Shown here piece after piece: positions 1-64,000 of a stretch of 64,000 nucleotides of DNA (its first letter is position 1; the number at the start of each line of letters is the position of its first letter). The stretch is from the NCBI GenBank assembly GCA_029212745.1, contig JARGOL010000006.1, forward strand, positions 1-64,000, given 5' to 3'. The notes below the pieces were generated by a model. That model did not search any database, was not told the DNA's origin, and was given only the letters and a program-made list of their open reading frames with translations. The position numbers were made by a program, and so were the translations under genes. This DNA is from Alcanivoracaceae bacterium. Lineage in GTDB: Bacteria > Pseudomonadota > Gammaproteobacteria > Pseudomonadales > Alcanivoracaceae.

Positions 1-66
1 GAGGGATTCGAACCCCCGACATCCTGCTCCCAAAGCAGGCGCGCTACCAGACTGCGCTACACCCCG
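1..66 (-). tRNA. tRNA-Pro (anticodon TGG), 3' end cut by window edge
   Basis: Read on the minus strand, the gene begins CGGGGTGTAGCGCAG at position 66. It shows a D-arm, an anticodon stem-loop with CTGCT-TTGGGAG-CAG (anticodon TGG, proline) and the T-arm core GGTTCGAATCC near the window edge. The acceptor 3' half lies outside the window. It is divergent from folD. Confidence 0.93.
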
Positions 67-243
67 ATACAGGTGCTCGAACGAGGCGGCATATTACTGC
101 CGCCCCCGGTAAGCGTCAACGAAAATGGCCGGAAAATCATGGCATTCCGGCGCGCCGGACGACCGTTTGCACGGTTTTTGCTCGTTTCCCGAAGCCGTGC
201 GAGAATCGCGCCTCTCAAATCCCCTGCCCCGGAGTGATTGTCC

Positions 244-1092
244 ATGCCTGCCCAGGTTCTTGATGGAAAAGCCCTTGCCCAGCAATTCGAAGCCGAGATG
301 AGCGAACGCGTCAGCGTGCTGAAGGAAAAAGCCGGCGGTCGCACCCCGATCCTGGCCACCCTGCTGGTGGGCGCCGATCCGGCCTCCGCCACCTACGTGA
401 AGATGAAGGGCAATGCCTGTCGCCGTGTGGGCATGGATTCCCTGGCCATCGAAATGGCCGAGGACACCACCACCGAACAGCTGCTGGCCAAGATCGACGA
501 GCTCAACAACAACCCGGACGTGCACGGCATCCTGCTGCAGCACCCGGTACCGGAACAGATTGACGAGCGCGCCTGCTTCGATGCCATCAGCCTGGAAAAA
601 GACGTGGACGGCGTCACCTGCCTGGGCTTTGGCCGCATGAGCATGGGCGAAGCCGCCTACGGCTGTGCCACCCCCAAGGGCATCATGCGCATCCTCGAGC
701 ACTACCAGGTGCCGCTGGAAGGCAAACATGCCGTGGTGGTGGGCCGCAGTGCCATCCTCGGCAAGCCCATGGCGATGATGCTGCTGGGCGCCAATGCCAC
801 GGTCACCATCTGCCACAGCCGCACCCGGGATCTCGCCAGCCACATCCGCCAGGCCGACATCGTCGTTGGTGCCGTGGGCAAGCCTGAATTCATCAAGGCC
901 GAGTGGATCAAGGATGGCGCCGTGGTGGTGGATGCCGGTTATCACCCTGGCGGTGTCGGTGATATCGAGCTGGGGCCGCTGGCTGAGCGCGTGGCCGCCA
1001 TCACCCCGGTGCCCGGCGGTGTCGGGCCCATGACCATCAATACGCTGATCTTCCAGACCCTGGAGGCGGGCGAGAAAGCCCTGGACGCCTGA
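244..1092 (+). CDS. folD: FolD bifunctional methylenetetrahydrofolate dehydrogenase/cyclohydrolase
   Basis: Cytoplasmic one-carbon enzyme that interconverts 5,10-methylene-, 5,10-methenyl- and 10-formyl-tetrahydrofolate using NADP. The protein is 282 residues, close to the usual 280-290. Seen in the sequence: the substrate-site segment [14 protein letters not shown] with the catalytic Lys, the motif [13 protein letters not shown], the dinucleotide-binding stretch [17 protein letters not shown], and the C-terminal signature [16 protein letters not shown]. The ATG at 244 is preferred over an in-frame TTG at 238 because GGAG at 231-234 sits at good spacing. It stands alone between tRNA-Pro and a repeat cluster. 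Confidence 0.97.
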
Positions 1093-1100
1093 AAATCCTG

Positions 1101-1449
1101 CCCTCACCCTGCCCCTCTCCCGCTCGCGGGAGAGGGCACCCGCCATCCAGCCGGATCGCGCAAAGCCCCGCTCCCTCGGGGAGAGGGGTTGGGGTGAGGG
1201 CCCCCGGGCGCCGCAGAAAACCACCCTCACCCTGCCCCTCTCCCGCTCGCGGGAGAGGGCACCCGCCATCCAGCCGGATCGCGCAAAGCCCCGCTCCCTC
1301 GGGGAGAGGGGTTGGGGTGAGGGCCCCCGGGCGCCGCAGAAAACCACCCTCACCCTGCCCCTCTCCCGCTCGCGGGAGAGGGAACCCGCCATCCGACCGG
1401 ATCGCACAAAGCCCCTCTCCCTCCGGGAGAGGGGTCGGGGTGAGGGCCC
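1101..1449. repeat. Tandem 123-bp palindromic repeat, about 2.8 copies
   Basis: Units begin at 1101, 1224 and 1347, giving an exact 123-bp period; the third unit stops at about 1449. Each unit opens with CCCTCACCCTGCCCCTCTCC and closes with the inverse GGGTGAGGG, with two inner hairpins (CTCCCGCTCGCGGGAG and CTCCCTCGGGGAG). Units 1 and 2 look almost identical; unit 3 has drifted. The spurious open frames over this stretch are repeats, not genes. Related single copies occur elsewhere in the window. Confidence 0.95.
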
Positions 1450-1453
1450 CTAC

Positions 1454-2365
1454 CTACTCTTCATCAAATGACGCATAAAAAGCGGCGAGTTCATCGATCA
1501 GGGTACGTACAGCCGGCAACAGGCCTCGCCGACCCGGGTAAACCACATGGATGATATCGCGGTGCGGCTGCCAGTCCGGCAGCAGGCGCACCAGCGTGCC
1601 CAGCGCCAGCTCGTTCACCACCGTCAGCAACGGTAGCTGAACAGCGCCCACGCCCGCCTCGGCGGCACGCCGCAGGGCAATCATGTCCGCCGTGACGAAC
1701 TGCGGCTGATGGGCCACGCGTGCCTCACTGTCGCCAGGGCCATGCAGATGCCAGTGGTAGTCCGGCTGCGGCCGGCCCAATGCCAGGCTTGGCCAGCCCT
1801 CGAGATCCGCCGGCTGCCGCGGCGCTCCGTACCTGGCCACCAGCGCCGGACTGGCCAGCAGCGCCAGGCCCCGGTCAGACAGCACGGTCAGGGCCAGGCC
1901 CGGGGCATCCAACGGTGGCTGGCGCACGCGAATGGCCAGGTCCAGGCCTTCGTTGATCAAGTCCACCCGCCGGTTGGTTGCCTCCAGGTGCACCGTAATC
2001 CCCGGGTAACGGGCCATGAAATCCGCCAGAAACCCGCCGATATGCACATGCAGCAGCGTGATCGGGCAGGTCATGCGGATCACGCCGCGCGGTTCCGCGA
2101 ACACGGAGTCGATGGCCTCCTGCGCGGCTTCTGCTTCCACCAGCATGGCGCGACAGTGCTGATAGTACGTCTCGCCGATGTCGGTGACGGAAAAGCGCCG
2201 CGTTGAGCGATTGATCAGCCGCACACCCAGGCGCGCTTCGAGATCCCCGACCCGCCGGCTCAGCTTGGAACGCGGCACACCGGTGGCGCGGCTGGCCGCC
2301 GCAAAGCCGCCGTGCGCCACGGACTGGGCGAAATAGTAGAGATCATTCAGGTCCTGAGGGGACAT
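1454..2365 (-). CDS. LysR-family transcriptional regulator
   Basis: 303-residue DNA-binding regulator of ordinary LysR length. The N-terminal winged helix-turn-helix is visible at about residues 6-65 (YYFAQSVAHGGFAAASRATG followed by SKLSRRVGDLEARLGVRL), and the periplasmic-binding-protein-like effector domain follows from about residue 90. It is divergent from the YcaC-like hydrolase gene at 2539 with a 173-bp gap, the classic arrangement for a LysR regulator and its target, so it probably controls that hydrolase. The effector is unknown. Its 3' end lies five bases from the 123-bp repeat array. Confidence 0.9.
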   Translation of the reverse strand: MSPQDLNDLYYFAQSVAHGGFAAASRATGVPRSKLSRRVGDLEARLGVRLINRSTRRFSVTDIGETYYQHCRAMLVEAEAAQEAIDSVFAEPRGVIRMTCPITLLHVHIGGFLADFMARYPGITVHLEATNRRVDLINEGLDLAIRVRQPPLDAPGLALTVLSDRGLALLASPALVARYGAPRQPADLEGWPSLALGRPQPDYHWHLHGPGDSEARVAHQPQFVTADMIALRRAAEAGVGAVQLPLLTVVNELALGTLVRLLPDWQPHRDIIHVVYPGRRGLLPAVRTLIDELAAFYASFDEE

Positions 2366-2538
2366 GGCCTATTGTCCTATATATGGAACAGTGTCGCGTT
2401 ATTTTACCCACTACACGCACCTTTGTCCCGAATATAAGATTTCCTGCAATGACGCGGCCGCCTCCGCACTGCCCTGTCCGCTGGCGGCCGGTCACTTCAC
2501 GGTGCAAGGCACCCCCGACAAACGATGGGAGACAAACA

Positions 2539-3165
2539 ATGGGCACGACCTACAACCGATTGCGCAAGGACGATGCCACCGTCCTGCTGGTGGACCACCA
2601 GGCCGGACTGCTGTCGCTGGTGCGCGATATCCAGCCGGACACTTTCAAGAACAACGTGCTGGCCCTGGCGGCACTGGCGAAATACTTCGAGCTGCCGACC
2701 ATCCTCACCACCAGTTTCGAGACCGGCCCCAACGGTCCGCTGGTGCCGGAGCTCAAGGAGATGTTCCCGGATGCGCCGTACATTGCACGGCCGGGCCAGA
2801 TCAACGCCTGGGACAACGAGGACTTCGTTGCCGCCGTGAAAGCCACCGGTAAGAAACAGCTGATTGTTGCCGGCGTTGTCACCGAAGTGTGCGTCGCCTT
2901 CCCGTCCCTGTCCGCCCTGGCGGAGGATTTCGAGGTGTTTGTGGTCACCGACGCCTCCGGCACCTTCAACCCCATGACCCGCGATGCGGCCTGGACACGC
3001 ATGACCCATGCCGGCGCCCAGCTGATGACCTGGTTCGGCACCGCCTGCGAGTTGCACCGCGACTGGCGCAATGACGTGGAAGGACTGGGCAACCTGTTCT
3101 CCAGCCACATTCCTGATTACCGTAACCTGATGACCAGTTATTTCACCCTGGCTGGCAATCAGTAA
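2539..3165 (+). CDS. Isochorismatase-family cysteine hydrolase, YcaC-like
   Basis: 208-residue cytoplasmic hydrolase matching the length of E. coli YcaC. The catalytic triad elements are visible: Asp in VLLVDHQAGLL, a Lys in the central region (TGKKQLIVAG) and the nucleophilic Cys in VAGVVTEVCVAFPSLSAL. The ATG at 2539 has GGGAG at 2527-2531; longer in-frame extensions upstream run through the promoter region and are unlikely. The physiological substrate of YcaC-type enzymes is unknown. It is divergent from a LysR gene that probably regulates it. A genuine isochorismatase is unlikely because no siderophore genes are nearby. Confidence 0.9.
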   Translation: MGTTYNRLRKDDATVLLVDHQAGLLSLVRDIQPDTFKNNVLALAALAKYFELPTILTTSFETGPNGPLVPELKEMFPDAPYIARPGQINAWDNEDFVAAVKATGKKQLIVAGVVTEVCVAFPSLSALAEDFEVFVVTDASGTFNPMTRDAAWTRMTHAGAQLMTWFGTACELHRDWRNDVEGLGNLFSSHIPDYRNLMTSYFTLAGNQ

Positions 3166-3227
3166 CCCGGACAGGGAGGGCCGCCCGGCGGCCCTCCCGC
3201 AACCGACGCACATCGCGCGAGGACCGC

Positions 3228-4385
3228 ATGAGCACTCTTTTCAGGACGCGTGAAGGCACGAGGGCACACAAGGTCTCCTTCTCGGAACTGTTCTTCGACC
3301 TGGTGTTTGTCTACGCCATCACCCAGAGCGCCCATTTCCTGATCAGCCATTTCACCGCCTATGGCGTGTTCCAGTCGGTGCTGATCCTGCTGGCCGTCTG
3401 GTGGGCGTGGATTTTCACCACCTGGGTCACCAACTGGCTGGACCCGGAATCCGTCACCGTCCGACTTCTGCTGTTCACCCTGATGTTTTTCGGCATGCTG
3501 CTGGCCATCGCCATTCCGAAGGCGTTTTCAGACAATGGCATGCTCTTCGCTGTGGCCTATATCGCCATCCAGCTGGGCCGCACCCTGTTCATGTGCGTGG
3601 TCACCCGGCACAAGGGTGCGCCGCTGCATCGGTTGTTCGTGCGCATGGCCATCTGGTTCGCCCTGTCTGCGGCGTGCTGGGTTGCCGGCGCCCTGCACGA
3701 AGACACCACCCGGACAGCCTGGTGGGTGCTGGCGCTGGGCATTGAGTACCTGTCAGCCTCGGTGTCCTTTTACGTGCCCGGCCTGGGACGCTCTGACAGC
3801 AAGGACTGGGATATCTCGGGGGCGCACATGGCAGAACGCTGCGGCCTGCTGATCATCATCGCCCTGGGGGAGTCACTGCTGGTGATGGGCCATACCTTTT
3901 CCAGCACGGTCTGGAGCGGCGCTACCGTCGCTGCGTTCATCAGCGGTTTCATTGCCACTGTGGCCATGTGGTGGCTGTATTTCAGCCTGAGCGCCGAACG
4001 TGCCAGCGAGCGTTTCACCGCCAGCGCGCAAAGCGGCCACATCGGCCGGCTCGTTTATACCTATGTCCATTTTCTGCTCATCGCGGGGATCGTGATGGTG
4101 GCTGCCGCTGACGAATTTATCCTGGCCCATGCGCACGGGCACATTGGCACCGCCACCCTGGTGGCGGCCCTGGGCGGCCCGGCGCTGTATCTGGTCGGCA
4201 ATATTCTGTTCAAGACACTGATGTTCAACAGCCACCCGCGGTCCCATTACGTGGGTCTGGGCCTGCTGGCAGCCCAGCTGCCGCTGGCGAGCGCCATGTC
4301 TCCGGCACTGCTGGCCGTCACCACCACCGCCACCCTGGTCATCGTCGCCGTGTGGGAAACCATTGCCGTACTGGCCAGCGATTAA
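3228..4385 (+). CDS. Low temperature requirement protein A (LtrA) family membrane protein
   Basis: 385-residue inner-membrane protein with about ten hydrophobic segments. The N-terminus RTREGTRAHKVSFSELFFDL and the later DISGAHMAERCGLLIIIALGES segment, with conserved acidic/His residues, are hallmarks of the LtrA family (named from a Listeria cold-growth locus; the molecular function is unknown). It follows the YcaC-like gene by 62 bp and precedes the pirin gene by 50 bp on the same strand, so the three may be co-transcribed. Nothing in the sequence shows what it transports or senses. Confidence 0.88.
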   Translation: MSTLFRTREGTRAHKVSFSELFFDLVFVYAITQSAHFLISHFTAYGVFQSVLILLAVWWAWIFTTWVTNWLDPESVTVRLLLFTLMFFGMLLAIAIPKAFSDNGMLFAVAYIAIQLGRTLFMCVVTRHKGAPLHRLFVRMAIWFALSAACWVAGALHEDTTRTAWWVLALGIEYLSASVSFYVPGLGRSDSKDWDISGAHMAERCGLLIIIALGESLLVMGHTFSSTVWSGATVAAFISGFIATVAMWWLYFSLSAERASERFTASAQSGHIGRLVYTYVHFLLIAGIVMVAAADEFILAHAHGHIGTATLVAALGGPALYLVGNILFKTLMFNSHPRSHYVGLGLLAAQLPLASAMSPALLAVTTTATLVIVAVWETIAVLASD

Positions 4386-4435
4386 CCGCAAGAAACGGCT
4401 GTTCAAGCGACAGCCACGACAGGGAGAACACCAGC

Positions 4436-5350
4436 ATGAGCACATACGAACAACAACTGGAGCAGCCCTGTACGTTCAGGGACGGTTGCGGCGCCATCAA
4501 CGTCATTGTCGAACCCAGGGACAAGGACCTGGGTGGCCTGACGGTGCGCCGTGCCCTGCCCTCGCAGCGCCTGCGCAGCGTCGGCCCCTGGGTATTCTTC
4601 GATCACATGGGCCCGGCGGTGTTCGCGCCCGGCGAGGGCATCAATGTGCGCCCCCACCCGCACATCAACCTGGCCACCGTGACCTACCTGTTCGAGGGGG
4701 AGATCCTGCACCGCGATTCGCTCGGCAGCCTGCAGCCGATCCGTCCCGGTGATGTGAACCTGATGGTGGCTGGCAGTGGCATCGTCCACTCCGAGCGCGA
4801 ACGCCCCGAAGTCACCGCCAGCCGCCACGGCCTGCATGGCCTGCAGCTGTGGCTGGCATTGCCGGAAAAAGACGAGGAAACCACGCCGCAATTCATCCAC
4901 TACCCGGGTGCAGATATCCCCGAGACAGACGTGGGAGGCGTGCCGGTGCGCATTATCATGGGCGCAGCTTATGGCCAGCAGTCGCCGGTAAAAACCCATG
5001 CCCCCACACTGTACATCGAGGCTCGCCTGAAAGCCGGACAGACCCTGGAATTGCCGGCGGCGCCGGAGCGCGCCCTGTACGTGGTCCAGGGCTGCCTGGA
5101 CATGGGTGGCACCGGGCTGGCCGCACACAGCCTGGCCAGCCTGGCACCCGAGGCCGGCATCCGTATCACGGCGCAGGAGAATTCGCTGGTGGCCCTGATT
5201 GGGGGCGAGCCGGTGGGGCCGCGCTTTATGGAATGGAATTTTGTCTCCAGTCGAAAGGAACGTATCGCCGACGCCAGGGAAGACTGGAAAAACGGTCGCT
5301 TCCCCACCGTCCCCGGTGACGAGGCGGAATTCATCCCGCTGCCGCAGTAG
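4436..5350 (+). CDS. Pirin family protein (bicupin)
   Basis: 304-residue cytoplasmic protein with two cupin folds. The metal ligands of the pirin N-terminal cupin are present: HPH in VRPHPHINLATVTYLF and the His and Glu of SGIVHSERE. Pirins bind Fe; some have quercetin dioxygenase activity, others act as redox-dependent regulatory cofactors. The ATG at 4436 is chosen because AGGGAG lies at 4421-4426; an upstream in-frame start at 4352 would fall inside the LtrA gene. It is the last gene of the ycaC-like/ltrA/pirin run and is followed by palindromic repeats. Confidence 0.92.
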   Translation: MSTYEQQLEQPCTFRDGCGAINVIVEPRDKDLGGLTVRRALPSQRLRSVGPWVFFDHMGPAVFAPGEGINVRPHPHINLATVTYLFEGEILHRDSLGSLQPIRPGDVNLMVAGSGIVHSERERPEVTASRHGLHGLQLWLALPEKDEETTPQFIHYPGADIPETDVGGVPVRIIMGAAYGQQSPVKTHAPTLYIEARLKAGQTLELPAAPERALYVVQGCLDMGGTGLAAHSLASLAPEAGIRITAQENSLVALIGGEPVGPRFMEWNFVSSRKERIADAREDWKNGRFPTVPGDEAEFIPLPQ

Positions 5351-5367
5351 GCATCACACGCGGTTTG

Positions 5368-5467
5368 CCCTCACCCTGTCCCTCTCCCGCTCGCGGGAGA
5401 GGGAACCCGCCAACCAACCGGATCGCACAAAGCCCCTCTCCCTTTGGGAGAGGGGTTGGGGTGAGGG
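5368..5467. repeat. Dispersed CCCTCACCC/GGGTGAGGG palindromic repeat
   Basis: A single 100-bp unit closely related to the tandem units at 1101-1449, with the same inverted ends and inner hairpins. Confidence 0.9.
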
Positions 5468-5569
5468 TTCGGTGCGCCGGCCTTCGGCCGAGGTATTTCA
5501 GTTGCGCGCTGGTATGTGCGTGTCCCTACGCGGGACGGGCGCCAACCTGACAGGATGGTGTGTTTTGAG

Positions 5570-5659
5570 CCCCTCTCCCCTGGGAGAGGGGTTGGGGTGA
5601 GGGCTTCTACGCCTGGGTAAACCACCCTCACCCTGTCCCTCTCCCTGAGGGAGAGGGGA
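5570..5659. repeat. Dispersed palindromic repeat, rearranged
   Basis: Two half-units placed tail to head: CCCCTCTCCCCTGGGAGAGG...GGGTGAGGG, then CCCTCACCCTGTCCCTCTCC with its GGGAGAGGGG partner. Confidence 0.85.
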
Positions 5660-5776
5660 CCCATCATTAAGGGTTTGGAGGGAGATTTCTATTCGTGCCA
5701 CGCTTCCAGCTGGCACACCAGACTTTTCCCGTAGAGTGAGCCAAGGAGCGCAGCTCGGCCAAAACCCGCACACCAT

Positions 5777-5801
5777 AGAAAAGGGGCCGCAAAGGCCCCT
5801 T
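5777..5801 (-). terminator. Probable intrinsic terminator of glnS
   Basis: On the minus strand, AAGGGGCC-TTTGC-GGCCCCTT is followed by a short T run. It lies 28 bp past the glnS stop. Confidence 0.7.
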
Positions 5802-5828
5802 CCCCGTCGACGGTGGTGACAACCACCC

Positions 5829-7484
5829 TCAAAACGACTCGCGCAGCCCCACCGTCAGGTTGAACACCATCTTCTCGTCGGTGCTGTCCGCATCGGTGGC
5901 GAAATATCCCTCGCGCTCGAACTGGAAGCGGGTTTCCGGCACCACCCCGCGCAGGTTCTCCTCCACGCGGCAATCGGTCAGAACGGTCAGGGACGCCGGG
6001 TTGATGGCATCCAGGAAGCCCTCGCCCTGCTCCGGCTTGTCCGGGTTGGCGGCCGTGAACAGGCGATCGTACAGGCGCACCTCGCAGGCCTGGCTGCGCG
6101 CCACCGACACCCAGTGGATGACACCGCGCACCTTGCGGCCTTCCGGGTTCTTGCCCAAGGTGTCCGGATCATAGGTGCAGCGGATCTCGGTGATCTCGCC
6201 GTCGGCGTCGCGGATCACCTCGTTGGCGCGGATCACGTAGCCGTAGCGCAGGCGCACTTCATCGCCCAGCACCAGGCGCTTGAACTTCTTGTTGGCTTCC
6301 TCGCGGAAATCCTCGCGGTCAATGTAGACCTCGCGGGTCATGGGAATCTGGCGCGTGCCCATGGCCTCGTTCTGCGGGTGCAGCGGCGCCGTGAGCATTT
6401 CCTCGTGGCCCTCTTCCCAGTTGTCGATCACCACCTTCACCGGGCGCAGCACGCAGAAAGCCCGCGAAGCATGCTGGTTCAGGTCATCACGAATGGCCGC
6501 CTCGAGCATGGACATGTCGACCACGGAATCGGCCCGGGCCACCCCCACCATGTCGCAGAACCTGCGCAGGCTGGCCGGTGTATAGCCGCGCCGGCGCAGG
6601 CCGGCAATGGTGGGCATGCGCGGGTCATCCCAGCCGCTGACATGGCCCTCGTCCACCAGCTGCTTGAGCTTGCGCTTGCTGGTAACGGTGTAGTTCAGGT
6701 TGAGTCGGGCAAATTCGTACTGGCGCGGCCGTGCCGGCAACGTGCAGTTGTCGATCACCCAGTCATACAGTGGCCGGTGATCCTCGAACTCCAGCGTGCA
6801 CAGGCTGTGCGTCACCCCTTCCAGGGCGTCGGAAATCGGGTGGGTGAAGTCGTACATCGGGTAGATGCACCAGGTATCACCGGTCTGGTGATGGGTGGCA
6901 CGGCGCACCCGGTACAGGACCGGGTCTCGCATGTTCATGTTCGGGCTGGCCAGGTCGATCTTGGCACGCAGCACGGCGCCACCGTCCGGGAAATCGCCAT
7001 TCTTCATCTGCGTGAACAGCTCCAGCGCCTTCTCCGGTGTCTGCTCACGGTATTCGCTGGCGGTACCGGGCTGCTGGGCCCAGCCGCGCATCTCGCGGAT
7101 CTGCTCCGGCGTGGACAGGTCCACGTAGGCCAGGCCCTTGCGGATCAGCTCCACAGCACAGTCATGAATCTGCTGGAAATAGCTGGACGCATAACGGATA
7201 TCGCCGGCCCACTTGTAGCCGAGCCAGCTGACGTCCCTGGAAATGGCCGCCACATACTCCTGCGACTCCTTCTCCGGGTTGGTGTCGTCAAAGCGCAGCT
7301 GGCACAGGCCGTCGTAATCCTCGGCAATGCCGAAGTTCAAGCAGATGGACTTGGCATGACCGATATGCAGATAGCCATTGGGCTCCGGCGGAAAACGGGT
7401 CACCACCTGCTGGTGCAGACCGGCCGCCAGGTCCTTGTCGATGATCTGGCGAATAAAATTTTTCGGCGCGTCAGTATTGCTCAT
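5829..7484 (-). CDS. glnS: Glutaminyl-tRNA synthetase
   Basis: Cytoplasmic class I synthetase that charges tRNA-Gln. It is 551 residues, like E. coli GlnRS. Visible motifs: the HIGH signature as [16 protein letters not shown] near residue 35-50, the KMSKS equivalent as VTSKRKL near residue 270, and the C-terminal anticodon-binding beta-barrels ([13 protein letters not shown], ending VGLRESF). The ATG at 7484 ([10 protein letters not shown]) matches usual family starts; a GTG two codons upstream at 7490 is possible. It is divergent from ppiB, with a TATAAT at 7497-7502 in the intergenic region. The direct charging route implies no need for GatCAB on tRNA-Gln. Confidence 0.98.
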
Positions 7485-7611
7485 GCTCACGTCATCTATA
7501 ATGGCCGACAGGCAATATCGGCGGGGCTGGGAGTGATGCGGCCCGGCGGGCTGAATTCACGGGGGCGCTAGTGTACAGTGCCCCCCTTCTGTGTCCAAGG
7601 AGACTGTGAGC

Positions 7612-8109
7612 ATGAAAGCGGTTCTGCACACCAATTACGGCGCCATCACCCTGAAACTCGACGCCGACAAGGCCCCCAAGACGGCGGCCAACTTCGCCCA
7701 GTACGTCAAGGATGGCTTTTACGACGGCACCATTTTCCACCGTGTCATTCCCAATTTCATGGTCCAGGGCGGTGGTTTCACTCCGGAGATGGAGCAGAAG
7801 CCCACCCGGGAGCCGATCCAGAATGAGGCCGACAACGGCCTGACAAACGCCACCGGCACCGTGGCCATGGCGCGCACCTCGGATCCGCATTCGGCCAGCG
7901 CCCAGTTCTTCATCAACGTGGCCGACAACACCTTCCTGGACAAGGCCCGCTCCCAGGACGGCTGGGGCTATGCCGTGTTCGGCGAGGTCATCGACGGCAT
8001 GGACGTGGTCAACAAGATCAAGGGCGTACCTACGGGTAGCGCCGGCTTCCACCGTGACGTCCCCACCGAATCCGTGGTTATCGAGAAAGCGGAGCTGCTG
8101 GAGGAATAA
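7612..8109 (+). CDS. ppiB: Cytoplasmic cyclophilin, peptidyl-prolyl cis-trans isomerase B
   Basis: 165 residues with no signal peptide, like E. coli PpiB (164). The cyclophilin core is intact: [20 protein letters not shown] with the catalytic Arg, the [18 protein letters not shown] stretch, the [13 protein letters not shown] segment with active-site Gln and Phe, and the [10 protein letters not shown] motif. The ATG at 7612 has AAGGAG at 7597-7602. It is the first of three tightly spaced genes (ppiB, periplasmic cyclophilin, lpxH), with 3 bp to the next start. Confidence 0.96.
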
Positions 8110-8112
8110 GCC

Positions 8113-8748
8113 ATGCGCCTGATTCGACATGGACTGCTGGCCCTGCTGGCACTGGCGCTCACAGCGCCGGTGGCGGCAGAAGACACAGCTGCTGCCACGG
8201 CTGCCGCGCCGCAGGTGCGCATTGATACCAGTCTGGGTGTAATGACCGTGGAACTGGCCCCGGACAAGGCGCCAGAGACCGTGGCCAACTTCCTCGCCTA
8301 CGTGGACGACGGTTTCTACGACGACACCGTCTTCCACCGCATCATCGAGGATTTCATGATCCAGGGCGGCGGCTTCACCAGCGACTATCGCAAAAAGCGC
8401 ACCGGCAAACCCGTTCGCAACGAAGCAGACAACGGCCTCAGCAACCTGCGCGGCACCATCGCCATGGCGCGTACCGGCGACCCGCACTCGGCCACGGCGC
8501 AGTTCTTCATCAATACGGTGGACAACCGCAACCTGGACCACACCAGCAAGAGCAGCAGCGGCTGGGGCTACACCGTGTTTGGCCGTGTCACCGAAGGCCT
8601 GGACGTGCTTGACGCCATTGCCGGCACCCCCACAAGCTCGGGTGCCCTGGCCGGCTATCCGGCCCGTGACGTCCCCGTGATGCCAGTGATGATCAACAGC
8701 ATCACACGGGTGGACGCTGAGGCTGACGAGGCCGGCACGGCGCCATGA
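8113..8748 (+). CDS. Periplasmic cyclophilin-type peptidyl-prolyl isomerase
   Basis: 211 residues. The N-terminus MRLIRHGLLALLALALTAPV followed by AAE is a clear Sec signal peptide, so the enzyme acts in the periplasm, as E. coli PpiA does. The domain retains FYDDTVFHRIIEDFMIQGGG, NEADNGLSNLRGTIAMAR, SATAQFFINTVDN and GWGYTVFGRV. It lies 3 bp after ppiB and overlaps lpxH by 4 bp (ATGA), so it is translated from the same transcript. The close match to the adjacent ppiB suggests a local duplication followed by retargeting. The C-terminal tail after the fold (DAEADEAGTAP) is acidic and probably disordered. Confidence 0.94.
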   Translation: MRLIRHGLLALLALALTAPVAAEDTAAATAAAPQVRIDTSLGVMTVELAPDKAPETVANFLAYVDDGFYDDTVFHRIIEDFMIQGGGFTSDYRKKRTGKPVRNEADNGLSNLRGTIAMARTGDPHSATAQFFINTVDNRNLDHTSKSSSGWGYTVFGRVTEGLDVLDAIAGTPTSSGALAGYPARDVPVMPVMINSITRVDAEADEAGTAP

Positions 8749-9482
8749 GCCGCACCCTGTTCATTTCCGATCTGCACCTGGACAAGGAGCGGCCGGAACA
8801 CCTTGAGGCATTGCGCGCGTTTCTCGATCACACGGCCCGCGACGCCGAAGCACTCTATGTGCTCGGCGACCTGTTCGAGGCCTGGATCGGTGATGACGAC
8901 GACGATGCCTTCAACCGTGCGGTCATCGAGGCATTCAGGCACTGGTCCGATGACAATGGCGCGCTCTACTTCATGCACGGCAACCGGGATTTCCTGCTCG
9001 GCGAGCGCTTCGCCGCCGAGGCCGGTGGCCGCCTGATTCCAGAGGGCACCGTGGTCGACCTGTACGGTCGCCCCACCCTGCTCATGCACGGCGACAGCCT
9101 GTGCACCGCCGACGAGAAGTACCAGCAGTTCCGCGCCATGGTCCGCACCGAGCAGTGGCAACAGGAGTTGCTGGCAAAACCGCTGGAAGAACGCCGCGCC
9201 ATTGCCGCCGACATGCGCCGGCAGAGCCAGCAGGACAATGCCAACAAGGCCGGCAACATCATGGACGTGACGCCGGGGGAAGTGGTGAAGGCCATGGAGA
9301 ACGCCGGCGTGCACGACCTCGTTCATGGCCATACCCACCGGCCGGCGGTGCATGACATCGCCCTGGGTGCCGGTGCCGGCAAGCGCTGGGTGCTCGGGGA
9401 CTGGGGCGACAACGTCTGGTACCTGCAGGCAGACAGCACCGGCAACCAGCTGGTGGATTACCCTGTCACCCCTGCCTCGTAG
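8745..9482 (+). CDS. lpxH: UDP-2,3-diacylglucosamine diphosphatase (lipid A synthesis)
   Basis: Hydrolyses UDP-2,3-diacylglucosamine to lipid X plus UMP at the inner face of the inner membrane, the fourth step of lipid A synthesis. It is 245 residues, near the E. coli length. The metallophosphoesterase motifs are in order: FISDLHLD (residues 5-12), GDLFEAWIGDD, HGNRDFLLG, LMHGDSLCT, and GHTHRPAVHD near residue 195. Its start overlaps the preceding cyclophilin gene by 4 bp. A bidirectional terminator follows at 9514. Confidence 0.96.
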   Translation: MSRTLFISDLHLDKERPEHLEALRAFLDHTARDAEALYVLGDLFEAWIGDDDDDAFNRAVIEAFRHWSDDNGALYFMHGNRDFLLGERFAAEAGGRLIPEGTVVDLYGRPTLLMHGDSLCTADEKYQQFRAMVRTEQWQQELLAKPLEERRAIAADMRRQSQQDNANKAGNIMDVTPGEVVKAMENAGVHDLVHGHTHRPAVHDIALGAGAGKRWVLGDWGDNVWYLQADSTGNQLVDYPVTPAS

Positions 9483-9513
9483 TGACCCGCACCGTCCGTG
9501 ACGGCATAAGAAA

Positions 9514-9538
9514 AAGCCCGCCAATGGCGGGCTTTTTT
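9514..9538. terminator. Bidirectional intrinsic terminator
   Basis: GCCCGCC-AAT-GGCGGGC hairpin flanked by A5 on the left and T6 on the right. It can end both lpxH (plus) and the beta-helix gene (minus). Confidence 0.9.
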
Positions 9539-9557
9539 GTCTGCACGGTGACCCCGT

Positions 9558-12083
9558 TCAGCTGGCACGCCGGCGCCGCAGCCAGGCCAACGCTGCCATG
9601 GTGCTGAAGAACACCATCGGCATGCTGCCGCTGTCGTCGTCATCATCCAGCAGGGCCGCCAACTCGGCGTCGCTGGCACCACCGCCACCACCGGCCGCCT
9701 TGACGGTGACATCGAAGACCTCCGTGGTTGACAGTGACGGGGTACCGTCGTCGCTGACAACCACCGTCACACGGAAGTCACCGGCGGCAGAGAGCTCTCC
9801 GCTGATGGAGCCTTCGTTATAGTCAATCCCTGCCGGCAAGCCGGACACCGAAACAACGGAGATCGTGTCGTCCTCGGCATCCTCGAATGCATCAGCCACC
9901 GGAATCGGCCCCACCTCTGTACCCACCTTGCCGGACAGCTGGGAGCCAATATTCACAGCCAGGGTCGGCGCCGTGTTGACGGCCGGATCCAGGTATTCCA
10001 CGGCGCCCAGGTCAGCCGAGGTGTCAGCCGCCGCCGGCGCTACGCCCCGCTGGTCCTCGCCATTGGGCCGGGCCTGGCCTTCGCCGGCATCCACCACATA
10101 ACTCATCGCGCTGGATGGCGCGTGGGTGAGCGTCGGGCCACCGTTATCGGCCAGCGCACCCAGCTCCGGGTCCACCTCGGCCGGCGCGCCAGTGATCGTG
10201 GTAGCACCCTCACCGTAGTCGATCTGGCCCTGGGTCATCACCGTACCAAAGATGTCCACAGACATGGGGTCTGTGCCGCCGTTGATACCACCTGCGGAGG
10301 CCAGGCTGCCGCCGTTGAAGGCGGCCTCGTAGTCATTGCTCGAGGCAAACACGCTGTTCGTCAGCGTCGCCTCCGTGCTGGTGCTGTACGGCGTGGCGTT
10401 CTTGGGCGCGAAGTGGACCTGTGCCGTATCCACACCGGCGCCTGCGTTGTCGACAAAAGTGCTGTGGGTCACATCCAGGGAGCCAATACCCTCAAACACG
10501 ATCGGTGCGCGCGCCTGGGTGGACGTATTGCCCGAGAAGGTGCTGTTGAGTACCTCGGCGGAGTTACCACCACTGTAGTAGCCGCTGAAGTCATCGATGT
10601 TCACCGCCGCAAACGGGCCGCTGTTACCGGACACGGTGGTATTGCGGATGGTCATGGACGCGGAGCCCTCGTAAGGCTGGAGGTTGACCTCCAGACCACT
10701 GGCACTGCCTTCGCTGTCAGAGGTGCTGTTGTTACTGATGGTGGAATCGACGATGGTCAGGTCGCTGCTGTAGCCAACATCCACCTCCAGCCCGCCGGTG
10801 CCATTCGCAGAGCTGTTGTCCTCGATGGTCGTCCGCGACAGGGTCATGGAGCCCTCGTAGAAGAACACGTCCATCCCGCCGGCGCCACGGTCCGCACTGT
10901 TGCCGGAAATCAACGTATCAGACAGGTCCACATCGAAAATACCGCTGACATTGATGGCGCCATCAGAGCCGGCCGACGTGTTGCCCCTGAACAGCGAACC
11001 CTCGATGCTCAATGAACCACCCGAGCCCTGGACATTCAGGGCGCCGGCTGTGCCTTCGCTGGCATCGGTGGCCTGGTTACCGACGAAGCTGCTGGAGCTG
11101 ATCGAAACGCTCTCGGAGCCTTCATTGCTGATATGGACGGCACCGCTGCTGTAGGCACTGTTGCCGCGGAAGGCACTGCCGCGAATGTACAGGTCGGCAC
11201 CGCTGCTACGCACCGCCCCGCCCCGGCCATAGGTGGTGCTGTTGTTAGCGAACACCGTGCCGTAGATTTCCGTGCTGCCGCCGTAGCGCACCCGCAGCCC
11301 GCCGGGACCGCCCAGTGCAGTGTTTCCACTCACTTCACTGGCTTCGATGTCGACATTACTTTCGTTGGCATAGATCGCGCCTGGGCCTTCGCTGTCGGTG
11401 GTGTTGCCACTGATCTGTGAGCCGCTGATGAACAGGCCCTCACCCAGGTAACGGGCAGTCACCGGCGCTTCGGTGCTGGTGTTACCGGTGATTGCCGTGT
11501 TGTTGATGGACACGTAGACGATATTACGCGCCTCGATGGCACCCTCGCCCTCGGTGCCGATGTTGTCGGCGAAGACGCTGTCGTTAACAGTCAACGACCC
11601 GCCGCCTTCACTCCGGACACGCACCAGTGCCGACTCATGGCTGGAGCCGGTGACATTGACGTCATTGAGGACAATTTCGCCGGCATAACTGTCCACCAGG
11701 CCACGATCAAGCGCCACTACGCTGACGCCCTCGAGGGTGAAGTCAGAGCCTTCCTGGACCTCGAACAGCTCGCCTTCCCCGGTTGTGCCGACAATGGTCA
11801 GCAGCTCGGAGCCCGGCCCGGTGATGGTCAGCCGGCCGGAAGAATCATCCACGTCGGTCAGCTGCATATTATTGACGTCGATGACGCCGGTGGTGTCGAG
11901 CACGATGGTATCCGGCCCTTCGTTGCTGTTCGCAAGGCCAATGGCAAAATCCAGAGAGCCGGGCCCGAAGGCGTTGTTTGTCGTCACCGTGAATGTTTGT
12001 GCCGATGCCGTTCCCGAAGCCATGCCAATGGCGGCCGCGAGCGCACCCAGCGCCAGGTTGTTGTGGTTGTCTGATGGGGGCAT
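9558..12083 (-). CDS. Secreted right-handed beta-helix protein, choice-of-anchor Q type (copy 1)
   Basis: 841 residues. The signal peptide (LALGALAAAIGMASGTASAQ) is followed by a long parallel beta-helix region rich in SGN/NNS turns (for example ALVRVRSEGGGSLTVNDSVF, ISGNTTDSEG), about residues 30-600. Next is the choice-of-anchor Q block (LADNGGPTLTHAPSSAMS...DQRGVAP...LGAVEY), then a cadherin/putative-Ig-like domain (NTAPTLAVNIG...VTVK), an Asp-rich linker (LDDDDDSG), a hydrophobic segment and terminal RRRR. That tail is a C-terminal sorting/anchor signal, so the protein is probably displayed on the cell surface. The ATG at 12083 is preceded by AGGAGA; the longer open frame from 12167 would bury the signal peptide. 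It is divergent from the hydroxylase-sulfotransferase gene. The ligand is unknown. Confidence 0.88.
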   Translation of the reverse strand: MPPSDNHNNLALGALAAAIGMASGTASAQTFTVTTNNAFGPGSLDFAIGLANSNEGPDTIVLDTTGVIDVNNMQLTDVDDSSGRLTITGPGSELLTIVGTTGEGELFEVQEGSDFTLEGVSVVALDRGLVDSYAGEIVLNDVNVTGSSHESALVRVRSEGGGSLTVNDSVFADNIGTEGEGAIEARNIVYVSINNTAITGNTSTEAPVTARYLGEGLFISGSQISGNTTDSEGPGAIYANESNVDIEASEVSGNTALGGPGGLRVRYGGSTEIYGTVFANNSTTYGRGGAVRSSGADLYIRGSAFRGNSAYSSGAVHISNEGSESVSISSSSFVGNQATDASEGTAGALNVQGSGGSLSIEGSLFRGNTSAGSDGAINVSGIFDVDLSDTLISGNSADRGAGGMDVFFYEGSMTLSRTTIEDNSSANGTGGLEVDVGYSSDLTIVDSTISNNSTSDSEGSASGLEVNLQPYEGSASMTIRNTTVSGNSGPFAAVNIDDFSGYYSGGNSAEVLNSTFSGNTSTQARAPIVFEGIGSLDVTHSTFVDNAGAGVDTAQVHFAPKNATPYSTSTEATLTNSVFASSNDYEAAFNGGSLASAGGINGGTDPMSVDIFGTVMTQGQIDYGEGATTITGAPAEVDPELGALADNGGPTLTHAPSSAMSYVVDAGEGQARPNGEDQRGVAPAAADTSADLGAVEYLDPAVNTAPTLAVNIGSQLSGKVGTEVGPIPVADAFEDAEDDTISVVSVSGLPAGIDYNEGSISGELSAAGDFRVTVVVSDDGTPSLSTTEVFDVTVKAAGGGGGASDAELAALLDDDDDSGSMPMVFFSTMAALAWLRRRRAS

Positions 12084-12265
12084 GAATGAGTCTCCTGCTG
12101 ACGTCCGTTTCCAGTTTCCCGAGCTGTATGCCTGCATGCAGGAACGGGCTTGCCGTTCCATTTGCAAGGCGCAGACACCCTTGATAGCAAATTCAGGCCA
12201 TGGGCTCTACTCCGTCAGGCACGGTTTTTTCGCCGGTTGGCGGCGGTGCAGACAGCAAACCACAA

Positions 12266-12301
12266 CACTTGAGCCCCCGCCGACGCTGTGGTCTTCTATG
12301 C
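12266..12301 (+). promoter_or_regulatory. Conserved upstream element of DUF4915 genes (copy 1)
   Basis: A 36-bp block beginning CACTTGAG and ending TTCTATGC, 26 bp before the ATG at 12327. It matches 29 of 36 bases with the block at 19109-19144, which lies in front of the other DUF4915 gene. TTGAG and TTCTA sit 19-20 bp apart in both copies, so it may be a promoter or an operator. Confidence 0.55.
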
Positions 12302-12326
12302 ATTCACGCGAGAGAGCAGTACCAGC

Positions 12327-15300
12327 ATGCAATTGAACCACCCCTTTATTCGCCTGCCGATTTCGTTTGATAACAAACGCTTGCAGGAAGAAGTTGAAGC
12401 CATTGAAGAACAAGCCTGGCAGCCCCACCCACAGGGCTTTGCCGGCAATTCCGCGCTGTTGCTGATTGCTCGTGACGGCGATCCCCGTGATGACGCCCTC
12501 AATGGCCAGATGGCACCCACCCCGAACCTGGACCGCATGCCCTACCTGCGCCAGGTCATGGCCAGCCTGAAAACCACCTGGGGCCGGTCGCGCCTGATGC
12601 GCATTGACGGCAATGCCGAGGCCAACCGGCACATGGATGCCAATTACTATTGGCACCAGCGCGTGCGTGTACACGTACCGCTGGTCACCACACCCAACGT
12701 GGATTTCCTGTGCGGCGACAGCCGCGTTCACATGGCTGCCGGTGAGTGCTGGATCTTTGATACCTGGGCTCACCACAATGTCATCAATCCCGACCCCACC
12801 CGCCGCATCCACCTGGTGGCCGACACGGTCGGGTCAGCCCATTTCTGGCAGATGGTGGCCCGCGGCACGCCCCATTCCGCGCAGGAGCGGCGCCCGCCGG
12901 ACGCCGACCTGCCGCTGGTCCCCTGGGACCCGCAGGCCGATCCCCTGCTTGCTTTCGAGCGCTATAACGCCCCGGGCATCATGTCGCCCTGGGAAATGCG
13001 CAGTCTCGCCGACCACATACTCTCTGACCTGGCACCCCAGGACGCCAGCGCCGTGACCCAGGCACGCCGCCTGGTGGATGACTACATTCACGACTGGCAT
13101 GCGTTGTGGGCCATCTTTGCCGACCAGCCAGAGGGATTGCCCCTGTACCAGCAACGCCGGGACCAGTTTGCCGAGGCGCTGAAGACGGTCAGTGACCTGC
13201 CGCTAGGCAACAACATGCGTCTGGGCGGCATGCTGCTGCAGGCACTGGTCAACCCGGTCATCAATCCGGAGCTGTTGCGCCAGCCTTCGGCCACGCCGGC
13301 GACACAGGACAGCGGTGGTGTCCGGTATGACGCGCCGGCGATCCGCCACGAAACCTTTGCCGTCGCCGATGCGGCGCGCAGGGCATCTCCGGCACCCGGC
13401 CCGGCCCCGGCGCCAGCCCGCTTCGAGCGCCCGGTATTCATTGTCGCCGCGCCGCGCTCCGGCTCGTCCTGGCTGTACGAACTGATGAGCCAGTCGACCG
13501 ACTTCCTCTCCCTGGGTGGAGAGGGCCACGGTCATGTAGAATCCATCCCGGGCCTCGGCGTGGATCCGACATCGGACCGCGGCAACGCGTTGGATGCCAG
13601 TGATGCCAGCGACGACGCCATTGGCTCACTGAAAGCCAACTACATCGCCACCATGAAAAATGCCGCCGGCGAACCGGTGACACCCCGTGGGCCCTTCCGG
13701 TTCCTGGAAAAAACCCCCAAGAACGCCCTGCGGGTGGCTTTCCTGAAAAAGGCGTTCCCGGATGCCCGATTCATCTACCTGCACCGGGACCCGCAGAGCA
13801 ATATCGCCTCGATCATCGAAGCCTGGCACTCAGGGCGGTTCGTTACCTATCCGCAACTGCCGGGACGTGACCAGCCCTGGTCACTGCTGCTGCCGCAAGG
13901 CTGGCAAGCCATGCACGGCAAATCGGTGCCGGAGACCGCCGCCTGGCAATGGGCCCGGGCCAACCAGGCCATCCTCGAGGCACTGCAGGCCATGCCTGAC
14001 AGTGACTGGTGCCATGTGTCCTATGCGGACCTGAAAGAGAATACTGACGAAACACTGGCCGCACTGTGCCAGTTCGCCGGCGTCTCAACCCCGGATGCGG
14101 TGGATGACGGCGCACTGTCACGACATACACTGACGCCACCGAAGAAAGACAAGTGGCGCAAGCACGAGGCTGACATCAGTGCCAGCCGCGCCCTCTGGGC
14201 GCCCATCGCAGACACCCTCGCCGCATTGCCGGCACACGGCAGCGACAAGGAATCCGCACCGATGACAGAGACGAGCAACACCAACACCCCGGCCACACCC
14301 GCAGCGGACACCGATACGGCATCGGGCGACGCGGGCACCACCCAGGCACAGGCCCCGGACTTCAGCTCGGTGCACACCAACACCCTGCATGAACTGCTCG
14401 AGCGCGGAAACCTGTCGCTGGTGGCCACTACCTACCAGGCCGGCAAACTGATCTTCGTGCGCAAGCAGGACGGCAAGGTCAACACCCACTTTCGCATGTT
14501 CCACAAGCCCATGGGCCTGGCGGGCTCCCGGGAAGGGTTTGCCATCGGCACCCTCAACGAGATCCAGGAATTCCGCAACGTGCCCGCCGTGGCCCAGCGT
14601 ATCGAGCCAGCCGGCAGCCATGACGCCTGTTACATCCCGCGCAGCAAGCACACCACTGGCGACATCGATATCCACGAGATGAGCTATGACAAGGATGGTG
14701 AGCTGTGGTTTATCAACACGCGCTTCTCCTGCCTGTGCACGCTCGACAAGGACAACAGCTTCGTGCCCCGCTGGCGGCCGCCGTTTGTCACCGGTTATGC
14801 GCCAGAGGACCGCTGCCACCTCAACGGGCTGGCCATGCGTGATGGCGTGCCCCGCTACGTCACCATGCTCGGCCAGACCAATGAGATGGGTGGCTGGCGC
14901 GAGAACAAGCGCGACGGCGGCCTGCTGATGGATCTCGACGACGAGCGCATCATTGCCACCGGCCTGTCGATGCCGCATTCCCCGCGCTGGTACAAGGACA
15001 AACTCTGGCTGCTCGAATCCGGTTACGGTTCACTGTCCACCATTGATCCGGACACTGGCGAGAAGACCGACATCTGTCACCTGCCGGGCTTCACCCGCGG
15101 CCTCAGCTTCATTGGCGACTACGCCGTGATCGGCCTGAGCCAGGTGCGTGAATCCGCTGTGTTCTCGGGACTGCCCCTTACCGAGCGCGACGAGCCGCGC
15201 TATTGCGGCATCTGGATCGTCAACATCAACACCGGCAAGACTGAGGCGTTCCTGCGCTTTGAGGGCTCGGTGCAGGAGATCTTCGCCGTGCATGTACTGG

Positions 15301-15515
15301 AAAACCAGACCTTCCCTGAACTGCTGGAGCCGCATGACCCCCTGATTAACTCGTCCTACGTGCTCCCCGACGAAGCCCTGCGCGAGGTGGATTTCGAATC
15401 CATAGAGCGCCACCAGAAAGAGGCCCGTGAAAAAGCCGCACAGGAAAAACAACACAAAGAAGCCGCCGGCAGCGCCGGCGCTGAAACCACCGATGGAAAA
15501 GCCACAGCATCATGA
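12327..15515 (+). CDS. Three-domain fusion: Asp/Asn hydroxylase-like + sulfotransferase + DUF4915 (TIGR03032)
   Basis: 1062 residues with no signal peptide, so probably cytoplasmic. Residues 1-180 resemble aspartyl/asparaginyl beta-hydroxylase: H102, then RVHVPL, then WIFDTWAHHNV with H150 and R160; spacings fit the Fe ligands and 2-oxoglutarate-binding Arg of that family. Residues about 367-640 are a PAPS sulfotransferase: the 5'-phosphosulfate loop VFIVAAPRSGSSWLYELM and the 3'-phosphate motif FIYLHRDPQSNIASIIEAW. Residues about 678-1040 form DUF4915/TIGR03032, probably a beta-propeller-like fold of unknown function. The stop overlaps the next oxygenase start by 4 bp. ATG 12327 is preferred to GTG 12288. 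Inference: it hydroxylates and/or sulfates a protein or metabolite, possibly the neighbouring beta-helix proteins. Confidence 0.85.
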   Translation: MQLNHPFIRLPISFDNKRLQEEVEAIEEQAWQPHPQGFAGNSALLLIARDGDPRDDALNGQMAPTPNLDRMPYLRQVMASLKTTWGRSRLMRIDGNAEANRHMDANYYWHQRVRVHVPLVTTPNVDFLCGDSRVHMAAGECWIFDTWAHHNVINPDPTRRIHLVADTVGSAHFWQMVARGTPHSAQERRPPDADLPLVPWDPQADPLLAFERYNAPGIMSPWEMRSLADHILSDLAPQDASAVTQARRLVDDYIHDWHALWAIFADQPEGLPLYQQRRDQFAEALKTVSDLPLGNNMRLGGMLLQALVNPVINPELLRQPSATPATQDSGGVRYDAPAIRHETFAVADAARRASPAPGPAPAPARFERPVFIVAAPRSGSSWLYELMSQSTDFLSLGGEGHGHVESIPGLGVDPTSDRGNALDASDASDDAIGSLKANYIATMKNAAGEPVTPRGPFRFLEKTPKNALRVAFLKKAFPDARFIYLHRDPQSNIASIIEAWHSGRFVTYPQLPGRDQPWSLLLPQGWQAMHGKSVPETAAWQWARANQAILEALQAMPDSDWCHVSYADLKENTDETLAALCQFAGVSTPDAVDDGALSRHTLTPPKKDKWRKHEADISASRALWAPIADTLAALPAHGSDKESAPMTETSNTNTPATPAADTDTASGDAGTTQAQAPDFSSVHTNTLHELLERGNLSLVATTYQAGKLIFVRKQDGKVNTHFRMFHKPMGLAGSREGFAIGTLNEIQEFRNVPAVAQRIEPAGSHDACYIPRSKHTTGDIDIHEMSYDKDGELWFINTRFSCLCTLDKDNSFVPRWRPPFVTGYAPEDRCHLNGLAMRDGVPRYVTMLGQTNEMGGWRENKRDGGLLMDLDDERIIATGLSMPHSPRWYKDKLWLLESGYGSLSTIDPDTGEKTDICHLPGFTRGLSFIGDYAVIGLSQVRESAVFSGLPLTERDEPRYCGIWIVNINTGKTEAFLRFEGSVQEIFAVHVLENQTFPELLEPHDPLINSSYVLPDEALREVDFESIERHQKEAREKAAQEKQHKEAAGSAGAETTDGKATAS

Positions 15516-16150
15516 GTAACGAAAGCGACACCGCCGCGGGCACCGCGGCAGATCCGATCCAGGCACGCTGGCACTTCGGCGTACCGATCTACGAAAAACA
15601 CCTGCCCCGTTCCCTGGAGAAGATGCCCAGCATCATCCAGCACATCTATCGCATCAAGGATCGCGACACGGGCATCACACGCAGCAACCAGGGCGGCTGG
15701 CACTCCGGTGACCGCCTGCATACGACCAAACATGAGGACACCCGCTGGCTGATCCATCGCCTCCTGCAGGTCAGCACACAGTGCATCAAGGATTTCGAAG
15801 GCGACCGGCCGATAAAAGACGTACGCATGGTGTCGGCCTGGGCCAACATCAATTACCAGGGCAACTGGAATGCACCCCACGAGCATCTGCCCTGCACCTG
15901 GTCGGGTGTGTTCTACATTGACTCCGGCGAGCCGACCACCGGCGATGATGAACGCTCACTGGAAGGAAAGGTCCTGTTCTTCGACCCGATGCCGCTGGGG
16001 CGTGAGTGGAAACGGCCACCCAACGTCGGCTACCGGCCGGTCTCCGGGACCATGTTGCTGTTCCCGTCGTTCCTGACACACATGGTGGCGCCGTACTTTG
16101 GCGACAAGCCGCGCATATCACTGGCATTCAACCTGAACGTGGTGCGCTGA
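15512..16150 (+). CDS. Putative 2OG-Fe(II) oxygenase (TIGR02466-like)
   Basis: 212 residues. The double-stranded beta-helix signature is visible: NAPHEHLPCTWSGVFYIDSG with the first Fe-ligand His, then MLLFPSFLTHMVAPYFGDKP with the distal His, and RISLAFNLNV with the 2-oxoglutarate-binding Arg. The family resembles the TIGR02466 group of small oxygenases, whose substrates are mostly unknown. It is translationally coupled (ATGA overlap) to the hydroxylase-sulfotransferase-DUF4915 fusion, so the two should act together. No signal peptide is seen. A DNA/RNA-repair role is less likely given the context. Confidence 0.8.
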   Translation: MSNESDTAAGTAADPIQARWHFGVPIYEKHLPRSLEKMPSIIQHIYRIKDRDTGITRSNQGGWHSGDRLHTTKHEDTRWLIHRLLQVSTQCIKDFEGDRPIKDVRMVSAWANINYQGNWNAPHEHLPCTWSGVFYIDSGEPTTGDDERSLEGKVLFFDPMPLGREWKRPPNVGYRPVSGTMLLFPSFLTHMVAPYFGDKPRISLAFNLNVVR

Positions 16151-16154
16151 ACTG

Positions 16155-16274
16155 CCCTCACCCCGACCCGGCCCTCACCCCACTCCCAGGGGGAGAGGGG
16201 CTTGAAACACGGCAGACGTAAGTAGAGCCATCTGGAGGGCCCCCTCTTCCCCAGGGAGAGGGACAGGGTGAGGG
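16155..16274. repeat. Dispersed GGGAGAGGG palindromic repeat
   Basis: Half-units CCCTCACCCC...GGGAGAGGGG and CCCCTCTTCCCCAGGGAGAG...GGGTGAGGG lie directly after the oxygenase stop. Confidence 0.85.
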
Positions 16275-16327
16275 GGCCACCATCACCCTGCGTACCAACC
16301 CGCGCGGCCACCCGGCACCATCCACTG

Positions 16328-16358
16328 AAAAAAAAGCCCGCCAGATGGCGGGCTTTTT
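16328..16358. terminator. Bidirectional intrinsic terminator
   Basis: GCCCGCC-AGAT-GGCGGGC with A8 on the left and T5 on the right, between the convergent oxygenase and beta-helix copy 2 genes. Confidence 0.9.
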
Positions 16359-16379
16359 CGTCAACGACACAAGGTCATA

Positions 16380-18920
16380 TCAGCGACGCCGACGGCGCAG
16401 CCAGGCCAGTGCCGCCAGGGTGCCGAAGAACGCCAGCGGCGTGCTGCCACTGTCATCATCGTCATCCAGCAGCGCTGCCAGCTCGGCATCGGACGGACCT
16501 TCACCATCACCCACGGTGACGTCGAAGGTGGCCGTGGTGCTCAGTGACGGCTCGCCGTCATCAGCCACCGTCACCTTCACCTGGTACTCGCCCTGCGTGG
16601 CCAGTTCACCGATGATGGAGCCCTCGTTGTACTCCAGGCCCGGCGGCAGGCCGAGAACAGACACCACGGAGATGTTGTCTTCCTCAGCGTCCTCGAAGGC
16701 ATCTGCCACGGGGATCGGTTCCGGCAACACAAAACCGACGTTGCCGGAAATCTTGCTGCCGATATTCACCACCAGTGTCGGGGCCGTGTTGACTGCCGGG
16801 TCCACGTATTCCACGGCACCCAGATCAACATTGAAGTCCTCGGCGACACCGCGCTGGTCAACACCGTCCGGGCGATTACCGCCCTCGCCCACGGCATCCA
16901 CCACCGCACTCATGGCACTGAGGGGTGCGTGGGTCAATGTCGGGCCACCGTTGTTGGCCAATGCGCCCAGCCCCGGATCAATACCGAAGCCGTCATCGGC
17001 CAGCACACCGATCCGGTTGAATGAGGTGGATTCGCTGTAACCCAAATCGCCCTGCGTCATCACCGTGTTCTCGATGGTCACCGCCAGGCTGTCGACCGTG
17101 CCGGCATAGCCGCCGTCCAGCGTCAGGTCACTGGCATTGAGGATCACCTCAACATCGTTGCTGGATGACAGCACCGAACGCTCCAGGGTAAAGCTGGTCT
17201 CGGAGTACCCGGTAGACGTCGCCGCAATGTGCACCTGACCGGAATTGACGCCGACACCCGCGTTGTCGATGAAGGTACTGTGCCGCACAGCTGAATAGTC
17301 GAAGCCCTGGAACACGACCGGGGCCCGTTCCATGTCGCTGGCGTTACCGGAGAACGTGCTGTTCTCGACGTTGACACTGCCAAGACCGCCATCGTCGTAG
17401 AACGCAGCATGGACCGCCGGCCCATCACCCGCATTGCCCGAAATGGTGGACTGGGAAATGGTCAGCATGCTGTCGTATTCCTCGCCGTCAGCAGAGAAGC
17501 GCAACCCGGACACGGCGCCGTCGGTGCCAGCCGTCTGGTTGTCGCTGATGGTGGACTGCGATATCTCGAAGTCGCCGTACTTGTCACCGTCAATCTCCAC
17601 ACCACCGGTGCCGTTGGCAGAGGAATTGCCCCGGATGGTGGAACCGGCAATGCGCCCGTCGAGGCCGTTCAGGTCGATCACCAGGCCGCCACCACTCTCG
17701 CCGGCGTCATTGCCTTCCACCAGGGAATTCTCGATGTTCAGCCCGGACAGTGCGAAGCCGGCCACAGCACCACCATAGGTGTCTGCCGAGTTGCCCGTGA
17801 GCACCGTTTCACCCATGTTGAACGACAGCCCGCCACCCACGAGGATGGCACCGCCGGCACCGTACTTGGGGCCGCCCTCGGGCAGCTCAGTGGGCACGCG
17901 CGCCTCATTGCCGACAAATGAACTGCCCTCGATGATCACCGGCAGGCCGCCACCCGGAGGCGCCGGCGGACCGTACTTGATCACCGCCACTGCGCCACCC
18001 GTGCTGGCACGGTTGCCGGAAAACGAGGAATTCTCGATCGCGGTCACACCCGCCGGCAGAAGCAGCATGCCGGCGCCCGCACCATATTCGGCGCTGTTGT
18101 TCTCAAACACCGAGTACTTGACCACCACCTCGCTGGCGATGCCCACCACACCCGGGGACAGGTACTTCAGATCTTCAATACCACCCGGCTCCACAAATTC
18201 CGGGTTGGTGTTGCCGCTGATCACGGAATCGGTGATTTCAACGTCCGCGTCCAGGGCAAAAACCGCCGCAGAAAGGTTGTCGTTGTCGATCAGCTCGGAG
18301 CCGTCAATGTCCAGGCTACCGCCGAAAACGGTAATCACCGGCGCCCGGCCACTGTGGCTGTCAAAGGTGCTATCCGTGATAGTCACGTCTGCATAGGGCG
18401 CAAACACCTGGCCATATTTGCCGTCGCCATCAGAGCCGGTAATCCTGACATCTTCCAGGGAGACACTGCCCTCAGAGAAGCTGACAACAGCGCCGGCGTC
18501 CGCGCCACTGATAGTCAGGCCCGAGATCGACAGGGGCTGTGACACCACACTCAGGAACAAGGGTGAGTCCGGTCGGCGTTCGGCCCGCGGCTCCGGACCG
18601 ACTTCTCCACCGCTGAAATCGCGGCCGATAATGGTCAGGTTGTCTTTACCCGGCCCAACGATGGTCAATGAGCCAGAGCCGTCAAAATGCGGCGGCAACT
18701 CCACTTCACTGAGATCCATGGTGCCGGTGGCCGTAATGTTGATGGTATCGTCTTCGCCATTGTCCCCGGCCAGGCCCATGGCAAAGGCCAGCGAACCGAC
18801 ACCGCCGGAGGCAGTGGATGATACGGTGAATGTAGCCGCCGGCGCCGTGCCGGAAGCCATGCTGACGGCAGCCGCAAGGGCCCCCATTGTGATGTTCTTC
18901 TGTTTCTTGCCCAGGGGCAT
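16380..18920 (-). CDS. Secreted right-handed beta-helix protein, choice-of-anchor Q type (copy 2)
   Basis: 846 residues, paralogous to the genes at 9558 and 20509. Signal peptide ITMGALAAAVSMASGTAPAA; beta-helix repeats with SGN/EGN turns from about residue 40 to 620; choice-of-anchor Q block (LGALANNGGPTLTHAPLSAMS...DQRGVAED...LGAVEY); cadherin/Ig-like module (NTAPTLVVNIGS...FDVTV); Asp-rich linker; hydrophobic segment (PLAFFGTLAALAWL) and RRRRR end. The terminal 120 residues are nearly the same as in copy 1, while the helix body differs (more Pro/Gly loops such as GPPAPPGGGLPVI). ATG 18920 is preceded by GGAGAT; the longer frame from 19010 is unlikely. It is divergent from the stand-alone DUF4915 gene. 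Confidence 0.87.
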   Translation of the reverse strand: MPLGKKQKNITMGALAAAVSMASGTAPAATFTVSSTASGGVGSLAFAMGLAGDNGEDDTINITATGTMDLSEVELPPHFDGSGSLTIVGPGKDNLTIIGRDFSGGEVGPEPRAERRPDSPLFLSVVSQPLSISGLTISGADAGAVVSFSEGSVSLEDVRITGSDGDGKYGQVFAPYADVTITDSTFDSHSGRAPVITVFGGSLDIDGSELIDNDNLSAAVFALDADVEITDSVISGNTNPEFVEPGGIEDLKYLSPGVVGIASEVVVKYSVFENNSAEYGAGAGMLLLPAGVTAIENSSFSGNRASTGGAVAVIKYGPPAPPGGGLPVIIEGSSFVGNEARVPTELPEGGPKYGAGGAILVGGGLSFNMGETVLTGNSADTYGGAVAGFALSGLNIENSLVEGNDAGESGGGLVIDLNGLDGRIAGSTIRGNSSANGTGGVEIDGDKYGDFEISQSTISDNQTAGTDGAVSGLRFSADGEEYDSMLTISQSTISGNAGDGPAVHAAFYDDGGLGSVNVENSTFSGNASDMERAPVVFQGFDYSAVRHSTFIDNAGVGVNSGQVHIAATSTGYSETSFTLERSVLSSSNDVEVILNASDLTLDGGYAGTVDSLAVTIENTVMTQGDLGYSESTSFNRIGVLADDGFGIDPGLGALANNGGPTLTHAPLSAMSAVVDAVGEGGNRPDGVDQRGVAEDFNVDLGAVEYVDPAVNTAPTLVVNIGSKISGNVGFVLPEPIPVADAFEDAEEDNISVVSVLGLPPGLEYNEGSIIGELATQGEYQVKVTVADDGEPSLSTTATFDVTVGDGEGPSDAELAALLDDDDDSGSTPLAFFGTLAALAWLRRRRR

Positions 18921-19108
18921 GACGGATCTCCATGTGTCGGGTTCAACTGCTCTGCCGGCTCGCATGGACGAGACGACGATGGTGCGGCCCGGGTTTGCCA
19001 AGCGCGTCACAAAATTTCAGTGCTCACTAATACCAAATTATTATGCCCAAGGCCAACTTTGAGACAGTGGTCACATATCCGGCAACGGTCCTTGCCTGCC
19101 TGCGGGCG

Positions 19109-19144
19109 CACTTGAGGCCCGACCGGCGCTGTGCTTTTCTAGGC
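19109..19144 (+). promoter_or_regulatory. Conserved upstream element of DUF4915 genes (copy 2)
   Basis: A 36-bp block, CACTTGAG...TTCTAGGC, 68 bp before ATG 19212. It is 29/36 identical to 12266-12301, though the flanking DNA is not similar. Confidence 0.55.
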
Positions 19145-19211
19145 CCCCGCACAACGCAACCCCGCCGTCCGCTTGAACGGCCGCCGCAGGAACCACGCAA
19201 GGACACTGAAA

Positions 19212-20426
19212 ATGACGCAGACGAGCCCCGGTGAAGGCTATGGTGCCCGCACGACGACAGCCGCGGACCCGGCCGCCAGCAGCCCGCCACAGACACCCGA
19301 TTTCCGCTCGGTTCACACCAGCACCTTCCTGCAGCTGCTGGAACGGGGAAACCTGTCCGTGGTGGCCACCACCTACCAGGCCGGCAAGCTGATCATCGTG
19401 CGCAAGCAGGGTGACCAGGTGAATACCCATTTCCGCATGTTCCGCAAACCCATGGGCATGGCGGGACGACGTAACGGCTTCGCCATCGGCACGGTCAACG
19501 AAATCCGGGAATTCCGTAATGTCCCGGCCGTGGCCCAGCGCATCGACCCGCCAGGCAGCCATGACGCCTGCTACATCCCCAGCAACAGCCATACCACCGG
19601 CGACATCGATATCCATGAGATGGAGTACGACAAGGACGACCGCCTCTGGTTTATCAATACCCGTTTCTCCTGCCTGTGCACCATGGATGCCGACAACAGC
19701 TTTGTGCCGCGCTGGCGCCCACCGTTTGTCAGCGGCTACGCCCCGGAAGACCGCTGCCACCTCAACGGCCTGGGCATGCGCGACGGCGTGCCCCGCTATG
19801 TCACCATGCTCGGGCAGACCAACGAGATGGGGGGCTGGCGTGAGAACAAGCGCGATGGCGGCCTGCTGATGGATCTCGAGGATGAACGCATCATTGCCAG
19901 CGGCCTGTCCATGCCGCACTCGCCGCGCTGGTACAGGGACAAGCTCTGGGTACTTGAGTCGGGTTACGGCTCTCTCTCCACCATCGACCCGGACAGCGGC
20001 GAAAAGACCGACATCTGCCACCTGCCCGGCTTCACCCGCGGCCTCAGCTTCATCGGCGATTACGCCATTATCGGCCTGAGCCAGGTACGCGAGTCCGCCG
20101 TGTTCTCCGGCCTGCCCCTCACCGAGCGCGAGGAGCAACGCTACTGCGGCATCTGGGTGGTCAACATCACCAATGGCAAGACGGAAGCGTTCCTGCGCTT
20201 TGAGGGCTCCGTGCAGGAGATCTTTGCCGTGCAGGTGCTGGTCAACCAGACTTACCCGGAGCTGCTGGAACCCCATGACCCACTGATCAACAGTTCCTAT
20301 GTGCTGCCCGATGAGGCGCTCAAGGAAGTGGACTTCGAATCCATCGAGCGCCACCAGAAAGCGGCGCGGGAAAAAGCCGAACAGGCGAATGCCGCAAAAG
20401 ATGCCGGCGGCGGCGCCGGGTACTGA
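19212..20426 (+). CDS. DUF4915/TIGR03032 family protein, stand-alone
   Basis: 404 residues, strongly similar throughout to the C-terminal third of the fusion at 12327 (shared stretches such as LLERGNLS, VATTYQAGKLI, FVPRWRPPFV, GYAPEDRCHLNGL, MLGQTNEMGGWRENKRDGGL, LESGYGSLSTIDPD, ICHLPGFTRGLSFIGDYA). The regular recurrence of strand-turn segments suggests a beta-propeller-like fold (inference). No signal peptide is evident. The family is known to co-occur or fuse with sulfotransferases, but its activity is unknown. ATG 19212 has AAGGA 9 bp upstream. It lies between beta-helix copies 2 and 3, divergent from copy 2. Confidence 0.86.
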   Translation: MTQTSPGEGYGARTTTAADPAASSPPQTPDFRSVHTSTFLQLLERGNLSVVATTYQAGKLIIVRKQGDQVNTHFRMFRKPMGMAGRRNGFAIGTVNEIREFRNVPAVAQRIDPPGSHDACYIPSNSHTTGDIDIHEMEYDKDDRLWFINTRFSCLCTMDADNSFVPRWRPPFVSGYAPEDRCHLNGLGMRDGVPRYVTMLGQTNEMGGWRENKRDGGLLMDLEDERIIASGLSMPHSPRWYRDKLWVLESGYGSLSTIDPDSGEKTDICHLPGFTRGLSFIGDYAIIGLSQVRESAVFSGLPLTEREEQRYCGIWVVNITNGKTEAFLRFEGSVQEIFAVQVLVNQTYPELLEPHDPLINSSYVLPDEALKEVDFESIERHQKAAREKAEQANAAKDAGGGAGY

Positions 20427-20475
20427 GCCGGTCAACAGCCGCGTATGACCGGGCCAGAGCGCCCGGCCCATGGCC

Positions 20476-20506
20476 AAAAAAAATCCCCGCCGGAGCGGGG
20501 ATTTTT
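20476..20506. terminator. Bidirectional intrinsic terminator
   Basis: ATCCCCGC-CGGA-GCGGGGAT hairpin with A7 on the left and T4-5 on the right, between the DUF4915 gene and beta-helix copy 3. Confidence 0.9.
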
Positions 20507-20508
20507 CC

Positions 20509-23199
20509 TCAGCGCCGGCGCCGGCGTCGCAGCCCCAGCGCAGCAAGGAGCGACAACCACATGCCCCCCAGCAGGCCGCTGCTGCTGCTGTCATCAATGA
20601 ACACGGCGTCATTGTCCTTCTTGACCACTACACGTCCCTGCACCGTGGTCTCCAATGCTGGCGAGCCGTCGTCAATGACTGTCACGGTGACAAAGTACTC
20701 GCCCGCCTGCTCCAGCGTGCCCGATACAGTGTCCGGTATCGGCGACCAGGTCAGGCCCGCCGGCAAGCCGTCGACACTCACTGTGCTGACCGCATTGCCA
20801 TCCGGGTCCACGAACAGGTCAGCGACAACGAGGGTCTCCACCGTTTTCCCTTCATTGCCGGCCAGCTTGGACAAAAGATTGACATCCAGCTGCGGCGGCC
20901 GGTTTGCCGTGTACTCCACAGCGCCCTGGTCTGTCGTGCCCTGATCTGGCACGCCGCGTTGGTCAGTGCCGCCGGGACGACCGCCCTCACCCACATCAAT
21001 GCCGGGCGCCAGCGCACTGGTGGGCGCATGGGTCAGCGTGGCGCCACCGTTATCGGCAAGGGGGCCCAGCTCCGGGTCCACATTGATGACCGAGGCCGGC
21101 GACACAGTAGCCCCCTCTGTGCTGTCAAAGCCCCGCTCCAGATTGCTGTCACCGATGGTCAGTGTCGGCTCAAGGGAATCAACTGACGTGCTGCCGACAC
21201 CGTCCAGGCTGAGGGAATCCCCTCCCACGAACACCTCAGTACTGTTGGAGGAACTGAAGATGCTGTTTGCGATGGTGAAGTTGGGGGCCTCACTGGTCAG
21301 GTTGTCGCCGTTATAATACTGCGTAGCCGCCAGATGGAACTGGGTGCTGCCACTGCCAGCGCCGTTGTTATCCACCACCGTTGAACTGTAAATGAAACCG
21401 CTTTCAACATCCCTCACGGCGATGGCCGCGGTGGCATCACTGGAGCGGTTGCCGGAAATGGTGGAATTGCTGATGGAAAGCACCGAATAGAACGCGGATT
21501 CGAGCTCATTGCCAGCGTAGGCAAAGCGTTCCGAATCGAATTCCAGCGCACTGGCGGTGCCTCCCGCCCGGTTACCGGAAATGGTGGAGCGATCAATATT
21601 GACGTCCACGAATTCCTCGAAGTTGAATTCCAACGCCGGTCCGTCGGAGGCGCTATTGTCAGCAATGGTCGAGTCTGTGACCTGCATGTCCTGACCGTTC
21701 TGGAGATTCGCAATCAAGGCGGCCGCACGCGGGGCGGTATTCCCGGACACGGTCACACCGGTGAATTCCACGGTACCGTAGCCATAGCCGCGAATGGAGA
21801 GGCCACCACCGAGCTCCTCAGCCCTGTTGCCGTCCACCAGCGTGTTTTCCAGTAACAGGTTGGCGCCGGACACAGACAGCGCGCCGCCGTCGCTCATTGC
21901 CACATTATCCCGGAAAACGCTGTCGCTGATGTCCGTGCCGCCCTCACCAAAGGTGTAGATGGCACCACCACGGTTACTGCTTTCGTCATCGGGCTTGCCG
22001 GCATCATCCGAACGATTCTTGATGAAAGACGAACCGGATATGGACAGGGAGCCCGAAGTACGAATGGCACCACCATCGTCAAACGCCTGGTTGGCGGAGA
22101 ACAGTGAATTGGTAATGCTGATGGCGGCGTAACCGGAGTTGATCGCGCCACCATCATCATAGGCAAAGTTGCCACTGAAGGTGCTGTTGCTGATGTCCAC
22201 CGTGCCTTCATAGCCCACTGAGAGTGCACCACCGTCACTGTCAGAAAAGCCACGGGTTTCATTGTCACTGAGGATGCTGTCACTGATTTCCAGTGACGGA
22301 TCACCGGTCATCTTGATGGCACCGCCACCACCGGAACTGTTTTTAGACAGCGTGGAGCCGGTGATGCTCAGTGACGCCGTAGTGGCAGAACGCAGCAAAA
22401 TGGCACCACCGCCTGCGGCAGAACCCTCATACTGGTTATTCGCACTGTTGCCGCTCAGCTGGCTGTTGACGATCTCTACACTGGAATCGAGCACGTAGAG
22501 CGCACCGGAACCGCCGCTGCCATAGCCAGTATTGGTGTTGTTCTCCATGGTCACGCCGTTGAGGTACGCCGTGGAATCAACAACGGAAAGCGCCGGCGAC
22601 AGTGTCGACGTGTTACCCGAAATAATGGTGTTGGTGACGGTCAGGTTGGCGCTGTTGGTCACCAGTATCACCGAGTCATCATCCAGCTCATTATCTTTGA
22701 AAACACTGTTGCTGATGGTCACTGTGGTGCTGGCGGCGGCGGCGCGCACCAGCGGGCGCACTGACGAGGTCCCGGTGATACGCACATCATCAAGCTCCAG
22801 CGTGCCTTCGCCGCTGATTTCAAACGCCCCGTAGGTGCTGTTCTGAATGGAAAGCCCTGACACACTCAGGCTGCCACCGGATGCCAGCAGCGGCGATTCC
22901 GAGCTGAGCAACGACGCGTCGATAGTCAGCCCGCCAGAACCTGGTCCATTGATGTCCAGCGTACCAATGATGGTTGGCAGTGGCTGGCCCAGGGCCAGGG
23001 AGCCGGAAATGGTGAAGGCGATGTCGTCGGCCGTACCGGCCTCATTGGCGGACTGCACGGCGTGGAGAAAACTGCCAGGCCCGGAGGCGTTCTTGTTGCT
23101 GACGGTGAAAGTCTGCGCCACGGCCGGGCTTGATGCAGTGGCAATGGCGGCGGCGAGCGTGGTCAGGCAGAGCTCTGACCGGGAACTGGAGCGGGACAT
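20509..23199 (-). CDS. Secreted right-handed beta-helix protein, choice-of-anchor Q type (copy 3)
   Basis: 896 residues, the largest of three paralogues. Signal peptide CLTTLAAAIATASSPAVAQ; Ser/Asn/Gly-rich beta-helix to about residue 700; choice-of-anchor Q block (LGPLADNGGATLTHAPTSAL...DQRGVPD...GAVEY); Ig-like module (RPPQLDVNLLSKLAG...VVVK). The tail DDSSSSGLLGGMWLSLLAAL-GLRRRRRR differs from copies 1 and 2 and is close to GlyGly-CTERM-type sorting signals (small/Gly residues, transmembrane helix, Arg cluster), which are normally processed by rhombosortase and linked to type II secretion. ATG 23199 has GGAGG just upstream. Mature proteins are expected at the surface. Confidence 0.87.
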   Translation of the reverse strand: MSRSSSRSELCLTTLAAAIATASSPAVAQTFTVSNKNASGPGSFLHAVQSANEAGTADDIAFTISGSLALGQPLPTIIGTLDINGPGSGGLTIDASLLSSESPLLASGGSLSVSGLSIQNSTYGAFEISGEGTLELDDVRITGTSSVRPLVRAAAASTTVTISNSVFKDNELDDDSVILVTNSANLTVTNTIISGNTSTLSPALSVVDSTAYLNGVTMENNTNTGYGSGGSGALYVLDSSVEIVNSQLSGNSANNQYEGSAAGGGAILLRSATTASLSITGSTLSKNSSGGGGAIKMTGDPSLEISDSILSDNETRGFSDSDGGALSVGYEGTVDISNSTFSGNFAYDDGGAINSGYAAISITNSLFSANQAFDDGGAIRTSGSLSISGSSFIKNRSDDAGKPDDESSNRGGAIYTFGEGGTDISDSVFRDNVAMSDGGALSVSGANLLLENTLVDGNRAEELGGGLSIRGYGYGTVEFTGVTVSGNTAPRAAALIANLQNGQDMQVTDSTIADNSASDGPALEFNFEEFVDVNIDRSTISGNRAGGTASALEFDSERFAYAGNELESAFYSVLSISNSTISGNRSSDATAAIAVRDVESGFIYSSTVVDNNGAGSGSTQFHLAATQYYNGDNLTSEAPNFTIANSIFSSSNSTEVFVGGDSLSLDGVGSTSVDSLEPTLTIGDSNLERGFDSTEGATVSPASVINVDPELGPLADNGGATLTHAPTSALAPGIDVGEGGRPGGTDQRGVPDQGTTDQGAVEYTANRPPQLDVNLLSKLAGNEGKTVETLVVADLFVDPDGNAVSTVSVDGLPAGLTWSPIPDTVSGTLEQAGEYFVTVTVIDDGSPALETTVQGRVVVKKDNDAVFIDDSSSSGLLGGMWLSLLAALGLRRRRRR

Positions 23200-23334
23200 G
23201 ACGTCCTCCGTGACGGATACATGTGAGTATATGACCGGCACAACAGGGTGGCACCGCAATGGCGTCCTGCTGGCCGACATGGCGGCATTACAAGCACGTG
23301 TACCAGTGTTAACACAGCGTGACGACCACCGCTA

Positions 23335-23952
23335 TCACGAAGCGTCAATTTGCGACGGAATGCCAGAATGAAAGCGGAAATCCTCATCCTTTTCGGCGAT
23401 AAGCCGCCGCTCTTGCTCGACAAAAAAGGCGACTCGAGAATCGATGGGTTCTCCGGCATAGAGTTCAGCCAGCTGCAGGTAATCCTCGAAATGGCGTGAC
23501 TCGCTTTTGAGCAGGAAGCGGTAATAGCGACCCAGCTCGTCGTCCACGTACGGGGCCAGGGCCGCAAAGCGCTCACACGAGCGCGCCTCGATCAGGGCGC
23601 CGATAATCAGCACGTCCACCAGCCGGCCCGGCTCGCTGGTGCGCATGTGCTGGCGCAGGCCGGCGGCATAACGGGACGGCGTCATGTGGTCATAGGTGAC
23701 ACCGCGCTTGCGCATGATCTCCAGCACCTGCTCGAAATGCAGCAGTTCCTCCCGCGCCAGCCGGCTCAGGGCGTCCAGCAGCTCGGGACGGTCCACGTAA
23801 CGGAACATCAGGTTGATGGCCGTGCTGGCCGCCTTCTTCTCGCAATGGGCATGGTCAATCAGCAGGATGTCCGGGTGTTCCAGCGCCCAGTCGATCCACG
23901 CCCGGGGCGTGGGACAGGCCAGGAAATCATGAATGTGGGAAATATCGTGCAT
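23335..23952 (-). CDS. miaE: tRNA-(ms2io6A)-hydroxylase
   Basis: 205-residue non-heme di-iron enzyme that hydroxylates the isopentenyl group of 2-methylthio-N6-isopentenyladenosine at A37 of tRNAs reading U-starting codons. Ferritin-like di-iron ligands are visible in order: DHAHCEKKAAS, REELLHFEQVLEIM, IEARSCERFAAL and KSESRHFEDYL. The opening MHDISHIHDFLACPTPRAWI is typical of the family. ATG 23952 has GAGAGG upstream; the open frame continues well beyond it, but that extension translates repeats. It needs MiaA and MiaB, which are not in this window. Confidence 0.93.
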   Translation of the reverse strand: MHDISHIHDFLACPTPRAWIDWALEHPDILLIDHAHCEKKAASTAINLMFRYVDRPELLDALSRLAREELLHFEQVLEIMRKRGVTYDHMTPSRYAAGLRQHMRTSEPGRLVDVLIIGALIEARSCERFAALAPYVDDELGRYYRFLLKSESRHFEDYLQLAELYAGEPIDSRVAFFVEQERRLIAEKDEDFRFHSGIPSQIDAS

Positions 23953-24000
23953 GGCACCCTCTCTGCGTCGCGGCGCGATTCTAGCAGCTTGATCACCCCT

Positions 24001-24090
24001 GTAGGAGCGGCGTGCACGCCGCGAACCGATTGCCCGTGCTCCACCGTATCCATCCCCCGCATCCATTCGCGGCGTGCACGCCGCTCCTAC
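24001..24090. repeat. REP-like inverted pair of a 25-bp element
   Basis: GTAGGAGCGGCGTGCACGCC plus GCGAA at 24001-24025 is repeated exactly in inverse orientation at 24066-24090. A third, near-identical copy lies at 52727-52751. It resembles the GTAGGAGCGG REP family of pseudomonads. Confidence 0.85.
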
Positions 24091-24156
24091 GGGTAATGGC
24101 GGGCAGGTGCCACAGCGGCATGGACACCAGCCCCCCGGCAGGCATAATCCCCGCCC

Positions 24157-25077
24157 ATGGGACGACATACCTCCGATAGCAGCCGCCACCTGCGCGGCAC
24201 CCTGGTGACGGCTCTGCTGCGTGCGCTGGGCCGCCTGCCCTACCCGCTGGGCCGGCGCCTGGGTCTGCTGCTGGGCGCACTGCTGTGGTGGCTGCCCAAC
24301 AAGGGCAAGCGTGTGGCACGGGTGAACTTGCAGATGTGCCTGCCACAACTCAGTGATGCCTCCCAGCAACGGCTGTGCCAGCACGTGCTGAAAGAAAACG
24401 TGGCCGGCATGATCGAGCTGGCCTGGGTGTGGCAGCACCCGCAGCAGGCGCTGGCCCGCGTGGCGGCTGTGGAAAACGGCGAGCAACTCCGGGAAACGCT
24501 GGCCAGCGGCCGGCCGGCGCTGATCCTGGCCCCGCACATCGGCTGCTGGGAAGTGCTCAACTTCTGGCTGTCCCAGCACTTCCCCATGCACGCCATGTTC
24601 AACCCGTCCGGCTTGCCGGCGCTGGATGACCTGATCCGCGCCGGACGCGAGCAATTTGGCACCGTATTGCATCCGGCAACAGCCCGCGGTGTGGTCAGTC
24701 TGGTGCGTGCCCTGAAACAGCATGACGGCGACATGGCGTCGCTGTCAGCGATCCTGCCCGACCAGGTGCCGGACCGGCGCAGTGGCCGGTTTGCGCCCTT
24801 CTTCGGCCAGCCGGCCGCCACTGGCACCCTGCCGGTGAAGCTGCTGCAGCAATCCGGCGCCCGCGCCTTCATGGCGTTCGCCAAGCGCACCGGCGACGGC
24901 CAGTTCGAGATCCGCCTGCGCGACCCGGACGAGCGCATCTATGATGCCGATGTGGATACCGCGCTGGCAGGCCTGAACGCCTCCATCGAAGCGCTGATAA
25001 TGGAAGCGCCGGCCCAGTACCTGTGGACCTACCAGCGTTTCCGCCGGGTACCGGAGGGCGAGAAGAAACCGTATTGA
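24157..25077 (+). CDS. LpxL/HtrB-family lipid A lauroyl-type acyltransferase
   Basis: 306 residues, the usual length for Kdo2-lipid A late acyltransferases. The HX4E catalytic motif is HIGCWE near residue 127 in LILAPHIGCWEVLNF; the family block SLSAILPDQVPDRRSGRFAPFF and the C-terminal ending APAQYLWTYQRFRRVPEG are present. An N-terminal hydrophobic stretch (YPLGRRLGLLLGALLWWLP) anchors it to the inner membrane. Whether it transfers the lauroyl or myristoyl chain, or acts on another lysolipid, cannot be told from the sequence. It is isolated between a REP pair and a palindromic repeat. Confidence 0.9.
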   Translation: MGRHTSDSSRHLRGTLVTALLRALGRLPYPLGRRLGLLLGALLWWLPNKGKRVARVNLQMCLPQLSDASQQRLCQHVLKENVAGMIELAWVWQHPQQALARVAAVENGEQLRETLASGRPALILAPHIGCWEVLNFWLSQHFPMHAMFNPSGLPALDDLIRAGREQFGTVLHPATARGVVSLVRALKQHDGDMASLSAILPDQVPDRRSGRFAPFFGQPAATGTLPVKLLQQSGARAFMAFAKRTGDGQFEIRLRDPDERIYDADVDTALAGLNASIEALIMEAPAQYLWTYQRFRRVPEGEKKPY

Positions 25078-25124
25078 GGTTGGGGGCGTGCCGGGGTGAG
25101 GCAGGGCCCGGGAATGACGGAGGG

Positions 25125-25219
25125 CCCTCACCCCAACCCCTCTCCCAGAGGGAGAGGGGATACAGACTCACCTACGCTGGAGCGTCCCCTCTCCCCCGGG
25201 GAGAGGGACAGGGTGAGGG
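25125..25219. repeat. Dispersed GGGAGAGGG palindromic repeat
   Basis: CCCTCACCCCAACCCCTCTCCC...GGGAGAGGG, then the mirrored arm ending GGGTGAGGG. It lies 47 bp after the acyltransferase stop. Confidence 0.88.
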
Positions 25220-25315
25220 CCACCCCCCTTCATAGAGAACCCACACCATGAAGAACCCCACACCCTGACAGCACAAAGCCGCACCGACACCCGGCTCGGC
25301 GAGTTTTCCTGACCG

Positions 25316-25699
25316 TTAATCACCCCGCCCGACCAGCTGGTTGGTTCCGCGGAGATACACCTGCCCTTCGCGCTTCACCGCTGCCGGATCCGCATGCTCG
25401 GAGGCCTCGTGCACAGTCTCCAGCACCTCGGCCAAACGCTCCACCTCATCCTCGAGACGCTTCATGGCGTTCTCAAGGGTGTAGGTGAGCTGGTGCACCT
25501 CGTGCATCTGCGCGGGCGTCAGCTTTTCATTGGCAATCACCGCAGCGAGCTTTTCGTTGTGGCTGGCCAGATTCTCCAGCGCCTGTTCCAGATTCTCGGC
25601 CGGCAGGCCCTTGAAGTGGTCATACTTCTCGCTGGCCAGGGCCGGGGTAACAAACAGGGACAGGCAAAGGGCCATCACAGGGAACATCTTCAGGTTCAT
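25316..25699 (-). CDS. Small periplasmic helical protein, DUF6746-like
   Basis: 127 residues. Signal peptide MNLKMFPVMALCLSLFVTPA followed by LASEKYDHFKG; the mature part is almost wholly alpha-helical and charged (NLEQALENLASHNEKLAAVI, TYTLENAMKRLEDEVERLAE), suggesting a helical bundle or coiled coil. The YDHFKGLPAENLEQAL and EVHQLTYTLENA segments recall the DUF6746 family, of unknown function. ATG 25699 is preferred to ATG 25705 because AGAGGA sits at better spacing. It faces acnB divergently across about 360 bp. Confidence 0.72.
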   Translation of the reverse strand: MNLKMFPVMALCLSLFVTPALASEKYDHFKGLPAENLEQALENLASHNEKLAAVIANEKLTPAQMHEVHQLTYTLENAMKRLEDEVERLAEVLETVHEASEHADPAAVKREGQVYLRGTNQLVGRGD

Positions 25700-26062
25700 T
25701 GTCATTCCTCTATCACATGAAAGCGCCCACCATCGGCTGGCGTCAGATTGCCGTCACCGGCCACCCGCCTTGTTAACCCGCCCTGAAACAATGCCGCGTG
25801 AGCGCTGCAGTGGAAGATACGATTGTTGCAACTAATTCTCAATCTACGTTGCACACTGCCTACGTTCAAGTTATGCGCGTTCCAGCCGTCATAAATCCCG
25901 TGAATAGTGAATATTGCCCGAAACCGGCCCGATTTCGCCCGCAGCCGCTATCCACCCTGCCCCCCTTGGGCTATAATCGCGCCCGCTTTTAACCCCCGAA
26001 CACATTCCCAAACGCCTGATTTTCAAAAGAAATCAGGTCAGACGTCGAAGAGGGACCGTACT
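25700..26062. promoter_or_regulatory. 363-bp intergenic region with acnB promoter candidate
   Basis: Gene-free divergent region between the DUF6746-like gene and acnB. A perfect TATAAT at 25972-25977 could be the acnB -10 box; no strong -35 is seen at 17 bp, so activator dependence is possible. GAAGAGGGA at 26046-26055 supplies the acnB ribosome-binding site. Confidence 0.4.
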
Positions 26063-28663
26063 GTGCTTGAAGCCTATCGCAAACATGTCGAAGAACGCGC
26101 CGCCGAAGGCGTGCCGCCGAAACCCCTTACCGAACAGCAAGTTGCCGAACTGGTCGAGCTGCTGAAGAACCCGCCGGCCGGCGAAGAGGACTTCCTCGTC
26201 GACCTGCTGGAAAACCGCATTCCGCCGGGTGTGGACCAGGCCGCCTACGTCAAGGCCGCCTTCCTCGCCGACGTGGCCAAGGGCACCGCACAGTCCCCGC
26301 TGATCTCCCGTGAGCACGCCACCAAGCTGCTGGGCACCATGCAGGGCGGCTACAACGTCGCACCGCTGATCGAACTGCTCGACGACGACACCGTCGGCGA
26401 TATCGCTGCCGAAGCCCTGAAAGGCACCCTGCTCGTGTTTGATGCCTTCCACGACGTGGAAGAGAAATCCAAGGCCGGCAACGCCCGCGCCAAGGCCGTG
26501 ATCCAGAGCTGGGCCGACGCCGAGTGGTTCACCAACAAGCCGGACCTGGCCGAGAAGATGAGCCTGACCGTATTCAAGGTCACCGGCGAGACCAACACCG
26601 ATGACCTGTCCCCGGCCCAGGACGCCTGGAGCCGCCCGGACATCCCGCTGCACGCCAACGCCATGCTCAAGAATGCCCGTGACGGCATCAATCCCGAGAA
26701 GGATGGCGAGATCGGCCCGCTGTCACAGATGGACGAGCTGAAGAAGAAAGGCCTGCCGGTGGCCTACGTGGGCGACGTGGTGGGCACCGGCTCCAGCCGT
26801 AAGTCCGCCACCAACTCCGTGCTCTGGCACTTCGGTGACGACATCCCCTTTGTTCCCAACAAGCGCGCTGGCGGTGTCTGCATCGGCGGCAAGATCGCGC
26901 CGATCTTCTTCAACACCATGGAAGACTCCGGTGCCCTGCCGTTCGAGTGCGACGTGTCTGAAATGAACACCGGCGACGTCATCGACATCTACCCGTTCGA
27001 GGGCAAGGTGGAGAAAGACGGCAAGGTGATTGCCGAATTCAAGCTGCGCTCCCAGGTGCTGCTGGACGAAGTGCGCGCCGGCGGCCGTATCAACCTGATC
27101 ATCGGCCGTGGCCTCACCGCCAAGGCGCGTGAGTCACTGGGCCTGGAGACCAGCGACCTGTTCCGCAAGCCGGAGCAGCCGGGTGATTCCAGCAAGGGCT
27201 TCACCCTGGCCCAGAAGATGGTGGGCAAGGCCTGCGGCCTGGACGGCGTGCGCCCGGGCATGTACTGCGAGCCGAAGATGACCACCGTGGGCTCCCAGGA
27301 CACCACCGGCCCGATGACCCGTGACGAGCTGAAAGACCTGGCGTGTCTGGGCTTCCAGGCAGACCTGGTGATGCAGTCCTTCTGTCACACCGCCGCTTAC
27401 CCCAAGCCGGTGGACGTGGAAACCCAGCACACCCTGCCCGACTTCATCATGAACCGTGGCGGCGTGAGCCTGCGCCCGGGTGACGGCATCATCCACTCCT
27501 GGCTGAACCGCATGCTGCTGCCCGACACTGTCGGCACCGGCGGCGACTCCCACACCCGTTTCCCGCTGGGCATTTCCTTCCCGGCCGGCTCCGGCCTGGT
27601 GGCGTTTGCCGCGGCCACCGGCGTGATGCCGCTGGACATGCCGGAATCCGTACTGGTGCGCTTCAAGGGCAAGCGCCAGCCAGGCATCACCCTGCGTGAC
27701 CTGGTGCACGCCATTCCGCTGCAGGCCATCAAGGAAGGTCACCTCACCGTGGCCAAGGCCGGCAAGGTCAACGTGTTCTCCGGTCGCGTACTGGAAATCG
27801 AAGGCCTCGAGGACCTCACCGTCGAGCAGGCGTTCGAGCTGTCAGATGCCTCCGCCGAGCGCTCCGCCGCCGGCTGTACTATCACCCTGTCTGAAGACAG
27901 CGTCACCGAGTACCTGAAGTCCAACATCACCATGCTCAAGTGGATGATTGCCAACGGTTACGGCGACGCCCGTACCATCGAGCGTCGTATCCAGGGCATG
28001 GAAGCGTGGCTGGCAGATCCCAAGCTGATGCGTGCCGACGCCGATGCCGAGTACCACACCGTCATCGAGATCGACATGGACCAGATCAAGGAGCCGGTCC
28101 TGTGCTGCCCGAACGACCCGGACGATGCCAAGACCCTGTCTGACGTGGCAGGCGCCAAGATCGACGAGGTATTCATCGGCAGCTGCATGACCAACATCGG
28201 CCACTTCCGCGCCGCCGGCAAGCTGCTGCAGAAGGTGGAAAGCGGCACCATGCCCACCCGCCTGTGGATTGCCCCGCCGACGAAGATGGACCAGCACCAA
28301 CTCACCGAAGAGGGTTACTACAACATCTTCGGCAGCGCTGGCGCGCGCACCGAGATGCCGGGCTGCTCCCTGTGCATGGGTAACCAGGCACGGATTGCAC
28401 CGAAGTCCACCGCGGTATCCACCTCCACGCGGAACTTCCCCAACCGTCTCGGCCAGGGCGCGGACGTGTACCTTGCCTCTGCCGAACTGGCGGCGGTGGC
28501 CTCCATCCTCGGCAAGCTGCCGACACCGGCGGAGTACATGGAATACGCCAACACCATCGACTCCATGTCCAAGGACATCTACCGCTACCTGAACTTCGAC
28601 CAGATGGCGGAGTACCAGGACGTGGCCGACACGGTGAAGATCCCGGCAGCCCAGGTGGGTTGA
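26063..28663 (+). CDS. acnB: Bifunctional aconitate hydratase 2/2-methylisocitrate dehydratase
   Basis: 866 residues, matching AcnB (865 in E. coli). It isomerises citrate to isocitrate in the TCA cycle and 2-methylisocitrate in the methylcitrate cycle. The helical N-terminal domain ([15 protein letters not shown]), the swivelling domain ([20 protein letters not shown]) and the catalytic domain are in the AcnB order. The 4Fe-4S cysteines are visible in SFCHTA and in the pair [27 protein letters not shown] is also conserved. The start is a GTG at 26063 with GAAGAGGGA upstream; it gives the family's usual length. A diverged copy of its last 306 bp lies at 29446-29751. Confidence 0.97.
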
Positions 28664-28687
28664 TTGGGATGACCGGCAAGCACTGAT

Positions 28688-28715
28688 AAATAGCCCGGCG
28701 CCAGCCGGGCTATTT
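28688..28715. terminator. Intrinsic terminator after acnB
   Basis: Perfect 12-bp stem AAATAGCCCGGC-GCCA-GCCGGGCTATTT, 24 bp past the acnB stop. Confidence 0.85.
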
Positions 28716-28864
28716 ATTATCAGGCCCCGTACGAACCGGCCTTTCCAAGGCCTCCTCGCTCAATATTGAATCCAATAAAAATAGCAGTCGCGACGCGCCC
28801 CGGGCGCTGAGTTCTGCACGCGTCTTCCTGGCGCGCAATTCGACCCTGAAATGGAGTTACACCC

Positions 28865-29365
28865 GTGAAATACCCTATTGCCCTTCTTGCAACCACCCTC
28901 TCTGTTCTGCTCGTTGGCTGTACCCCGGCCAAACTGGTGCAACCGGAGCCGACTGCGGCAGATCAGCAAGCCGAAGTGATCATCTATCGTGACGGCGGCT
29001 ACAACGCCGGTGGCGTGCAGATGATTTTTGGTGAAGAAGAGCGTGACTATGTCATCCTTAGAAACGACGAGTGGAAAGCCCTGCAGCTGGACAGCGGCAC
29101 CACGAACCTCTTTGTGCGGAGCAACCAGGCCGACAAGCCCTTCTACCTCACCACTGAGCTGTCACCGGCAGACCGGAAATGCTTCAGGGCCTATGCCAAC
29201 CCCTCGAATTACGCCAAAGCCCTTCTGCTGAATCTGGCTTACTACTTTGGCAACACCTTCCTGATGGAAGAAATGGACTGCCCGTCCGAGACAGCCCTTG
29301 CCGAGAAGATTGAAGGGTATCCGCAGGAAGAATCCACTGAAGAGACCGGTGCTACCATGCAGTAA
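28865..29365 (+). CDS. Small lipoprotein of unknown function
   Basis: 166 residues. Signal peptide with lipobox LLVGC (MKYPIALLATTLSVLLVGC), so probably outer-membrane or periplasmically anchored. The mature part begins TPAKLVQPEPTAADQQ and has a compact beta-rich body (AEVIIYRDGGYNAGG, TTNLFVRSNQADKPFYL) reminiscent of DUF2846-type lipoproteins, but I am not certain of the family. It has Cys residues at DRKCFRAY and EEMDCPSE that could pair. It sits between full acnB and its partial copy, so it was probably brought in, or trapped, by the event that made the duplication. Confidence 0.75.
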   Translation: MKYPIALLATTLSVLLVGCTPAKLVQPEPTAADQQAEVIIYRDGGYNAGGVQMIFGEEERDYVILRNDEWKALQLDSGTTNLFVRSNQADKPFYLTTELSPADRKCFRAYANPSNYAKALLLNLAYYFGNTFLMEEMDCPSETALAEKIEGYPQEESTEETGATMQ

Positions 29366-29378
29366 AGGCCCTGAAAAT

Positions 29379-29448
29379 CAGGCCTTCTGTCATTCGCGAT
29401 ACTTTTCCCGCATGGCGAATGAACGATAAAGGAAAGACAGAAGGCCTG
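29379..29448. repeat. Inverted repeat at the acnB-duplication junction
   Basis: CAGGCCTTCTGTC (29379-29391) is perfectly inverted as GACAGAAGGCCTG (29436-29448), with an inner pair TCATTCGC (29390-29397)/GCGAATGA (29415-29422). The right arm runs directly into the start of acnB homology at 29446. Confidence 0.7.
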
Positions 29449-29751
29449 CTCCCTGTGCATGGGTAACCAGGCACGGATTGCACCGAAGTCGACCGCGGCA
29501 TCCACCTCCACGCGGAACTTCCCGAACCGTCTCGGCCAGGGTGCCGATGTGTACCTCGCCTCTGCGGAACTGGCGGCGGTAGCCTCCATCCTCGGCAAGC
29601 TGCCCACCGCAGACGAGTACATGGAATACGCCAACACCATCGACTCCATGAGCGGCGAACTCTACAAGTACCTGAACTTCGACCAGATGGCCTAATACCA
29701 GGACATGGCCGACAAGGTGAAGATCCCGGCGGCCCAGGTGGGTTGATTGGG
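29446..29751 (+). pseudogene. Partial acnB copy (3' end only)
   Basis: Gapless 306-bp match to acnB 28363-28668 with about 31 mismatches by hand count (roughly 90% identity). It begins inside the codons for the 4Fe-4S cysteine motif and has no start region. Codon changes are largely synonymous or conservative (SKDIYR versus SGELYK), which looks like divergence between orthologues rather than decay, except that a Glu codon has become TAA, ending the frame at 29695. It cannot encode an aconitase. See findings for interpretation. Confidence 0.92.
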
Positions 29752-29767
29752 GTTGGTTGTTGAGTGG

Positions 29768-29803
29768 TAATAAAAAGCCCAGCGGAAGCCGGGCTTTTTA
29801 TTA
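29768..29803. terminator. Bidirectional terminator
   Basis: TAATAAAAAGCCC ... GGGCTTTTTATTA, a 13-bp perfect stem with a 10-bp loop. It overlaps the stop codon of the minus-strand gene at 29801. Confidence 0.8.
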
Positions 29804-31951
29804 CGGGTCGCTAAGAAGCTCTCCCTTGAGTGAATCCAGAGCAGCACTGCCCATATCAATGCCATGCAAGGCGGATGCAATGAAAAGTTCAAAGCGCGCA
29901 AAGCTATCCCTATTATGTTCAATCGTCTTCGTCATCTCTTCTCTTAGAAAAGCTTTCAGATCACCAGCGAGTTCATACTCTTTCAGACAACGCAGCAGAG
30001 CCAACCAAATCAAACGTTCAGTGTAGTGATCAGAGAAGACTTTTTTGGCCAAACAAGATGGTTGAGGAAACGAACTCACATCCAACCTGTCAGTCGGGCA
30101 TTGCCTCTTTTGCTGGACTGCACTAACGAATGCAAAAAGGACCTGCAACGGTGAAAGCCCCTCGGGGCCGGCAACCGAGCCATTTCCAAGAGAGGGAAAG
30201 TCTTGCGCAGCAGGAGCAAAGAAACAATCAGCAGACAGACCTATACGAGTCCGGCTAAGGACCCCAATTCTATCAGCAGCTATACTATCTAAAGCATCGC
30301 CCTCGGATGCAAAATCAGTTAAATAATCTCTTTCATTACACCAAGGGCAGTCTTCATGATTTTCCCAATTCGGAAGCATTATGAAATGCTTAAAGGACAA
30401 AGAAGAATCCCAAGGATGATTCGTAGTCAAACCAGATAGCCTCTGATCATACCTAGCCTGCGATGGCGGCGTGGCGACAATCGCAAAGAAATCAAGCACT
30501 GAAAGATCAACTTCTGATTCTCTGATATACCTGTTTATGCCGTCAAACCTTGATCCGGTTATGAATTTATCATCCACAACAAGAAGATTTAATGACTTTC
30601 TAATAATAGCCAGTGAGGCAGCTGGAGTTAGTGAGACATCAGACGGGATCATCACAATTTGCCCGAGAAACACCGTAGATAGAATAGAGGCAATCTTCCT
30701 ACCGACACCATGATCCGGAACCAAGATGGCGTCTCGCCCCTCTACAAGAGCAGAAAGCTTACTTAGTAATTCACTCCTAAAATCCGAACTTTCAATAAGA
30801 GAGCCAACATCTATATAGAAGGCGTGATGTCTCGGCGAGTACTCATTAGGGTCATCATAGTGAACCCGCAATACTCCAGGCACACCACCATATGAAGCTA
30901 TAAATTCCTTTTGCTGGGAAAACTTGCTTGGAGGGAGGGAAACCTCCAATGGCTGAAGCAGACGGACTGCATAGGTACTTTGATCGACCGGGATTGGATG
31001 ACTTCCCTCCTCACACATGCCACAAACTTGCCCAGGACCTGAGGAATGATAGCCATATATTCTTATATTAGAGAACGCCTCGACGGAGTCAGAAAGTGAC
31101 AGAACATTGATGACACATCCAGCCTTATTCCTTCTAGCAGAGATCATTTCTTTTACTCGGAAACTCATGCTCCCCGTAAGTGAAAGACCGCAAATAAAAA
31201 CACAGACAGTGTGGCTTTTTGATAAAGAAAGACCAGCACTTAATTCATTCCCTCTTCTACTAATTACATCTCCATACTGAAGAAAGGAATGATATTGAGC
31301 TGACAAATTAAGGAACGCACTAAGCCTTGCAGCTAACAACAAAAGCCCCGGGTTATCTACCATTATCAGCGCGTCAATTCCCGAAAATGAAAGCCTTCCA
31401 TGAAACTTCCTTACTTCGATTGCACACCAATAAGCAATCAAGTCTACCGACTCCATATCCACCAGCGCATCTTGAACTCGGACGATCATATTTACGTGGG
31501 CTCCGGAGGGCAAAGAAAAATGATGGCGCTCGGATGCCGGAAACACGCATCTATCAATATTTCTGAACAACAAAACCCGTATCATTTCTTTGCGAATCGC
31601 GGACAACTTTTCCTGAGATATTGGCGCAAAGCAAGGGGACTCTGCGCCCTCAGAGAAAAGGATCCTGGGACCCAAATCGGAAGCATCTCCTCCAGATCCA
31701 TGTAATATTATGGAACCAGGGTCCGGCATAACGATGACTTCCATACTCCTTACACGGGCCCTAACTCTCTTTATTAGACGAAGTCGCTCTTCATCGTCGA
31801 AAAAGGCCGTGTGCCCAAGAGATCTCCATAGCCCCCAATCTACTTTTATAACGACTGCACGAGAAGACCAAAGATCGGAATCGTGAATGTCGGAAACCGC
31901 GTGCTCAAAATCATCAAGATCAAAAACTATATGTGTAGAAAAGGCAAGCAT
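29801..31951 (-). CDS. Tandem phosphoribosyltransferase-like protein (AT-rich module, gene 2)
   Basis: 716 residues, probably cytoplasmic. Two PRTase-like units are visible. The first (about 140-270) has HFSLPSGAHVN at 144-154, like the opening of orotate PRTases, and a degenerate loop VCVFICGLSLTGSM at 249-262. The second (about 375-490) has LLVVDDKFITGSRFDGI at 456-472, a good PRPP-binding loop with two Asp. Each is followed by a Cys pair (C310/C313, C535/C538) that could bind zinc. A helical C-terminal third follows. The ATG abuts the stop of the GHKL gene with no gap, so the two are coupled. Base composition is far more AT-rich than the neighbours. No known family name can be given; the function is inferred to be nucleotide-related. 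Confidence 0.75.
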   Translation of the reverse strand: MLAFSTHIVFDLDDFEHAVSDIHDSDLWSSRAVVIKVDWGLWRSLGHTAFFDDEERLRLIKRVRARVRSMEVIVMPDPGSIILHGSGGDASDLGPRILFSEGAESPCFAPISQEKLSAIRKEMIRVLLFRNIDRCVFPASERHHFSLPSGAHVNMIVRVQDALVDMESVDLIAYWCAIEVRKFHGRLSFSGIDALIMVDNPGLLLLAARLSAFLNLSAQYHSFLQYGDVISRRGNELSAGLSLSKSHTVCVFICGLSLTGSMSFRVKEMISARRNKAGCVINVLSLSDSVEAFSNIRIYGYHSSGPGQVCGMCEEGSHPIPVDQSTYAVRLLQPLEVSLPPSKFSQQKEFIASYGGVPGVLRVHYDDPNEYSPRHHAFYIDVGSLIESSDFRSELLSKLSALVEGRDAILVPDHGVGRKIASILSTVFLGQIVMIPSDVSLTPAASLAIIRKSLNLLVVDDKFITGSRFDGINRYIRESEVDLSVLDFFAIVATPPSQARYDQRLSGLTTNHPWDSSLSFKHFIMLPNWENHEDCPWCNERDYLTDFASEGDALDSIAADRIGVLSRTRIGLSADCFFAPAAQDFPSLGNGSVAGPEGLSPLQVLFAFVSAVQQKRQCPTDRLDVSSFPQPSCLAKKVFSDHYTERLIWLALLRCLKEYELAGDLKAFLREEMTKTIEHNRDSFARFELFIASALHGIDMGSAALDSLKGELLSDP

Positions 31952-33079
31952 TCAAAATAACCCCGCCTGCACCGAAGAAAAGCCAGATCGGGGGAAAATT
32001 ATTGAGAAAACTGTACCATGCAAGGAAGAGTCAATCTCTCTCAAAAGAGAGCCATTAAGCGATGGGTACTTTTGATCATCTTTTGAAAAGTCTTGTTCAT
32101 AAAAGAACCCGCCAGCAAATATTCTCACATAAGCATCCAAGGCCATTGCTGCAGAAATCGCGTTGCCAAGCCCCAAACCCCTCTGGACCACACCGTCTGG
32201 CTTACGGCTCTCACCATCTTTGAAGGCTCGAATAAATCGCTTCTGCGGCGATTCGCCTGAGTATTCCGGTAGTGTTTTTTGTATTCCAAGGCCTTGGTCT
32301 GCTACCGAAATACACAAAAAACCACTGTCGAAATGATCTTTCTCTGAAACTAAAACTCTCCCCAAATAGGAAGCCAAATCATGCGATGAACTTTTGGGTA
32401 TATCATCCGGTTTTCTTACGTTTAGTTTTTCAATAGTGACAGACCTGGTACTTCGCTGGAAGCCATCGCTCGCAGACCATCCGTGCTCGCAGGAATTCCT
32501 AAAAGTCTCGTAAAGAAACTGGGTAAGGCCTTTTTCATTTAAAGAAAAAAAACCGTCAGAAACCCCCATTTTTCTTGATTGCTCAGATAGCGCTTTTTTA
32601 AAACTAGAGGGCCCTGGAATTGGTAAAGCTCCATCAAACTCTTGCGGAGAAAATATTTCTGGAACTGGGTATACAGGGTCAATGCTGACTATAGATAGCT
32701 TTTTACCTATCCCCACAACACCTCTGTGAGACCGGTAATAAGACGAAAGAAGTGGCTTGAAGTCTTTACTTGCAAGCGCGCCATTAAATCGAACAGAGCT
32801 TGAAACTCTTGCCAATGAGAATCCAAAAGCTGTAGAGAAAATGCAATTTTCGAGATCTTCAAAGTCATTGGGCTCATTAAATGAAGCGTATACATTAATA
32901 TTAAGATCATCATTTCTCGCGCTCGCAAGACGCGCGAGTGCAAACATCTCTATTCCGAACTCGAAAGATGAGCTTTTCGTCAACTCAATCTCAACATCGC
33001 CAGTCATATTCCAAGACATAACTTCATCTATTGACGTCACGGCGGATACTTTTAGCCGGTGATCAAACTTTGGAATCAT
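31952..33079 (-). CDS. GHKL-type ATPase domain protein (AT-rich module, gene 1)
   Basis: 375 residues from ATG 33079 (a TTG at 33097 with AGGA upstream is an alternative). The C-terminal half is a GHKL/HATPase fold: N-box FLYETFRNSCEHG with E191 and N195, G1 box VADQGLGI (259-266), G2 box RGLGLGNAI (300-308), and a closing GTVFSIIFPRS strand. There is no His-phosphotransfer, MutL or gyrase domain. The N-terminal 180 residues match nothing I recognise. It is first in a two-gene AT-rich operon with the PRTase-like gene. GHKL ATPases of this stand-alone sort occur in prokaryotic conflict systems (established), but function here is inference. Confidence 0.75.
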   Translation of the reverse strand: MIPKFDHRLKVSAVTSIDEVMSWNMTGDVEIELTKSSSFEFGIEMFALARLASARNDDLNINVYASFNEPNDFEDLENCIFSTAFGFSLARVSSSVRFNGALASKDFKPLLSSYYRSHRGVVGIGKKLSIVSIDPVYPVPEIFSPQEFDGALPIPGPSSFKKALSEQSRKMGVSDGFFSLNEKGLTQFLYETFRNSCEHGWSASDGFQRSTRSVTIEKLNVRKPDDIPKSSSHDLASYLGRVLVSEKDHFDSGFLCISVADQGLGIQKTLPEYSGESPQKRFIRAFKDGESRKPDGVVQRGLGLGNAISAAMALDAYVRIFAGGFFYEQDFSKDDQKYPSLNGSLLREIDSSLHGTVFSIIFPRSGFSSVQAGLF

Positions 33080-33225
33080 TGTCAAGTTCCATGTCAAGAG
33101 GTCCTGCCAGGGTAAATTAATTTACGCTTTATCGCATACTGCAGGAAAAATGGTGTCACATCGTAGTCCGGAGGCAGACCTAAACTCGTAGGCAACCGGA
33201 GCTAGACATTATATTTCACACATAG

Positions 33226-33621
33226 TCACGCAGCACCTCGATTAACTTCATCCACCCGCCCATTCAACGTCCACAGGTCATACAACCAGCCGACAAAAAA
33301 CAGCCCACCCGTCAGCAACCAGATAATCCCGGTAATCCACTTGCCCATATAAAACCGGTGCAGACCGAAGACACCCAGGAACGCCAGCAGGATCCAGGCC
33401 ACGGTGTAGTCGATGCGGCCTTCGCGGTATTTGAAATCGGCGGCGCGGTCCATGCCGGGAATCAGGAACAGGTCGATGATCCAGCCGATAAAGAACAGGC
33501 CCAGGGTGAAGAACCAGAGGGTGCCGGTGAGTTGGCGGCCGTAATAGAAGCGGTGCATGCCCATGAATCCGAAGATCCACATGATGTAGCCGATGGCCTT
33601 GCTGTGGGTGTCATTGGCCAT
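33226..33621 (-). CDS. Double TM2-domain membrane protein (copy 1)
   Basis: 131 residues with two TM2 units in tandem: AIGYIMWIFGFMGMHRFYYG...IGWIIDLFLIP and WILLAFLGVFGLHRFYMGKW...VGWLYDLWTLN, each a pair of transmembrane helices with a conserved HRFY turn. Function is unknown. ATG 33621 (MANDTHSKAIGY) overlaps the end of the upstream lipoprotein gene by 11 bp, so they form an operon. It is nearly identical to the protein at 35562-35957. Confidence 0.88.
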   Translation of the reverse strand: MANDTHSKAIGYIMWIFGFMGMHRFYYGRQLTGTLWFFTLGLFFIGWIIDLFLIPGMDRAADFKYREGRIDYTVAWILLAFLGVFGLHRFYMGKWITGIIWLLTGGLFFVGWLYDLWTLNGRVDEVNRGAA

Positions 33622-34339
33622 GACGCCCCCCCCGGCCAACAAAGTCGGCGGTGCCGGCCGCGATCTTTTTCAGGCAGATTTCCGACGCCGCCACCTCAGC
33701 GCGCATTTCGGTCTCTGCAAGCCCTTCCTGGCTGCTTTTCTGCATCACCACCTCCTTATGGGTAACGATGCTGGTATACGGCATGATGCCGGTGCGGGTG
33801 TCGAACAGCGCCAGCTCGCAGGTGGCGTAGCCCCGCACCTCGTTGGCTGAGAGGAATCGCCACTTGTAGAAAATATCGCTGCGCAGTGAGTAGATCACCA
33901 GCAGGTCGATTTGCAGGCGCACCGCCGCTTCACGAATCTGCGACAGGGTCATCTCCTTGGTCACCGTGAAGGACGGCATGGGCACCACCCGCCGCACACC
34001 AGGCAATGTCACCAGCGGCGTAGACAGTGCGTCGAAATACTGCGCCTGCTGGTCCATGTAGTCTTCGGAGCGCCAGTAATACCAGCCGTAATGCCGCACT
34101 GCCTGGGTTTCAGGCGAAAGATCCAGCAACGCGATACGGGCGTTCTCTGGCATGCTGACCACACCGTCCAGCGCCTGCTGCACCGCCGCGTCGGACATCA
34201 CGGCCTGATCCGAAGCAAACAGCGAGCCGACAATCTCGGGGCCACCGTCGGCGCCATGAGTGGGATAGCCGTCCACCGGCCCGGTGGCACACCCAGCTAC
34301 CCCACACAGGCAGGCAATAACCAGAAAAAAACGTATCAT
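33611..34339 (-). CDS. Lipoprotein of unknown function
   Basis: 242 residues. Signal peptide and lipobox MIRFFLVIACLCGVAGC; the mature protein has a mixed alpha/beta body (NARIALLDLSPETQAVRHYG, IDLLVIYSLRSDIFYKWRFL, CELALFDTRTGIMPYTS). The pattern of an envelope lipoprotein with a 'lives-in-the-periplasm' nucleotide-free fold resembles proteins that assemble around trafficking or stress systems, but I do not recognise the family. ATG 34339 puts the lipobox at the right distance; the longer frame is not needed. It overlaps the TM2 gene downstream. Confidence 0.78.
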   Translation of the reverse strand: MIRFFLVIACLCGVAGCATGPVDGYPTHGADGGPEIVGSLFASDQAVMSDAAVQQALDGVVSMPENARIALLDLSPETQAVRHYGWYYWRSEDYMDQQAQYFDALSTPLVTLPGVRRVVPMPSFTVTKEMTLSQIREAAVRLQIDLLVIYSLRSDIFYKWRFLSANEVRGYATCELALFDTRTGIMPYTSIVTHKEVVMQKSSQEGLAETEMRAEVAASEICLKKIAAGTADFVGRGGRHGQ

Positions 34340-34443
34340 CCAGCATCTCCCATTCCACAATGACGGCGCGCAGGCCCTGACTTCCCATTCCCCGCGAAAA
34401 CCACGCCTAACACTTCAAACAAGTAAACCGTGTCACCCACCAT

Positions 34444-35572
34444 CTACTCAGTGTTCTCAAAAAATTCCCTGAGCCCGGCATAATCCCCCTGCGCCAACCG
34501 CACGTCAGCACCCAGACGGCGCATCCTGGCATAGACGCTACCGGAACCGGTCTCTAGAAGGCTTTCCTTGCGCGCCACCAGGTAGTCGGTGATTGCCTGG
34601 GCTTGCTGATACTGTTTTTCCTGGAAGCACTCATCCGCCACGCCGGAAAGCAGGAAGGCGGCTGACTGGGGGTGGCGGCTAAAGTGGTCCGTTTCCAGCC
34701 ATTGCTCAACCGTTGGCTGCATCACCCTGCATATGCTGCTTTTCCACTTCTGTCCGACAGATGATTGCCCCGCCGTGGACATTTCATAGCGATCATTGAA
34801 GTGGCGCAGTATCTTGAACAGCATGACATTAGTGCGCCAGCTTTCGGACCCGAGCGCTGTGGACATGGCCTCGATAAAGCCCATCATCTCTGTTCCGCTC
34901 TGGTGCCTGCCGACCAGATGGATGCCGAGATACACAGCCATTTCCGTCCCCTTGTCGGGGCTGTGGGCGGCCAGCTCAACCAGCGGCTTTACCGAACTCC
35001 CCATGGGCCACATACCAGGAAATGAAACCACCCAGCGCAACCGCCAGGTCACGACGCTTCGCCAGGCCGGGCTGGGCAATATAGGCGGCGTACAGGGCAC
35101 GCAACATGGCTGTCTTGTCCTTGTCCGCCCCGGCATCAAAGTCGGCTTGGCTCATGTAGGTATTGAGCAGCCAGCCAAGATTGACCATGAAACTCGGGGC
35201 GCGCACCACTTCGGGGATGGCCTCTTCAGGGATGTCGGCCAACTCCTCAATCGCCCCCGGGCTGTACTTTTCCTGCGTGCCCCGGGCTGTGATCCGCAAT
35301 TTGGTAATGCGGGCGACCGGGTCGCGAGCCATGGTGACGTTGGTCTGGGCCACGACCTGGCAGGGCTCACTCAGGGTATCCATCACAGCGCTCTGGTTCA
35401 GGGACCAGGTGCAGGCGTACACCGTGTCCCTGTCGAGCACCGGGCCCGTGGCATTGCCGGCCATGGCAGCAAGAAGGCCAACAAGCAGGGTGGCGAGCAT
35501 CCCGCCACCACCAATTCCGCTGGCCCATGCGCCCCTCGGCGCCCTGCCCCGGATCACCGTGTCACGCCGCAT
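34444..35572 (-). pseudogene. Frameshifted gene for an unknown membrane-anchored protein
   Basis: Two frames join around 34976-35015. The 5' part (ATG 35572) encodes a transmembrane helix (MLATLLVGLLAAMAG) and a periplasmic-looking domain and ends ...HGEFGKAAG-stop at 34976. The other frame continues ...KPLVELAAHSPDKGTEMAVY and on to 34444. Dropping one base in GGTAAAGCC restores a continuous reading (GEFGKPLVELAAHS) of about 375 residues, exactly a multiple of three. It overlaps the upstream TM2 gene by 11 bp, as in the intact lipoprotein/TM2 pair. It may be a real mutation, a sequencing error, or +1 frameshifting. I do not recognise the family. Confidence 0.72.
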
Positions 35573-35957
35573 CGCGGTTAACCTCCGACACCTGGCCATT
35601 CAGGGTCCACAGGTCATACAACCACCCAAACCCGAACAACCCCACCGTCAGCAACCAGATGATCCCGGTAATCCACTTGCCCATATAAAATCGGTGCAGC
35701 CCGAAGACACCCAGGAACGCCAGCAGGATCCAGGCCACGTTGTAGTCGATGCGGCCCTGGCGGTATTTCAGGTCGGCATGGCGGTCCATGCCCGGAATCA
35801 GGAACAGGTCGATGATCCAGCCGATAAAGAACAGGCCGAGAGTAAAGAACCAGATCGTGCCGGTGATCTGGCGGCCGTAATAGAAGCGGTGCATGCCCAT
35901 GAATCCGAAGATCCACATGATGTAGCCGATGGCCTTGCTGTGGGTGTCTTTGCTCAC
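35562..35957 (-). CDS. Double TM2-domain membrane protein (copy 2)
   Basis: 131 residues from a GTG at 35957 (VSKDTHSKAIGYIMW) with AGGGGA upstream; this start gives exactly the same length as the paralogue at 33226. Two TM2 units with HRFY turns: GFMGMHRFYYGRQITGTIW and GVFGLHRFYMGKWITGIIW. The DNA is also closely similar to copy 1, so a recent duplication or conversion is likely. It leads a minus-strand operon followed by the frameshifted gene, the lipoprotein and TM2 copy 1. Confidence 0.87.
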   Translation of the reverse strand: MSKDTHSKAIGYIMWIFGFMGMHRFYYGRQITGTIWFFTLGLFFIGWIIDLFLIPGMDRHADLKYRQGRIDYNVAWILLAFLGVFGLHRFYMGKWITGIIWLLTVGLFGFGWLYDLWTLNGQVSEVNRDAA

Positions 35958-36267
35958 ACCTGTTTCCCCTGGGAGCGGCCGCGATGGCACGCGCCCTTCC
36001 CTGTCTGTACAACCTGTTAGTGGAACAGTGCGTCGTGGTTGCCTGGCAACCGACGCCTGGCGGGATAAAACAGCAGAACGTGCGGAAAGGTGTTATCGCC
36101 CCAATAGTGGCAATTTGATATCGCCTGATCCCTGTTATTGTTGTTGTATCCCTGTGGCACGAAAGTATCAGACGCCTTCACGTTGGCCAAGCGTTGCGTC
36201 GCCACCGCGGTGCATTGCTACCGCCCCGCCGGGCCTGTCAGGATGGCAGGACACCTGAGGAGCGCCC

Positions 36268-37377
36268 ATGAGCACCCCACGCGACGTCACCGTGTTCTAC
36301 GACGACCGGGTACTGGCCCACCAGCCCGATGTGAACACCGCCTTCCTGCCGGGGCGGCTGGACAAACGCATCCGCGAGATCCTACAGGGCCTGGAGGTGA
36401 AATGGTCCTACCCCGAGCACCCCGGCCGCCTCACCGCCATCATGGAAAAGCTGGACAACCAGCCCATCCCCGGCCTGCGCTTCGCCCGCGGCAAGCCCGC
36501 CACGCGCAAGCAGCTGGCGCGGGTCCACACCACCGGCTACCTGGATCACATCTTCGAACTGCGCAACCAGAATGCCTGGCTGGACGTGGACACCACCGCC
36601 GTGTCACCGGGCAGCGTCAAGGCCGCAGAAGTGGCCGCCGGCACGGCGGTGGCGGCCGTGGATGCCGTGTGCAGCGGCGATACCGAAAGCGCCTTTGCCG
36701 TGGTGCGCCCGCCCGGCCACCATGCCGAGCCGGCGCGGGCGCGCGGTTTCTGCCTGTTCAACAACGTGGCCGTGGCCGCCGCCCACGCCCAGGCGCATCA
36801 CGGCTGCAAGCGCGTGCTGATCCTCGACTGGGATGCCCACCACGGCAACGGCACCCAGACCATGTTCTGGGCCGACCCGGACGTGATGTTCATTGATATT
36901 CACCGACGCGCCCCGTTCTACCCCGGCTCGGGCAACCTGGATGAAATCGGTGCCGGCCTGGGCGAAGGCACCACGGTGAATATTCCGGTGCCCGCCGGCA
37001 CCGGCGACGTCGCCTACCTGAAAGCCCTGAACGAGATCGTCACGCCGGCCGCCCGCGCCTTCCAGCCCGACATGATCCTGGTCTCCGCCGGCTTCGACGC
37101 CCACTGGCACGACCTGGCGCTGAATGTGTCCTATGAAGGCTTTGCCGCCATGGCCGGCATCATGCAGGGCCTGGCAGACGCCCTGTGCGATGGCCGGCTG
37201 GTGTACGTGCTGGAAGGCGGCTACCACACCGAGTCACTGGCCTGCGGCGTGCATGCGGTGCTGGAAGTGATGGCTGGCAAGACGCCACCGCAACCCGGCG
37301 TCTGCGGCGTGGAAGAAGTGGACGCGGCCATTGCCTATCACCGTGATGCCTTTCTTGACCCGGACAGGCCAGACTAG
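36268..37377 (+). CDS. Histone deacetylase-family zinc amidohydrolase
   Basis: 369-residue cytoplasmic enzyme of the arginase/deacetylase fold. Active-site features in order: YPEHPGRL, the charge-relay His pair in VVRPPGHHAEPARARGFCLF, zinc ligands Asp and His in LILDWDAHHGNGTQTMFW, the third zinc Asp in VSAGFDAHWHDLAL, and the GGYH glycine-rich end (YVLEGGYHTESL). Bacterial members deacetylate acetylpolyamines, acetoin-utilisation targets or small amides; the exact substrate cannot be told. ATG 36268 has GAGGAG upstream. The gene stands alone. Confidence 0.92.
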   Translation: MSTPRDVTVFYDDRVLAHQPDVNTAFLPGRLDKRIREILQGLEVKWSYPEHPGRLTAIMEKLDNQPIPGLRFARGKPATRKQLARVHTTGYLDHIFELRNQNAWLDVDTTAVSPGSVKAAEVAAGTAVAAVDAVCSGDTESAFAVVRPPGHHAEPARARGFCLFNNVAVAAAHAQAHHGCKRVLILDWDAHHGNGTQTMFWADPDVMFIDIHRRAPFYPGSGNLDEIGAGLGEGTTVNIPVPAGTGDVAYLKALNEIVTPAARAFQPDMILVSAGFDAHWHDLALNVSYEGFAAMAGIMQGLADALCDGRLVYVLEGGYHTESLACGVHAVLEVMAGKTPPQPGVCGVEEVDAAIAYHRDAFLDPDRPD

Positions 37378-37633
37378 AGACGCTGTTTGCGTAGGAACAC
37401 CCGGGCAAAAAATACGCCACACGGCCAGAACCACACTGGCAGTAGTGTCCAGCGCTTGCGCAAGATGTTTTAGTTATTCTTTTTCGCATTCTGCTTTTAT
37501 TTTTCACTTGCCGCCAAGAGTTGACCCAGATCAGCATTTGCGGCGATTAACGTGCCCTGGGTGAGCCAAGGTCGAACTCTTCTGTCAGGCGCGTGCCTAA
37601 CCTATAACGAAGCGACGTAAAAGGTGAGGCACC

Positions 37634-38302
37634 ATGAAAACACTCCGACTGGTTTCCATCGCCGTGATTGTCAGCGCCATGCTGGCCGCCACGCCCCACG
37701 CCTTTGCTGCCAAAGGCGAAAGAGATAGCAAAGGCACGTATCGCCCTGCAGAAACGTCTTCCATGGCTGCCACGTCCAGCACTGCTGATTCCGTCAGTGC
37801 CGGAGAAGCCGCTGACCTGGCCTTTATGCGCGAAGAAGAAAAACTGGCCCGCGATGTCTACCTGACGCTGGATAGCTACTGGGGCACGGAGACGAAGGTA
37901 TTCGCCAATATTGCCAAATCCGAGCAGACCCACACCTCCACCGTGGAATACATCCTCAGCAAATTCGATGTCGATGATCCGGTGATCCGCGATGAACTGG
38001 GCGTGTTCGTCAACGACGAGCTGCAGGCGCTGTATGACACCCTGGCGGTCAAGGGCAGCGCCAGCCTGATCGAAGGGCTGTACGTGGGAGCGCTGATTGA
38101 GGAAAAGGATATGCGCGATATCCTCGCTGCCATTGACCGCACCGATGAGCGCGCCATCGCCCTGGCCTACTCTAACCTGCTGGATGGCTCCAAGGACCAC
38201 CTGCGGGCGTTTGTCAGTGTCATTGAAAGTCTTGATCTTGCGTACAACGCCCAGGTGCTGTCGCAGGAAGAGGTGGACATGATCCTCAGCAGTGGGGAGT
38301 AA
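37634..38302 (+). CDS. Secreted ferritin-like DUF2202 protein
   Basis: 222 residues. Signal peptide TLRLVSIAVIVSAMLAATPH with an AFA cleavage site, then a Ser/Thr-rich linker and a four-helix ferritin-like domain: FMREEEKLARDVYL, IAKSEQTHTSTVEYIL, and later LYVGALIEEKDMRDIL and LLDGSKDHLRAF. Glu and His residues at the expected spacings could bind a di-metal centre. The family is common in archaea and bacteria but has no assigned role. A strong terminator follows. The location is periplasmic or extracellular. Confidence 0.87.
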   Translation: MKTLRLVSIAVIVSAMLAATPHAFAAKGERDSKGTYRPAETSSMAATSSTADSVSAGEAADLAFMREEEKLARDVYLTLDSYWGTETKVFANIAKSEQTHTSTVEYILSKFDVDDPVIRDELGVFVNDELQALYDTLAVKGSASLIEGLYVGALIEEKDMRDILAAIDRTDERAIALAYSNLLDGSKDHLRAFVSVIESLDLAYNAQVLSQEEVDMILSSGE

Positions 38303-38313
38303 CAGAGTAAAGA

Positions 38314-38350
38314 ACATAAAAAAGCCCGGCACTGCCGGGCTTTTTTATGT
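38314..38350. terminator. Bidirectional intrinsic terminator
   Basis: Perfect 17-bp stem ACATAAAAAAGCCCGGC-ACT-GCCGGGCTTTTTTATGT between the convergent DUF2202 and PF10118 genes. Confidence 0.93.
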
Positions 38351-38384
38351 TCGCGGCGGACACGCCGATCCTGAGGGTACGGGG

Positions 38385-39251
38385 TCAGGCAAACGCACCA
38401 AGCCACTTCTTCTTGGCTTTTTCCACCAGGCTGCGGGAATCCGTCTGCCAGGGATGGAAATTCGGGCTGTAGTACTTGATGTAGGACGGCAGCAACTTGC
38501 GCAGCACACCGGGGCTGCCGAGCATGTACTTGCCCAGGCTGCGCCAGGATTTGAGATTGGTGAGCTGGCCCTCTTCCTTCATCAGCTGCACCAGGTGCAG
38601 GGTGGAGAAGAACGGAAACATGATGCTGACCATCATCATCTCGGTAACGCGGACAAACTCGCTGCCGCCAATGGCCTTGTAGACATCAAACGCCACCGCC
38701 TTGTGCTCGGATTCCTCCACCGCATGCCAGGCCCAGATCGGCGCCATGCGCGGGTCCATCTCTTCCAGGGCGTCATACTTGAGCAGGAATTCCTCGGCCA
38801 TCAGCGCGGTGAAGTGCTCCACCGCCACGGTATGGGCGAGCTGGCGCTCGGGGCTGAAGTTGTTGGCCATCCAGTTGATGAAGGCGCCAACTTCCTTCTC
38901 GATACGCGCCACACCGATGCCACGCTTCTCAAGCCAGTCGTTGAGGGCATCGTGCTCTTTGGAGTGATGTGCCTCCTGGCCAATGAAACCGCGCACCGCT
39001 TCTTTCAGCTCCGGATCGGTGATCTGGTCGCGGTAATGACGCACGGAATTGATGAAAAAGCGCTCGCCCGGCGGGAACGTGGCCGACAAGGCAGCCAGCA
39101 GCAGCGTGCGAGCCGGATCGTTGTCCCACCAGTAGCGCGGCACGTCGCCAGCGAGGTCGAAATCCGGCTGACGCACTTTCGGGATCATACCTGCCGGTGT
39201 GGCGGCCTTCGCCGAGGTGCGGGTCGACTTGATACGAGCAGCGGCGGTCAT
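38385..39251 (-). CDS. Predicted metal-dependent hydrolase (PF10118 family)
   Basis: 288 residues, all-helical. Conserved acidic/His motifs typical of this family are seen: GERFFINSVRHYRDQI, FIGQEAHHSKEHDALN, TVAVEHFTALMAEEFL and HAVEESEHKAVAFDVY; their spacing suggests a ferritin-like di-metal site rather than a true hydrolase. Alkane-degrading bacteria often carry several copies. ATG 39251 has AGGAG 8 bp upstream. No signal peptide is seen. Substrate is unknown. Confidence 0.86.
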   Translation of the reverse strand: MTAAARIKSTRTSAKAATPAGMIPKVRQPDFDLAGDVPRYWWDNDPARTLLLAALSATFPPGERFFINSVRHYRDQITDPELKEAVRGFIGQEAHHSKEHDALNDWLEKRGIGVARIEKEVGAFINWMANNFSPERQLAHTVAVEHFTALMAEEFLLKYDALEEMDPRMAPIWAWHAVEESEHKAVAFDVYKAIGGSEFVRVTEMMMVSIMFPFFSTLHLVQLMKEEGQLTNLKSWRSLGKYMLGSPGVLRKLLPSYIKYYSPNFHPWQTDSRSLVEKAKKKWLGAFA

Positions 39252-39397
39252 GGGCAAACTCCTGATAGCGCTGTAAAAATCATGCCTTCACCCTACCCGG
39301 CCCGCCGTCCTGACGTGATGGGCAAACCGGTCATCGCACTTGTCATTTGTGGCCAAACAAGCGCCGGAGGCATCTGCTTGCGCAGCAATGAGTCCGG

Positions 39398-40399
39398 TTA
39401 TTCGTCATCCCGGGGCTTTTCTTCCATCGGGGCCAGCTCCAGGGTCAGGCCGTCCGATGTGGTGAACGGCTCATCTTCCTTCCCTTCCTCTTCGGCCGGT
39501 TTTTCTTCCTCCGCCACCCCGAAACTGGCGGGCTGCGGCGGTGCCGGCTCATCCAGGCCCTTGGCCTGCTTGAGCCAGTCCGGCATGTCGTCCTGGCTCT
39601 CCTCTTCCTCCGTGGGCACCAGGCCAACACTGTCCAGGTCCTGGAAGAACGCTTTGGCCTTTTCCAGGTAACTGGTGGCGGCCTGGGCGCTGTCATCGTC
39701 ATCCGGCAGATAGGCTTTGAAGAACCCGCGCATCTCGGCAAGCTCATCTTCCAACAACAGCGGCACCAGCGTGGAATACATGTCCTGCAGGGTGATGGCG
39801 TTCTTGGTGGAATCGGAGCTGGTGGCTCGTTGCAGGCGGCTGGCCACGGCGGTATTGAGGATATGCAGGTCGTTGTAGATCCGGGTCAGGCCGTCAAACT
39901 CAATCTGGCCCTTGCGTGACGGCGTCAGGCTGAGGAAATACTGCGCCAGCAGGTACATACCGGTGACACGGAATACCGCCTCCTCCTCCGAACACAGCGG
40001 CAGGTGAAAACGCGCCAGCGGCTTCATGAACGCCGTCTTCGGGCAGCCACAGATGGGGTAGATAAGGTCCAGCATGGACGCAATCACCCGCTGCAGTGAG
40101 GTTTCCTGCACCACGCGACGCTCTTCGGTGGTCACCTCCACCGTCACATCATCAATGGACCGGGTATCTTCAAAACGGCTGACGATGTCGAACATCTGCA
40201 GGGCCAGCGGGCAATGGCTGTGCTCCTCCAGCGACAGCGGGCAGTGCTCGCACTGGCGGTAGTCCAGGCGCGTCCACTCAGGTGGGTCCGCTGGCGCTTT
40301 TGCCTGCAGATCGAAGGTCTCGGCATCCAACGGAAAGGTGAACGTCTCGGTGCGCTCCTCGCTGACCGTGATGCGGTAGATTATATCCACAGTATCCAT
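39398..40399 (-). CDS. Cys-motif (CxxCP...CP) protein of unknown function, long form
   Basis: 333 residues, cytoplasmic. Near residue 45 it has YRQCEHCPLSLEEHSHCPLA, followed by a second Cys pair ICGCPKTAFM and a third Cys in HLPLCSEEEAV; these could hold a metal or an Fe-S cluster. The middle is helical (LTRIYNDLHILNTAVASRLQ). The last 90 residues are acidic and low-complexity. It is a clear paralogue of the protein at 62263, which sits in a two-component operon, so a signalling role is likely. I do not recognise a named family with certainty. Confidence 0.75.
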   Translation of the reverse strand: MDTVDIIYRITVSEERTETFTFPLDAETFDLQAKAPADPPEWTRLDYRQCEHCPLSLEEHSHCPLALQMFDIVSRFEDTRSIDDVTVEVTTEERRVVQETSLQRVIASMLDLIYPICGCPKTAFMKPLARFHLPLCSEEEAVFRVTGMYLLAQYFLSLTPSRKGQIEFDGLTRIYNDLHILNTAVASRLQRATSSDSTKNAITLQDMYSTLVPLLLEDELAEMRGFFKAYLPDDDDSAQAATSYLEKAKAFFQDLDSVGLVPTEEEESQDDMPDWLKQAKGLDEPAPPQPASFGVAEEEKPAEEEGKEDEPFTTSDGLTLELAPMEEKPRDDE

Positions 40400-40804
40400 G
40401 GCATCTTTTTCTTTTCTGCGACCATTGCTGCCGGGCTGGGCACCTGCTTTCAGTCCAGAAGTGCAGGGCCTAGCTCCTTATTACAACAATGTGCATGCAA
40501 AATCCCTACCGGAGCGCGCAAATTTGATGACAGGCGGGGTTTAAACCTGACTTGCTGCCGGGCAGGGCCTTGCGGCAGGACGGCCAACGCAAAAGTGTCA
40601 GAAGGTGCCCCAAGGGGTCATGCCTTTAAGGCAACGCCGGCTTCCTCATCGGTGGGTCGTGGCACGTCGGCCGGGATCAGGACACGTGAAGGGCCAAGCC
40701 CGTTGAGGACAAGCTCCATAGTTCAGCTCAAAACCATCTCAACGCAGCGTCCGCACATGGCGACAACCTTGAGACGCCAAGATTGCCGCCACGTCGTGCG
40801 CGGA
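40400..40804. other. 405-bp intergenic stretch, no gene seen
   Basis: It lies between the Cys-motif gene (its promoter side) and the 3' end of the lipase-like gene. There is no hairpin terminator, repeat or convincing open frame. A frame reading LVLNGLGPSRVLIPADVPRP on the minus strand (about 40620-40720) is short, lacks a start context and ends quickly; it might be a gene remnant. Confidence 0.5.
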
Positions 40805-42340
40805 TCAACTGCCTGGCAACTGCCAGACATCGGAACGCCAGAAGTCCATCTTGCTGAAATCCGCGTGATGCCTGGGATACTCCCCGGGCTTGCGATCGAA
40901 AGCCTTGAAGACGAGATCACCCTTGGCACCTCTGAAGGCCTCATCCAGTTCTTCAATCGCAGTGAGCACATTGACCTCAGACCCGAGCGTGCGACGCACA
41001 GGGTGCTCCGGATGCTCATGGTGCTGGTCGATAGACACCAGCAGCGACCCGGTCGGCAAAGCTCCCAGCCAATGCATTTCTGCTACTTCAGCGACTCTGT
41101 TGAGCGTCAGGTTGTAGAAATTCACCGGTTCGGAACGGGCTGCGCCGTTGGCGACCAGGATGGGCTTCAATGCTGCCATCGAATCACCGATATCTGCCGC
41201 CGCGGCCATGTAAACGATGTTCTGGAGCTCGTCGCCCGCAAGGAACGCCTTTCGATATCGGGTGAGCGCCTCGTTCATGACCATCGTACCCATGCTGTGA
41301 CCTACCAGCGTCAGCTCATAATCATATTGTTTGGATGCGCGTGCTCGCGACAGCACCGCGGGAAAAACCTGGCCTCCTGATACACCACTTTCCCAGCGAC
41401 CATCGAAATAGCTTGCAGGGTAGTACGGCATGACAGCGCGCCGCTTCATCACGTTCCACGACGACGACGCAATCGCGCTATGGTAGATGCTGCCAACGGT
41501 ATATCTCACCGGCAAAGACAGAATATCGTATGTAGCTCTACCTGCCTGCCTCCAACCACTGTCCTTGAAATAGCTACTAAGATTTGCCTCCAACGGCGAG
41601 CTGTCACCGGAAAAACGTTTGTCGCCCTCACAAAGCCGTCCATCGCACATTTTCAGCAGGGCATTCTTCCAGGCGCCGTTCAGCCAAGGAGCATATCTGA
41701 TAGAGGCAAACCTATTTTTATCATTAATCGCCTGGTATGTAACCGTGGCAGGATATCTACCAACCGTAGTCAGGATATCTGATGGGAGAACCACAAGAGA
41801 CGTAGGCACGCCAACGAGAATATTGGACTTGTAGCCCTCTCTGAGTCGAAAGATATGTTCCGGGTAAGAGGTTTGCAGACTCGAATCCCAAGAGATGTAG
41901 ATTGGGTAATACCACTCATCATCCTCATTCATCATTTTCAAGGCTTGATGATCCTCGAGGATCCGTTCATCGGTTGAACCGTAGGAATTCAACCCGCCGT
42001 GCGCGTAGATCAGAATCCTGACCTTGCTGCTGCCCTTGGAACGCGCAAGCAACTCTGCCTCACACATCATGTGATTGAGTGCTTCTTTCGCTTGCTCCTC
42101 TGAAAGAATTGTTTCCCTGTCCCGGACGTTAAGCATGTTTCCGTCACGGCTTACCCGGATAACGTGGTCTTCGAGCCTGCGTGGCTCGTGAATCGTATTG
42201 CTTTGCCAGTTCCCACATTGCTCCGCAGGGACCAACGAGAGATCCACCCTGCCATCCTCCCCTGGCGGGGTCATGCAGCCAACAACAGAAAGACATAGAA
42301 GAGCAGAAAGGCAGAGCCTGAATGGGTCTGTATAGAACAT
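40805..42340 (-). CDS. Lipoprotein with alpha/beta-hydrolase (lipase-like) domain
   Basis: 511 residues. Lipobox in LCLSALLCLSVVGCMTPPG, so probably anchored in the outer membrane. The hydrolase core shows an oxyanion HGG (VRILIYAHGGLNSYG), a nucleophile elbow GHSMGTM near residue 350, and candidate acid/His residues later (SIDQHHEHPEHP). It is larger than simple lipases because of an insert between the HGG and GHSMG parts. Base composition is lower in GC than the neighbours, hinting at transfer. Substrate is unknown; esterase, lipase or lysophospholipase are possible. Confidence 0.78.
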   Translation of the reverse strand: MFYTDPFRLCLSALLCLSVVGCMTPPGEDGRVDLSLVPAEQCGNWQSNTIHEPRRLEDHVIRVSRDGNMLNVRDRETILSEEQAKEALNHMMCEAELLARSKGSSKVRILIYAHGGLNSYGSTDERILEDHQALKMMNEDDEWYYPIYISWDSSLQTSYPEHIFRLREGYKSNILVGVPTSLVVLPSDILTTVGRYPATVTYQAINDKNRFASIRYAPWLNGAWKNALLKMCDGRLCEGDKRFSGDSSPLEANLSSYFKDSGWRQAGRATYDILSLPVRYTVGSIYHSAIASSSWNVMKRRAVMPYYPASYFDGRWESGVSGGQVFPAVLSRARASKQYDYELTLVGHSMGTMVMNEALTRYRKAFLAGDELQNIVYMAAAADIGDSMAALKPILVANGAARSEPVNFYNLTLNRVAEVAEMHWLGALPTGSLLVSIDQHHEHPEHPVRRTLGSEVNVLTAIEELDEAFRGAKGDLVFKAFDRKPGEYPRHHADFSKMDFWRSDVWQLPGS

Positions 42341-42576
42341 TCCGTGTTTTCCTTCTGATTATTATTTGAGCGTCGCCGATTCTATCAGCGGCGAGAAAGC
42401 GTTGCCGGTGAGAAAACTAGCAAAGAGAAGCAGGAGCGCCAAGCGCGTCGGCGCACCCAAAGGCAGGGCACCATCAATGCGATATTCTCGCAATATCAGG
42501 CGAAACCGGGGTTAGTGGCTCAGCAATCAGGCACCTCGGGAAGTTGCCCGAGGTGCGATTGCCTTCAGCAAAGGTT

Positions 42577-44061
42577 TCAAGAAGCAGGCGATTCCAACTC
42601 AGTTGGCATAGAGGGTTTACCCCGTGTCTGCGCACGCGCCCGGTCCAGTTTGATCACCACATCCGTGCGCCGGTTCTTCTCGCGCCCGGCCTCGGATTCA
42701 TTGTTGGCAATCGGGCGGGTTTCGCCATAGCCCACCGCCACCATGTTGGCGCCGGCCAGTTTCGGGTCTTCCTTCAGATAGGTGACCACCGCATTGGCCC
42801 GCTGCTCGGACAGGGTCTGGTTACTGTCGTCACCGCCGAACGAGTCAGTGTGCCCTTCGATCGTGGTGAGTTCGGTGTTGGACAGCTCGATGGCGTACTT
42901 CACCTTCGCCAGCAGCTTCATGTGTTCGGTTTCCAGCTTCGCCTTGCCGCTGCGGAAGTTGAGGCCGACCATGCGGATGATCATGTTCTTGCCCTGGCGG
43001 AAGATCTCTGCTTCCTCGGCGGTGAAGATGTTCTCCAGCTTCGCCAGCAGCTCACGGTAGCGCTCCTCGGCCGCCAGTTGTTCGTTATAGATGCCCAGTT
43101 TCTCGGAAAGACGGGCAATTTCAGCCGCCTGCTCGGCGTTCACCAGGCGCAGCTGGGCGAGGGCCTGCGAATCTTTCTCCAGTGTTTCCACACGGGCAAG
43201 AATGGCGTCCCGGGTGGGCTCGAAGCCCTGGTGCAGTGACGGCACGATATCCAGTGCATCGGCAATGTCTTCCAGCGGCCGCTCGTAGTTGAGGACGATA
43301 TCCTCCACCGCAAAATCCTTCTTCTTCACCCCGATGGCCAGCTTGGCCAGTGTGATGGCGTGCTGCGCCTCGTTGCGGGCGCGGCGCGCCAGGTCACGGG
43401 GGTAATCCGTGTCATAGCGGTTCTGCGTCAGCTCGCGCTCGGCATCCTTGAGCAGCAGCTCGGCATCGATAAAGGTCTTGATGGCATATTTGTCCGCGCC
43501 GATGTCGTCAGCTTCCTCAATCAGGCGCCGGGCGCCGCTGAGGTAGTTGGTCTTGATGGCAGACAGCTCCGCCTGCTGGTACAGCGCGGTCACCTCACCA
43601 GCACGCTCGCGGGCATCGCGGATATCGCCCTTCTCCACTTCGTGGGTGGCATCGCGCAGGGCCTCCTCGGCGTCGTCCCAGATCGCCCTGGCATGGCGCG
43701 GTGCTTCTGCAGAGCGGGCATTATCGCGGGCCTGCAAGGTAGCGGTGAAGGCCACCGCCGCAATATCGGTGGTGTCCAGTGCCTTGAGCAGCCACTGGCT
43801 GGCGCGGTCGATGTTCTCGCGCACGTCATCACGGTCGCGACGTTGCTGGAAATCATGCTTGGCTTCGTCGTAGTACTTCATCGCCCGGGCGAAGTTCTCC
43901 GGCGACAGCACATCCGCGTGGGCCTGCCGGGCGGCGGCCAGGGCTTCGTCCACACTGCCGAAAAGCCTGTGATAATCGGCAATGCTGCCTGCCTGGGCGC
44001 TGCTGGCGATACACAGAAGACTGAAGAGAAGGCTCGCGAAAAGGCGGCGCGGGACATACAT
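42577..44061 (-). CDS. OmpA-family protein with long helical periplasmic domain
   Basis: 494 residues. Signal peptide RRLFASLLFSLLCIASSAQA; then about 330 residues of charged helices with repeated YDEAKHDFQQRRDRDD-like and AEEALRDATHEVEKGD segments (coiled-coil/TPR-like, DUF4398-type). The C-terminal 120 residues are an OmpA peptidoglycan-binding domain: FRSGKAKLETEHMKLLAKV, TIEGHTDSFGGDDSNQTLSE, SEQRANAVVTYL, VGYGETRPIANN, KNRRTDVVIKL. It probably ties the outer membrane to peptidoglycan. ATG 44061 has AAGGAA upstream; a longer frame from 44157 would bury the signal peptide. Confidence 0.9.
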   Translation of the reverse strand: MYVPRRLFASLLFSLLCIASSAQAGSIADYHRLFGSVDEALAAARQAHADVLSPENFARAMKYYDEAKHDFQQRRDRDDVRENIDRASQWLLKALDTTDIAAVAFTATLQARDNARSAEAPRHARAIWDDAEEALRDATHEVEKGDIRDARERAGEVTALYQQAELSAIKTNYLSGARRLIEEADDIGADKYAIKTFIDAELLLKDAERELTQNRYDTDYPRDLARRARNEAQHAITLAKLAIGVKKKDFAVEDIVLNYERPLEDIADALDIVPSLHQGFEPTRDAILARVETLEKDSQALAQLRLVNAEQAAEIARLSEKLGIYNEQLAAEERYRELLAKLENIFTAEEAEIFRQGKNMIIRMVGLNFRSGKAKLETEHMKLLAKVKYAIELSNTELTTIEGHTDSFGGDDSNQTLSEQRANAVVTYLKEDPKLAGANMVAVGYGETRPIANNESEAGREKNRRTDVVIKLDRARAQTRGKPSMPTELESPAS

Positions 44062-44205
44062 GGCGTTTTCCTTGTTGTTCTGCCAGCGTCCATGCCCGTT
44101 ATCTGCGACCTGCATCCCCAGGCCGTGCCGGTGAAACCGGCGGGAAAATGACACCATGATCTGGCGCGAGTCGCAACCGGAGGTGGGTTCTCTGGTGGGC
44201 GGGGG

Positions 44206-44365
44206 CCCTCACCCTGGCCCTCTCCCAGGGGGAGAGGGGACGCTCCAGGTGGGGTGTTGAAGGCCCTCACCCTGTCCCTCTCCCTGAGGGAGAGGGGACG
44301 CTCCAGGGGGGGCTGTTGAAGGCCCTCACCCTGTCCCTCTCCCAAGGGGAGAGGGGACGCTCCAG
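44206..44365. repeat. Three tandem GGGAGAGGG palindromic units
   Basis: Three copies of about 58 bp, each CCCTCACCCTG(T/G)CCCTCTCCC...GGGAGAGGGGACGCTCCAG; the spacers differ slightly. They belong to the same family as 1101-1449 but with half-length units. Confidence 0.9.
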
Positions 44366-44401
44366 CACCCTTACAGCTATACGGCCGCGGGAACACGCAA
44401 A

Positions 44402-44430
44402 AAAAAGGCCCGGCAATGCCGGGCCTTTTT
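44402..44430. terminator. Intrinsic terminator of the peroxidase gene
   Basis: AAAAAGGCCCGGC-AAT-GCCGGGCCTTTTT, 16 bp past the stop at 44447; symmetric, so it may act both ways. Confidence 0.88.
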
Positions 44431-44446
44431 CTCTGCCGATGCTGGA

Positions 44447-47185
44447 TCAGCGGTCCTCGTAACGCTGGTGCTTGAAGAACACGCCATTGTCACCGAACTG
44501 CGAGGTGATAAACGGCGATGTCAGTGTCAGGGAACCGATCCGGACCGCACTGTCACGGCGCTCACGCTGGTAGCGACGCGTTACCCAGGGGAACCAGGAG
44601 GTACGGATGGCCCGGTCCGTGGCGTACACGTCGTACACCGTGGTGCCAGCCGGCAGCTCCACCAGGTCATCACGGAAATCATGGGCCGCACTGCTGAAGC
44701 GGTCACGCACCTCATTGGTGGGCACAAAGTAGATCTGCGTCGGCGCCTTGGGTGAGCTCACCCGGGTACCGTCCTGCATCACTTCTGCCATATCGTCCAC
44801 CATCAGGCGCGTCGGCTTGGATGTCACCAGCGAGAACAGGATGGTGCTGGCCAGGGAATCGGTCTCCGGAAGCACGTACTGCGACATCTCATTGGCAAAC
44901 AGGTTGTGGTCATCGCCCTGCCCGGTCAGCGTGTACAGTGCCGACACGTTCTCGGAGCGCGCGCCATCCACAAACGCTTTCCAGGCCAGACCCGGGGCCA
45001 CCGCACCCATATCTTCCGGGTCCGCCGTCACAGAGAGACGCAGCAGGCCACAGTCGCTGCCCTTGAACAGGCCGGTGTACGGATGACTGCCGGCCGGCTC
45101 GAAGGCCACCGTGGCCATGGCGCCGTAGGCATGGATCGGCTTGCTGTAGCCCGGCGGTGATACGTCACTGACCTTCTTCACCTTGTCCCACAGCACGCGG
45201 TCGATCAGGCCCAGGGTGTCCACCGGTGCCAGTGCAGGACGCTCACCCTCGTCATACTGGGTGCGCATGGCACCATTGACCCACAGGTGCTCTTCCTTGG
45301 TACAGGCCTGCCAGTCGTTGTAGTCCTCGGGAATGTTCAGGCCCCACGGCTTGAAGGCGTTGTCCTGGCCCACCAGTGCCGGCGCCAGCTCCGGGAAATG
45401 ACGGCGCAGCACGTCCACCATGGTGTTGTCGTTAACCCAGTCCAGCCCTTCCTGGGTGTAGACACCCGGGCGGAAGTCGGTGGTGTAGAAACGATCGGTC
45501 ATCAGGCGACGCGAGGCGTTCATGATAAAGATCTGGAACGCCGTTTCGCCAAAGGCGAAGCCCTCCGGACGCACGGTTTCAGCCAGTTGCCCCACCAGTG
45601 CATCGATCTGCTCGACGTCGTTGTTATACAGGCGCTTCAGTTCGGCCAGGGTTTCCGGGTCGCTGGTCAGGTCTTCGAATTCATTGATCGGGTTGAGGCC
45701 AATCTGGCGACGGAGTTCGTTGTAGCGCGGCACACCGCGCTCACGGTCGCGGATGATGTCCGTGGTCGCGAGATCGATGTCGCCACGCAGCGGGATGCTG
45801 ATGTTGCGCAGGAATTCCGGGTAGTTGTGCAGCGTCAGTGAGCCCGGATGGGTAATACCAAAGGAATACCACAGCCGGTCGGGGCGCTCGTCATCGAGGA
45901 TATCCTCGGCATCGCCATCACGGGTGTCTTCCAGCGGAATAATCGTGGAAGGCACATTGTCACCGATGTTGTAGACATCCACGCTGTCACGCAGCAGCGG
46001 GTGCATGCGGTATACGGCGACAAATTCCTCGGTGAGTGTGTAGGGCGTGCCGTAGTTGTTTGGCGCCGTGGAACCAACGATGCCCGCCAATGCATGATCG
46101 ATGCTGCCGTTACCCACCTGGTCACCAAGCAGGAACTTCAGCAGCGAAGTGCCGCTCTGCAAGTCGTCGTTGATCATGTTGGCTTCGGACTGGTATTTGT
46201 CACGCAGCGGGCCGTCACCCAGCAGACCCCACCAGTTGGCGTACATGGCACGCTCGGTGACCGGATTGGCAATGATCGCCGGTGTCCATTCCACCGTATG
46301 AATCTTGGCCATCAGGGCGGCATTGATCAGGCGCGCACGGTCATACAGCCACTGGTCGCTCTTGCCCGGGTAATTGCTCTTTAGCATGTCGGCAATGGCG
46401 TTGTGCTCCAGGGTAAACAGCTGGTGCATCATCGAGAGACCCACCCACCAGTTGTCGTTGAAGCCGGTTACCGGTACGCCTGAGAAGTATTCCGTTGGCA
46501 GGGTGCCGTCGCTGTTTACCTTGAGCTTGCCATCAACAAATGCGCGCACCTCATCGTTGGTCTCCTTGTCGGAGCCGTACAGCTGAGAGCCGTCCCACCA
46601 GTGGGTGTTACGGTTGCGCCAGGTCTCCGGCAGATCGCCTTCATCCGCTTCGCGGGAGGTGTCGGTGCCGGTGCGCTTGATCACCAGCTCGCCACTGCCC
46701 AGTGGGTCATTGGCCGGCAATGGCACCCGGATCGGGTCCTCATCGTCACCCAGTTCGTGATCCACCCAGTCATGCACCATGAACTGGATCCAGGACGCTG
46801 CAATGAAATTCACAGTGGTCGCCGGCTTGAACTCTTTCCGCGCCATCAATGAATTACTGACATCCCGTGGATTCGGCGACAGCAGATTACCGGAGTCCTG
46901 CTCAGCCTGCGCCGATTCCAGCGATACGTTTCGGCCAAAGCGCCGGAACACGGAACCCTCGGTGGGGTTCTCGAGGATGTTGCAGGTACCGTCTTCCGTC
47001 CGTGCGGTGAGACTGCGTTCATCACATTCAACCGTCGCGTTGTGACGGTCATAATCTTCGACATCGAACAAGTTGTTGTCGAATAGCTGCTCGCGCTCTG
47101 CTGCCAGGGTCAGCAACCCCGCAATCACGCCCAGTGTCCCGAACTTGGTCAATGCCGGCCAGGTAACCCATACCGAACCCGCCAT
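44447..47185 (-). CDS. Heme peroxidase of the alpha-dioxygenase/cyclooxygenase type
   Basis: 912 residues. The heme-binding core is that of peroxidase-cyclooxygenase superfamily enzymes: distal His H138 in FMVHDWVDHEL, the WWDGSQLYG motif, the LFTLEHNAIADML helix, and VYRMHPLLRD with Y392 and H395, equivalent to the catalytic Tyr and proximal heme His of plant alpha-dioxygenases and COX. This predicts radical oxygenation of a lipid or fatty acid at the alpha carbon or nearby. A hydrophobic N-terminus (TKFGTLGVIAGLLTLAAE) may be an export or membrane signal. The C-terminal 300 residues are an extra domain of unknown type. ATG 47185 has AGGGAG upstream. It is adjacent to a MalT-type regulator. 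Confidence 0.85.
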   Translation of the reverse strand: MAGSVWVTWPALTKFGTLGVIAGLLTLAAEREQLFDNNLFDVEDYDRHNATVECDERSLTARTEDGTCNILENPTEGSVFRRFGRNVSLESAQAEQDSGNLLSPNPRDVSNSLMARKEFKPATTVNFIAASWIQFMVHDWVDHELGDDEDPIRVPLPANDPLGSGELVIKRTGTDTSREADEGDLPETWRNRNTHWWDGSQLYGSDKETNDEVRAFVDGKLKVNSDGTLPTEYFSGVPVTGFNDNWWVGLSMMHQLFTLEHNAIADMLKSNYPGKSDQWLYDRARLINAALMAKIHTVEWTPAIIANPVTERAMYANWWGLLGDGPLRDKYQSEANMINDDLQSGTSLLKFLLGDQVGNGSIDHALAGIVGSTAPNNYGTPYTLTEEFVAVYRMHPLLRDSVDVYNIGDNVPSTIIPLEDTRDGDAEDILDDERPDRLWYSFGITHPGSLTLHNYPEFLRNISIPLRGDIDLATTDIIRDRERGVPRYNELRRQIGLNPINEFEDLTSDPETLAELKRLYNNDVEQIDALVGQLAETVRPEGFAFGETAFQIFIMNASRRLMTDRFYTTDFRPGVYTQEGLDWVNDNTMVDVLRRHFPELAPALVGQDNAFKPWGLNIPEDYNDWQACTKEEHLWVNGAMRTQYDEGERPALAPVDTLGLIDRVLWDKVKKVSDVSPPGYSKPIHAYGAMATVAFEPAGSHPYTGLFKGSDCGLLRLSVTADPEDMGAVAPGLAWKAFVDGARSENVSALYTLTGQGDDHNLFANEMSQYVLPETDSLASTILFSLVTSKPTRLMVDDMAEVMQDGTRVSSPKAPTQIYFVPTNEVRDRFSSAAHDFRDDLVELPAGTTVYDVYATDRAIRTSWFPWVTRRYQRERRDSAVRIGSLTLTSPFITSQFGDNGVFFKHQRYEDR

Positions 47186-47280
47186 GGTGTACTCCCTCTG
47201 TGTTGTTATTTGCCAGTAAGTGCCCGGCCTACTGCTGACCTGACGGCAGCGCACAGGGTGATGGGTTGCAAGAGGGGCGT

Positions 47281-47300
47281 CCCCCTCCCTCAGGAGGGGG
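47281..47300. promoter_or_regulatory. GC-rich palindrome upstream of peroxidase gene
   Basis: CCCCCTCC-CTCA-GGAGGGGG, 96-115 bp before the peroxidase start. A near copy (CCCCCTC-CCTAA-GAGGGGG, 50099-50117) lies 69-87 bp before the cytochrome gene. They may be sites of the intervening regulator, or degenerate intergenic repeats. Confidence 0.4.
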
Positions 47301-47398
47301 GTGGGGCCAAATGTGACCTGGTTCGGGATTTTTCCAGACGGCACAGGGCCTGCGCCAGCACACGGCCGACCGTCACATGTACACAAGCGAATGGAAAG

Positions 47399-50017
47399 TT
47401 ACAGGCGTGGCGCGCGGACTACCGCCTCAGTGCGGTTTGCCACGCCGAGCTTGGCGTAGATATTCTTCAGGTGCCACTTGGTGGTGGATAACGCCACATT
47501 GGCGGACTGGCTGATCTGTTCGTTGCTCAACCCTTCACGCAGCAATTCAAGAATATGCTGCTCCCGGGATGTCAGCGGCTCCACGGCAGGTGCCGGGGAA
47601 ACGGGGTTCTCGCTTGCCTCAAGCAATGGACCAAACATGGTGAAATACAGCTCCGGCAACACCAGCATGCCCTCCCGGATACCCATTGCCAGCCAGCGCC
47701 CGGCGCCCGGCGCCTCATCAAACAGCGTGCGATTGAAACAGCTTTGCCCGGGGAAACGGATTTTTTCGGCGAGCAGCGCCATCGCCTCTGCCTGGTCACC
47801 CTGCTCCAGCCGCAACACCGCGATATTGGCCGTCATCACCACAGCCCGGGTATTGATACCCTTGTCTTCAAGTACACGCTTGAGACAGCGCAACACCAAC
47901 TCCGCTTCATCCAGACGCCCGTGCGCACGCAACCACAACGCGACCACCAGCCCCTGCCTCTCCCATATTTCGCTGTAGCGGGTGTGACCCCGGTCATAAT
48001 CGGTGCGCCAGCGCCGGTCCAGGTTACTATTCCTCACCAGTCGGTCCAGCTCAGCCGTGTCTCCCGAGGCAAAGGCATGACGCGCGCGCTCAAAGGCCGT
48101 CTGGCTGAGAAAACGCTCGTAACCGCCCAGCCTGAGTACGCGCTCAAGGTCATCCAGCAAACGCAATCCACGCACCGACTGACCACTGATATTGAGTATC
48201 CGTGACAGGGTCAGGTAGGCATTGGCAATCACTTCGGTGGCACAGGCACTGCTGACCAGGGGAATCAACCTTTCCGCTTCACGGCGTGCCTTGTCGAGAT
48301 TGTTCTGCTCGTACTCAACCACGGCCAAGGCAATAATGCCGTTGATCCACGACTGGCTGCCCTCATGCCGCGTGTGTCGGCGGCACATTTCGTAGGTGTA
48401 TTGGGTGGCCTCGAGCATGCGGCCGCTGGCACGATTGCAAAGAATCAGTATCAGGTCGGCATAACTTTCCAGGTAGTCATATCCCAGCTGCCCCAGCACT
48501 TCCTTGGCCTGGCCACCATAGGCAAAGGCCTGCTCCAGATCACCATGCAGTAACCGGTGATACGCCAGCATGGCCAGCGCGAACGCGCGAATATCATGAT
48601 GGCTGGCGCTGCGCATCAAGACTTCCTGGTCTGCGGCCAGCTGGAACTCGCTGTCGTGCTGGAAGACCTGCAGCAATATTTCCAGGAACGGCACCATGGA
48701 ATAGTCGCCCAGTTCACCGGCAGGGCTGATGCGCTTGCTTTTCAGTGCCTCCAGGTAATAACCCGCCTGGTGAAAACGGCGCGAAAAAATAAGCGCGCCG
48801 GTGAGCGGCACCAGCAACTCCCAGTCTCGCAACAGGGTTTCCTCAGGCAACGGCTCCACCCAGGTGACCACATGGTTGAACTCGCCCGACTTTATCCACC
48901 GGGCACAACACTCACGCAGCAATTCGTGGAAGAACACGTCGTCCTGGCACTGGCTCGCATGGCTCAGGGCAGCATGCGGTTCGGCGTTGGCAGCAAACCA
49001 CTGTGCAGCCCGGCGACGCAATACCGGCACGGTCTCCGGGTTGCTGCCCTCAAGCCGGTCGCGCAGGAACTCCTGGAACAACGGGTGGTAGCGGTACCAG
49101 CCGTCGCGGCCGGCCAGCGGCTGGATGAACAGGCCCCGCCCCACCAGTTCATCAAGAATACTCCGGCTTTCCCGGGTATCGAGGATGAAATCGCACAAGG
49201 GTGCCGACACACCGTCCAGCAGCGCCGTCGCCAACAGGAACTGGCGTGTCTGGTCAGACAGGTCGCGCAGCACCACATAGGCAAAGTAGTCCACCAGTTC
49301 CGGACGGGAACCGGTAAAGGTTTCCAGGGGCAGGCGCTCCTTGCCAGCACCGGCAAGCAGAGCAAGCTTGACGCCCGCGGCCCAGCCCTCGGTCAGGCGG
49401 TAGAGATGCTCGCTTTCTTCGTCATCAAGATCACGCCCGAGAAGGTGCGCCGCGAAGCGGTTCAACTCGGCCGGGTCAAGACGCAGATCGTGGCCATCAA
49501 GCACGAGCAGCTGGTCATCCAGTTTCAGGCGACTGAGGGAAAAATCCGGGTGCGAGCGCGTGCCGAGTACAAAATGCACGTGCTCGGGCAAGGCATACAC
49601 GAGGGTCCCTATCACCGACTGGATAAGAGGATGGGACGCGTGCTGGAAATCATCAATGATCACCGTCAGCTCTTCACTGACACCGGAAAAGCCTTCCACA
49701 AGGGCTTCGGCCACCAGTTCAGCCGGCACCCCTGCCTCGACACTGAGTTCGTTATAGGAAAAGCCCTCAAAATCGGGCAATTCACTGCGCAAGGCCCGGT
49801 CCAGCCGCCGGAAAAACCTGACCGGATCGGCATCCGCGCTGCCCAGCGACAGGAACACATATCGACGTCCCTGGCGCACGCACCACTGCTCCAGCAAGGT
49901 GGACTTACCAGCGCCGGCTGGCGCGAGCAACAGTGTCAGCGCATACCGATGGCTGCGATCCAGCAGGTCCAGCAGTGGCTGGCGCAACAGTCTCCCGGCC
50001 TCATCAGGCTTTCTCAT
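47399..50017 (-). CDS. MalT-type LuxR-family transcriptional activator
   Basis: About 872 residues. N-terminal STAND-type NTPase: Walker A TLLLAPAGAGKSTLLEQW near residue 35, Walker B ELTVIIDDFQHA near residue 115; then a winged helix and a long helical/TPR-like sensor region; C-terminal LuxR-type HTH (LTSREQHILELLREGLSNEQ, STTKWHLKNIYAKLGVANRT). Such regulators bind ATP and an inducer and then oligomerise on tandem sites. ATG 50017 gives MRKPDEAGRLL; a GTG at 50026 is possible, as neither has a strong ribosome-binding site. It sits between the peroxidase and the divergent cytochrome gene, which it probably controls. Confidence 0.9.
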   Translation of the reverse strand: MRKPDEAGRLLRQPLLDLLDRSHRYALTLLLAPAGAGKSTLLEQWCVRQGRRYVFLSLGSADADPVRFFRRLDRALRSELPDFEGFSYNELSVEAGVPAELVAEALVEGFSGVSEELTVIIDDFQHASHPLIQSVIGTLVYALPEHVHFVLGTRSHPDFSLSRLKLDDQLLVLDGHDLRLDPAELNRFAAHLLGRDLDDEESEHLYRLTEGWAAGVKLALLAGAGKERLPLETFTGSRPELVDYFAYVVLRDLSDQTRQFLLATALLDGVSAPLCDFILDTRESRSILDELVGRGLFIQPLAGRDGWYRYHPLFQEFLRDRLEGSNPETVPVLRRRAAQWFAANAEPHAALSHASQCQDDVFFHELLRECCARWIKSGEFNHVVTWVEPLPEETLLRDWELLVPLTGALIFSRRFHQAGYYLEALKSKRISPAGELGDYSMVPFLEILLQVFQHDSEFQLAADQEVLMRSASHHDIRAFALAMLAYHRLLHGDLEQAFAYGGQAKEVLGQLGYDYLESYADLILILCNRASGRMLEATQYTYEMCRRHTRHEGSQSWINGIIALAVVEYEQNNLDKARREAERLIPLVSSACATEVIANAYLTLSRILNISGQSVRGLRLLDDLERVLRLGGYERFLSQTAFERARHAFASGDTAELDRLVRNSNLDRRWRTDYDRGHTRYSEIWERQGLVVALWLRAHGRLDEAELVLRCLKRVLEDKGINTRAVVMTANIAVLRLEQGDQAEAMALLAEKIRFPGQSCFNRTLFDEAPGAGRWLAMGIREGMLVLPELYFTMFGPLLEASENPVSPAPAVEPLTSREQHILELLREGLSNEQISQSANVALSTTKWHLKNIYAKLGVANRTEAVVRAPRL

Positions 50018-50029
50018 TATAAGCACCGC

Positions 50030-50041
50030 TTACGTACGTAA
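50030..50041. promoter_or_regulatory. Perfect 12-bp palindrome TTACGTACGTAA
   Basis: It lies 13 bp upstream of the MalT-type gene in the divergent intergenic region, a good candidate operator for autoregulation. Confidence 0.5.
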
Positions 50042-50185
50042 TTTATTCTTATAATCAGTCACTTACATACCAAACACTAGCATATCCCCTCCCCCGTGCC
50101 CCCTCCCTAAGAGGGGGGACGAGACCCCGGTCACAGTCCAGAGTGATTTTCGCAAAAAGCAGATGCGGCAAACCGGAGCGCGACA

Positions 50186-52504
50186 ATGAAAACAACAGCA
50201 AGCACTGCCCTGACACTGATAACCCTACTGCTGGCAGGCTGCCTCGGCGGCGACGCCGGCGAATTCCCTGAACAGGAAGCGGTGTGCAGCACCGATTACC
50301 TGCGCGAGGCGCAACGACTGGCATCGGCCGCCCACTTCCCGCAGCCGGTGGCCGACCGGATGCTGGTCAACGGTGCGCTGGCCTGGACGCGGGGCGCCGC
50401 CAACCCGGCACCGCCGGCGGTTTCACCGGGTGACGAAGTGGTTCTCGAGGGCGCCGGCTTTGGCGGCGGCCCGGACATCGATTTCGCCAAGGTAATGATC
50501 GGCAACAGCCGGGTGCTGGAAACAGACCTGCGCATGTTCAAACAGGAAATGGATATCACCAGCCAGGTGCACTACGAGATCCCGGAAACCCACAGCCAGT
50601 GGCACAAGGACATCCTCGACTGGAGTGATACCCGCATCCGTTTCCGGGTGCCGGTGCATGCCAGCGAGGGGCCCCTGCGGGTACAGATCCAGAAGCGCGT
50701 GGGCTACAACACCTCGCTCACTGACCCGGGGGCACCCCATGACGTCATTGATGCGCAAACCTACCGCATCACCGATGAGGACTTCGCACACGGATGTGAC
50801 GTGGTCTCGCGCCTGAGCGAAGAGACGCGATCCATCACACCGATACCGCTGACCGTGAACAACCCGCAGTTCGCCGAGCTGCGTGCACGGGGCGAAGCCC
50901 TGTTCTGGGCCTATGACTACAACATCGGTCTCGCCCACGCGGTACGCAACCTCGACTGGACGGCGATCTTCAATTACGGCACCAAAGACCCGATCACCCG
51001 CGACGCGGCCGACCCGCGCAAGTTGTTCGGCGCCTACAGGACCGTGCCCGGCCAGGTGCCCGCACAGGCCATGGAGGATGTCTATTTCGACCCTTACCCA
51101 CAGCCAACGCCGATTCCCGGGCTGCTGACCGTGCAAAAACAGCTGCGCAAGGGGAATACGCGCGACTCCGGCTGGGTAGGTTACCGCTACGCAGAAGGCA
51201 ACCACCCGTACCAGGGCAAGGGCGAATGGATTGGTTTCAACTGCGCCTCCTGTCATGGCTACCAGATCACCTACGAGAAAGCACCGGGCGAGGAAGTCAC
51301 CCGGGTATTTGCCGGCCTGCCGAATCCGGAATGGAGCATGAAGTGGACCGTCCTTGGCAATAAGCGCGGCGCCACCACCGCCGACTTTGACGGCATCGAG
51401 GCGCAAGAACCCGGGCCGTCCTGGGCACCGGGCGATGCCGACATCGACAAGACCACCCTGCTCTACTACATGCCCGCCGGCACCGGCGAGCACAATATGG
51501 TGCGCGGCGCTGCCGAGGGCAGTCTCACCGATAACGACTACCAGTTTTCACCCATCGCCATTCCCAACGTCACCAACTACATGGCGATTCGCCGGTCGCT
51601 GTCACACACCGAATCCTATGTCGGCTTTGAAGGCTCCTACATCCACTCGGAGGAACCGGACGGTGCCACCGGCTCCATGTCCGCCGAGGGATTGCAGGCA
51701 TTAACCGCCTACATGACTACACTCGACCGTGACGATGATGTGCTGCGCAATGTCGGGCTTTACCGGTGGCTGGATGCCAGGGGCAAGCTGGCCGCTCAGA
51801 CCGGGGGCACACCTTCAGAAGGCGAGTTTGTGGAAAATGGCTGGCAGTCCTATGCCGGTGTGAGCACGGTGGTGGACCGGGGCAAACAGATCTACGACCG
51901 GGATTGCGGCAGCTGCCACAATGACAGTCTGGGTACCAACACCAACGAACGCATGTTCCGGCTGGATGAGGTGGGCCGTTTCTTCGCGCCGACCATTTAT
52001 CACAAGGACCAGCAATCAATCCGCGCCACATTCCTGCGCAACATGTACTGGGTAACCTCCCGGGGCCTGTTGTCAGACGGCCACGTGCGCAATCTGGAAG
52101 ACCTGGTCAACCCCGCACGGTGCACGGAAGGTTCACCGCTTTATAACCAGTACTACACCCTGCATGCGCCGGTACGGCCTGAACCCGGCACCCCTGACCA
52201 GCCGAAGGCCTGGCCCGACCTGAACCGCAAGGGTGATGTATTCCGTGTCTACCGCAATGTGGAATACAGCAGCAATGATGCCTCCATCAAACGTAATCGC
52301 TTCATCGAACGGCACAAGTACTTCGTCACCGTTCCCTGGGACACGGACAACTATTACTGGGACTACCAGAAGATGCGCGCCGAGTATGGCCCGGATGAGA
52401 TGGGCACCCCCGGTCCCATCGGTCTGCCCGCAGCACCGCATCCCTGGTGCACGGCGGATACCGACGACATCGCGCCACTGGTGCAGTATGTCCTGACCCT
52501 CTGA
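50186..52504 (+). CDS. Di-heme c-type cytochrome lipoprotein, oxygenase-like
   Basis: 772 residues. Lipobox LITLLLAGCLGG; an N-terminal Ig/IPT-like domain (PGDEVVLEGAGFGGGPDIDF), then two heme-attachment motifs, CASCH at 353-357 and CGSCH at 574-578, about 220 residues apart. That spacing, the length and the CASCH sequence recall RoxA/RoxB-like di-heme oxygenases, but also other MauG-type peroxidases; the assignment is tentative. It is exported and expected in the periplasm or on the outer membrane. It is divergent from the MalT-type regulator and near the alpha-dioxygenase-like gene. A terminator follows at 52527. Confidence 0.78.
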   Translation: MKTTASTALTLITLLLAGCLGGDAGEFPEQEAVCSTDYLREAQRLASAAHFPQPVADRMLVNGALAWTRGAANPAPPAVSPGDEVVLEGAGFGGGPDIDFAKVMIGNSRVLETDLRMFKQEMDITSQVHYEIPETHSQWHKDILDWSDTRIRFRVPVHASEGPLRVQIQKRVGYNTSLTDPGAPHDVIDAQTYRITDEDFAHGCDVVSRLSEETRSITPIPLTVNNPQFAELRARGEALFWAYDYNIGLAHAVRNLDWTAIFNYGTKDPITRDAADPRKLFGAYRTVPGQVPAQAMEDVYFDPYPQPTPIPGLLTVQKQLRKGNTRDSGWVGYRYAEGNHPYQGKGEWIGFNCASCHGYQITYEKAPGEEVTRVFAGLPNPEWSMKWTVLGNKRGATTADFDGIEAQEPGPSWAPGDADIDKTTLLYYMPAGTGEHNMVRGAAEGSLTDNDYQFSPIAIPNVTNYMAIRRSLSHTESYVGFEGSYIHSEEPDGATGSMSAEGLQALTAYMTTLDRDDDVLRNVGLYRWLDARGKLAAQTGGTPSEGEFVENGWQSYAGVSTVVDRGKQIYDRDCGSCHNDSLGTNTNERMFRLDEVGRFFAPTIYHKDQQSIRATFLRNMYWVTSRGLLSDGHVRNLEDLVNPARCTEGSPLYNQYYTLHAPVRPEPGTPDQPKAWPDLNRKGDVFRVYRNVEYSSNDASIKRNRFIERHKYFVTVPWDTDNYYWDYQKMRAEYGPDEMGTPGPIGLPAAPHPWCTADTDDIAPLVQYVLTL

Positions 52505-52526
52505 TGCATGACTGACCAGGTACCTT

Positions 52527-52551
52527 GCCCGGCAAATGCCGGGCTTTTTTT
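52527..52551 (+). terminator. Intrinsic terminator of the cytochrome gene
   Basis: GCCCGGC-AAAT-GCCGGGC then T7, 23 bp after the stop. Confidence 0.9.
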
Positions 52552-52566
52552 GCGTGGCCGGGCGGG

Positions 52567-52689
52567 CCCTCACCTCCTCTCCCGGAGCGCAGACCCCTCA
52601 CCCCAACCCCTCTCCCGGAGGGAGAGGGGCCAATACCCACCGCCCCCTGAAGCGTCCCCTCTCCCTCCGGGAGAGGGACAGGGTGAGGG
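52567..52689. repeat. Dispersed GGGAGAGGG palindromic repeat
   Basis: CCCTCACC...CCCTCACCCCAACCCCTCTCCC...GGGAGAGGG and the mirrored arm ending GGGTGAGGG. Together with the terminator and REP element it fills the 341-bp gap 52505-52845. Confidence 0.88.
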
Positions 52690-52726
52690 ACGTCAGCGGC
52701 AGAACGAGCCAGCCACTGTGGTGCTA

Positions 52727-52751
52727 TTCGCGGCGTACACGCCGCTCCTAC
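52727..52751. repeat. REP-like 25-bp element
   Basis: TTCGCGGCGTACACGCCGCT plus CCTAC; it is the third copy of the element paired at 24001-24090, with one base changed in the centre. Confidence 0.8.
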
Positions 52752-52845
52752 GCCTGCCCGTCGCGGGAACCCGAGCAAGCATCAGCAGGCAAGACATCCT
52801 GGCCGCTGGCTGGAATAATGGCGCCACGTTGTTCGCGGATACCCC

Positions 52846-53478
52846 ATGCTTTCCCTGACCGATTCACTCCTGCTGGCCGGCATCTGCCTGATGGGTGCCA
52901 TGACACCCGGCATCAGCCTTGCCGTGATTACCCGGCATACACTCATTGGCGGCTCCCGTGCCGGCATGCTGGCCGCGGTCACTCATGCCATCGGTGTCGG
53001 CATCTGGGCCATGGCGACGGTCACTAGCATGGCGTTGCTGTTTCGCCGCTATCCGCTGCTGGAAATGGTATTCAGTATTGCCGGTGCGCTGTTCCTGCTG
53101 TGGCTGGCCTGGCAAAGCTGGCAGGCCAGCAGGCGGGCTGAGCCCCTGTCCACCGGCAACGGCAGCGCCGTACTGCACAGCGCGGCGCGCGACGGCTTCA
53201 ATGTGGCATTCCTGAACCCGAAAGTGGCGCTGTTCTTCCTTGCCCTGTTCAGCCAGTTCCTGTCGGCCGACATGGGCACGGCAGCCCGGGTTCAAATGGT
53301 GGCCACCGCCACGCTGATCGACGGCAGCTGGTACGTGCTGGTGGCCATACTGTTGGGCCGCAGTCGCCTGCTGCCCTGGCTGCGCGAACACCATCACTGG
53401 GTAGAACGAGCCACGGCTGTTCTACTCCTGCTGGTGTCCGCCAGCGTACTTGCCTCCCTCGTCTTCGAACACGCGTGA
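52846..53478 (+). CDS. LysE/RhtB-family amino-acid or metabolite exporter
   Basis: 210 residues with six hydrophobic segments, the normal LysE-superfamily layout. The family motif GAMTPGISLAVITRHTLIGG near residue 18 (usually PGP at this point; here PGI) and AFLNPKVALFFLALFSQFL near residue 120 are present. It is inserted in the inner membrane; export of amino acids or homoserine lactones is typical, but the substrate is unknown. It is convergent with the cohesin-like gene. Confidence 0.9.
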   Translation: MLSLTDSLLLAGICLMGAMTPGISLAVITRHTLIGGSRAGMLAAVTHAIGVGIWAMATVTSMALLFRRYPLLEMVFSIAGALFLLWLAWQSWQASRRAEPLSTGNGSAVLHSAARDGFNVAFLNPKVALFFLALFSQFLSADMGTAARVQMVATATLIDGSWYVLVAILLGRSRLLPWLREHHHWVERATAVLLLLVSASVLASLVFEHA

Positions 53479-53504
53479 CGTCGCTTGCTGTCATTCCTGC
53501 CGCT

Positions 53505-54134
53505 TCACCCATGGGCAGGCAGCCCCGCATGCATTGACCGCCTGCGCAGCCACCACCAGAGCATGCCCAGCGTCAACAGACCGCCGCCTGCCAGCAGCCC
53601 CCAGGCGGCAAGGGATAGAGGACCCTGCTTGTCCAGCGGGGTGCCGGTCGCCTGCACGGCCGGGACAAACGTGACATCGGGCGTAATCACCGTGCCATCC
53701 GGTGTGCCCAGCTTCAGGGTGAGCATGCGCAGCCCGGTCTCACCAGCAGCCAGTACCGTCACCGGCACGGAAATGAGCGTGCCATTGCCCTGGAACGGTT
53801 CGGCCGGCCACACCCGGCTCTTTGCCCAGCGTAGTCGCCCCTCCCGTGGCATGACCTGGTGCTGGACCTCGGCACCACCGCTGGCAGGCACCACGTCCCC
53901 CGGCAGAAACTGTATCCCCGCCTTGCCGGGCTGTGCATCATCGACTTGCAGCACCTTGTTGTTGTAGCCCAGGTCCAGCTGGACACCGTAGATGTCGCTG
54001 GCCTGTGCCAGAGTGAACGAGATGACGGCCTGTTCGCCGGGTACCAGGGTACGGTCGGTGGTCACGACAACCGTTGCTGCCCGGCCCCAGGCAGGCATCA
54101 GCATCAGGGAAACAATAAACGCATATCTGATCAT
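53505..54134 (-). CDS. Membrane-anchored cohesin-domain protein
   Basis: 209 residues. Signal peptide RYAFIVSLMLMPAWGRA; a single cohesin-like beta-sandwich (VTTDRTLVPGEQAVISFTLA, IYGVQLDLGYNNKVLQVDDA, GTLISVPVTVLAAGETGLRM); then a linker, one transmembrane helix (LLAGGGLLTLGMLWWWL) and RRRS. Cohesins bind dockerins; a dockerin-bearing protein is encoded next to it at 54187. The pair suggests the cohesin is a cell-surface or periplasm-facing docking site. ATG 54134 has GGGAG upstream. The gene is 52 bp after the dockerin gene on the same strand. Confidence 0.8.
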   Translation of the reverse strand: MIRYAFIVSLMLMPAWGRAATVVVTTDRTLVPGEQAVISFTLAQASDIYGVQLDLGYNNKVLQVDDAQPGKAGIQFLPGDVVPASGGAEVQHQVMPREGRLRWAKSRVWPAEPFQGNGTLISVPVTVLAAGETGLRMLTLKLGTPDGTVITPDVTFVPAVQATGTPLDKQGPLSLAAWGLLAGGGLLTLGMLWWWLRRRSMHAGLPAHG

Positions 54135-54186
54135 GGGTAACTCCCTGTGGTTGGCCGGCAACGCGCTGCGTTGCCGGCCTGTGCGA

Positions 54187-56295
54187 TCACGGAATGCTGC
54201 AGGCTTCAGCGCCAAAGAAGCTGCCGAGCATGGACAGGTCAAGCACGTCGATACGCCCGTCATCATTCAGGTCGGCACTGGCGTCGTAGCGCGCGTCCCC
54301 TGCCACGCTTCGGTTGGCAGCAGCCAGCAGCGAGAAATCACCGATATCAATCACGCCATCGGCATTGATGTCGCCCGGATACAGGGTGATGTCAGTGACT
54401 GTCACGGCCTGCCCTGCGCTGACACTGGCAGCACTGCAGTCTGCCACCTGTTCGGCAGACGCCACTGTCAGGTCGAAATCACCGTCACGCAGGTTGCTGA
54501 AGCTGAAGTTGCCATCCTGGTCAGTCAGCACGGTCAAGTATCGTCCGTCCAGAAAAATACGCACCTCTGCCCCGCTGACCGGATTGCCATTCGCATCAAC
54601 CACGGTGCCGGACACCGAGCCGCTGCCGCCATTGATGCCGTTATCAAGGTTGATGGTCGCGTTGACCACATCAATGGGCTCCTGGGAGCCGAACCCGTTG
54701 GACGCCAGCGCATCACAACTCACCGTTGTGGTGGCGGTGGTATTCGGCACGGCAAAATCCAGCTCGGCAATCAGGTGGGTGCCGGTCACAGGGTCAGTGC
54801 TGCCGCTGACCACCATGGTGGCGAGCCACTCATCTGCAACCACGTCCGGGCCGATGGTCAGTGGTGAGTATTCAGGCGGGAATGCCAGCAAGCGGCTGTC
54901 GGTCATGGACAACAGGCCGTCGTCAGAGCGGCATGTCAGCTCAAGGCCGTGCACGGTGCTGCTATCCAGAGTCAGGCTGACGGTGACATCACTGTCGAGA
55001 TAGGCATCCACCGGATTGTCATCGGCACTCAGCGTCAATGTATTGACGGCGCCAGCGGCACCGGTGGAAAAGTAATGCAACGCGCCACTTGAATCGATAA
55101 TGGCAAGCTGCTCACCATTGGGCGACAGCATCGCCCATTGCGGTGTTGCAGCGCCGATACCGGGAACGGTGGCCAACAATGCAGCCACGTCAATCTCCGT
55201 GGATGTTTCCAGGTCACGCAGGATCAGCGACTGCAGCTCGGCATTGGTGCCAACGAATTCAAGCGTGGTGTAAAGCAGGATATTGGTCGCTGTAAGGCCG
55301 CGCCAGGCTGCAACAGCATCGCTGCCCGCCGGCACCGCCACCGCCTGTGTCGGCGAGCTGCAATCGCCCGCAATGCCCGGCTCACAGATATACAGCCCGG
55401 AAGGGGCCTGGCCGTCATTGGCTGCTTCCAGCAACATCTTGTCGTCAGACAGACCGGCCACCTGCCAGCGGTCATTGATGGTCACGTCCTGGTAGCTCCA
55501 GCTGGCACCGTCGAAACTGAAAAGACGCACGACATAGATGACACTGGTATCCGGAAGAGTTTCGGAATAAGGCAAGGCAACAAGCGGCTGCATGCCGTTG
55601 CTGATTTTCGGGGCCCTGTGATCGAAATCAGCACCCTGCAGATCGGAAATATCCAGCGCCGTGCTGGAGCCATCAGGCGCGACCATGGTCAGTGCCGTCA
55701 CCTGAAGGGAACTGGTGCCCTCCCAGTGCATACCCCACCCCTGGTTGTTCAACGCGGCCTGGCGAAACTGGGACGTCGCAGACGTGCCAAAACCGCCCAG
55801 CGCATCGCATGCCGGTACCACCGAGGGGTTTGCCGCCGCGTCTGAAATGGCGCAGCGCGCGTAGACAGCATCCGTGGGAGACGTCCCCTGAATCATCAGG
55901 AAGTCGTCAGAAGAGAGCACAAAGTCACTCATCAGGTAGGAACCTTCCGGCTCCGGATAACCGGGGACAGGACCGACCTGGCCGTCGATCACAAAAGATG
56001 CAGTGGTAAAGTCATACAACCAGAGGCGCTGCGCCAGCGGGTCCTCCGGGTTCTGAAGACTCACAGACAGGACCTGCCCGGCATTGTTCAGGCCAATGGG
56101 CACGGTGTTGTACTGGTTCAGCGTCGGGCTACCGGACGCATCAATCACATCCGGGTCGGTGCTTGATGCCTGGTAGGTCCAGGCAGGCAATGCCGCAGAT
56201 GCGACGACAGGTAAGCTTGCCAGCAGTGCGACACTGGCAGAGGTAAGTATCTTTCCCGCAAATGAGCGGCGATGCGATTTCGATAGCGCTCGCAT
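54187..56295 (-). CDS. Secreted dockerin-containing protein
   Basis: 702 residues. Signal peptide SVALLASLPVVASA; a large beta-rich body like a beta-propeller (LWLYDFTTASFVIDGQVGPV, NGEQLAIIDSSGALHYF); a cohesin/Ig-like stretch (GLELTCRSDDGLLSM); a carboxypeptidase-regulatory-like domain (GTVVDANGNPVSGAEVRIFL); and a C-terminal type I dockerin with two Ca-binding loops, DINADGVIDIGD and DLNDDGRIDVLD, 35 residues apart. The molecular role of the body is not recognised. ATG 56295 has AAGGAG 7 bp upstream. It precedes the cohesin gene in the same direction, so the two are likely one operon and bind each other. Confidence 0.84.
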   Translation of the reverse strand: MRALSKSHRRSFAGKILTSASVALLASLPVVASAALPAWTYQASSTDPDVIDASGSPTLNQYNTVPIGLNNAGQVLSVSLQNPEDPLAQRLWLYDFTTASFVIDGQVGPVPGYPEPEGSYLMSDFVLSSDDFLMIQGTSPTDAVYARCAISDAAANPSVVPACDALGGFGTSATSQFRQAALNNQGWGMHWEGTSSLQVTALTMVAPDGSSTALDISDLQGADFDHRAPKISNGMQPLVALPYSETLPDTSVIYVVRLFSFDGASWSYQDVTINDRWQVAGLSDDKMLLEAANDGQAPSGLYICEPGIAGDCSSPTQAVAVPAGSDAVAAWRGLTATNILLYTTLEFVGTNAELQSLILRDLETSTEIDVAALLATVPGIGAATPQWAMLSPNGEQLAIIDSSGALHYFSTGAAGAVNTLTLSADDNPVDAYLDSDVTVSLTLDSSTVHGLELTCRSDDGLLSMTDSRLLAFPPEYSPLTIGPDVVADEWLATMVVSGSTDPVTGTHLIAELDFAVPNTTATTTVSCDALASNGFGSQEPIDVVNATINLDNGINGGSGSVSGTVVDANGNPVSGAEVRIFLDGRYLTVLTDQDGNFSFSNLRDGDFDLTVASAEQVADCSAASVSAGQAVTVTDITLYPGDINADGVIDIGDFSLLAAANRSVAGDARYDASADLNDDGRIDVLDLSMLGSFFGAEACSIP

Positions 56296-56493
56296 GAAAA
56301 GCTCCTTGTTGATGGTTTTTATTCCGTTGTCTTGTTTGCCGAGTGAGACCATTTTCCCTGCAATATCAAAATGATATTAGCGAACGGACGTACACCGACA
56401 TCGGCACACTAGCAAACTACTCGCCATCTGCCATCGGTAAAGGAGCCGAAACACCTGGCATGGGGTCTTGCCGGAATAAGCGCGCGGGGAACG

Positions 56494-57531
56494 TCAATCC
56501 TGACGCTTGAGGTACTGGCGTGGGGTCTGTCCCGTCCACTGCTTGAACGCGCGGGTGAACGCACTCTGCTCGCTGTAGCCGAGCATGAACGCCACCTCGC
56601 TGAGACTGATGCGACCTTCATCCAGATACTGGCGCGCCAGTTCACTGCGCACCTGGCGCAACAGGCGGCCGAAATTGAGCTGACGCCCGGCGAGACGCCG
56701 ATGCACGGTGCGGGCGGACATGGCCAGGGCATGTGCAAGGCCATCCAGCGTCGGCGTGCCTTCGGGCAAGGCACGGCGGAGGTAGTCGCGCACCTGCTGC
56801 TCGAAATCATCCTGGCCATCAGGCAAGACCTTGAGCAGCGACTCGGCCTGCTGGTTAAGCAGCTGGAACAGGGCCGGATCCCGGTTGCTGATCGGCTGCG
56901 CCAGCACCGCCATGGGCAGGGCCAGGGTCAGGGCCGGCTGCTCAAAACGTACGTCTTCGATGCCGCTTTCCGTGTAGGCGGCCAGCGGCGCCGTGGGTGT
57001 GTGCACAAACTGCAGGGACACCTGCCCCAGCCAGTCGCGGAAATCGGCGTCACTGAGTTCGGCGCCTACCATGATGCGCACAAAGTTGATCAGGCCATAG
57101 ACCAGGGTCTCGTCCGACAGCCCCACACCCAGGGTGCGCTCGTGCTGCGGCCAGACAAAACGCAGCTGGTCACCAACAAAGGCGGCCTCCCCCAGACTGC
57201 CGCCGTAGAGCAGCAACTGGTAGCGCTCGAACTGCGCCAGCGCCTCACCGAGGGTGTTGGCACTCAACACCAGGTAACCCAGCACGCCGCAGTGTGCCGG
57301 CTTGATGATGCTGCCGATATGAATGCCCAGGGCCGGGTCGTCAACACGCTGGTACAGCGCTTCAAGTGCCGCGCACCACTGGCCGTATGGCATCCGCCCG
57401 GTGGAACAGGCCTGCGGCGCGCTCTCGCGCACCCCCACCGAGGCCAGCGCCTCGCTGATCACCGCCGCTGGCACACCGAAGCGCTCACCGTAACTGCCCA
57501 GCAACCCGGTGAGGTCACTGGCTACGGTCAT
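56494..57531 (-). CDS. AraC-family transcriptional regulator (OruR-like)
   Basis: 345 residues: an N-terminal arabinose-binding-like ligand domain (LLGSYGERFGVPAAVISEAL, GVLGYLVLSANTLGEALAQF) and a C-terminal double HTH (GLAHALAMSARTVHRRLAGR; ISLSEVAFMLGYSEQSAFTR). It is similar in build to OruR/ArgR-type regulators of lipid or amino acid use. It is divergent from the fatty-acid-hydroxylase-family gene 239 bp away and probably controls it. ATG 57531 is used; a TTG at 57558 is the alternative. Confidence 0.9.
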   Translation of the reverse strand: MTVASDLTGLLGSYGERFGVPAAVISEALASVGVRESAPQACSTGRMPYGQWCAALEALYQRVDDPALGIHIGSIIKPAHCGVLGYLVLSANTLGEALAQFERYQLLLYGGSLGEAAFVGDQLRFVWPQHERTLGVGLSDETLVYGLINFVRIMVGAELSDADFRDWLGQVSLQFVHTPTAPLAAYTESGIEDVRFEQPALTLALPMAVLAQPISNRDPALFQLLNQQAESLLKVLPDGQDDFEQQVRDYLRRALPEGTPTLDGLAHALAMSARTVHRRLAGRQLNFGRLLRQVRSELARQYLDEGRISLSEVAFMLGYSEQSAFTRAFKQWTGQTPRQYLKRQD

Positions 57532-57769
57532 ATGCTGTGTCTTCGAATCCGTATCCAAGGCGGCAGATGCTCCAGGGTAGTGGCGTATCTTCTGCAGGGT
57601 TGGCGCCCACGGGGCCGTTCTACAGCCTGCCGCCGGTGGCGAGAATTGTCAAAAGTTAGTCCGGCCGCGTCAATATTCCAGCGCCATTGCGCCCTACAGT
57701 GGTCAGCATCCGGGTACCACCCGCGCTGCAATCCGGTCCTGCGGGACCGCACTGAATCAGGAGACACTG

Positions 57770-58672
57770 ATGGAAGACCTGGCCCGCGCCCTGCTTTTCG
57801 TGTTCGCTTTTGGCGCCGTGTTTGTAGGCTGCATGGTGATTGAAGCCATCTACTGCAGCCGCACCGGCCGCGGCCACCTGTACGATTTCAAGGAAACGCT
57901 GGCCAACCTGGCCACGGGCGCGTCATACAAGATCGTCGACGGCATCGCCATCGCCCTGGTGATCTCCACCTGCTACGACCTGGTCACGCCCTATGGCCTG
58001 GGCTGGCGCCCGGAGCTGGGTGTGATCAGCGTGCTGGCCACGATCATCTTCACCGACCTTTTCATGTATGTGAACCACCTGGCCCAGCACAAGATCCGCT
58101 GGTTCTGGAGCGTCCATGTGACGCACCACTCCTCACCGCGCATGAACCTGTCCACCGCCCTGCGCCAGAATTTTCTCAACGCACTCACCGGCAACTGGGT
58201 GCTGATGTGGATCCCGCTGGCACTGATCGGGTTTGACCGTGACTGGGTGTTGATCGCCATCGAGGCGAACCTGGTCTATCAGTTCTTCATGCACTCGGAG
58301 GTGTTCAACGCACCGAAATGGTGGGGCAAGGTGTTCAACACGCCCTCGCACCACCGCGTGCACCATGGCAGCAACCCGGCGCAGATCGATCGCAACTTCG
58401 GTGGCGTGCTGATCATCTGGGACAAGCTGTTCGGCACCTTCCAGGCGGAAGAGACCGCCGGTGAAATCCGCTACGGTGTACCGCGCATGCCGGCCAGACC
58501 CTACAACCCGGTATACCTGCAACTGCATGAGTTCGGCGAGATGTTCCGGGACGTTGCAAAATACCGTGACCCGCGCATCCTGCTGATGACACCGGAGTGG
58601 GTGCACCGGCGCAACACCCCGGCACCTGAGGCGTCCGGGCAAGCAACCGCCCCGGAAACGGCGACGCCCTGA
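57770..58672 (+). CDS. Sterol desaturase/fatty acid hydroxylase family protein
   Basis: 300 residues, a membrane di-iron oxygenase. His boxes: HLAQH (MYVNHLAQHKIRWFW), HVTHH (WSVHVTHHSSPRMN), HSEVFNA, and HHRVHHGSN, the standard eight-His arrangement. Several transmembrane helices are in the first 160 residues. Bacterial members hydroxylate or desaturate hopanoids, sterols or alkyl glycerols (as in alkylglycerol monooxygenase); the substrate is not shown here. The AraC gene is divergent and may regulate it. Confidence 0.92.
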   Translation: MEDLARALLFVFAFGAVFVGCMVIEAIYCSRTGRGHLYDFKETLANLATGASYKIVDGIAIALVISTCYDLVTPYGLGWRPELGVISVLATIIFTDLFMYVNHLAQHKIRWFWSVHVTHHSSPRMNLSTALRQNFLNALTGNWVLMWIPLALIGFDRDWVLIAIEANLVYQFFMHSEVFNAPKWWGKVFNTPSHHRVHHGSNPAQIDRNFGGVLIIWDKLFGTFQAEETAGEIRYGVPRMPARPYNPVYLQLHEFGEMFRDVAKYRDPRILLMTPEWVHRRNTPAPEASGQATAPETATP

Positions 58673-58687
58673 GCACGCCAGCCAGTA

Positions 58688-59365
58688 TTACTCGAGCAGC
58701 GCCAGCAACTGCTTCGCGGCTTCCTCGCTGGAGGCCGGGTTCTGCCCGGTCACCAGCAGGCCGTCGGTGACCGCGAACGCGCCCCAGTCATCGGTGCGCT
58801 GGTAATCACCGCCTTTGGACTTGAGTTCATCTTCCAGCAGGAACGGCACCACATCCGTCAACCCTACAGCCTCTTCCTCGCTGTTGCTGAAGCCAGTGAC
58901 ACGCTTGCCCTTGACCAGTGGCTCACCGTCGGCAGAACGCGGATGACGCAGCACGGCCGGCGCATGGCAGACAGCGCCCACCGGCTTGCCTGCTTTGCAG
59001 AATGCCTCGATCAAGGCAATAGAGTCGGCATCTTCCGCCAGGTCCCAGAGCGGGCCATGTCCGCCCGGGTAGAAAATGGCGTCATAGTCATCGGCATTCA
59101 CCTCAGACAGCGGACGTGTGCTCGCCAGCGCGCGCTGATCTGCCTCGCTGGCCTTGAAGCGATCGGTGGCGGCGGTCTGGGCATCCTCGGCATCACTTTT
59201 CGGGTCGATGGGTGGCTGTCCGCCGGCGGGCGATGCCAGGGTGATGCGGGCGCCGGCATCCTTGAACACGTAGTACGGCGCGGCAAATTCCTCCAGCCAG
59301 AAACCGGTCTTTTCGCCGGTGTCGCCAAGCGCGTCATGGGATGTCAGGACCATCAGGATGTTCAT
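58688..59365 (-). CDS. DJ-1/PfpI-family type 1 glutamine amidotransferase-like protein
   Basis: 225 residues. DJ-1/PfpI fold with the nucleophilic elbow GAVCHAPAVL near residue 130 and the upstream YPGGHGPLWDL; Glu in KTGFWLEEFAAPYY near residue 22 matches the Hsp31/glyoxalase III-like subfamily (Cys-His-Glu). Likely roles: methylglyoxal/glyoxal detoxification or protein deglycation. ATG 59365 has GGGGAGG upstream. It faces the thiol peroxidase gene divergently; both fit a stress role. Confidence 0.88.
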   Translation of the reverse strand: MNILMVLTSHDALGDTGEKTGFWLEEFAAPYYVFKDAGARITLASPAGGQPPIDPKSDAEDAQTAATDRFKASEADQRALASTRPLSEVNADDYDAIFYPGGHGPLWDLAEDADSIALIEAFCKAGKPVGAVCHAPAVLRHPRSADGEPLVKGKRVTGFSNSEEEAVGLTDVVPFLLEDELKSKGGDYQRTDDWGAFAVTDGLLVTGQNPASSEEAAKQLLALLE

Positions 59366-59531
59366 GTCGCCTCCCCTTTCGGATACGGATAGTGTGAGGA
59401 TGCAGGAAGCATGAACGCGCATGACCAGCGCGTGAAACGCCCGCCGGGATAGCACATACGTGCCATTCACCCGCTCTTTATTGCCCGTCTCCCAGGGTGC
59501 CCGACAACAACCCCACTATGGAGGATTAACG

Positions 59532-60038
59532 ATGAGTACAGTGCACTTGCAAGGCAACCCTGTACAAACGTCCGGCGACCTGCCCGGCAACGGCGACAAG
59601 GCCCCGGACTTCAAGGTGGTAACGCCAGAGCTTGATGAAGTCAGTCTGAGCGAACTTGCTGGCAAAAAAGTGGTGCTGAATATTTTCCCCAGCGTCGACA
59701 CCGAGGTCTGTGCCCTGCAACTCAAGTCGTTCGCCAACAAGCTGGCCGGCCGGGATGACGTGGCACCCGTGTTTGTATCCATGGACCTGCCCTTCGCCCA
59801 GGCCCGCTTCTGCGCTGCGGAAGGCGTGGACAACGCCATCACCGGGTCGGATTTTCGCTATCGCTCCCTGGCCGACAGCTACGGCGTTGCCCTGACGGAC
59901 GGGCCGCTTGCCGGTCTGTATGCCCGTGCCACGCTGGTGATCGACAGTGGCGGCGTGGTCCGCTACAGCCAGCTCGTCAACGAGATTACCGACGAACCGG
60001 ATTACGAGGCCGCCATGGCGGCACTGGATGACCTCTAA
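59532..60038 (+). CDS. tpx: Thiol peroxidase (Tpx, atypical 2-Cys peroxiredoxin)
   Basis: 168 residues, matching E. coli Tpx (168). Reduces H2O2 and alkyl hydroperoxides with thioredoxin, in the cytoplasm or periplasm. Peroxidatic Cys in FPSVDTEVCALQ near residue 60 and resolving Cys in FAQARFCAAEG near residue 94, the normal Tpx positions. ATG 59532 follows GAGGATTAACG. It is monocistronic, with a 297-bp gap before the response regulator gene. Confidence 0.95.
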   Translation: MSTVHLQGNPVQTSGDLPGNGDKAPDFKVVTPELDEVSLSELAGKKVVLNIFPSVDTEVCALQLKSFANKLAGRDDVAPVFVSMDLPFAQARFCAAEGVDNAITGSDFRYRSLADSYGVALTDGPLAGLYARATLVIDSGGVVRYSQLVNEITDEPDYEAAMAALDDL

Positions 60039-60335
60039 TGGCCCTGGCCGGAGGCATGCCACGCGTGTCTCCGGCGTGCTGTTCCTGCCGTGCTTGATGA
60101 GCCGTGAGTGCGCCAGTCATACAATGATAAAAGGGCCTTTCCTGCCATCTCACCGTCGGGCCCCTATCTAAACAATATCGTGGCAATAGCGCCCTGATAT
60201 TATTTTTACGAAACTGTTCACACCTTTTACAACGCCATTACAAATCGTTATCCGTACACGGTTGTCAGCCCCCGCCCAAGACATCAGCATGACGTGAAGG
60301 AACCCGAAATTTCCTCAACCAGGGAGGCAGTCAAC

Positions 60336-60791
60336 ATGCACCGGATCATGGTCGTGGACGACGAGGAAAACATCACCCGGGCACTGAGCCGAACGCTGCG
60401 CCAGGACCCTGACTGGGAAGTGGAGACCTATACCAACGCCCAGGATGCGCTGAAGCGTGCCCGCTCTTCCCTTTTTGACGCCATCATCTCGGACTACAAC
60501 ATGCCCGGCGACAATGGCGTGGACTTTCTCAACGCCATGCGGGAAATACAGCCTGACGCCGTGCGCATCCTGCTCACCGGCGTGGTCAATGTGGACACGC
60601 TCATGTCAGCCATCAACAAGGCCGGTGCTTTCCGCTTCTACACCAAACCCTGGGACGATGATGAGCTGATAGCAGGCGTGCGCGAAGGCCTGAGCTTCCA
60701 TGACCTGGCGGTGGAAAACCGGATGCTGGCCGAACAGGTCCGTGACCAGCGTGCCGAGCTTGAACGCTGCCGTATGAAACTTCAGGGCTGA
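60336..60791 (+). CDS. Response regulator receiver protein
   Basis: 151 residues: a receiver domain with the acidic pocket VVDDEE, phospho-acceptor D53 in AIISDYNMPG, a Thr in RILLTGVVN and Lys in FYTKPWDDDEL, followed by a 30-residue coiled coil (NRMLAEQVRDQRAELERCRM) and no DNA-binding domain. It resembles RpfG/HD-domain-associated receivers without an output. ATG 60336 has AGGGAGG upstream. It is the first gene of the operon with the sensor kinase at 60816. Confidence 0.92.
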   Translation: MHRIMVVDDEENITRALSRTLRQDPDWEVETYTNAQDALKRARSSLFDAIISDYNMPGDNGVDFLNAMREIQPDAVRILLTGVVNVDTLMSAINKAGAFRFYTKPWDDDELIAGVREGLSFHDLAVENRMLAEQVRDQRAELERCRMKLQG

Positions 60792-60815
60792 TAGCGCCGT
60801 CGCGGGAGCCGACTC

Positions 60816-62273
60816 ATGAACAGCTGGGAAAGTGTGCTGGCACCGTTGAACATCAGCGGCGAAGGCGCCGTGTTTGTGCTTTTTTCCATTGTCACGCTGC
60901 TGGTGATCATACTGCTGCTGCAGAGGACCTATCGCGCGTCCGTAAACGTGGAAGCACGCCTGGCGGAGTTTTCCTCCCTGTCGGGCAATCCTTTCGGCGG
61001 CCGACTGAAGCTGATCGAGGCGAGTTCCGAAGCGTTTCACCTCAACCGCGCGGCACTGGGGCCGCTTGCCCGCATCATTGACGAATACTGTGTGGTGACG
61101 ATCAAGCCAGACGGCCTGGTGACGTACTGCAATGAACCGTTCATGGCCGTGTGCGGCCAGCCACAATCCGCCCTGGTCGGCAGCCGGCCGGACTTCAACG
61201 CCGACAGCATGGACACACGCTTTACCTGGCCGCGACTGCTGCGCAACCTGAATCCGGACAAGGTCTGGCACGGTGATGTATGCCTGGGCACGCCCGGTGG
61301 AAAGCGCTGGCTGGACTGTTTTGCGTTCCCGATCAGTTTTATTTCCCTGAACGAGGATGGCTACATCCTCTTCGGCACTGACATTACCGACATCAAGCAA
61401 CAGAACGCCGACCTGCAACAGGAAGTGCAACGCCGGGGCGAGACCATCAATCGCATTGAGGGCATGTTGCTGAATTCAGAGAAGATGGCATCCCTGGGCG
61501 TTATCTCTGCCGGCATCGCCCATGAGATCAATAACCCGCTGGCGTTTGTTGACGCCAACATGCGCCACATTACCCAGCACACTGACAGCATGAAACGGAT
61601 ACTCGAGCGGGTTTACCGGCACCTGCCCCCCGAGCAGCTGGCGCGGCTGCTGGACAGGGCCGAAACACCACTGCGCGAGCCACGCCAACTCGCTGCCATG
61701 CTCGAAGACATGCCCGACCTGATCGACGAGACGCGTGACGGTGTCGGCCGGATACGCAAGATCGTCCAGGACCTGAAGTTCTTTTCCAGCCAGCGCGACC
61801 AGGCAGACGAGCATGTGGACCTCGACCATTGCATCAACATCGCCCTGAACCTGGCCCGCCACGAAACCCGCAACCGCATTCAGGTGATCTGCGAGGGCGA
61901 TGACGATGCCCCGGCCATCCATGGCTCCGAGACCCAGCTTTCCCAGGTGTTCCTGAACCTGATCATGAATGCTGCCCAGGCGATGGAGGGACGAGGCGCC
62001 ATTCACATCCGCCGGCACACGGTGGACGGCTGCTGCCATGTCTCCGTGCGCGATGACGGTCCGGGCATTCCGGACAGCGTGATAGAGAGCATCTTCGAGC
62101 CGTTCTTCACGACCAAACCCGCCGGTGAGGGCACCGGCCTGGGCCTGGCCATTTCCCAGGACATCGTCCGCCGCCACGGCGGCACCATCAGCGTATCCAG
62201 CATTCCCGGCAAAGGCACCACCTTCTCCATGGTCTTCCCCCTGCAACAGGCACGGTCACATCATGCCGCCTGA
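60816..62273 (+). CDS. Sensor histidine kinase (PAS, HisKA, HATPase)
   Basis: 485 residues. One transmembrane helix near residues 18-36 (AVFVLFSIVTLLVIILLLQ), a PAS domain (about 88-205, VVTIKPDGLVTYCNEPF to GTDITDIKQQN), a coiled coil, a HisKA domain with phospho-acceptor H236 in ISAGIAHEINNPLAF, and a HATPase (N-box LIMNAAQAME, G1 VRDDGPGIPD, F-box FEPFFTTKP, G2 GEGTGLGLAI). The NtrB-like organisation with a PAS sensor suggests a redox or small-molecule input. It overlaps the downstream Cys-motif gene by 11 bp. Confidence 0.94.
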   Translation: MNSWESVLAPLNISGEGAVFVLFSIVTLLVIILLLQRTYRASVNVEARLAEFSSLSGNPFGGRLKLIEASSEAFHLNRAALGPLARIIDEYCVVTIKPDGLVTYCNEPFMAVCGQPQSALVGSRPDFNADSMDTRFTWPRLLRNLNPDKVWHGDVCLGTPGGKRWLDCFAFPISFISLNEDGYILFGTDITDIKQQNADLQQEVQRRGETINRIEGMLLNSEKMASLGVISAGIAHEINNPLAFVDANMRHITQHTDSMKRILERVYRHLPPEQLARLLDRAETPLREPRQLAAMLEDMPDLIDETRDGVGRIRKIVQDLKFFSSQRDQADEHVDLDHCINIALNLARHETRNRIQVICEGDDDAPAIHGSETQLSQVFLNLIMNAAQAMEGRGAIHIRRHTVDGCCHVSVRDDGPGIPDSVIESIFEPFFTTKPAGEGTGLGLAISQDIVRRHGGTISVSSIPGKGTTFSMVFPLQQARSHHAA

Positions 62274-62961
62274 GGTACGTTACATATTCCGCTACCGGGA
62301 CGGTGCGGAAGAATGTGTGGATATCCATCACGATGCCAGCGGCACGCTGATCGTACCGCCGACCTTCGAGCCGCCGGACTGGACAGCGCTGGAATGCGAG
62401 CAGTGCAGCCACTGCCCTTTGAACGCCAGGCAGAATCCGCGCTGCCCGGTGGCGGTCAACATCGCCCTGGTCTGCGCCGACCGGCCGCTGGGCGAGTCAC
62501 ACACGCCCGTGTCACTGCGGGTGGTGACGCCGCAACGGGAGTACCGCATCGAGACCACCGTACAACGGGCCATGAGCGCCCTGCTTGGCCTCGCCGGGGC
62601 CCTCAGCAGCTGCCCGTACACCCGCCCCCTGCGCGCCATGGCGCTGAGTCACCTGCCGGTGGCCACTGAGCGTGAATCACTGGTACGCATGACGTCATTG
62701 CACCTGCTCAGCCAGTACATCCGCCAGCAGCAGGACCCGTCCGTGGCGGTTTCACTGGACGACCTGCCCCAGGTTTACAAGGACCTGGCCACGCTCAATC
62801 ACGGCATGGCACGCCGCCTGCGCCACGTGAAAGGCACGGATGCGGCCCTCAACGCCATAGTGCTCCTGGACATCCTGTCCCGCGATATTCGCATTGAGCT
62901 GGACCAGGCCGTGCCCCGCCTGGGTGAGTACCTGGGGATGACACCCACCGGGCAGGACTGA
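62263..62961 (+). CDS. Cys-motif (CxxCP...CP) protein of unknown function, short form
   Basis: 232 residues, cytoplasmic. It has ECEQCSHCPLNARQNPRCPV near residue 45, and further Cys in NIALVCADRP and SSCPYTRPL. The rest is helical and matches the protein at 39398 (for example ETTVQRAMSALLGL against ETSLQRVIASMLDL; DLPQVYKDLATLNHGMARRL against GLTRIYNDLHILNTAVASRL). ATG 62263 overlaps the kinase stop, so it is co-translated; a longer frame from 62125 lies inside the kinase gene. The likely role is a partner or input/output of the two-component system (inference). Confidence 0.78.
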   Translation: MPPEVRYIFRYRDGAEECVDIHHDASGTLIVPPTFEPPDWTALECEQCSHCPLNARQNPRCPVAVNIALVCADRPLGESHTPVSLRVVTPQREYRIETTVQRAMSALLGLAGALSSCPYTRPLRAMALSHLPVATERESLVRMTSLHLLSQYIRQQQDPSVAVSLDDLPQVYKDLATLNHGMARRLRHVKGTDAALNAIVLLDILSRDIRIELDQAVPRLGEYLGMTPTGQD

Positions 62962-63205
62962 ACCATGCGCTGGCCGTGCCCCGAAAAGGGGCAGTCACGC
63001 CGGCATGCCAGCGAAGATAATCGTTGACTTGCCCCACCAACCGGGTACTCTGGGCGGGCTAGAAAGTACAGCTTATCTTTATGTCACACCTGTTCGTTGT
63101 CCGGTTTCCGGTCTCCGTCCTGCAGTCCATAAGTAATGCGAATACTTCCCGGCACAACCGCCATCCTGGGAGGTGGCGCATTCAAATCTTGTAAAGGACA
63201 GATCT
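62962..63205 (+). promoter_or_regulatory. Long leader of the cold-shock gene
   Basis: 244 bp without a gene before csp. It includes an A/T-rich patch and AAAGGA at 63193-63198. Cold-shock genes usually have long structured leaders that act as RNA thermosensors; a structure is not proven here. Confidence 0.35.
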
Positions 63206-63412
63206 ATGTCAACCGTAACCGGTACCGTAAAGTGGTTTAACGAATCCAAAGGCTTCGGCTTCATCGAGCAGCAGAACGGCCCTGACGTGTTTGCACACTT
63301 CAGCGCCATCCAGGGCGACGGCTTCCGTACCCTGCACGAAGGCCAGCAGGTGGAATTCACCATCACGCAAGGTCAGAAAGGCCCGCAGGCGAGCAACATC
63401 GTTCCTGTATAA
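63206..63412 (+). CDS. Cold-shock protein, CspA family
   Basis: 68 residues, a single OB-fold cold-shock domain that binds single-stranded RNA/DNA as a chaperone. RNP1 is KGFGFIEQ and RNP2 is VFAHFSAI; the start [16 protein letters not shown] and end [10 protein letters not shown] are typical. ATG 63206 has AAAGGA upstream; an in-frame ATG at 63173 is less likely. Terminator at 63447. Member type (CspA, CspD or CspE-like) cannot be told. Confidence 0.95.
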
Positions 63413-63446
63413 GCCGTTCTGATCGTCTGCTTTCGGGCAGACAACG

Positions 63447-63475
63447 AAAAAGCCGGGCATTGCCCGGCTTTTTTT
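63447..63475 (+). terminator. Intrinsic terminator of the cold-shock gene
   Basis: AAAAAGCCGGGCA-T-TGCCCGGCTTTTTTT, 35 bp after the stop. Confidence 0.92.
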
Positions 63476-63657
63476 ATGCCTGCGACGCAGCACGGGGCCG
63501 AACCCCTCACCCACCGCGGACACAGGCTGATGTCGTCCGACAGACGTGGCACCCGATCGGCCCACAAAACGATACATCCGCAGGCACAAACGGCTACAAT
63601 GCCGCCCCCTTTTGCGCCCCTCGGCGCACCATGGATCTACTGGAAGTTACCTGTCTC

Positions 63658-64000
63658 ATGATCTCCACCGCCAACATCACCATGCAGTTCGGCCCCAAGC
63701 CGCTGTTCGAGAACGTCTCCGTGAAATTCGGCAAGGGAAACCGCTATGGCCTTATCGGTGCCAACGGCTGCGGCAAGTCCACGTTCATGAAGATCCTCGG
63801 TGGTGAACTCGAGCCCTCCAACGGCCAGGTGATGCTGGAACCCAACGTACGCCTGGGCAAACTGCGCCAGGACCAGTTTGCCTATGAGCAACACAGCGTC
63901 ATCGACACGGTGATCATGGGCCACGCCGAGCTGGCCCGGGTAAAGGCCGAGCGTGACCGCATCTACGGCCTCGCCGAGATGAGCGAGGAAGACGGCATGG
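63658..64000 (+). CDS. ABC-F family ATPase, YbiT-like, 5' part only
   Basis: The first 114 residues are present; the gene runs off the window. Walker A is GANGCGKST at about residues 38-46, preceded by [20 protein letters not shown] and followed by [22 protein letters not shown], very like E. coli YbiT. ABC-F proteins are cytoplasmic, soluble ATPases that act on the ribosome in translation quality control. ATG 63658 matches the family's start; an upstream in-frame ATG at 63631 is less likely. Confidence 0.9.

Follow-up and report, generated by a model that had tools for sequence, protein, structure and literature searches.

An accessory island in the window (the whole 64,000-nucleotide stretch of Alcanivoracaceae DNA that was analyzed) encodes three large choice-of-anchor Q (choice-Q) beta-helix proteins together with a hydroxylase-sulfotransferase-DUF4915 fusion, a second 2OG-Fe(II) oxygenase, and a stand-alone DUF4915 protein (Table 1). 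The enzymes probably modify the three surface proteins that are encoded beside them. Neighbor and co-location counts across genomes indicate that this grouping is found more often than chance would allow. A first-pass annotation of this DNA had proposed a surface-protein hydroxylation and sulfation system, an interpretation that is partly supported by the results presented here.

Table 1. Features of the island and its flanks. The starts at 12083 (-), 12327 (+), 18920 (-), 19212 (+), and 23199 (-) are likely starts read from the sequence; those at 12083 and 12327 are ATG codons.
Feature	Position	Strand	ORF	Basis
Left flank, lpxH, UDP-2,3-diacylglucosamine diphosphatase, outside island	8745..9482	+		NF003743, 307.6 bits
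Accessory island between lpxH and miaE	9483..23334	.		lpxH-site comparison in family genomes
Beta-helix protein A, choice-of-anchor Q	9558..12083	-	9558-12167	NF041518, 43.7 bits
Three-domain fusion	12327..15515	+	12288-15515	PF05118 hydroxylase + PF13469 sulfotransferase + DUF4915/TIGR03032
Second 2OG-Fe(II) oxygenase	15512..16150	+		TIGR02466 / 2OG-FeII_Oxy_5 PF13759
Beta-helix protein B, choice-of-anchor Q	16380..18920	-	16380-19010	NF041518, 41.5 bits; PF13229, E 7e-14
Stand-alone DUF4915 protein	19212..20426	+	19173-20426	PF16261, 427 bits; TIGR03032
Beta-helix protein C, choice-of-anchor Q	20509..23199	-	20509-23280	NF041518, 38.3 bits
Right-flank ORF, outside island	23335..24723	-		C-terminal ~205 residues = miaE-like gene; PF06175 at 261-453

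An accessory island between lpxH and miaE

All six genes described in the first-pass annotation were found where it had placed them, with their catalytic motifs intact. In the window's family these genes have been inserted between lpxH and miaE. The site is empty in 25 of 37 family genomes, with a miaE-like gene directly after lpxH and 49 to 298 bp between the aligned ends. It holds the whole set (the oxygenase, the fusion, and at least two beta-helix genes) in 3 of the 37, namely the window's genome, G223, and G298; the remaining nine sites have other content or no clear assignment. In all three of these genomes the site is shared by the oxygenase, the fusion, and either two or three beta-helix genes, and the island oxygenases of G223 and G298 are 70% and 72% identical, respectively, to that of the window. 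The 3.3-Mb genome has two DUF4915 matches, both within the island, and three of its four choice-Q ORFs are there as well.

Gene order bears out the earlier statement that each of the first two beta-helix genes is divergent from a DUF4915 gene; the third and the stand-alone DUF4915 gene are convergent. Profile scans of the island's genes found no sugar-nucleotide or polysaccharide genes. Lipid A modification, as a reading of the adjacency to lpxH, was rejected because lpxH is also present at this site in family genomes that lack the island.

Catalytic domains of the fusion protein

The fusion comprises an Asp_Arg_Hydrox domain (77 to 180), a Sulfotransfer_3 domain (382 to 603), and DUF4915 (700 to 1012). 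The hydroxylase domain scores 46.2 bits against PF05118 (cut-off 22.6), and its H102, D104, H150, and R160 are invariant in nine homologous fusions; we take these to be the HxD...H iron ligands and the downstream Arg of the Fe/2OG motif. The first-pass annotation had called this domain an Asp/Asn beta-hydroxylase. Among solved relatives, proline hydroxylases outrank beta-hydroxylase: L-proline cis-4-hydroxylase (4p7w) is best with an E value of 1e-13, proline 3-hydroxylase (1e5r, entry name proline oxidase) is second with 4e-7, and beta-hydroxylase ranks third. The name is thereby weakened, and the AspH-like domain appears to be nearer to proline hydroxylases than it implies. Proline hydroxylases of this kind act on the free amino acid; the island domain differs from 4p7w and 1e5r in being fused to a sulfotransferase and DUF4915.

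The sulfotransferase domain matches PF13469 with 87 bits (cut-off 27). Its P19, R20, S21, G22, S23, R130, and S138 are invariant in 10 fusions, and the PRSGS loop with the Arg and Ser presumably represents the PAPS sites. The closest solved relatives are CurM (4gbm; E value of 3e-16) and protein-tyrosine sulfotransferases (TPSTs; E value of 2e-12), which differ in substrate or compartment: the CurM sulfotransferase sulfates an acyl-ACP hydroxyl before elimination, and TPSTs work in the Golgi. An APS kinase gene is present in the genome.

The beta-helix proteins

Proteins A, B, and C all exceed the curated cut-off of 25 bits for choice_anch_Q (NF041518), and protein B alone among them passes the Pfam Beta_helix cut-off. 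In local alignment to protein B, protein A is 43% identical and protein C 29 to 31%. By eye, protein A has a signal peptide-like N terminus and a C-terminal hydrophobic segment followed by an Arg tail. By eye, the C-terminal tails of the beta-helix proteins look like those of rhombosortase (GlyGly-CTERM type) substrates, and the genome has a rhombosortase gene (155.8 bits; cut-off 84). No sorting-signal model exceeded its cut-off in the beta-helix proteins; MYXO-CTERM scored 16.8 in protein B (cut-off 20).

In an alignment of seven island beta-helices, 126 columns are invariant; most of them are Gly, Asn, Ser, Leu, or Val, and none is Tyr. Since invariant columns are also structural positions, nothing is inferred about acceptor residues beyond the absence of a fixed Tyr. 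The targets had been described earlier as rich in Asn/Asp/Ser turns. Composition was compared among choice-Q proteins in three groups: 11 linked to a fusion, 35 with another linkage, and 26 unlinked, the last taken from 20 hand-chosen stretches. The description held for Ser, which was higher in fusion-linked than in unlinked proteins (12.8 versus 8.7%; P = 0.004), but not for Asn or Asp, which did not differ (P = 0.56 and 0.52). The sum of the three was slightly higher (P = 0.019), Glu was also higher, and Cys, His, Trp, Pro, and Ala were lower; Thr and Tyr did not differ. These differences are weak, since a single family supplies 7 of the 11 fusion-linked proteins and the 15 comparisons are uncorrected. 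Asn/Asp richness was rejected as evidence for the substrate, because neither residue is enriched in the putative targets.

Recurrence of the grouping across genomes

Because the idea arose in the window, the count for the window's order was repeated without it. A choice-Q gene lay within 10 kb of DUF4915 in 6 of 22 genomes with the window included (0.14 expected), in 5 of 21 DUF4915 genomes without it (0.08 expected; P = 4e-9), and in 4 of 20 when G223 was also removed (P = 1.6e-7). DUF4915 and choice-Q also co-occur among the order's genomes without the window (P = 0.006). Twenty regions were taken in the order scan, and 18 entered the neighbor count; left out were L044, a contig with choice-Q and without DUF4915, and L050, in which DUF4915 is cut by the contig end and the gene order is like that of L037. 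The regions taken do not include G132 and G178, which are of the same genus as G199, and G031 and G069 fell under the cut-off.

Distant loci were taken from at least 579 relatives (at least 585 stretches): the 80 that best match the window's DUF4915 (the best-match set), and so not drawn at random from the family. In other groups, choice-Q lay within 10 kb in 22 of 50 genomes from these 80 best matches (2.0 expected; P = 3e-20), a figure that combines per-genome choice-Q match counts with the locus-scan results. The 50 loci used were on contigs over about 12 kb; L095, L110, L113, L123, and L125 were left out, and only L095 among them has choice-Q. The proximity of choice-Q to DUF4915 that the first-pass annotation had suggested looking for is thus above chance both in the order and in the best-match set.

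In the locus scan, a choice-Q profile that we built from 12 seeds found a choice-Q ORF at 35 of 98 DUF4915 loci, the best-match set included, with the nearest always within 3.5 kb, and none at the other 63. Among the 49 loci flanked on either side by more than 8 kb of sequence, 22 have one. No Gly/Asn/Asp/Ser/Thr-rich neighbor lay within two genes at 54 of the 98 loci (again with the best-match set). The gene caller was simple and fails at some GC-rich loci, such as L206.

The AspH-Sulf-DUF4915 fusion adjoins a protein over the Pfam Beta_helix cut-off in five other lineages (L100, L102, L104, L115, and L127), and no anchor model is common to these partners. The Microthrix-like fusions (L103, L105, L107, L111, and L112), three of them on short contigs, have no beta-helix or Gly/Asn/Asp/Ser/Thr-rich neighbor. 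In L207, from Wenzhouxiangella sp. XN79A, a stand-alone AspH-Sulf gene is divergent from a choice-Q beta-helix gene. AspH-Sulf or AspH genes lacking DUF4915 were found five times, and for four of them the 20 kb examined held no choice-Q ORF. Three loci were not counted as fusions with a beta-helix neighbor: L101 is cut by the contig end, L112 carries a stop within its fusion, and at L119 the sulfotransferase match is only weak, although a choice-Q ORF adjoins it. Co-location, the block in three genomes, the five further fusion lineages, and L207 support the earlier view that the enzymes and the beta-helix proteins belong together, as a unit that recurs.

DUF4915 as the common factor

DUF4915 is the wider common factor of these systems, which the first-pass annotation had not seen. 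The DUF4915 domains of the stand-alone protein and the fusion are 87% identical; both proteins score 427 bits against PF16261 (cut-off 35), and 417.5 and 416.6 bits against TIGR03032 (cut-off 251.5). Alone or in fusions with TPR and GT9-like domains, DUF4915 also accompanies choice-Q, autotransporter, RTX, FG-GAP, and tandem-95 proteins. Among five long DUF4915-TPR fusions scanned, three have a weak GT9 match, two of them over the cut-off. DUF4915 adjoins choice-Q also in genomes without any match to this sulfotransferase profile. Thus, hydroxylation and sulfation do not explain its own role.

DUF4915 models as a six-bladed propeller, with a confident model. Sequence searches found no convincing solved homologue; the nearest were fragments of PNGM-1 and quinoprotein glucose dehydrogenase (E values of 0.013 to 0.02). 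All 975 aligned chains in the fold comparison had a Z score of at least 5, as expected of a common propeller; virginiamycin B lyase was first by Foldseek but with a TM score of 0.41, and YWTD propellers led by Z score. The shared fold is no evidence of function. Many polar residues are unvarying across 46 relatives, and in a wider set of 15, H106, D151, H207, R210, R247, R264, and E307 are conserved at 90% or more, with R35, R181, and R281 below 90%. The stand-alone protein has no signal peptide by eye. A hydrophobic N-terminal stretch (threshold 1.45) was found in 1 of 74 DUF4915 proteins, 27 of the 50 rich partners, and 146 of the 328 remaining genes. This is crude support only, in that DUF4915 was tested with a shorter stretch and membrane proteins are among the remaining genes.

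No paper naming DUF4915, TIGR03032, or choice-of-anchor Q was found in the literature searched. Titles and opening lines of abstracts on hydroxylases, sulfotransferases, and surface proteins, and on TPR, sulfotransferases, and exosortases, contained nothing relevant.

Comparison with known systems

Autotransporter heptosyltransferases are GT9-type enzymes, the tibC and tibA genes are adjacent, and we know of no DUF4915 in these systems. TibC is reported to modify TibA, a large exported protein (PMC4358343), which sets a precedent for such an enzyme-substrate pair. TibC/TibA and AAH/AIDA-I resemble the island in pairing a dedicated modifying enzyme with a large exported protein. They differ in that they transfer sugar to a substrate shown by experiment, whereas hydroxylation and sulfation are predicted for the island, the proteins of which match no glycosyltransferase or autotransporter barrel model. 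HMW1C modifies Asn of the beta-helix adhesin HMW1 in the cytoplasm before export. The proposed system would share cytoplasmic modification of a beta-helix protein with HMW1C/HMW1, which differs in using GT41 sugar transfer and two-partner secretion.

Clusters of the RaxST-RaxX type have protease/transporter genes beside the sulfotransferase and, to our knowledge, no hydroxylase. The called genes of the island (60 aa and longer) include no protease or transporter gene, which in that respect sets it apart from that type. RaxST is reported to sulfate a tyrosine of RaxX, a 60-residue precursor peptide, in Xanthomonas, and the genes for the sulfotransferase and the exported polypeptide are in the same cluster (PMC6637879). 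The island resembles it in this clustering, but RaxX is not a beta-helix protein. As for a conserved Tyr acceptor, such as a tyrosylprotein sulfotransferase would use, no Tyr is invariant in the seven beta-helices, and Tyr content is not raised in the fusion-linked choice-Q proteins.

Proposed pathway and alternatives

We put at about even the chance that the island's enzymes hydroxylate and sulfate beta-helix proteins in the cytoplasm before export, with these proteins as the presumed substrates. The AspH-like domain, with help from the TIGR02466 oxygenase, would hydroxylate side chains in the precursor of the beta-helix protein. The sulfotransferase domain would transfer sulfate from PAPS to a hydroxyl, which could be newly made or belong to Ser, Thr, or Tyr, and the DUF4915 propeller might hold or further process the exported repeat protein. 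The product would leave the cytoplasm via Sec, and its C-terminal tail would anchor it, perhaps by means of the rhombosortase. In favor of this pathway are the adjacency counts, the block insertion, the beta-helix neighbors of other fusions and of the AspH-Sulf gene in L207, the invariant motif residues, the solved relatives of both catalytic domains, and the APS kinase and rhombosortase genes. Against it stand the Microthrix-like fusions, the four AspH-Sulf or AspH genes lacking a nearby choice-Q ORF, the many DUF4915 loci with no choice-Q ORF or rich neighbor, DUF4915 beside choice-Q where the sulfotransferase profile has no match, the lack of an invariant Tyr, and the lack of Asn or Asp enrichment.

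It is rather unlikely, though deserving of consideration, that the hydroxylase and sulfotransferase instead decorate something that the beta-helix proteins bind or are displayed with: a glycan, a lipid A-like molecule, or a small metabolite. Free-amino-acid proline hydroxylases and the acyl-ACP-directed CurM among the solved relatives would fit such a substrate, as would the fusion of DUF4915 to TPR and GT9-like domains elsewhere and the position of lpxH at the island's edge. However, lpxH neighbors the site in island-free family genomes too, the island has no sugar-nucleotide or polysaccharide gene, and a beta-helix partner stands beside the fusion in five other lineages.

The association of DUF4915 with several types of exported protein, even where the AspH-Sulf sulfotransferase has no match, and a fold common to the YWTD propellers, which bind peptides, would suit a protein that acts in the cytoplasm as a chaperone of large repeat proteins or in their export, with the fused catalytic domains being later additions that have another substrate. 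We consider this unlikely, because the unvarying polar residues of DUF4915 are more like an active site and AspH-Sulf alone also adjoins choice-Q in L207. The lpxH-miaE site holds other genes in several family members, as a shared integration hot spot without any functional link would predict, but other families, orders, and phyla show the pairing as well, and the co-location counts already disfavor this explanation, which is highly improbable.

Hydroxylation and sulfation of the beta-helix proteins could also belong to a broader scheme, which we offer as a long shot. DUF4915 would represent a new family of enzymes, catalytic propellers in the cytoplasm by which bacteria of several phyla mature giant repeat proteins for export. 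The partner chemistries would be exchangeable: hydroxylase-sulfotransferase, TPR-GT9-like, and perhaps GNAT-like or radical SAM. Sulfate serves as a leaving group in CurM-type polyketide chemistry; sulfate on the new hydroxyl might do the same, with the propeller completing an elimination that yields dehydro residues or cross-links in the surface protein.

The conserved DUF4915 family, for which the literature searched gave no naming paper, goes together with large exported repeat proteins across several phyla. Should the island work as proposed, it would represent a bacterial surface-protein hydroxylation and sulfation pathway encoded as one block. It would also give DUF4915 a testable role and be of help in predicting surface-protein modification from gene order.

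Island content and insertion site

All six genes that the first-pass annotation had claimed at 9558-23199 were found there and match its description (see table). Elsewhere in the window's genome (3.3 Mb, 25 contigs) there was no additional match to DUF4915 (PF16261/TIGR03032), and one more ORF matched the choice-of-anchor Q domain (choice-Q, NF041518), on contig C7.

Features of the window and of compared DUF4915 or enzyme loci (L numbers; G numbers are genomes)
Feature	Position	Strand	Remarks
Three large choice-Q proteins	within 9558-23199	minus	above curated cut-off
Fusion: PF05118 hydroxylase, PF13469 sulfotransferase, DUF4915	within 9558-23199	plus	profile matches
TIGR02466 2OG-Fe(II) oxygenase	within 9558-23199	plus	4-base overlap with end of fusion gene
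Separate DUF4915 gene	within 9558-23199	plus	profile match
tRNA match	1-66		incomplete at the window boundary; Rfam 50.8 bits; no ARAGORN call there
300-bp near copy (89%) of acnB 3' end	28360-28659 and 29443-29742		beside low-GC insert
Low-GC insert	29801-33097		GC 0.45-0.49; two minus-strand ORFs (716 and 381 aa)
300-bp direct repeat (87%)	33225-33524 and 35561-35860		spans two short ORFs that resemble each other; by eye, both look TM2-like
Subtilase (Peptidase_S8) gene	L051:11494-12678		upstream of DUF4915, one gene between
Subtilase (Peptidase_S8) gene	L052:8455-9648		upstream of DUF4915, immediately adjacent
Member of ~165-aa family	L066:11571-12074		
Two DUF4915 genes, then GNAT-like gene and radical SAM protein with HMPTM zinc ribbon	L038:12201-13325 (G229)		
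Region with a stand-alone AspH-like gene	L209:9251-15992 (G265)		near 623-aa protein with sulfotransferase-like match

Outside the island, the 716- and 381-aa ORFs show weak similarity to a candidate defence pair, with matches to PDC-M65B (E 1.5e-7) and PDC-M65A (E 6.5e-4), and the direct repeat suggests a local duplication.

The island, which lies between lpxH and a miaE-like gene, is an insertion with sharp edges. In the family Alcanivoracaceae lpxH was matched in 38 of 40 genomes, and the downstream region was inspected in 37 of these (G309 was left out), from 30 short loci plus 16 longer regions that in part come from the same genomes. The site is empty in 25 of the 37, with the miaE-like gene next and 49-298 bp separating the aligned ends. 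Three sites (the window, G223, and G298) carry an insertion that combines the oxygenase with the triple fusion and two to three choice-Q beta-helix genes; six (G136, G295, G299, G300, G301, and G303) hold different genes, and three short loci (G297, G306, and G314) gave no clear site content. The gene types in G223 and G298 are identical to those of the window and their order is unlike it; among the three, the window has the extra DUF4915 gene. Between the window and G223, identity is 59% for the fusion and 70% for the oxygenase but only 31-35% for the beta-helix proteins. These sequence comparisons suggest that the enzymes are steady and their beta-helix partners fast-changing.

Association of DUF4915 with exported repeat proteins

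Among 244 genomes of the order Pseudomonadales, DUF4915 was above cut-off in 22 and choice-Q was matched in 38 (35 above its cut-off). Choice-Q occurred in 9 of the 22 genomes with DUF4915 versus 29 of the 222 without it, more than expected (Fisher p 0.002). The two lay within 10 kb of each other in 6 order genomes, the window included, against 0.14 expected; without the window, the origin of the idea, the figures were 5 of 21 genomes against 0.08, in line with the proposed linkage. They are on separate contigs in G126 and G214, and in G045 both lie at contig ends, so that their relative position is not assignable.

The association extends beyond the order. A wider collection provided the best 80 of at least 579 relatives, ranked by match to the window's DUF4915; by record title these span Cyanobacteria, Planctomycetes, Chloroflexi, Actinobacteria, Acidobacteria, Verrucomicrobia, Deltaproteobacteria, and Gammaproteobacteria, with titles such as Klebsiella and Bifidobacterium that look like binning errors. 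A purpose-built profile identified a choice-Q ORF in 30 of these best 80 loci and in 5 of 18 order loci, the nearest at most 3.5 kb away in every case. Where more than 8 kb was available on each side, the frequency was 22 of 49 loci. Outside the order, 22 of 50 loci had a choice-Q ORF versus 2.0 expected from density in the same genomes. Of the 50 genomes taken from the best 80 loci, 49 contain choice-Q.

Large exported repeat proteins generally are often companions of DUF4915, as shown by the variety of partner types. "Rich" proteins (at least 300 residues, Gly/Asn/Asp/Ser/Thr at least 38.5%) accounted for 52 of 337 genes at most two places from DUF4915 versus 9 of 567 genes at least four places away (Fisher p 2e-15), and 44 of 98 DUF4915 loci had such a neighbour. 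Pfam scanning of seven partners revealed autotransporters (L041 and L046), two proteins combining RTX repeats and Big or FG-GAP domains (L049 and L054), RTX repeats plus beta-helix (L062, also choice-Q by locus profile), an inverse-autotransporter barrel match (L059), and FG-GAP plus a prolyl isomerase domain (L106). In an NCBIfam scan of six partners, the prolyl isomerase protein was matched again, others were a tandem-95/choice-U protein (L052), an autotransporter (L042), and a subtilisin-like protease (L077), and two had no match.

Other genes recur beside DUF4915. The subtilase in L051 and L052 is possibly a maturation protease; L053 and L055 have a gene of comparable length at this position. 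A ~165-aa family, which we take to be GNAT-like, occurs in 13 of 98 loci (L066, L071, L082, L091, L038, L047, L048, and others), sometimes in two copies and in 11 at most 0.6 kb from DUF4915; two members checked had no Pfam match.

Domain architecture and integrity

DUF4915 occurs alone, with TPR repeats and optionally a GT9-like end on its C-terminal side, or with the hydroxylase and sulfotransferase in front. The last form was seen in Pseudomonadota, one Acidobacteriota and one Verrucomicrobiota record, and a Microthrix-like group. A Beta_helix protein above the Pfam cut-off adjoins the fusion in L100, L102, L104, L115, and L127, with choice-Q in four; the five Microthrix-like fusion loci, three on short contigs, have no beta-helix neighbour.

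A search of 28 chosen genomes for uncoupled enzymes found the two-domain hydroxylase-sulfotransferase without DUF4915 in G258, G266, G268, and G293 and the hydroxylase by itself in G265. In L207, the G258 gene stands divergent to one for a choice-Q beta-helix protein of 1280 residues that ends in an IPTL-CTERM tail. The L209 arrangement in G265, where a 1001-aa protein whose C-terminus looks outer-membrane-like by eye is also nearby, hints at another use for the same enzymes. The sulfotransferase profile had no match at E 1e-10 in 15 of the 28. Of these 15 genomes, 13 (G098, G158, G166, G241, G244, G249, G250, G254, G255, G260, G269, G270, and G273) carry DUF4915 with choice-Q in the same locus, which suggests an independent role for DUF4915.

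Modeling predicts that DUF4915 is a six-bladed propeller (mean pLDDT 94.1), with similarity to nidogen and LDL-receptor-type YWTD domains (Z 24 to about 21), gluconolactonase (Z 21.2), and strictosidine synthase (Z 20). Many polar residues are invariant in 46 sequences, all fairly near to the window's own, including R35, H106, D151, H154, N156, R181, H207, R210, R247, R264, R281, and E307. Across 15 more diverse sequences, N156 remains invariant, H106, D151, H207, R210, R247, R264, and E307 are conserved at 90% or more, and R35, H154, R181, and R281 drop under 90%. This conservation would fit a catalytic or ligand site better than a mere scaffold.

Alignments showed the oxygenase H-x-D, distal His, and Arg invariant in nine fusions, and the sulfotransferase PRSGS loop, EKTPKN segment, and Arg/Ser pair invariant in ten; in these families such residues are the cofactor sites. 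In profile comparisons, the closest solved structures were proline hydroxylases for the hydroxylase domain and the CurM sulfotransferase, followed by protein-tyrosine sulfotransferases, for the sulfotransferase domain. The window's genome encodes APS kinase (for PAPS) and a rhombosortase above cut-off.

Proposed function

The enzymes have no visible signal peptide by a crude test, and the adjoining beta-helix genes encode signal-like N-termini and anchor-like C-termini. The precursor of the beta-helix protein would be hydroxylated and sulfated; we infer the protein as the substrate, and likewise the step order and the modified residues. The earlier argument that turns rich in Asn, Asp, and Ser mark the targets held for Ser but failed for Asn and Asp when linked and unlinked choice-Q proteins were compared. 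An alignment of the island beta-helix proteins contained no conserved Tyr.

The closest working model of an enzyme modifying an exported partner is TibC, an autotransporter heptosyltransferase that heavily modifies its partner (PMC4358343); the island chemistry would be hydroxylation and sulfation. The literature searched yielded no description of the enzyme set, the DUF4915 link, or the block insertion. Enzymes dedicated to modifying an exported partner are already known in kind; what may be new here is this enzyme set, its link to DUF4915, and its insertion as a block.
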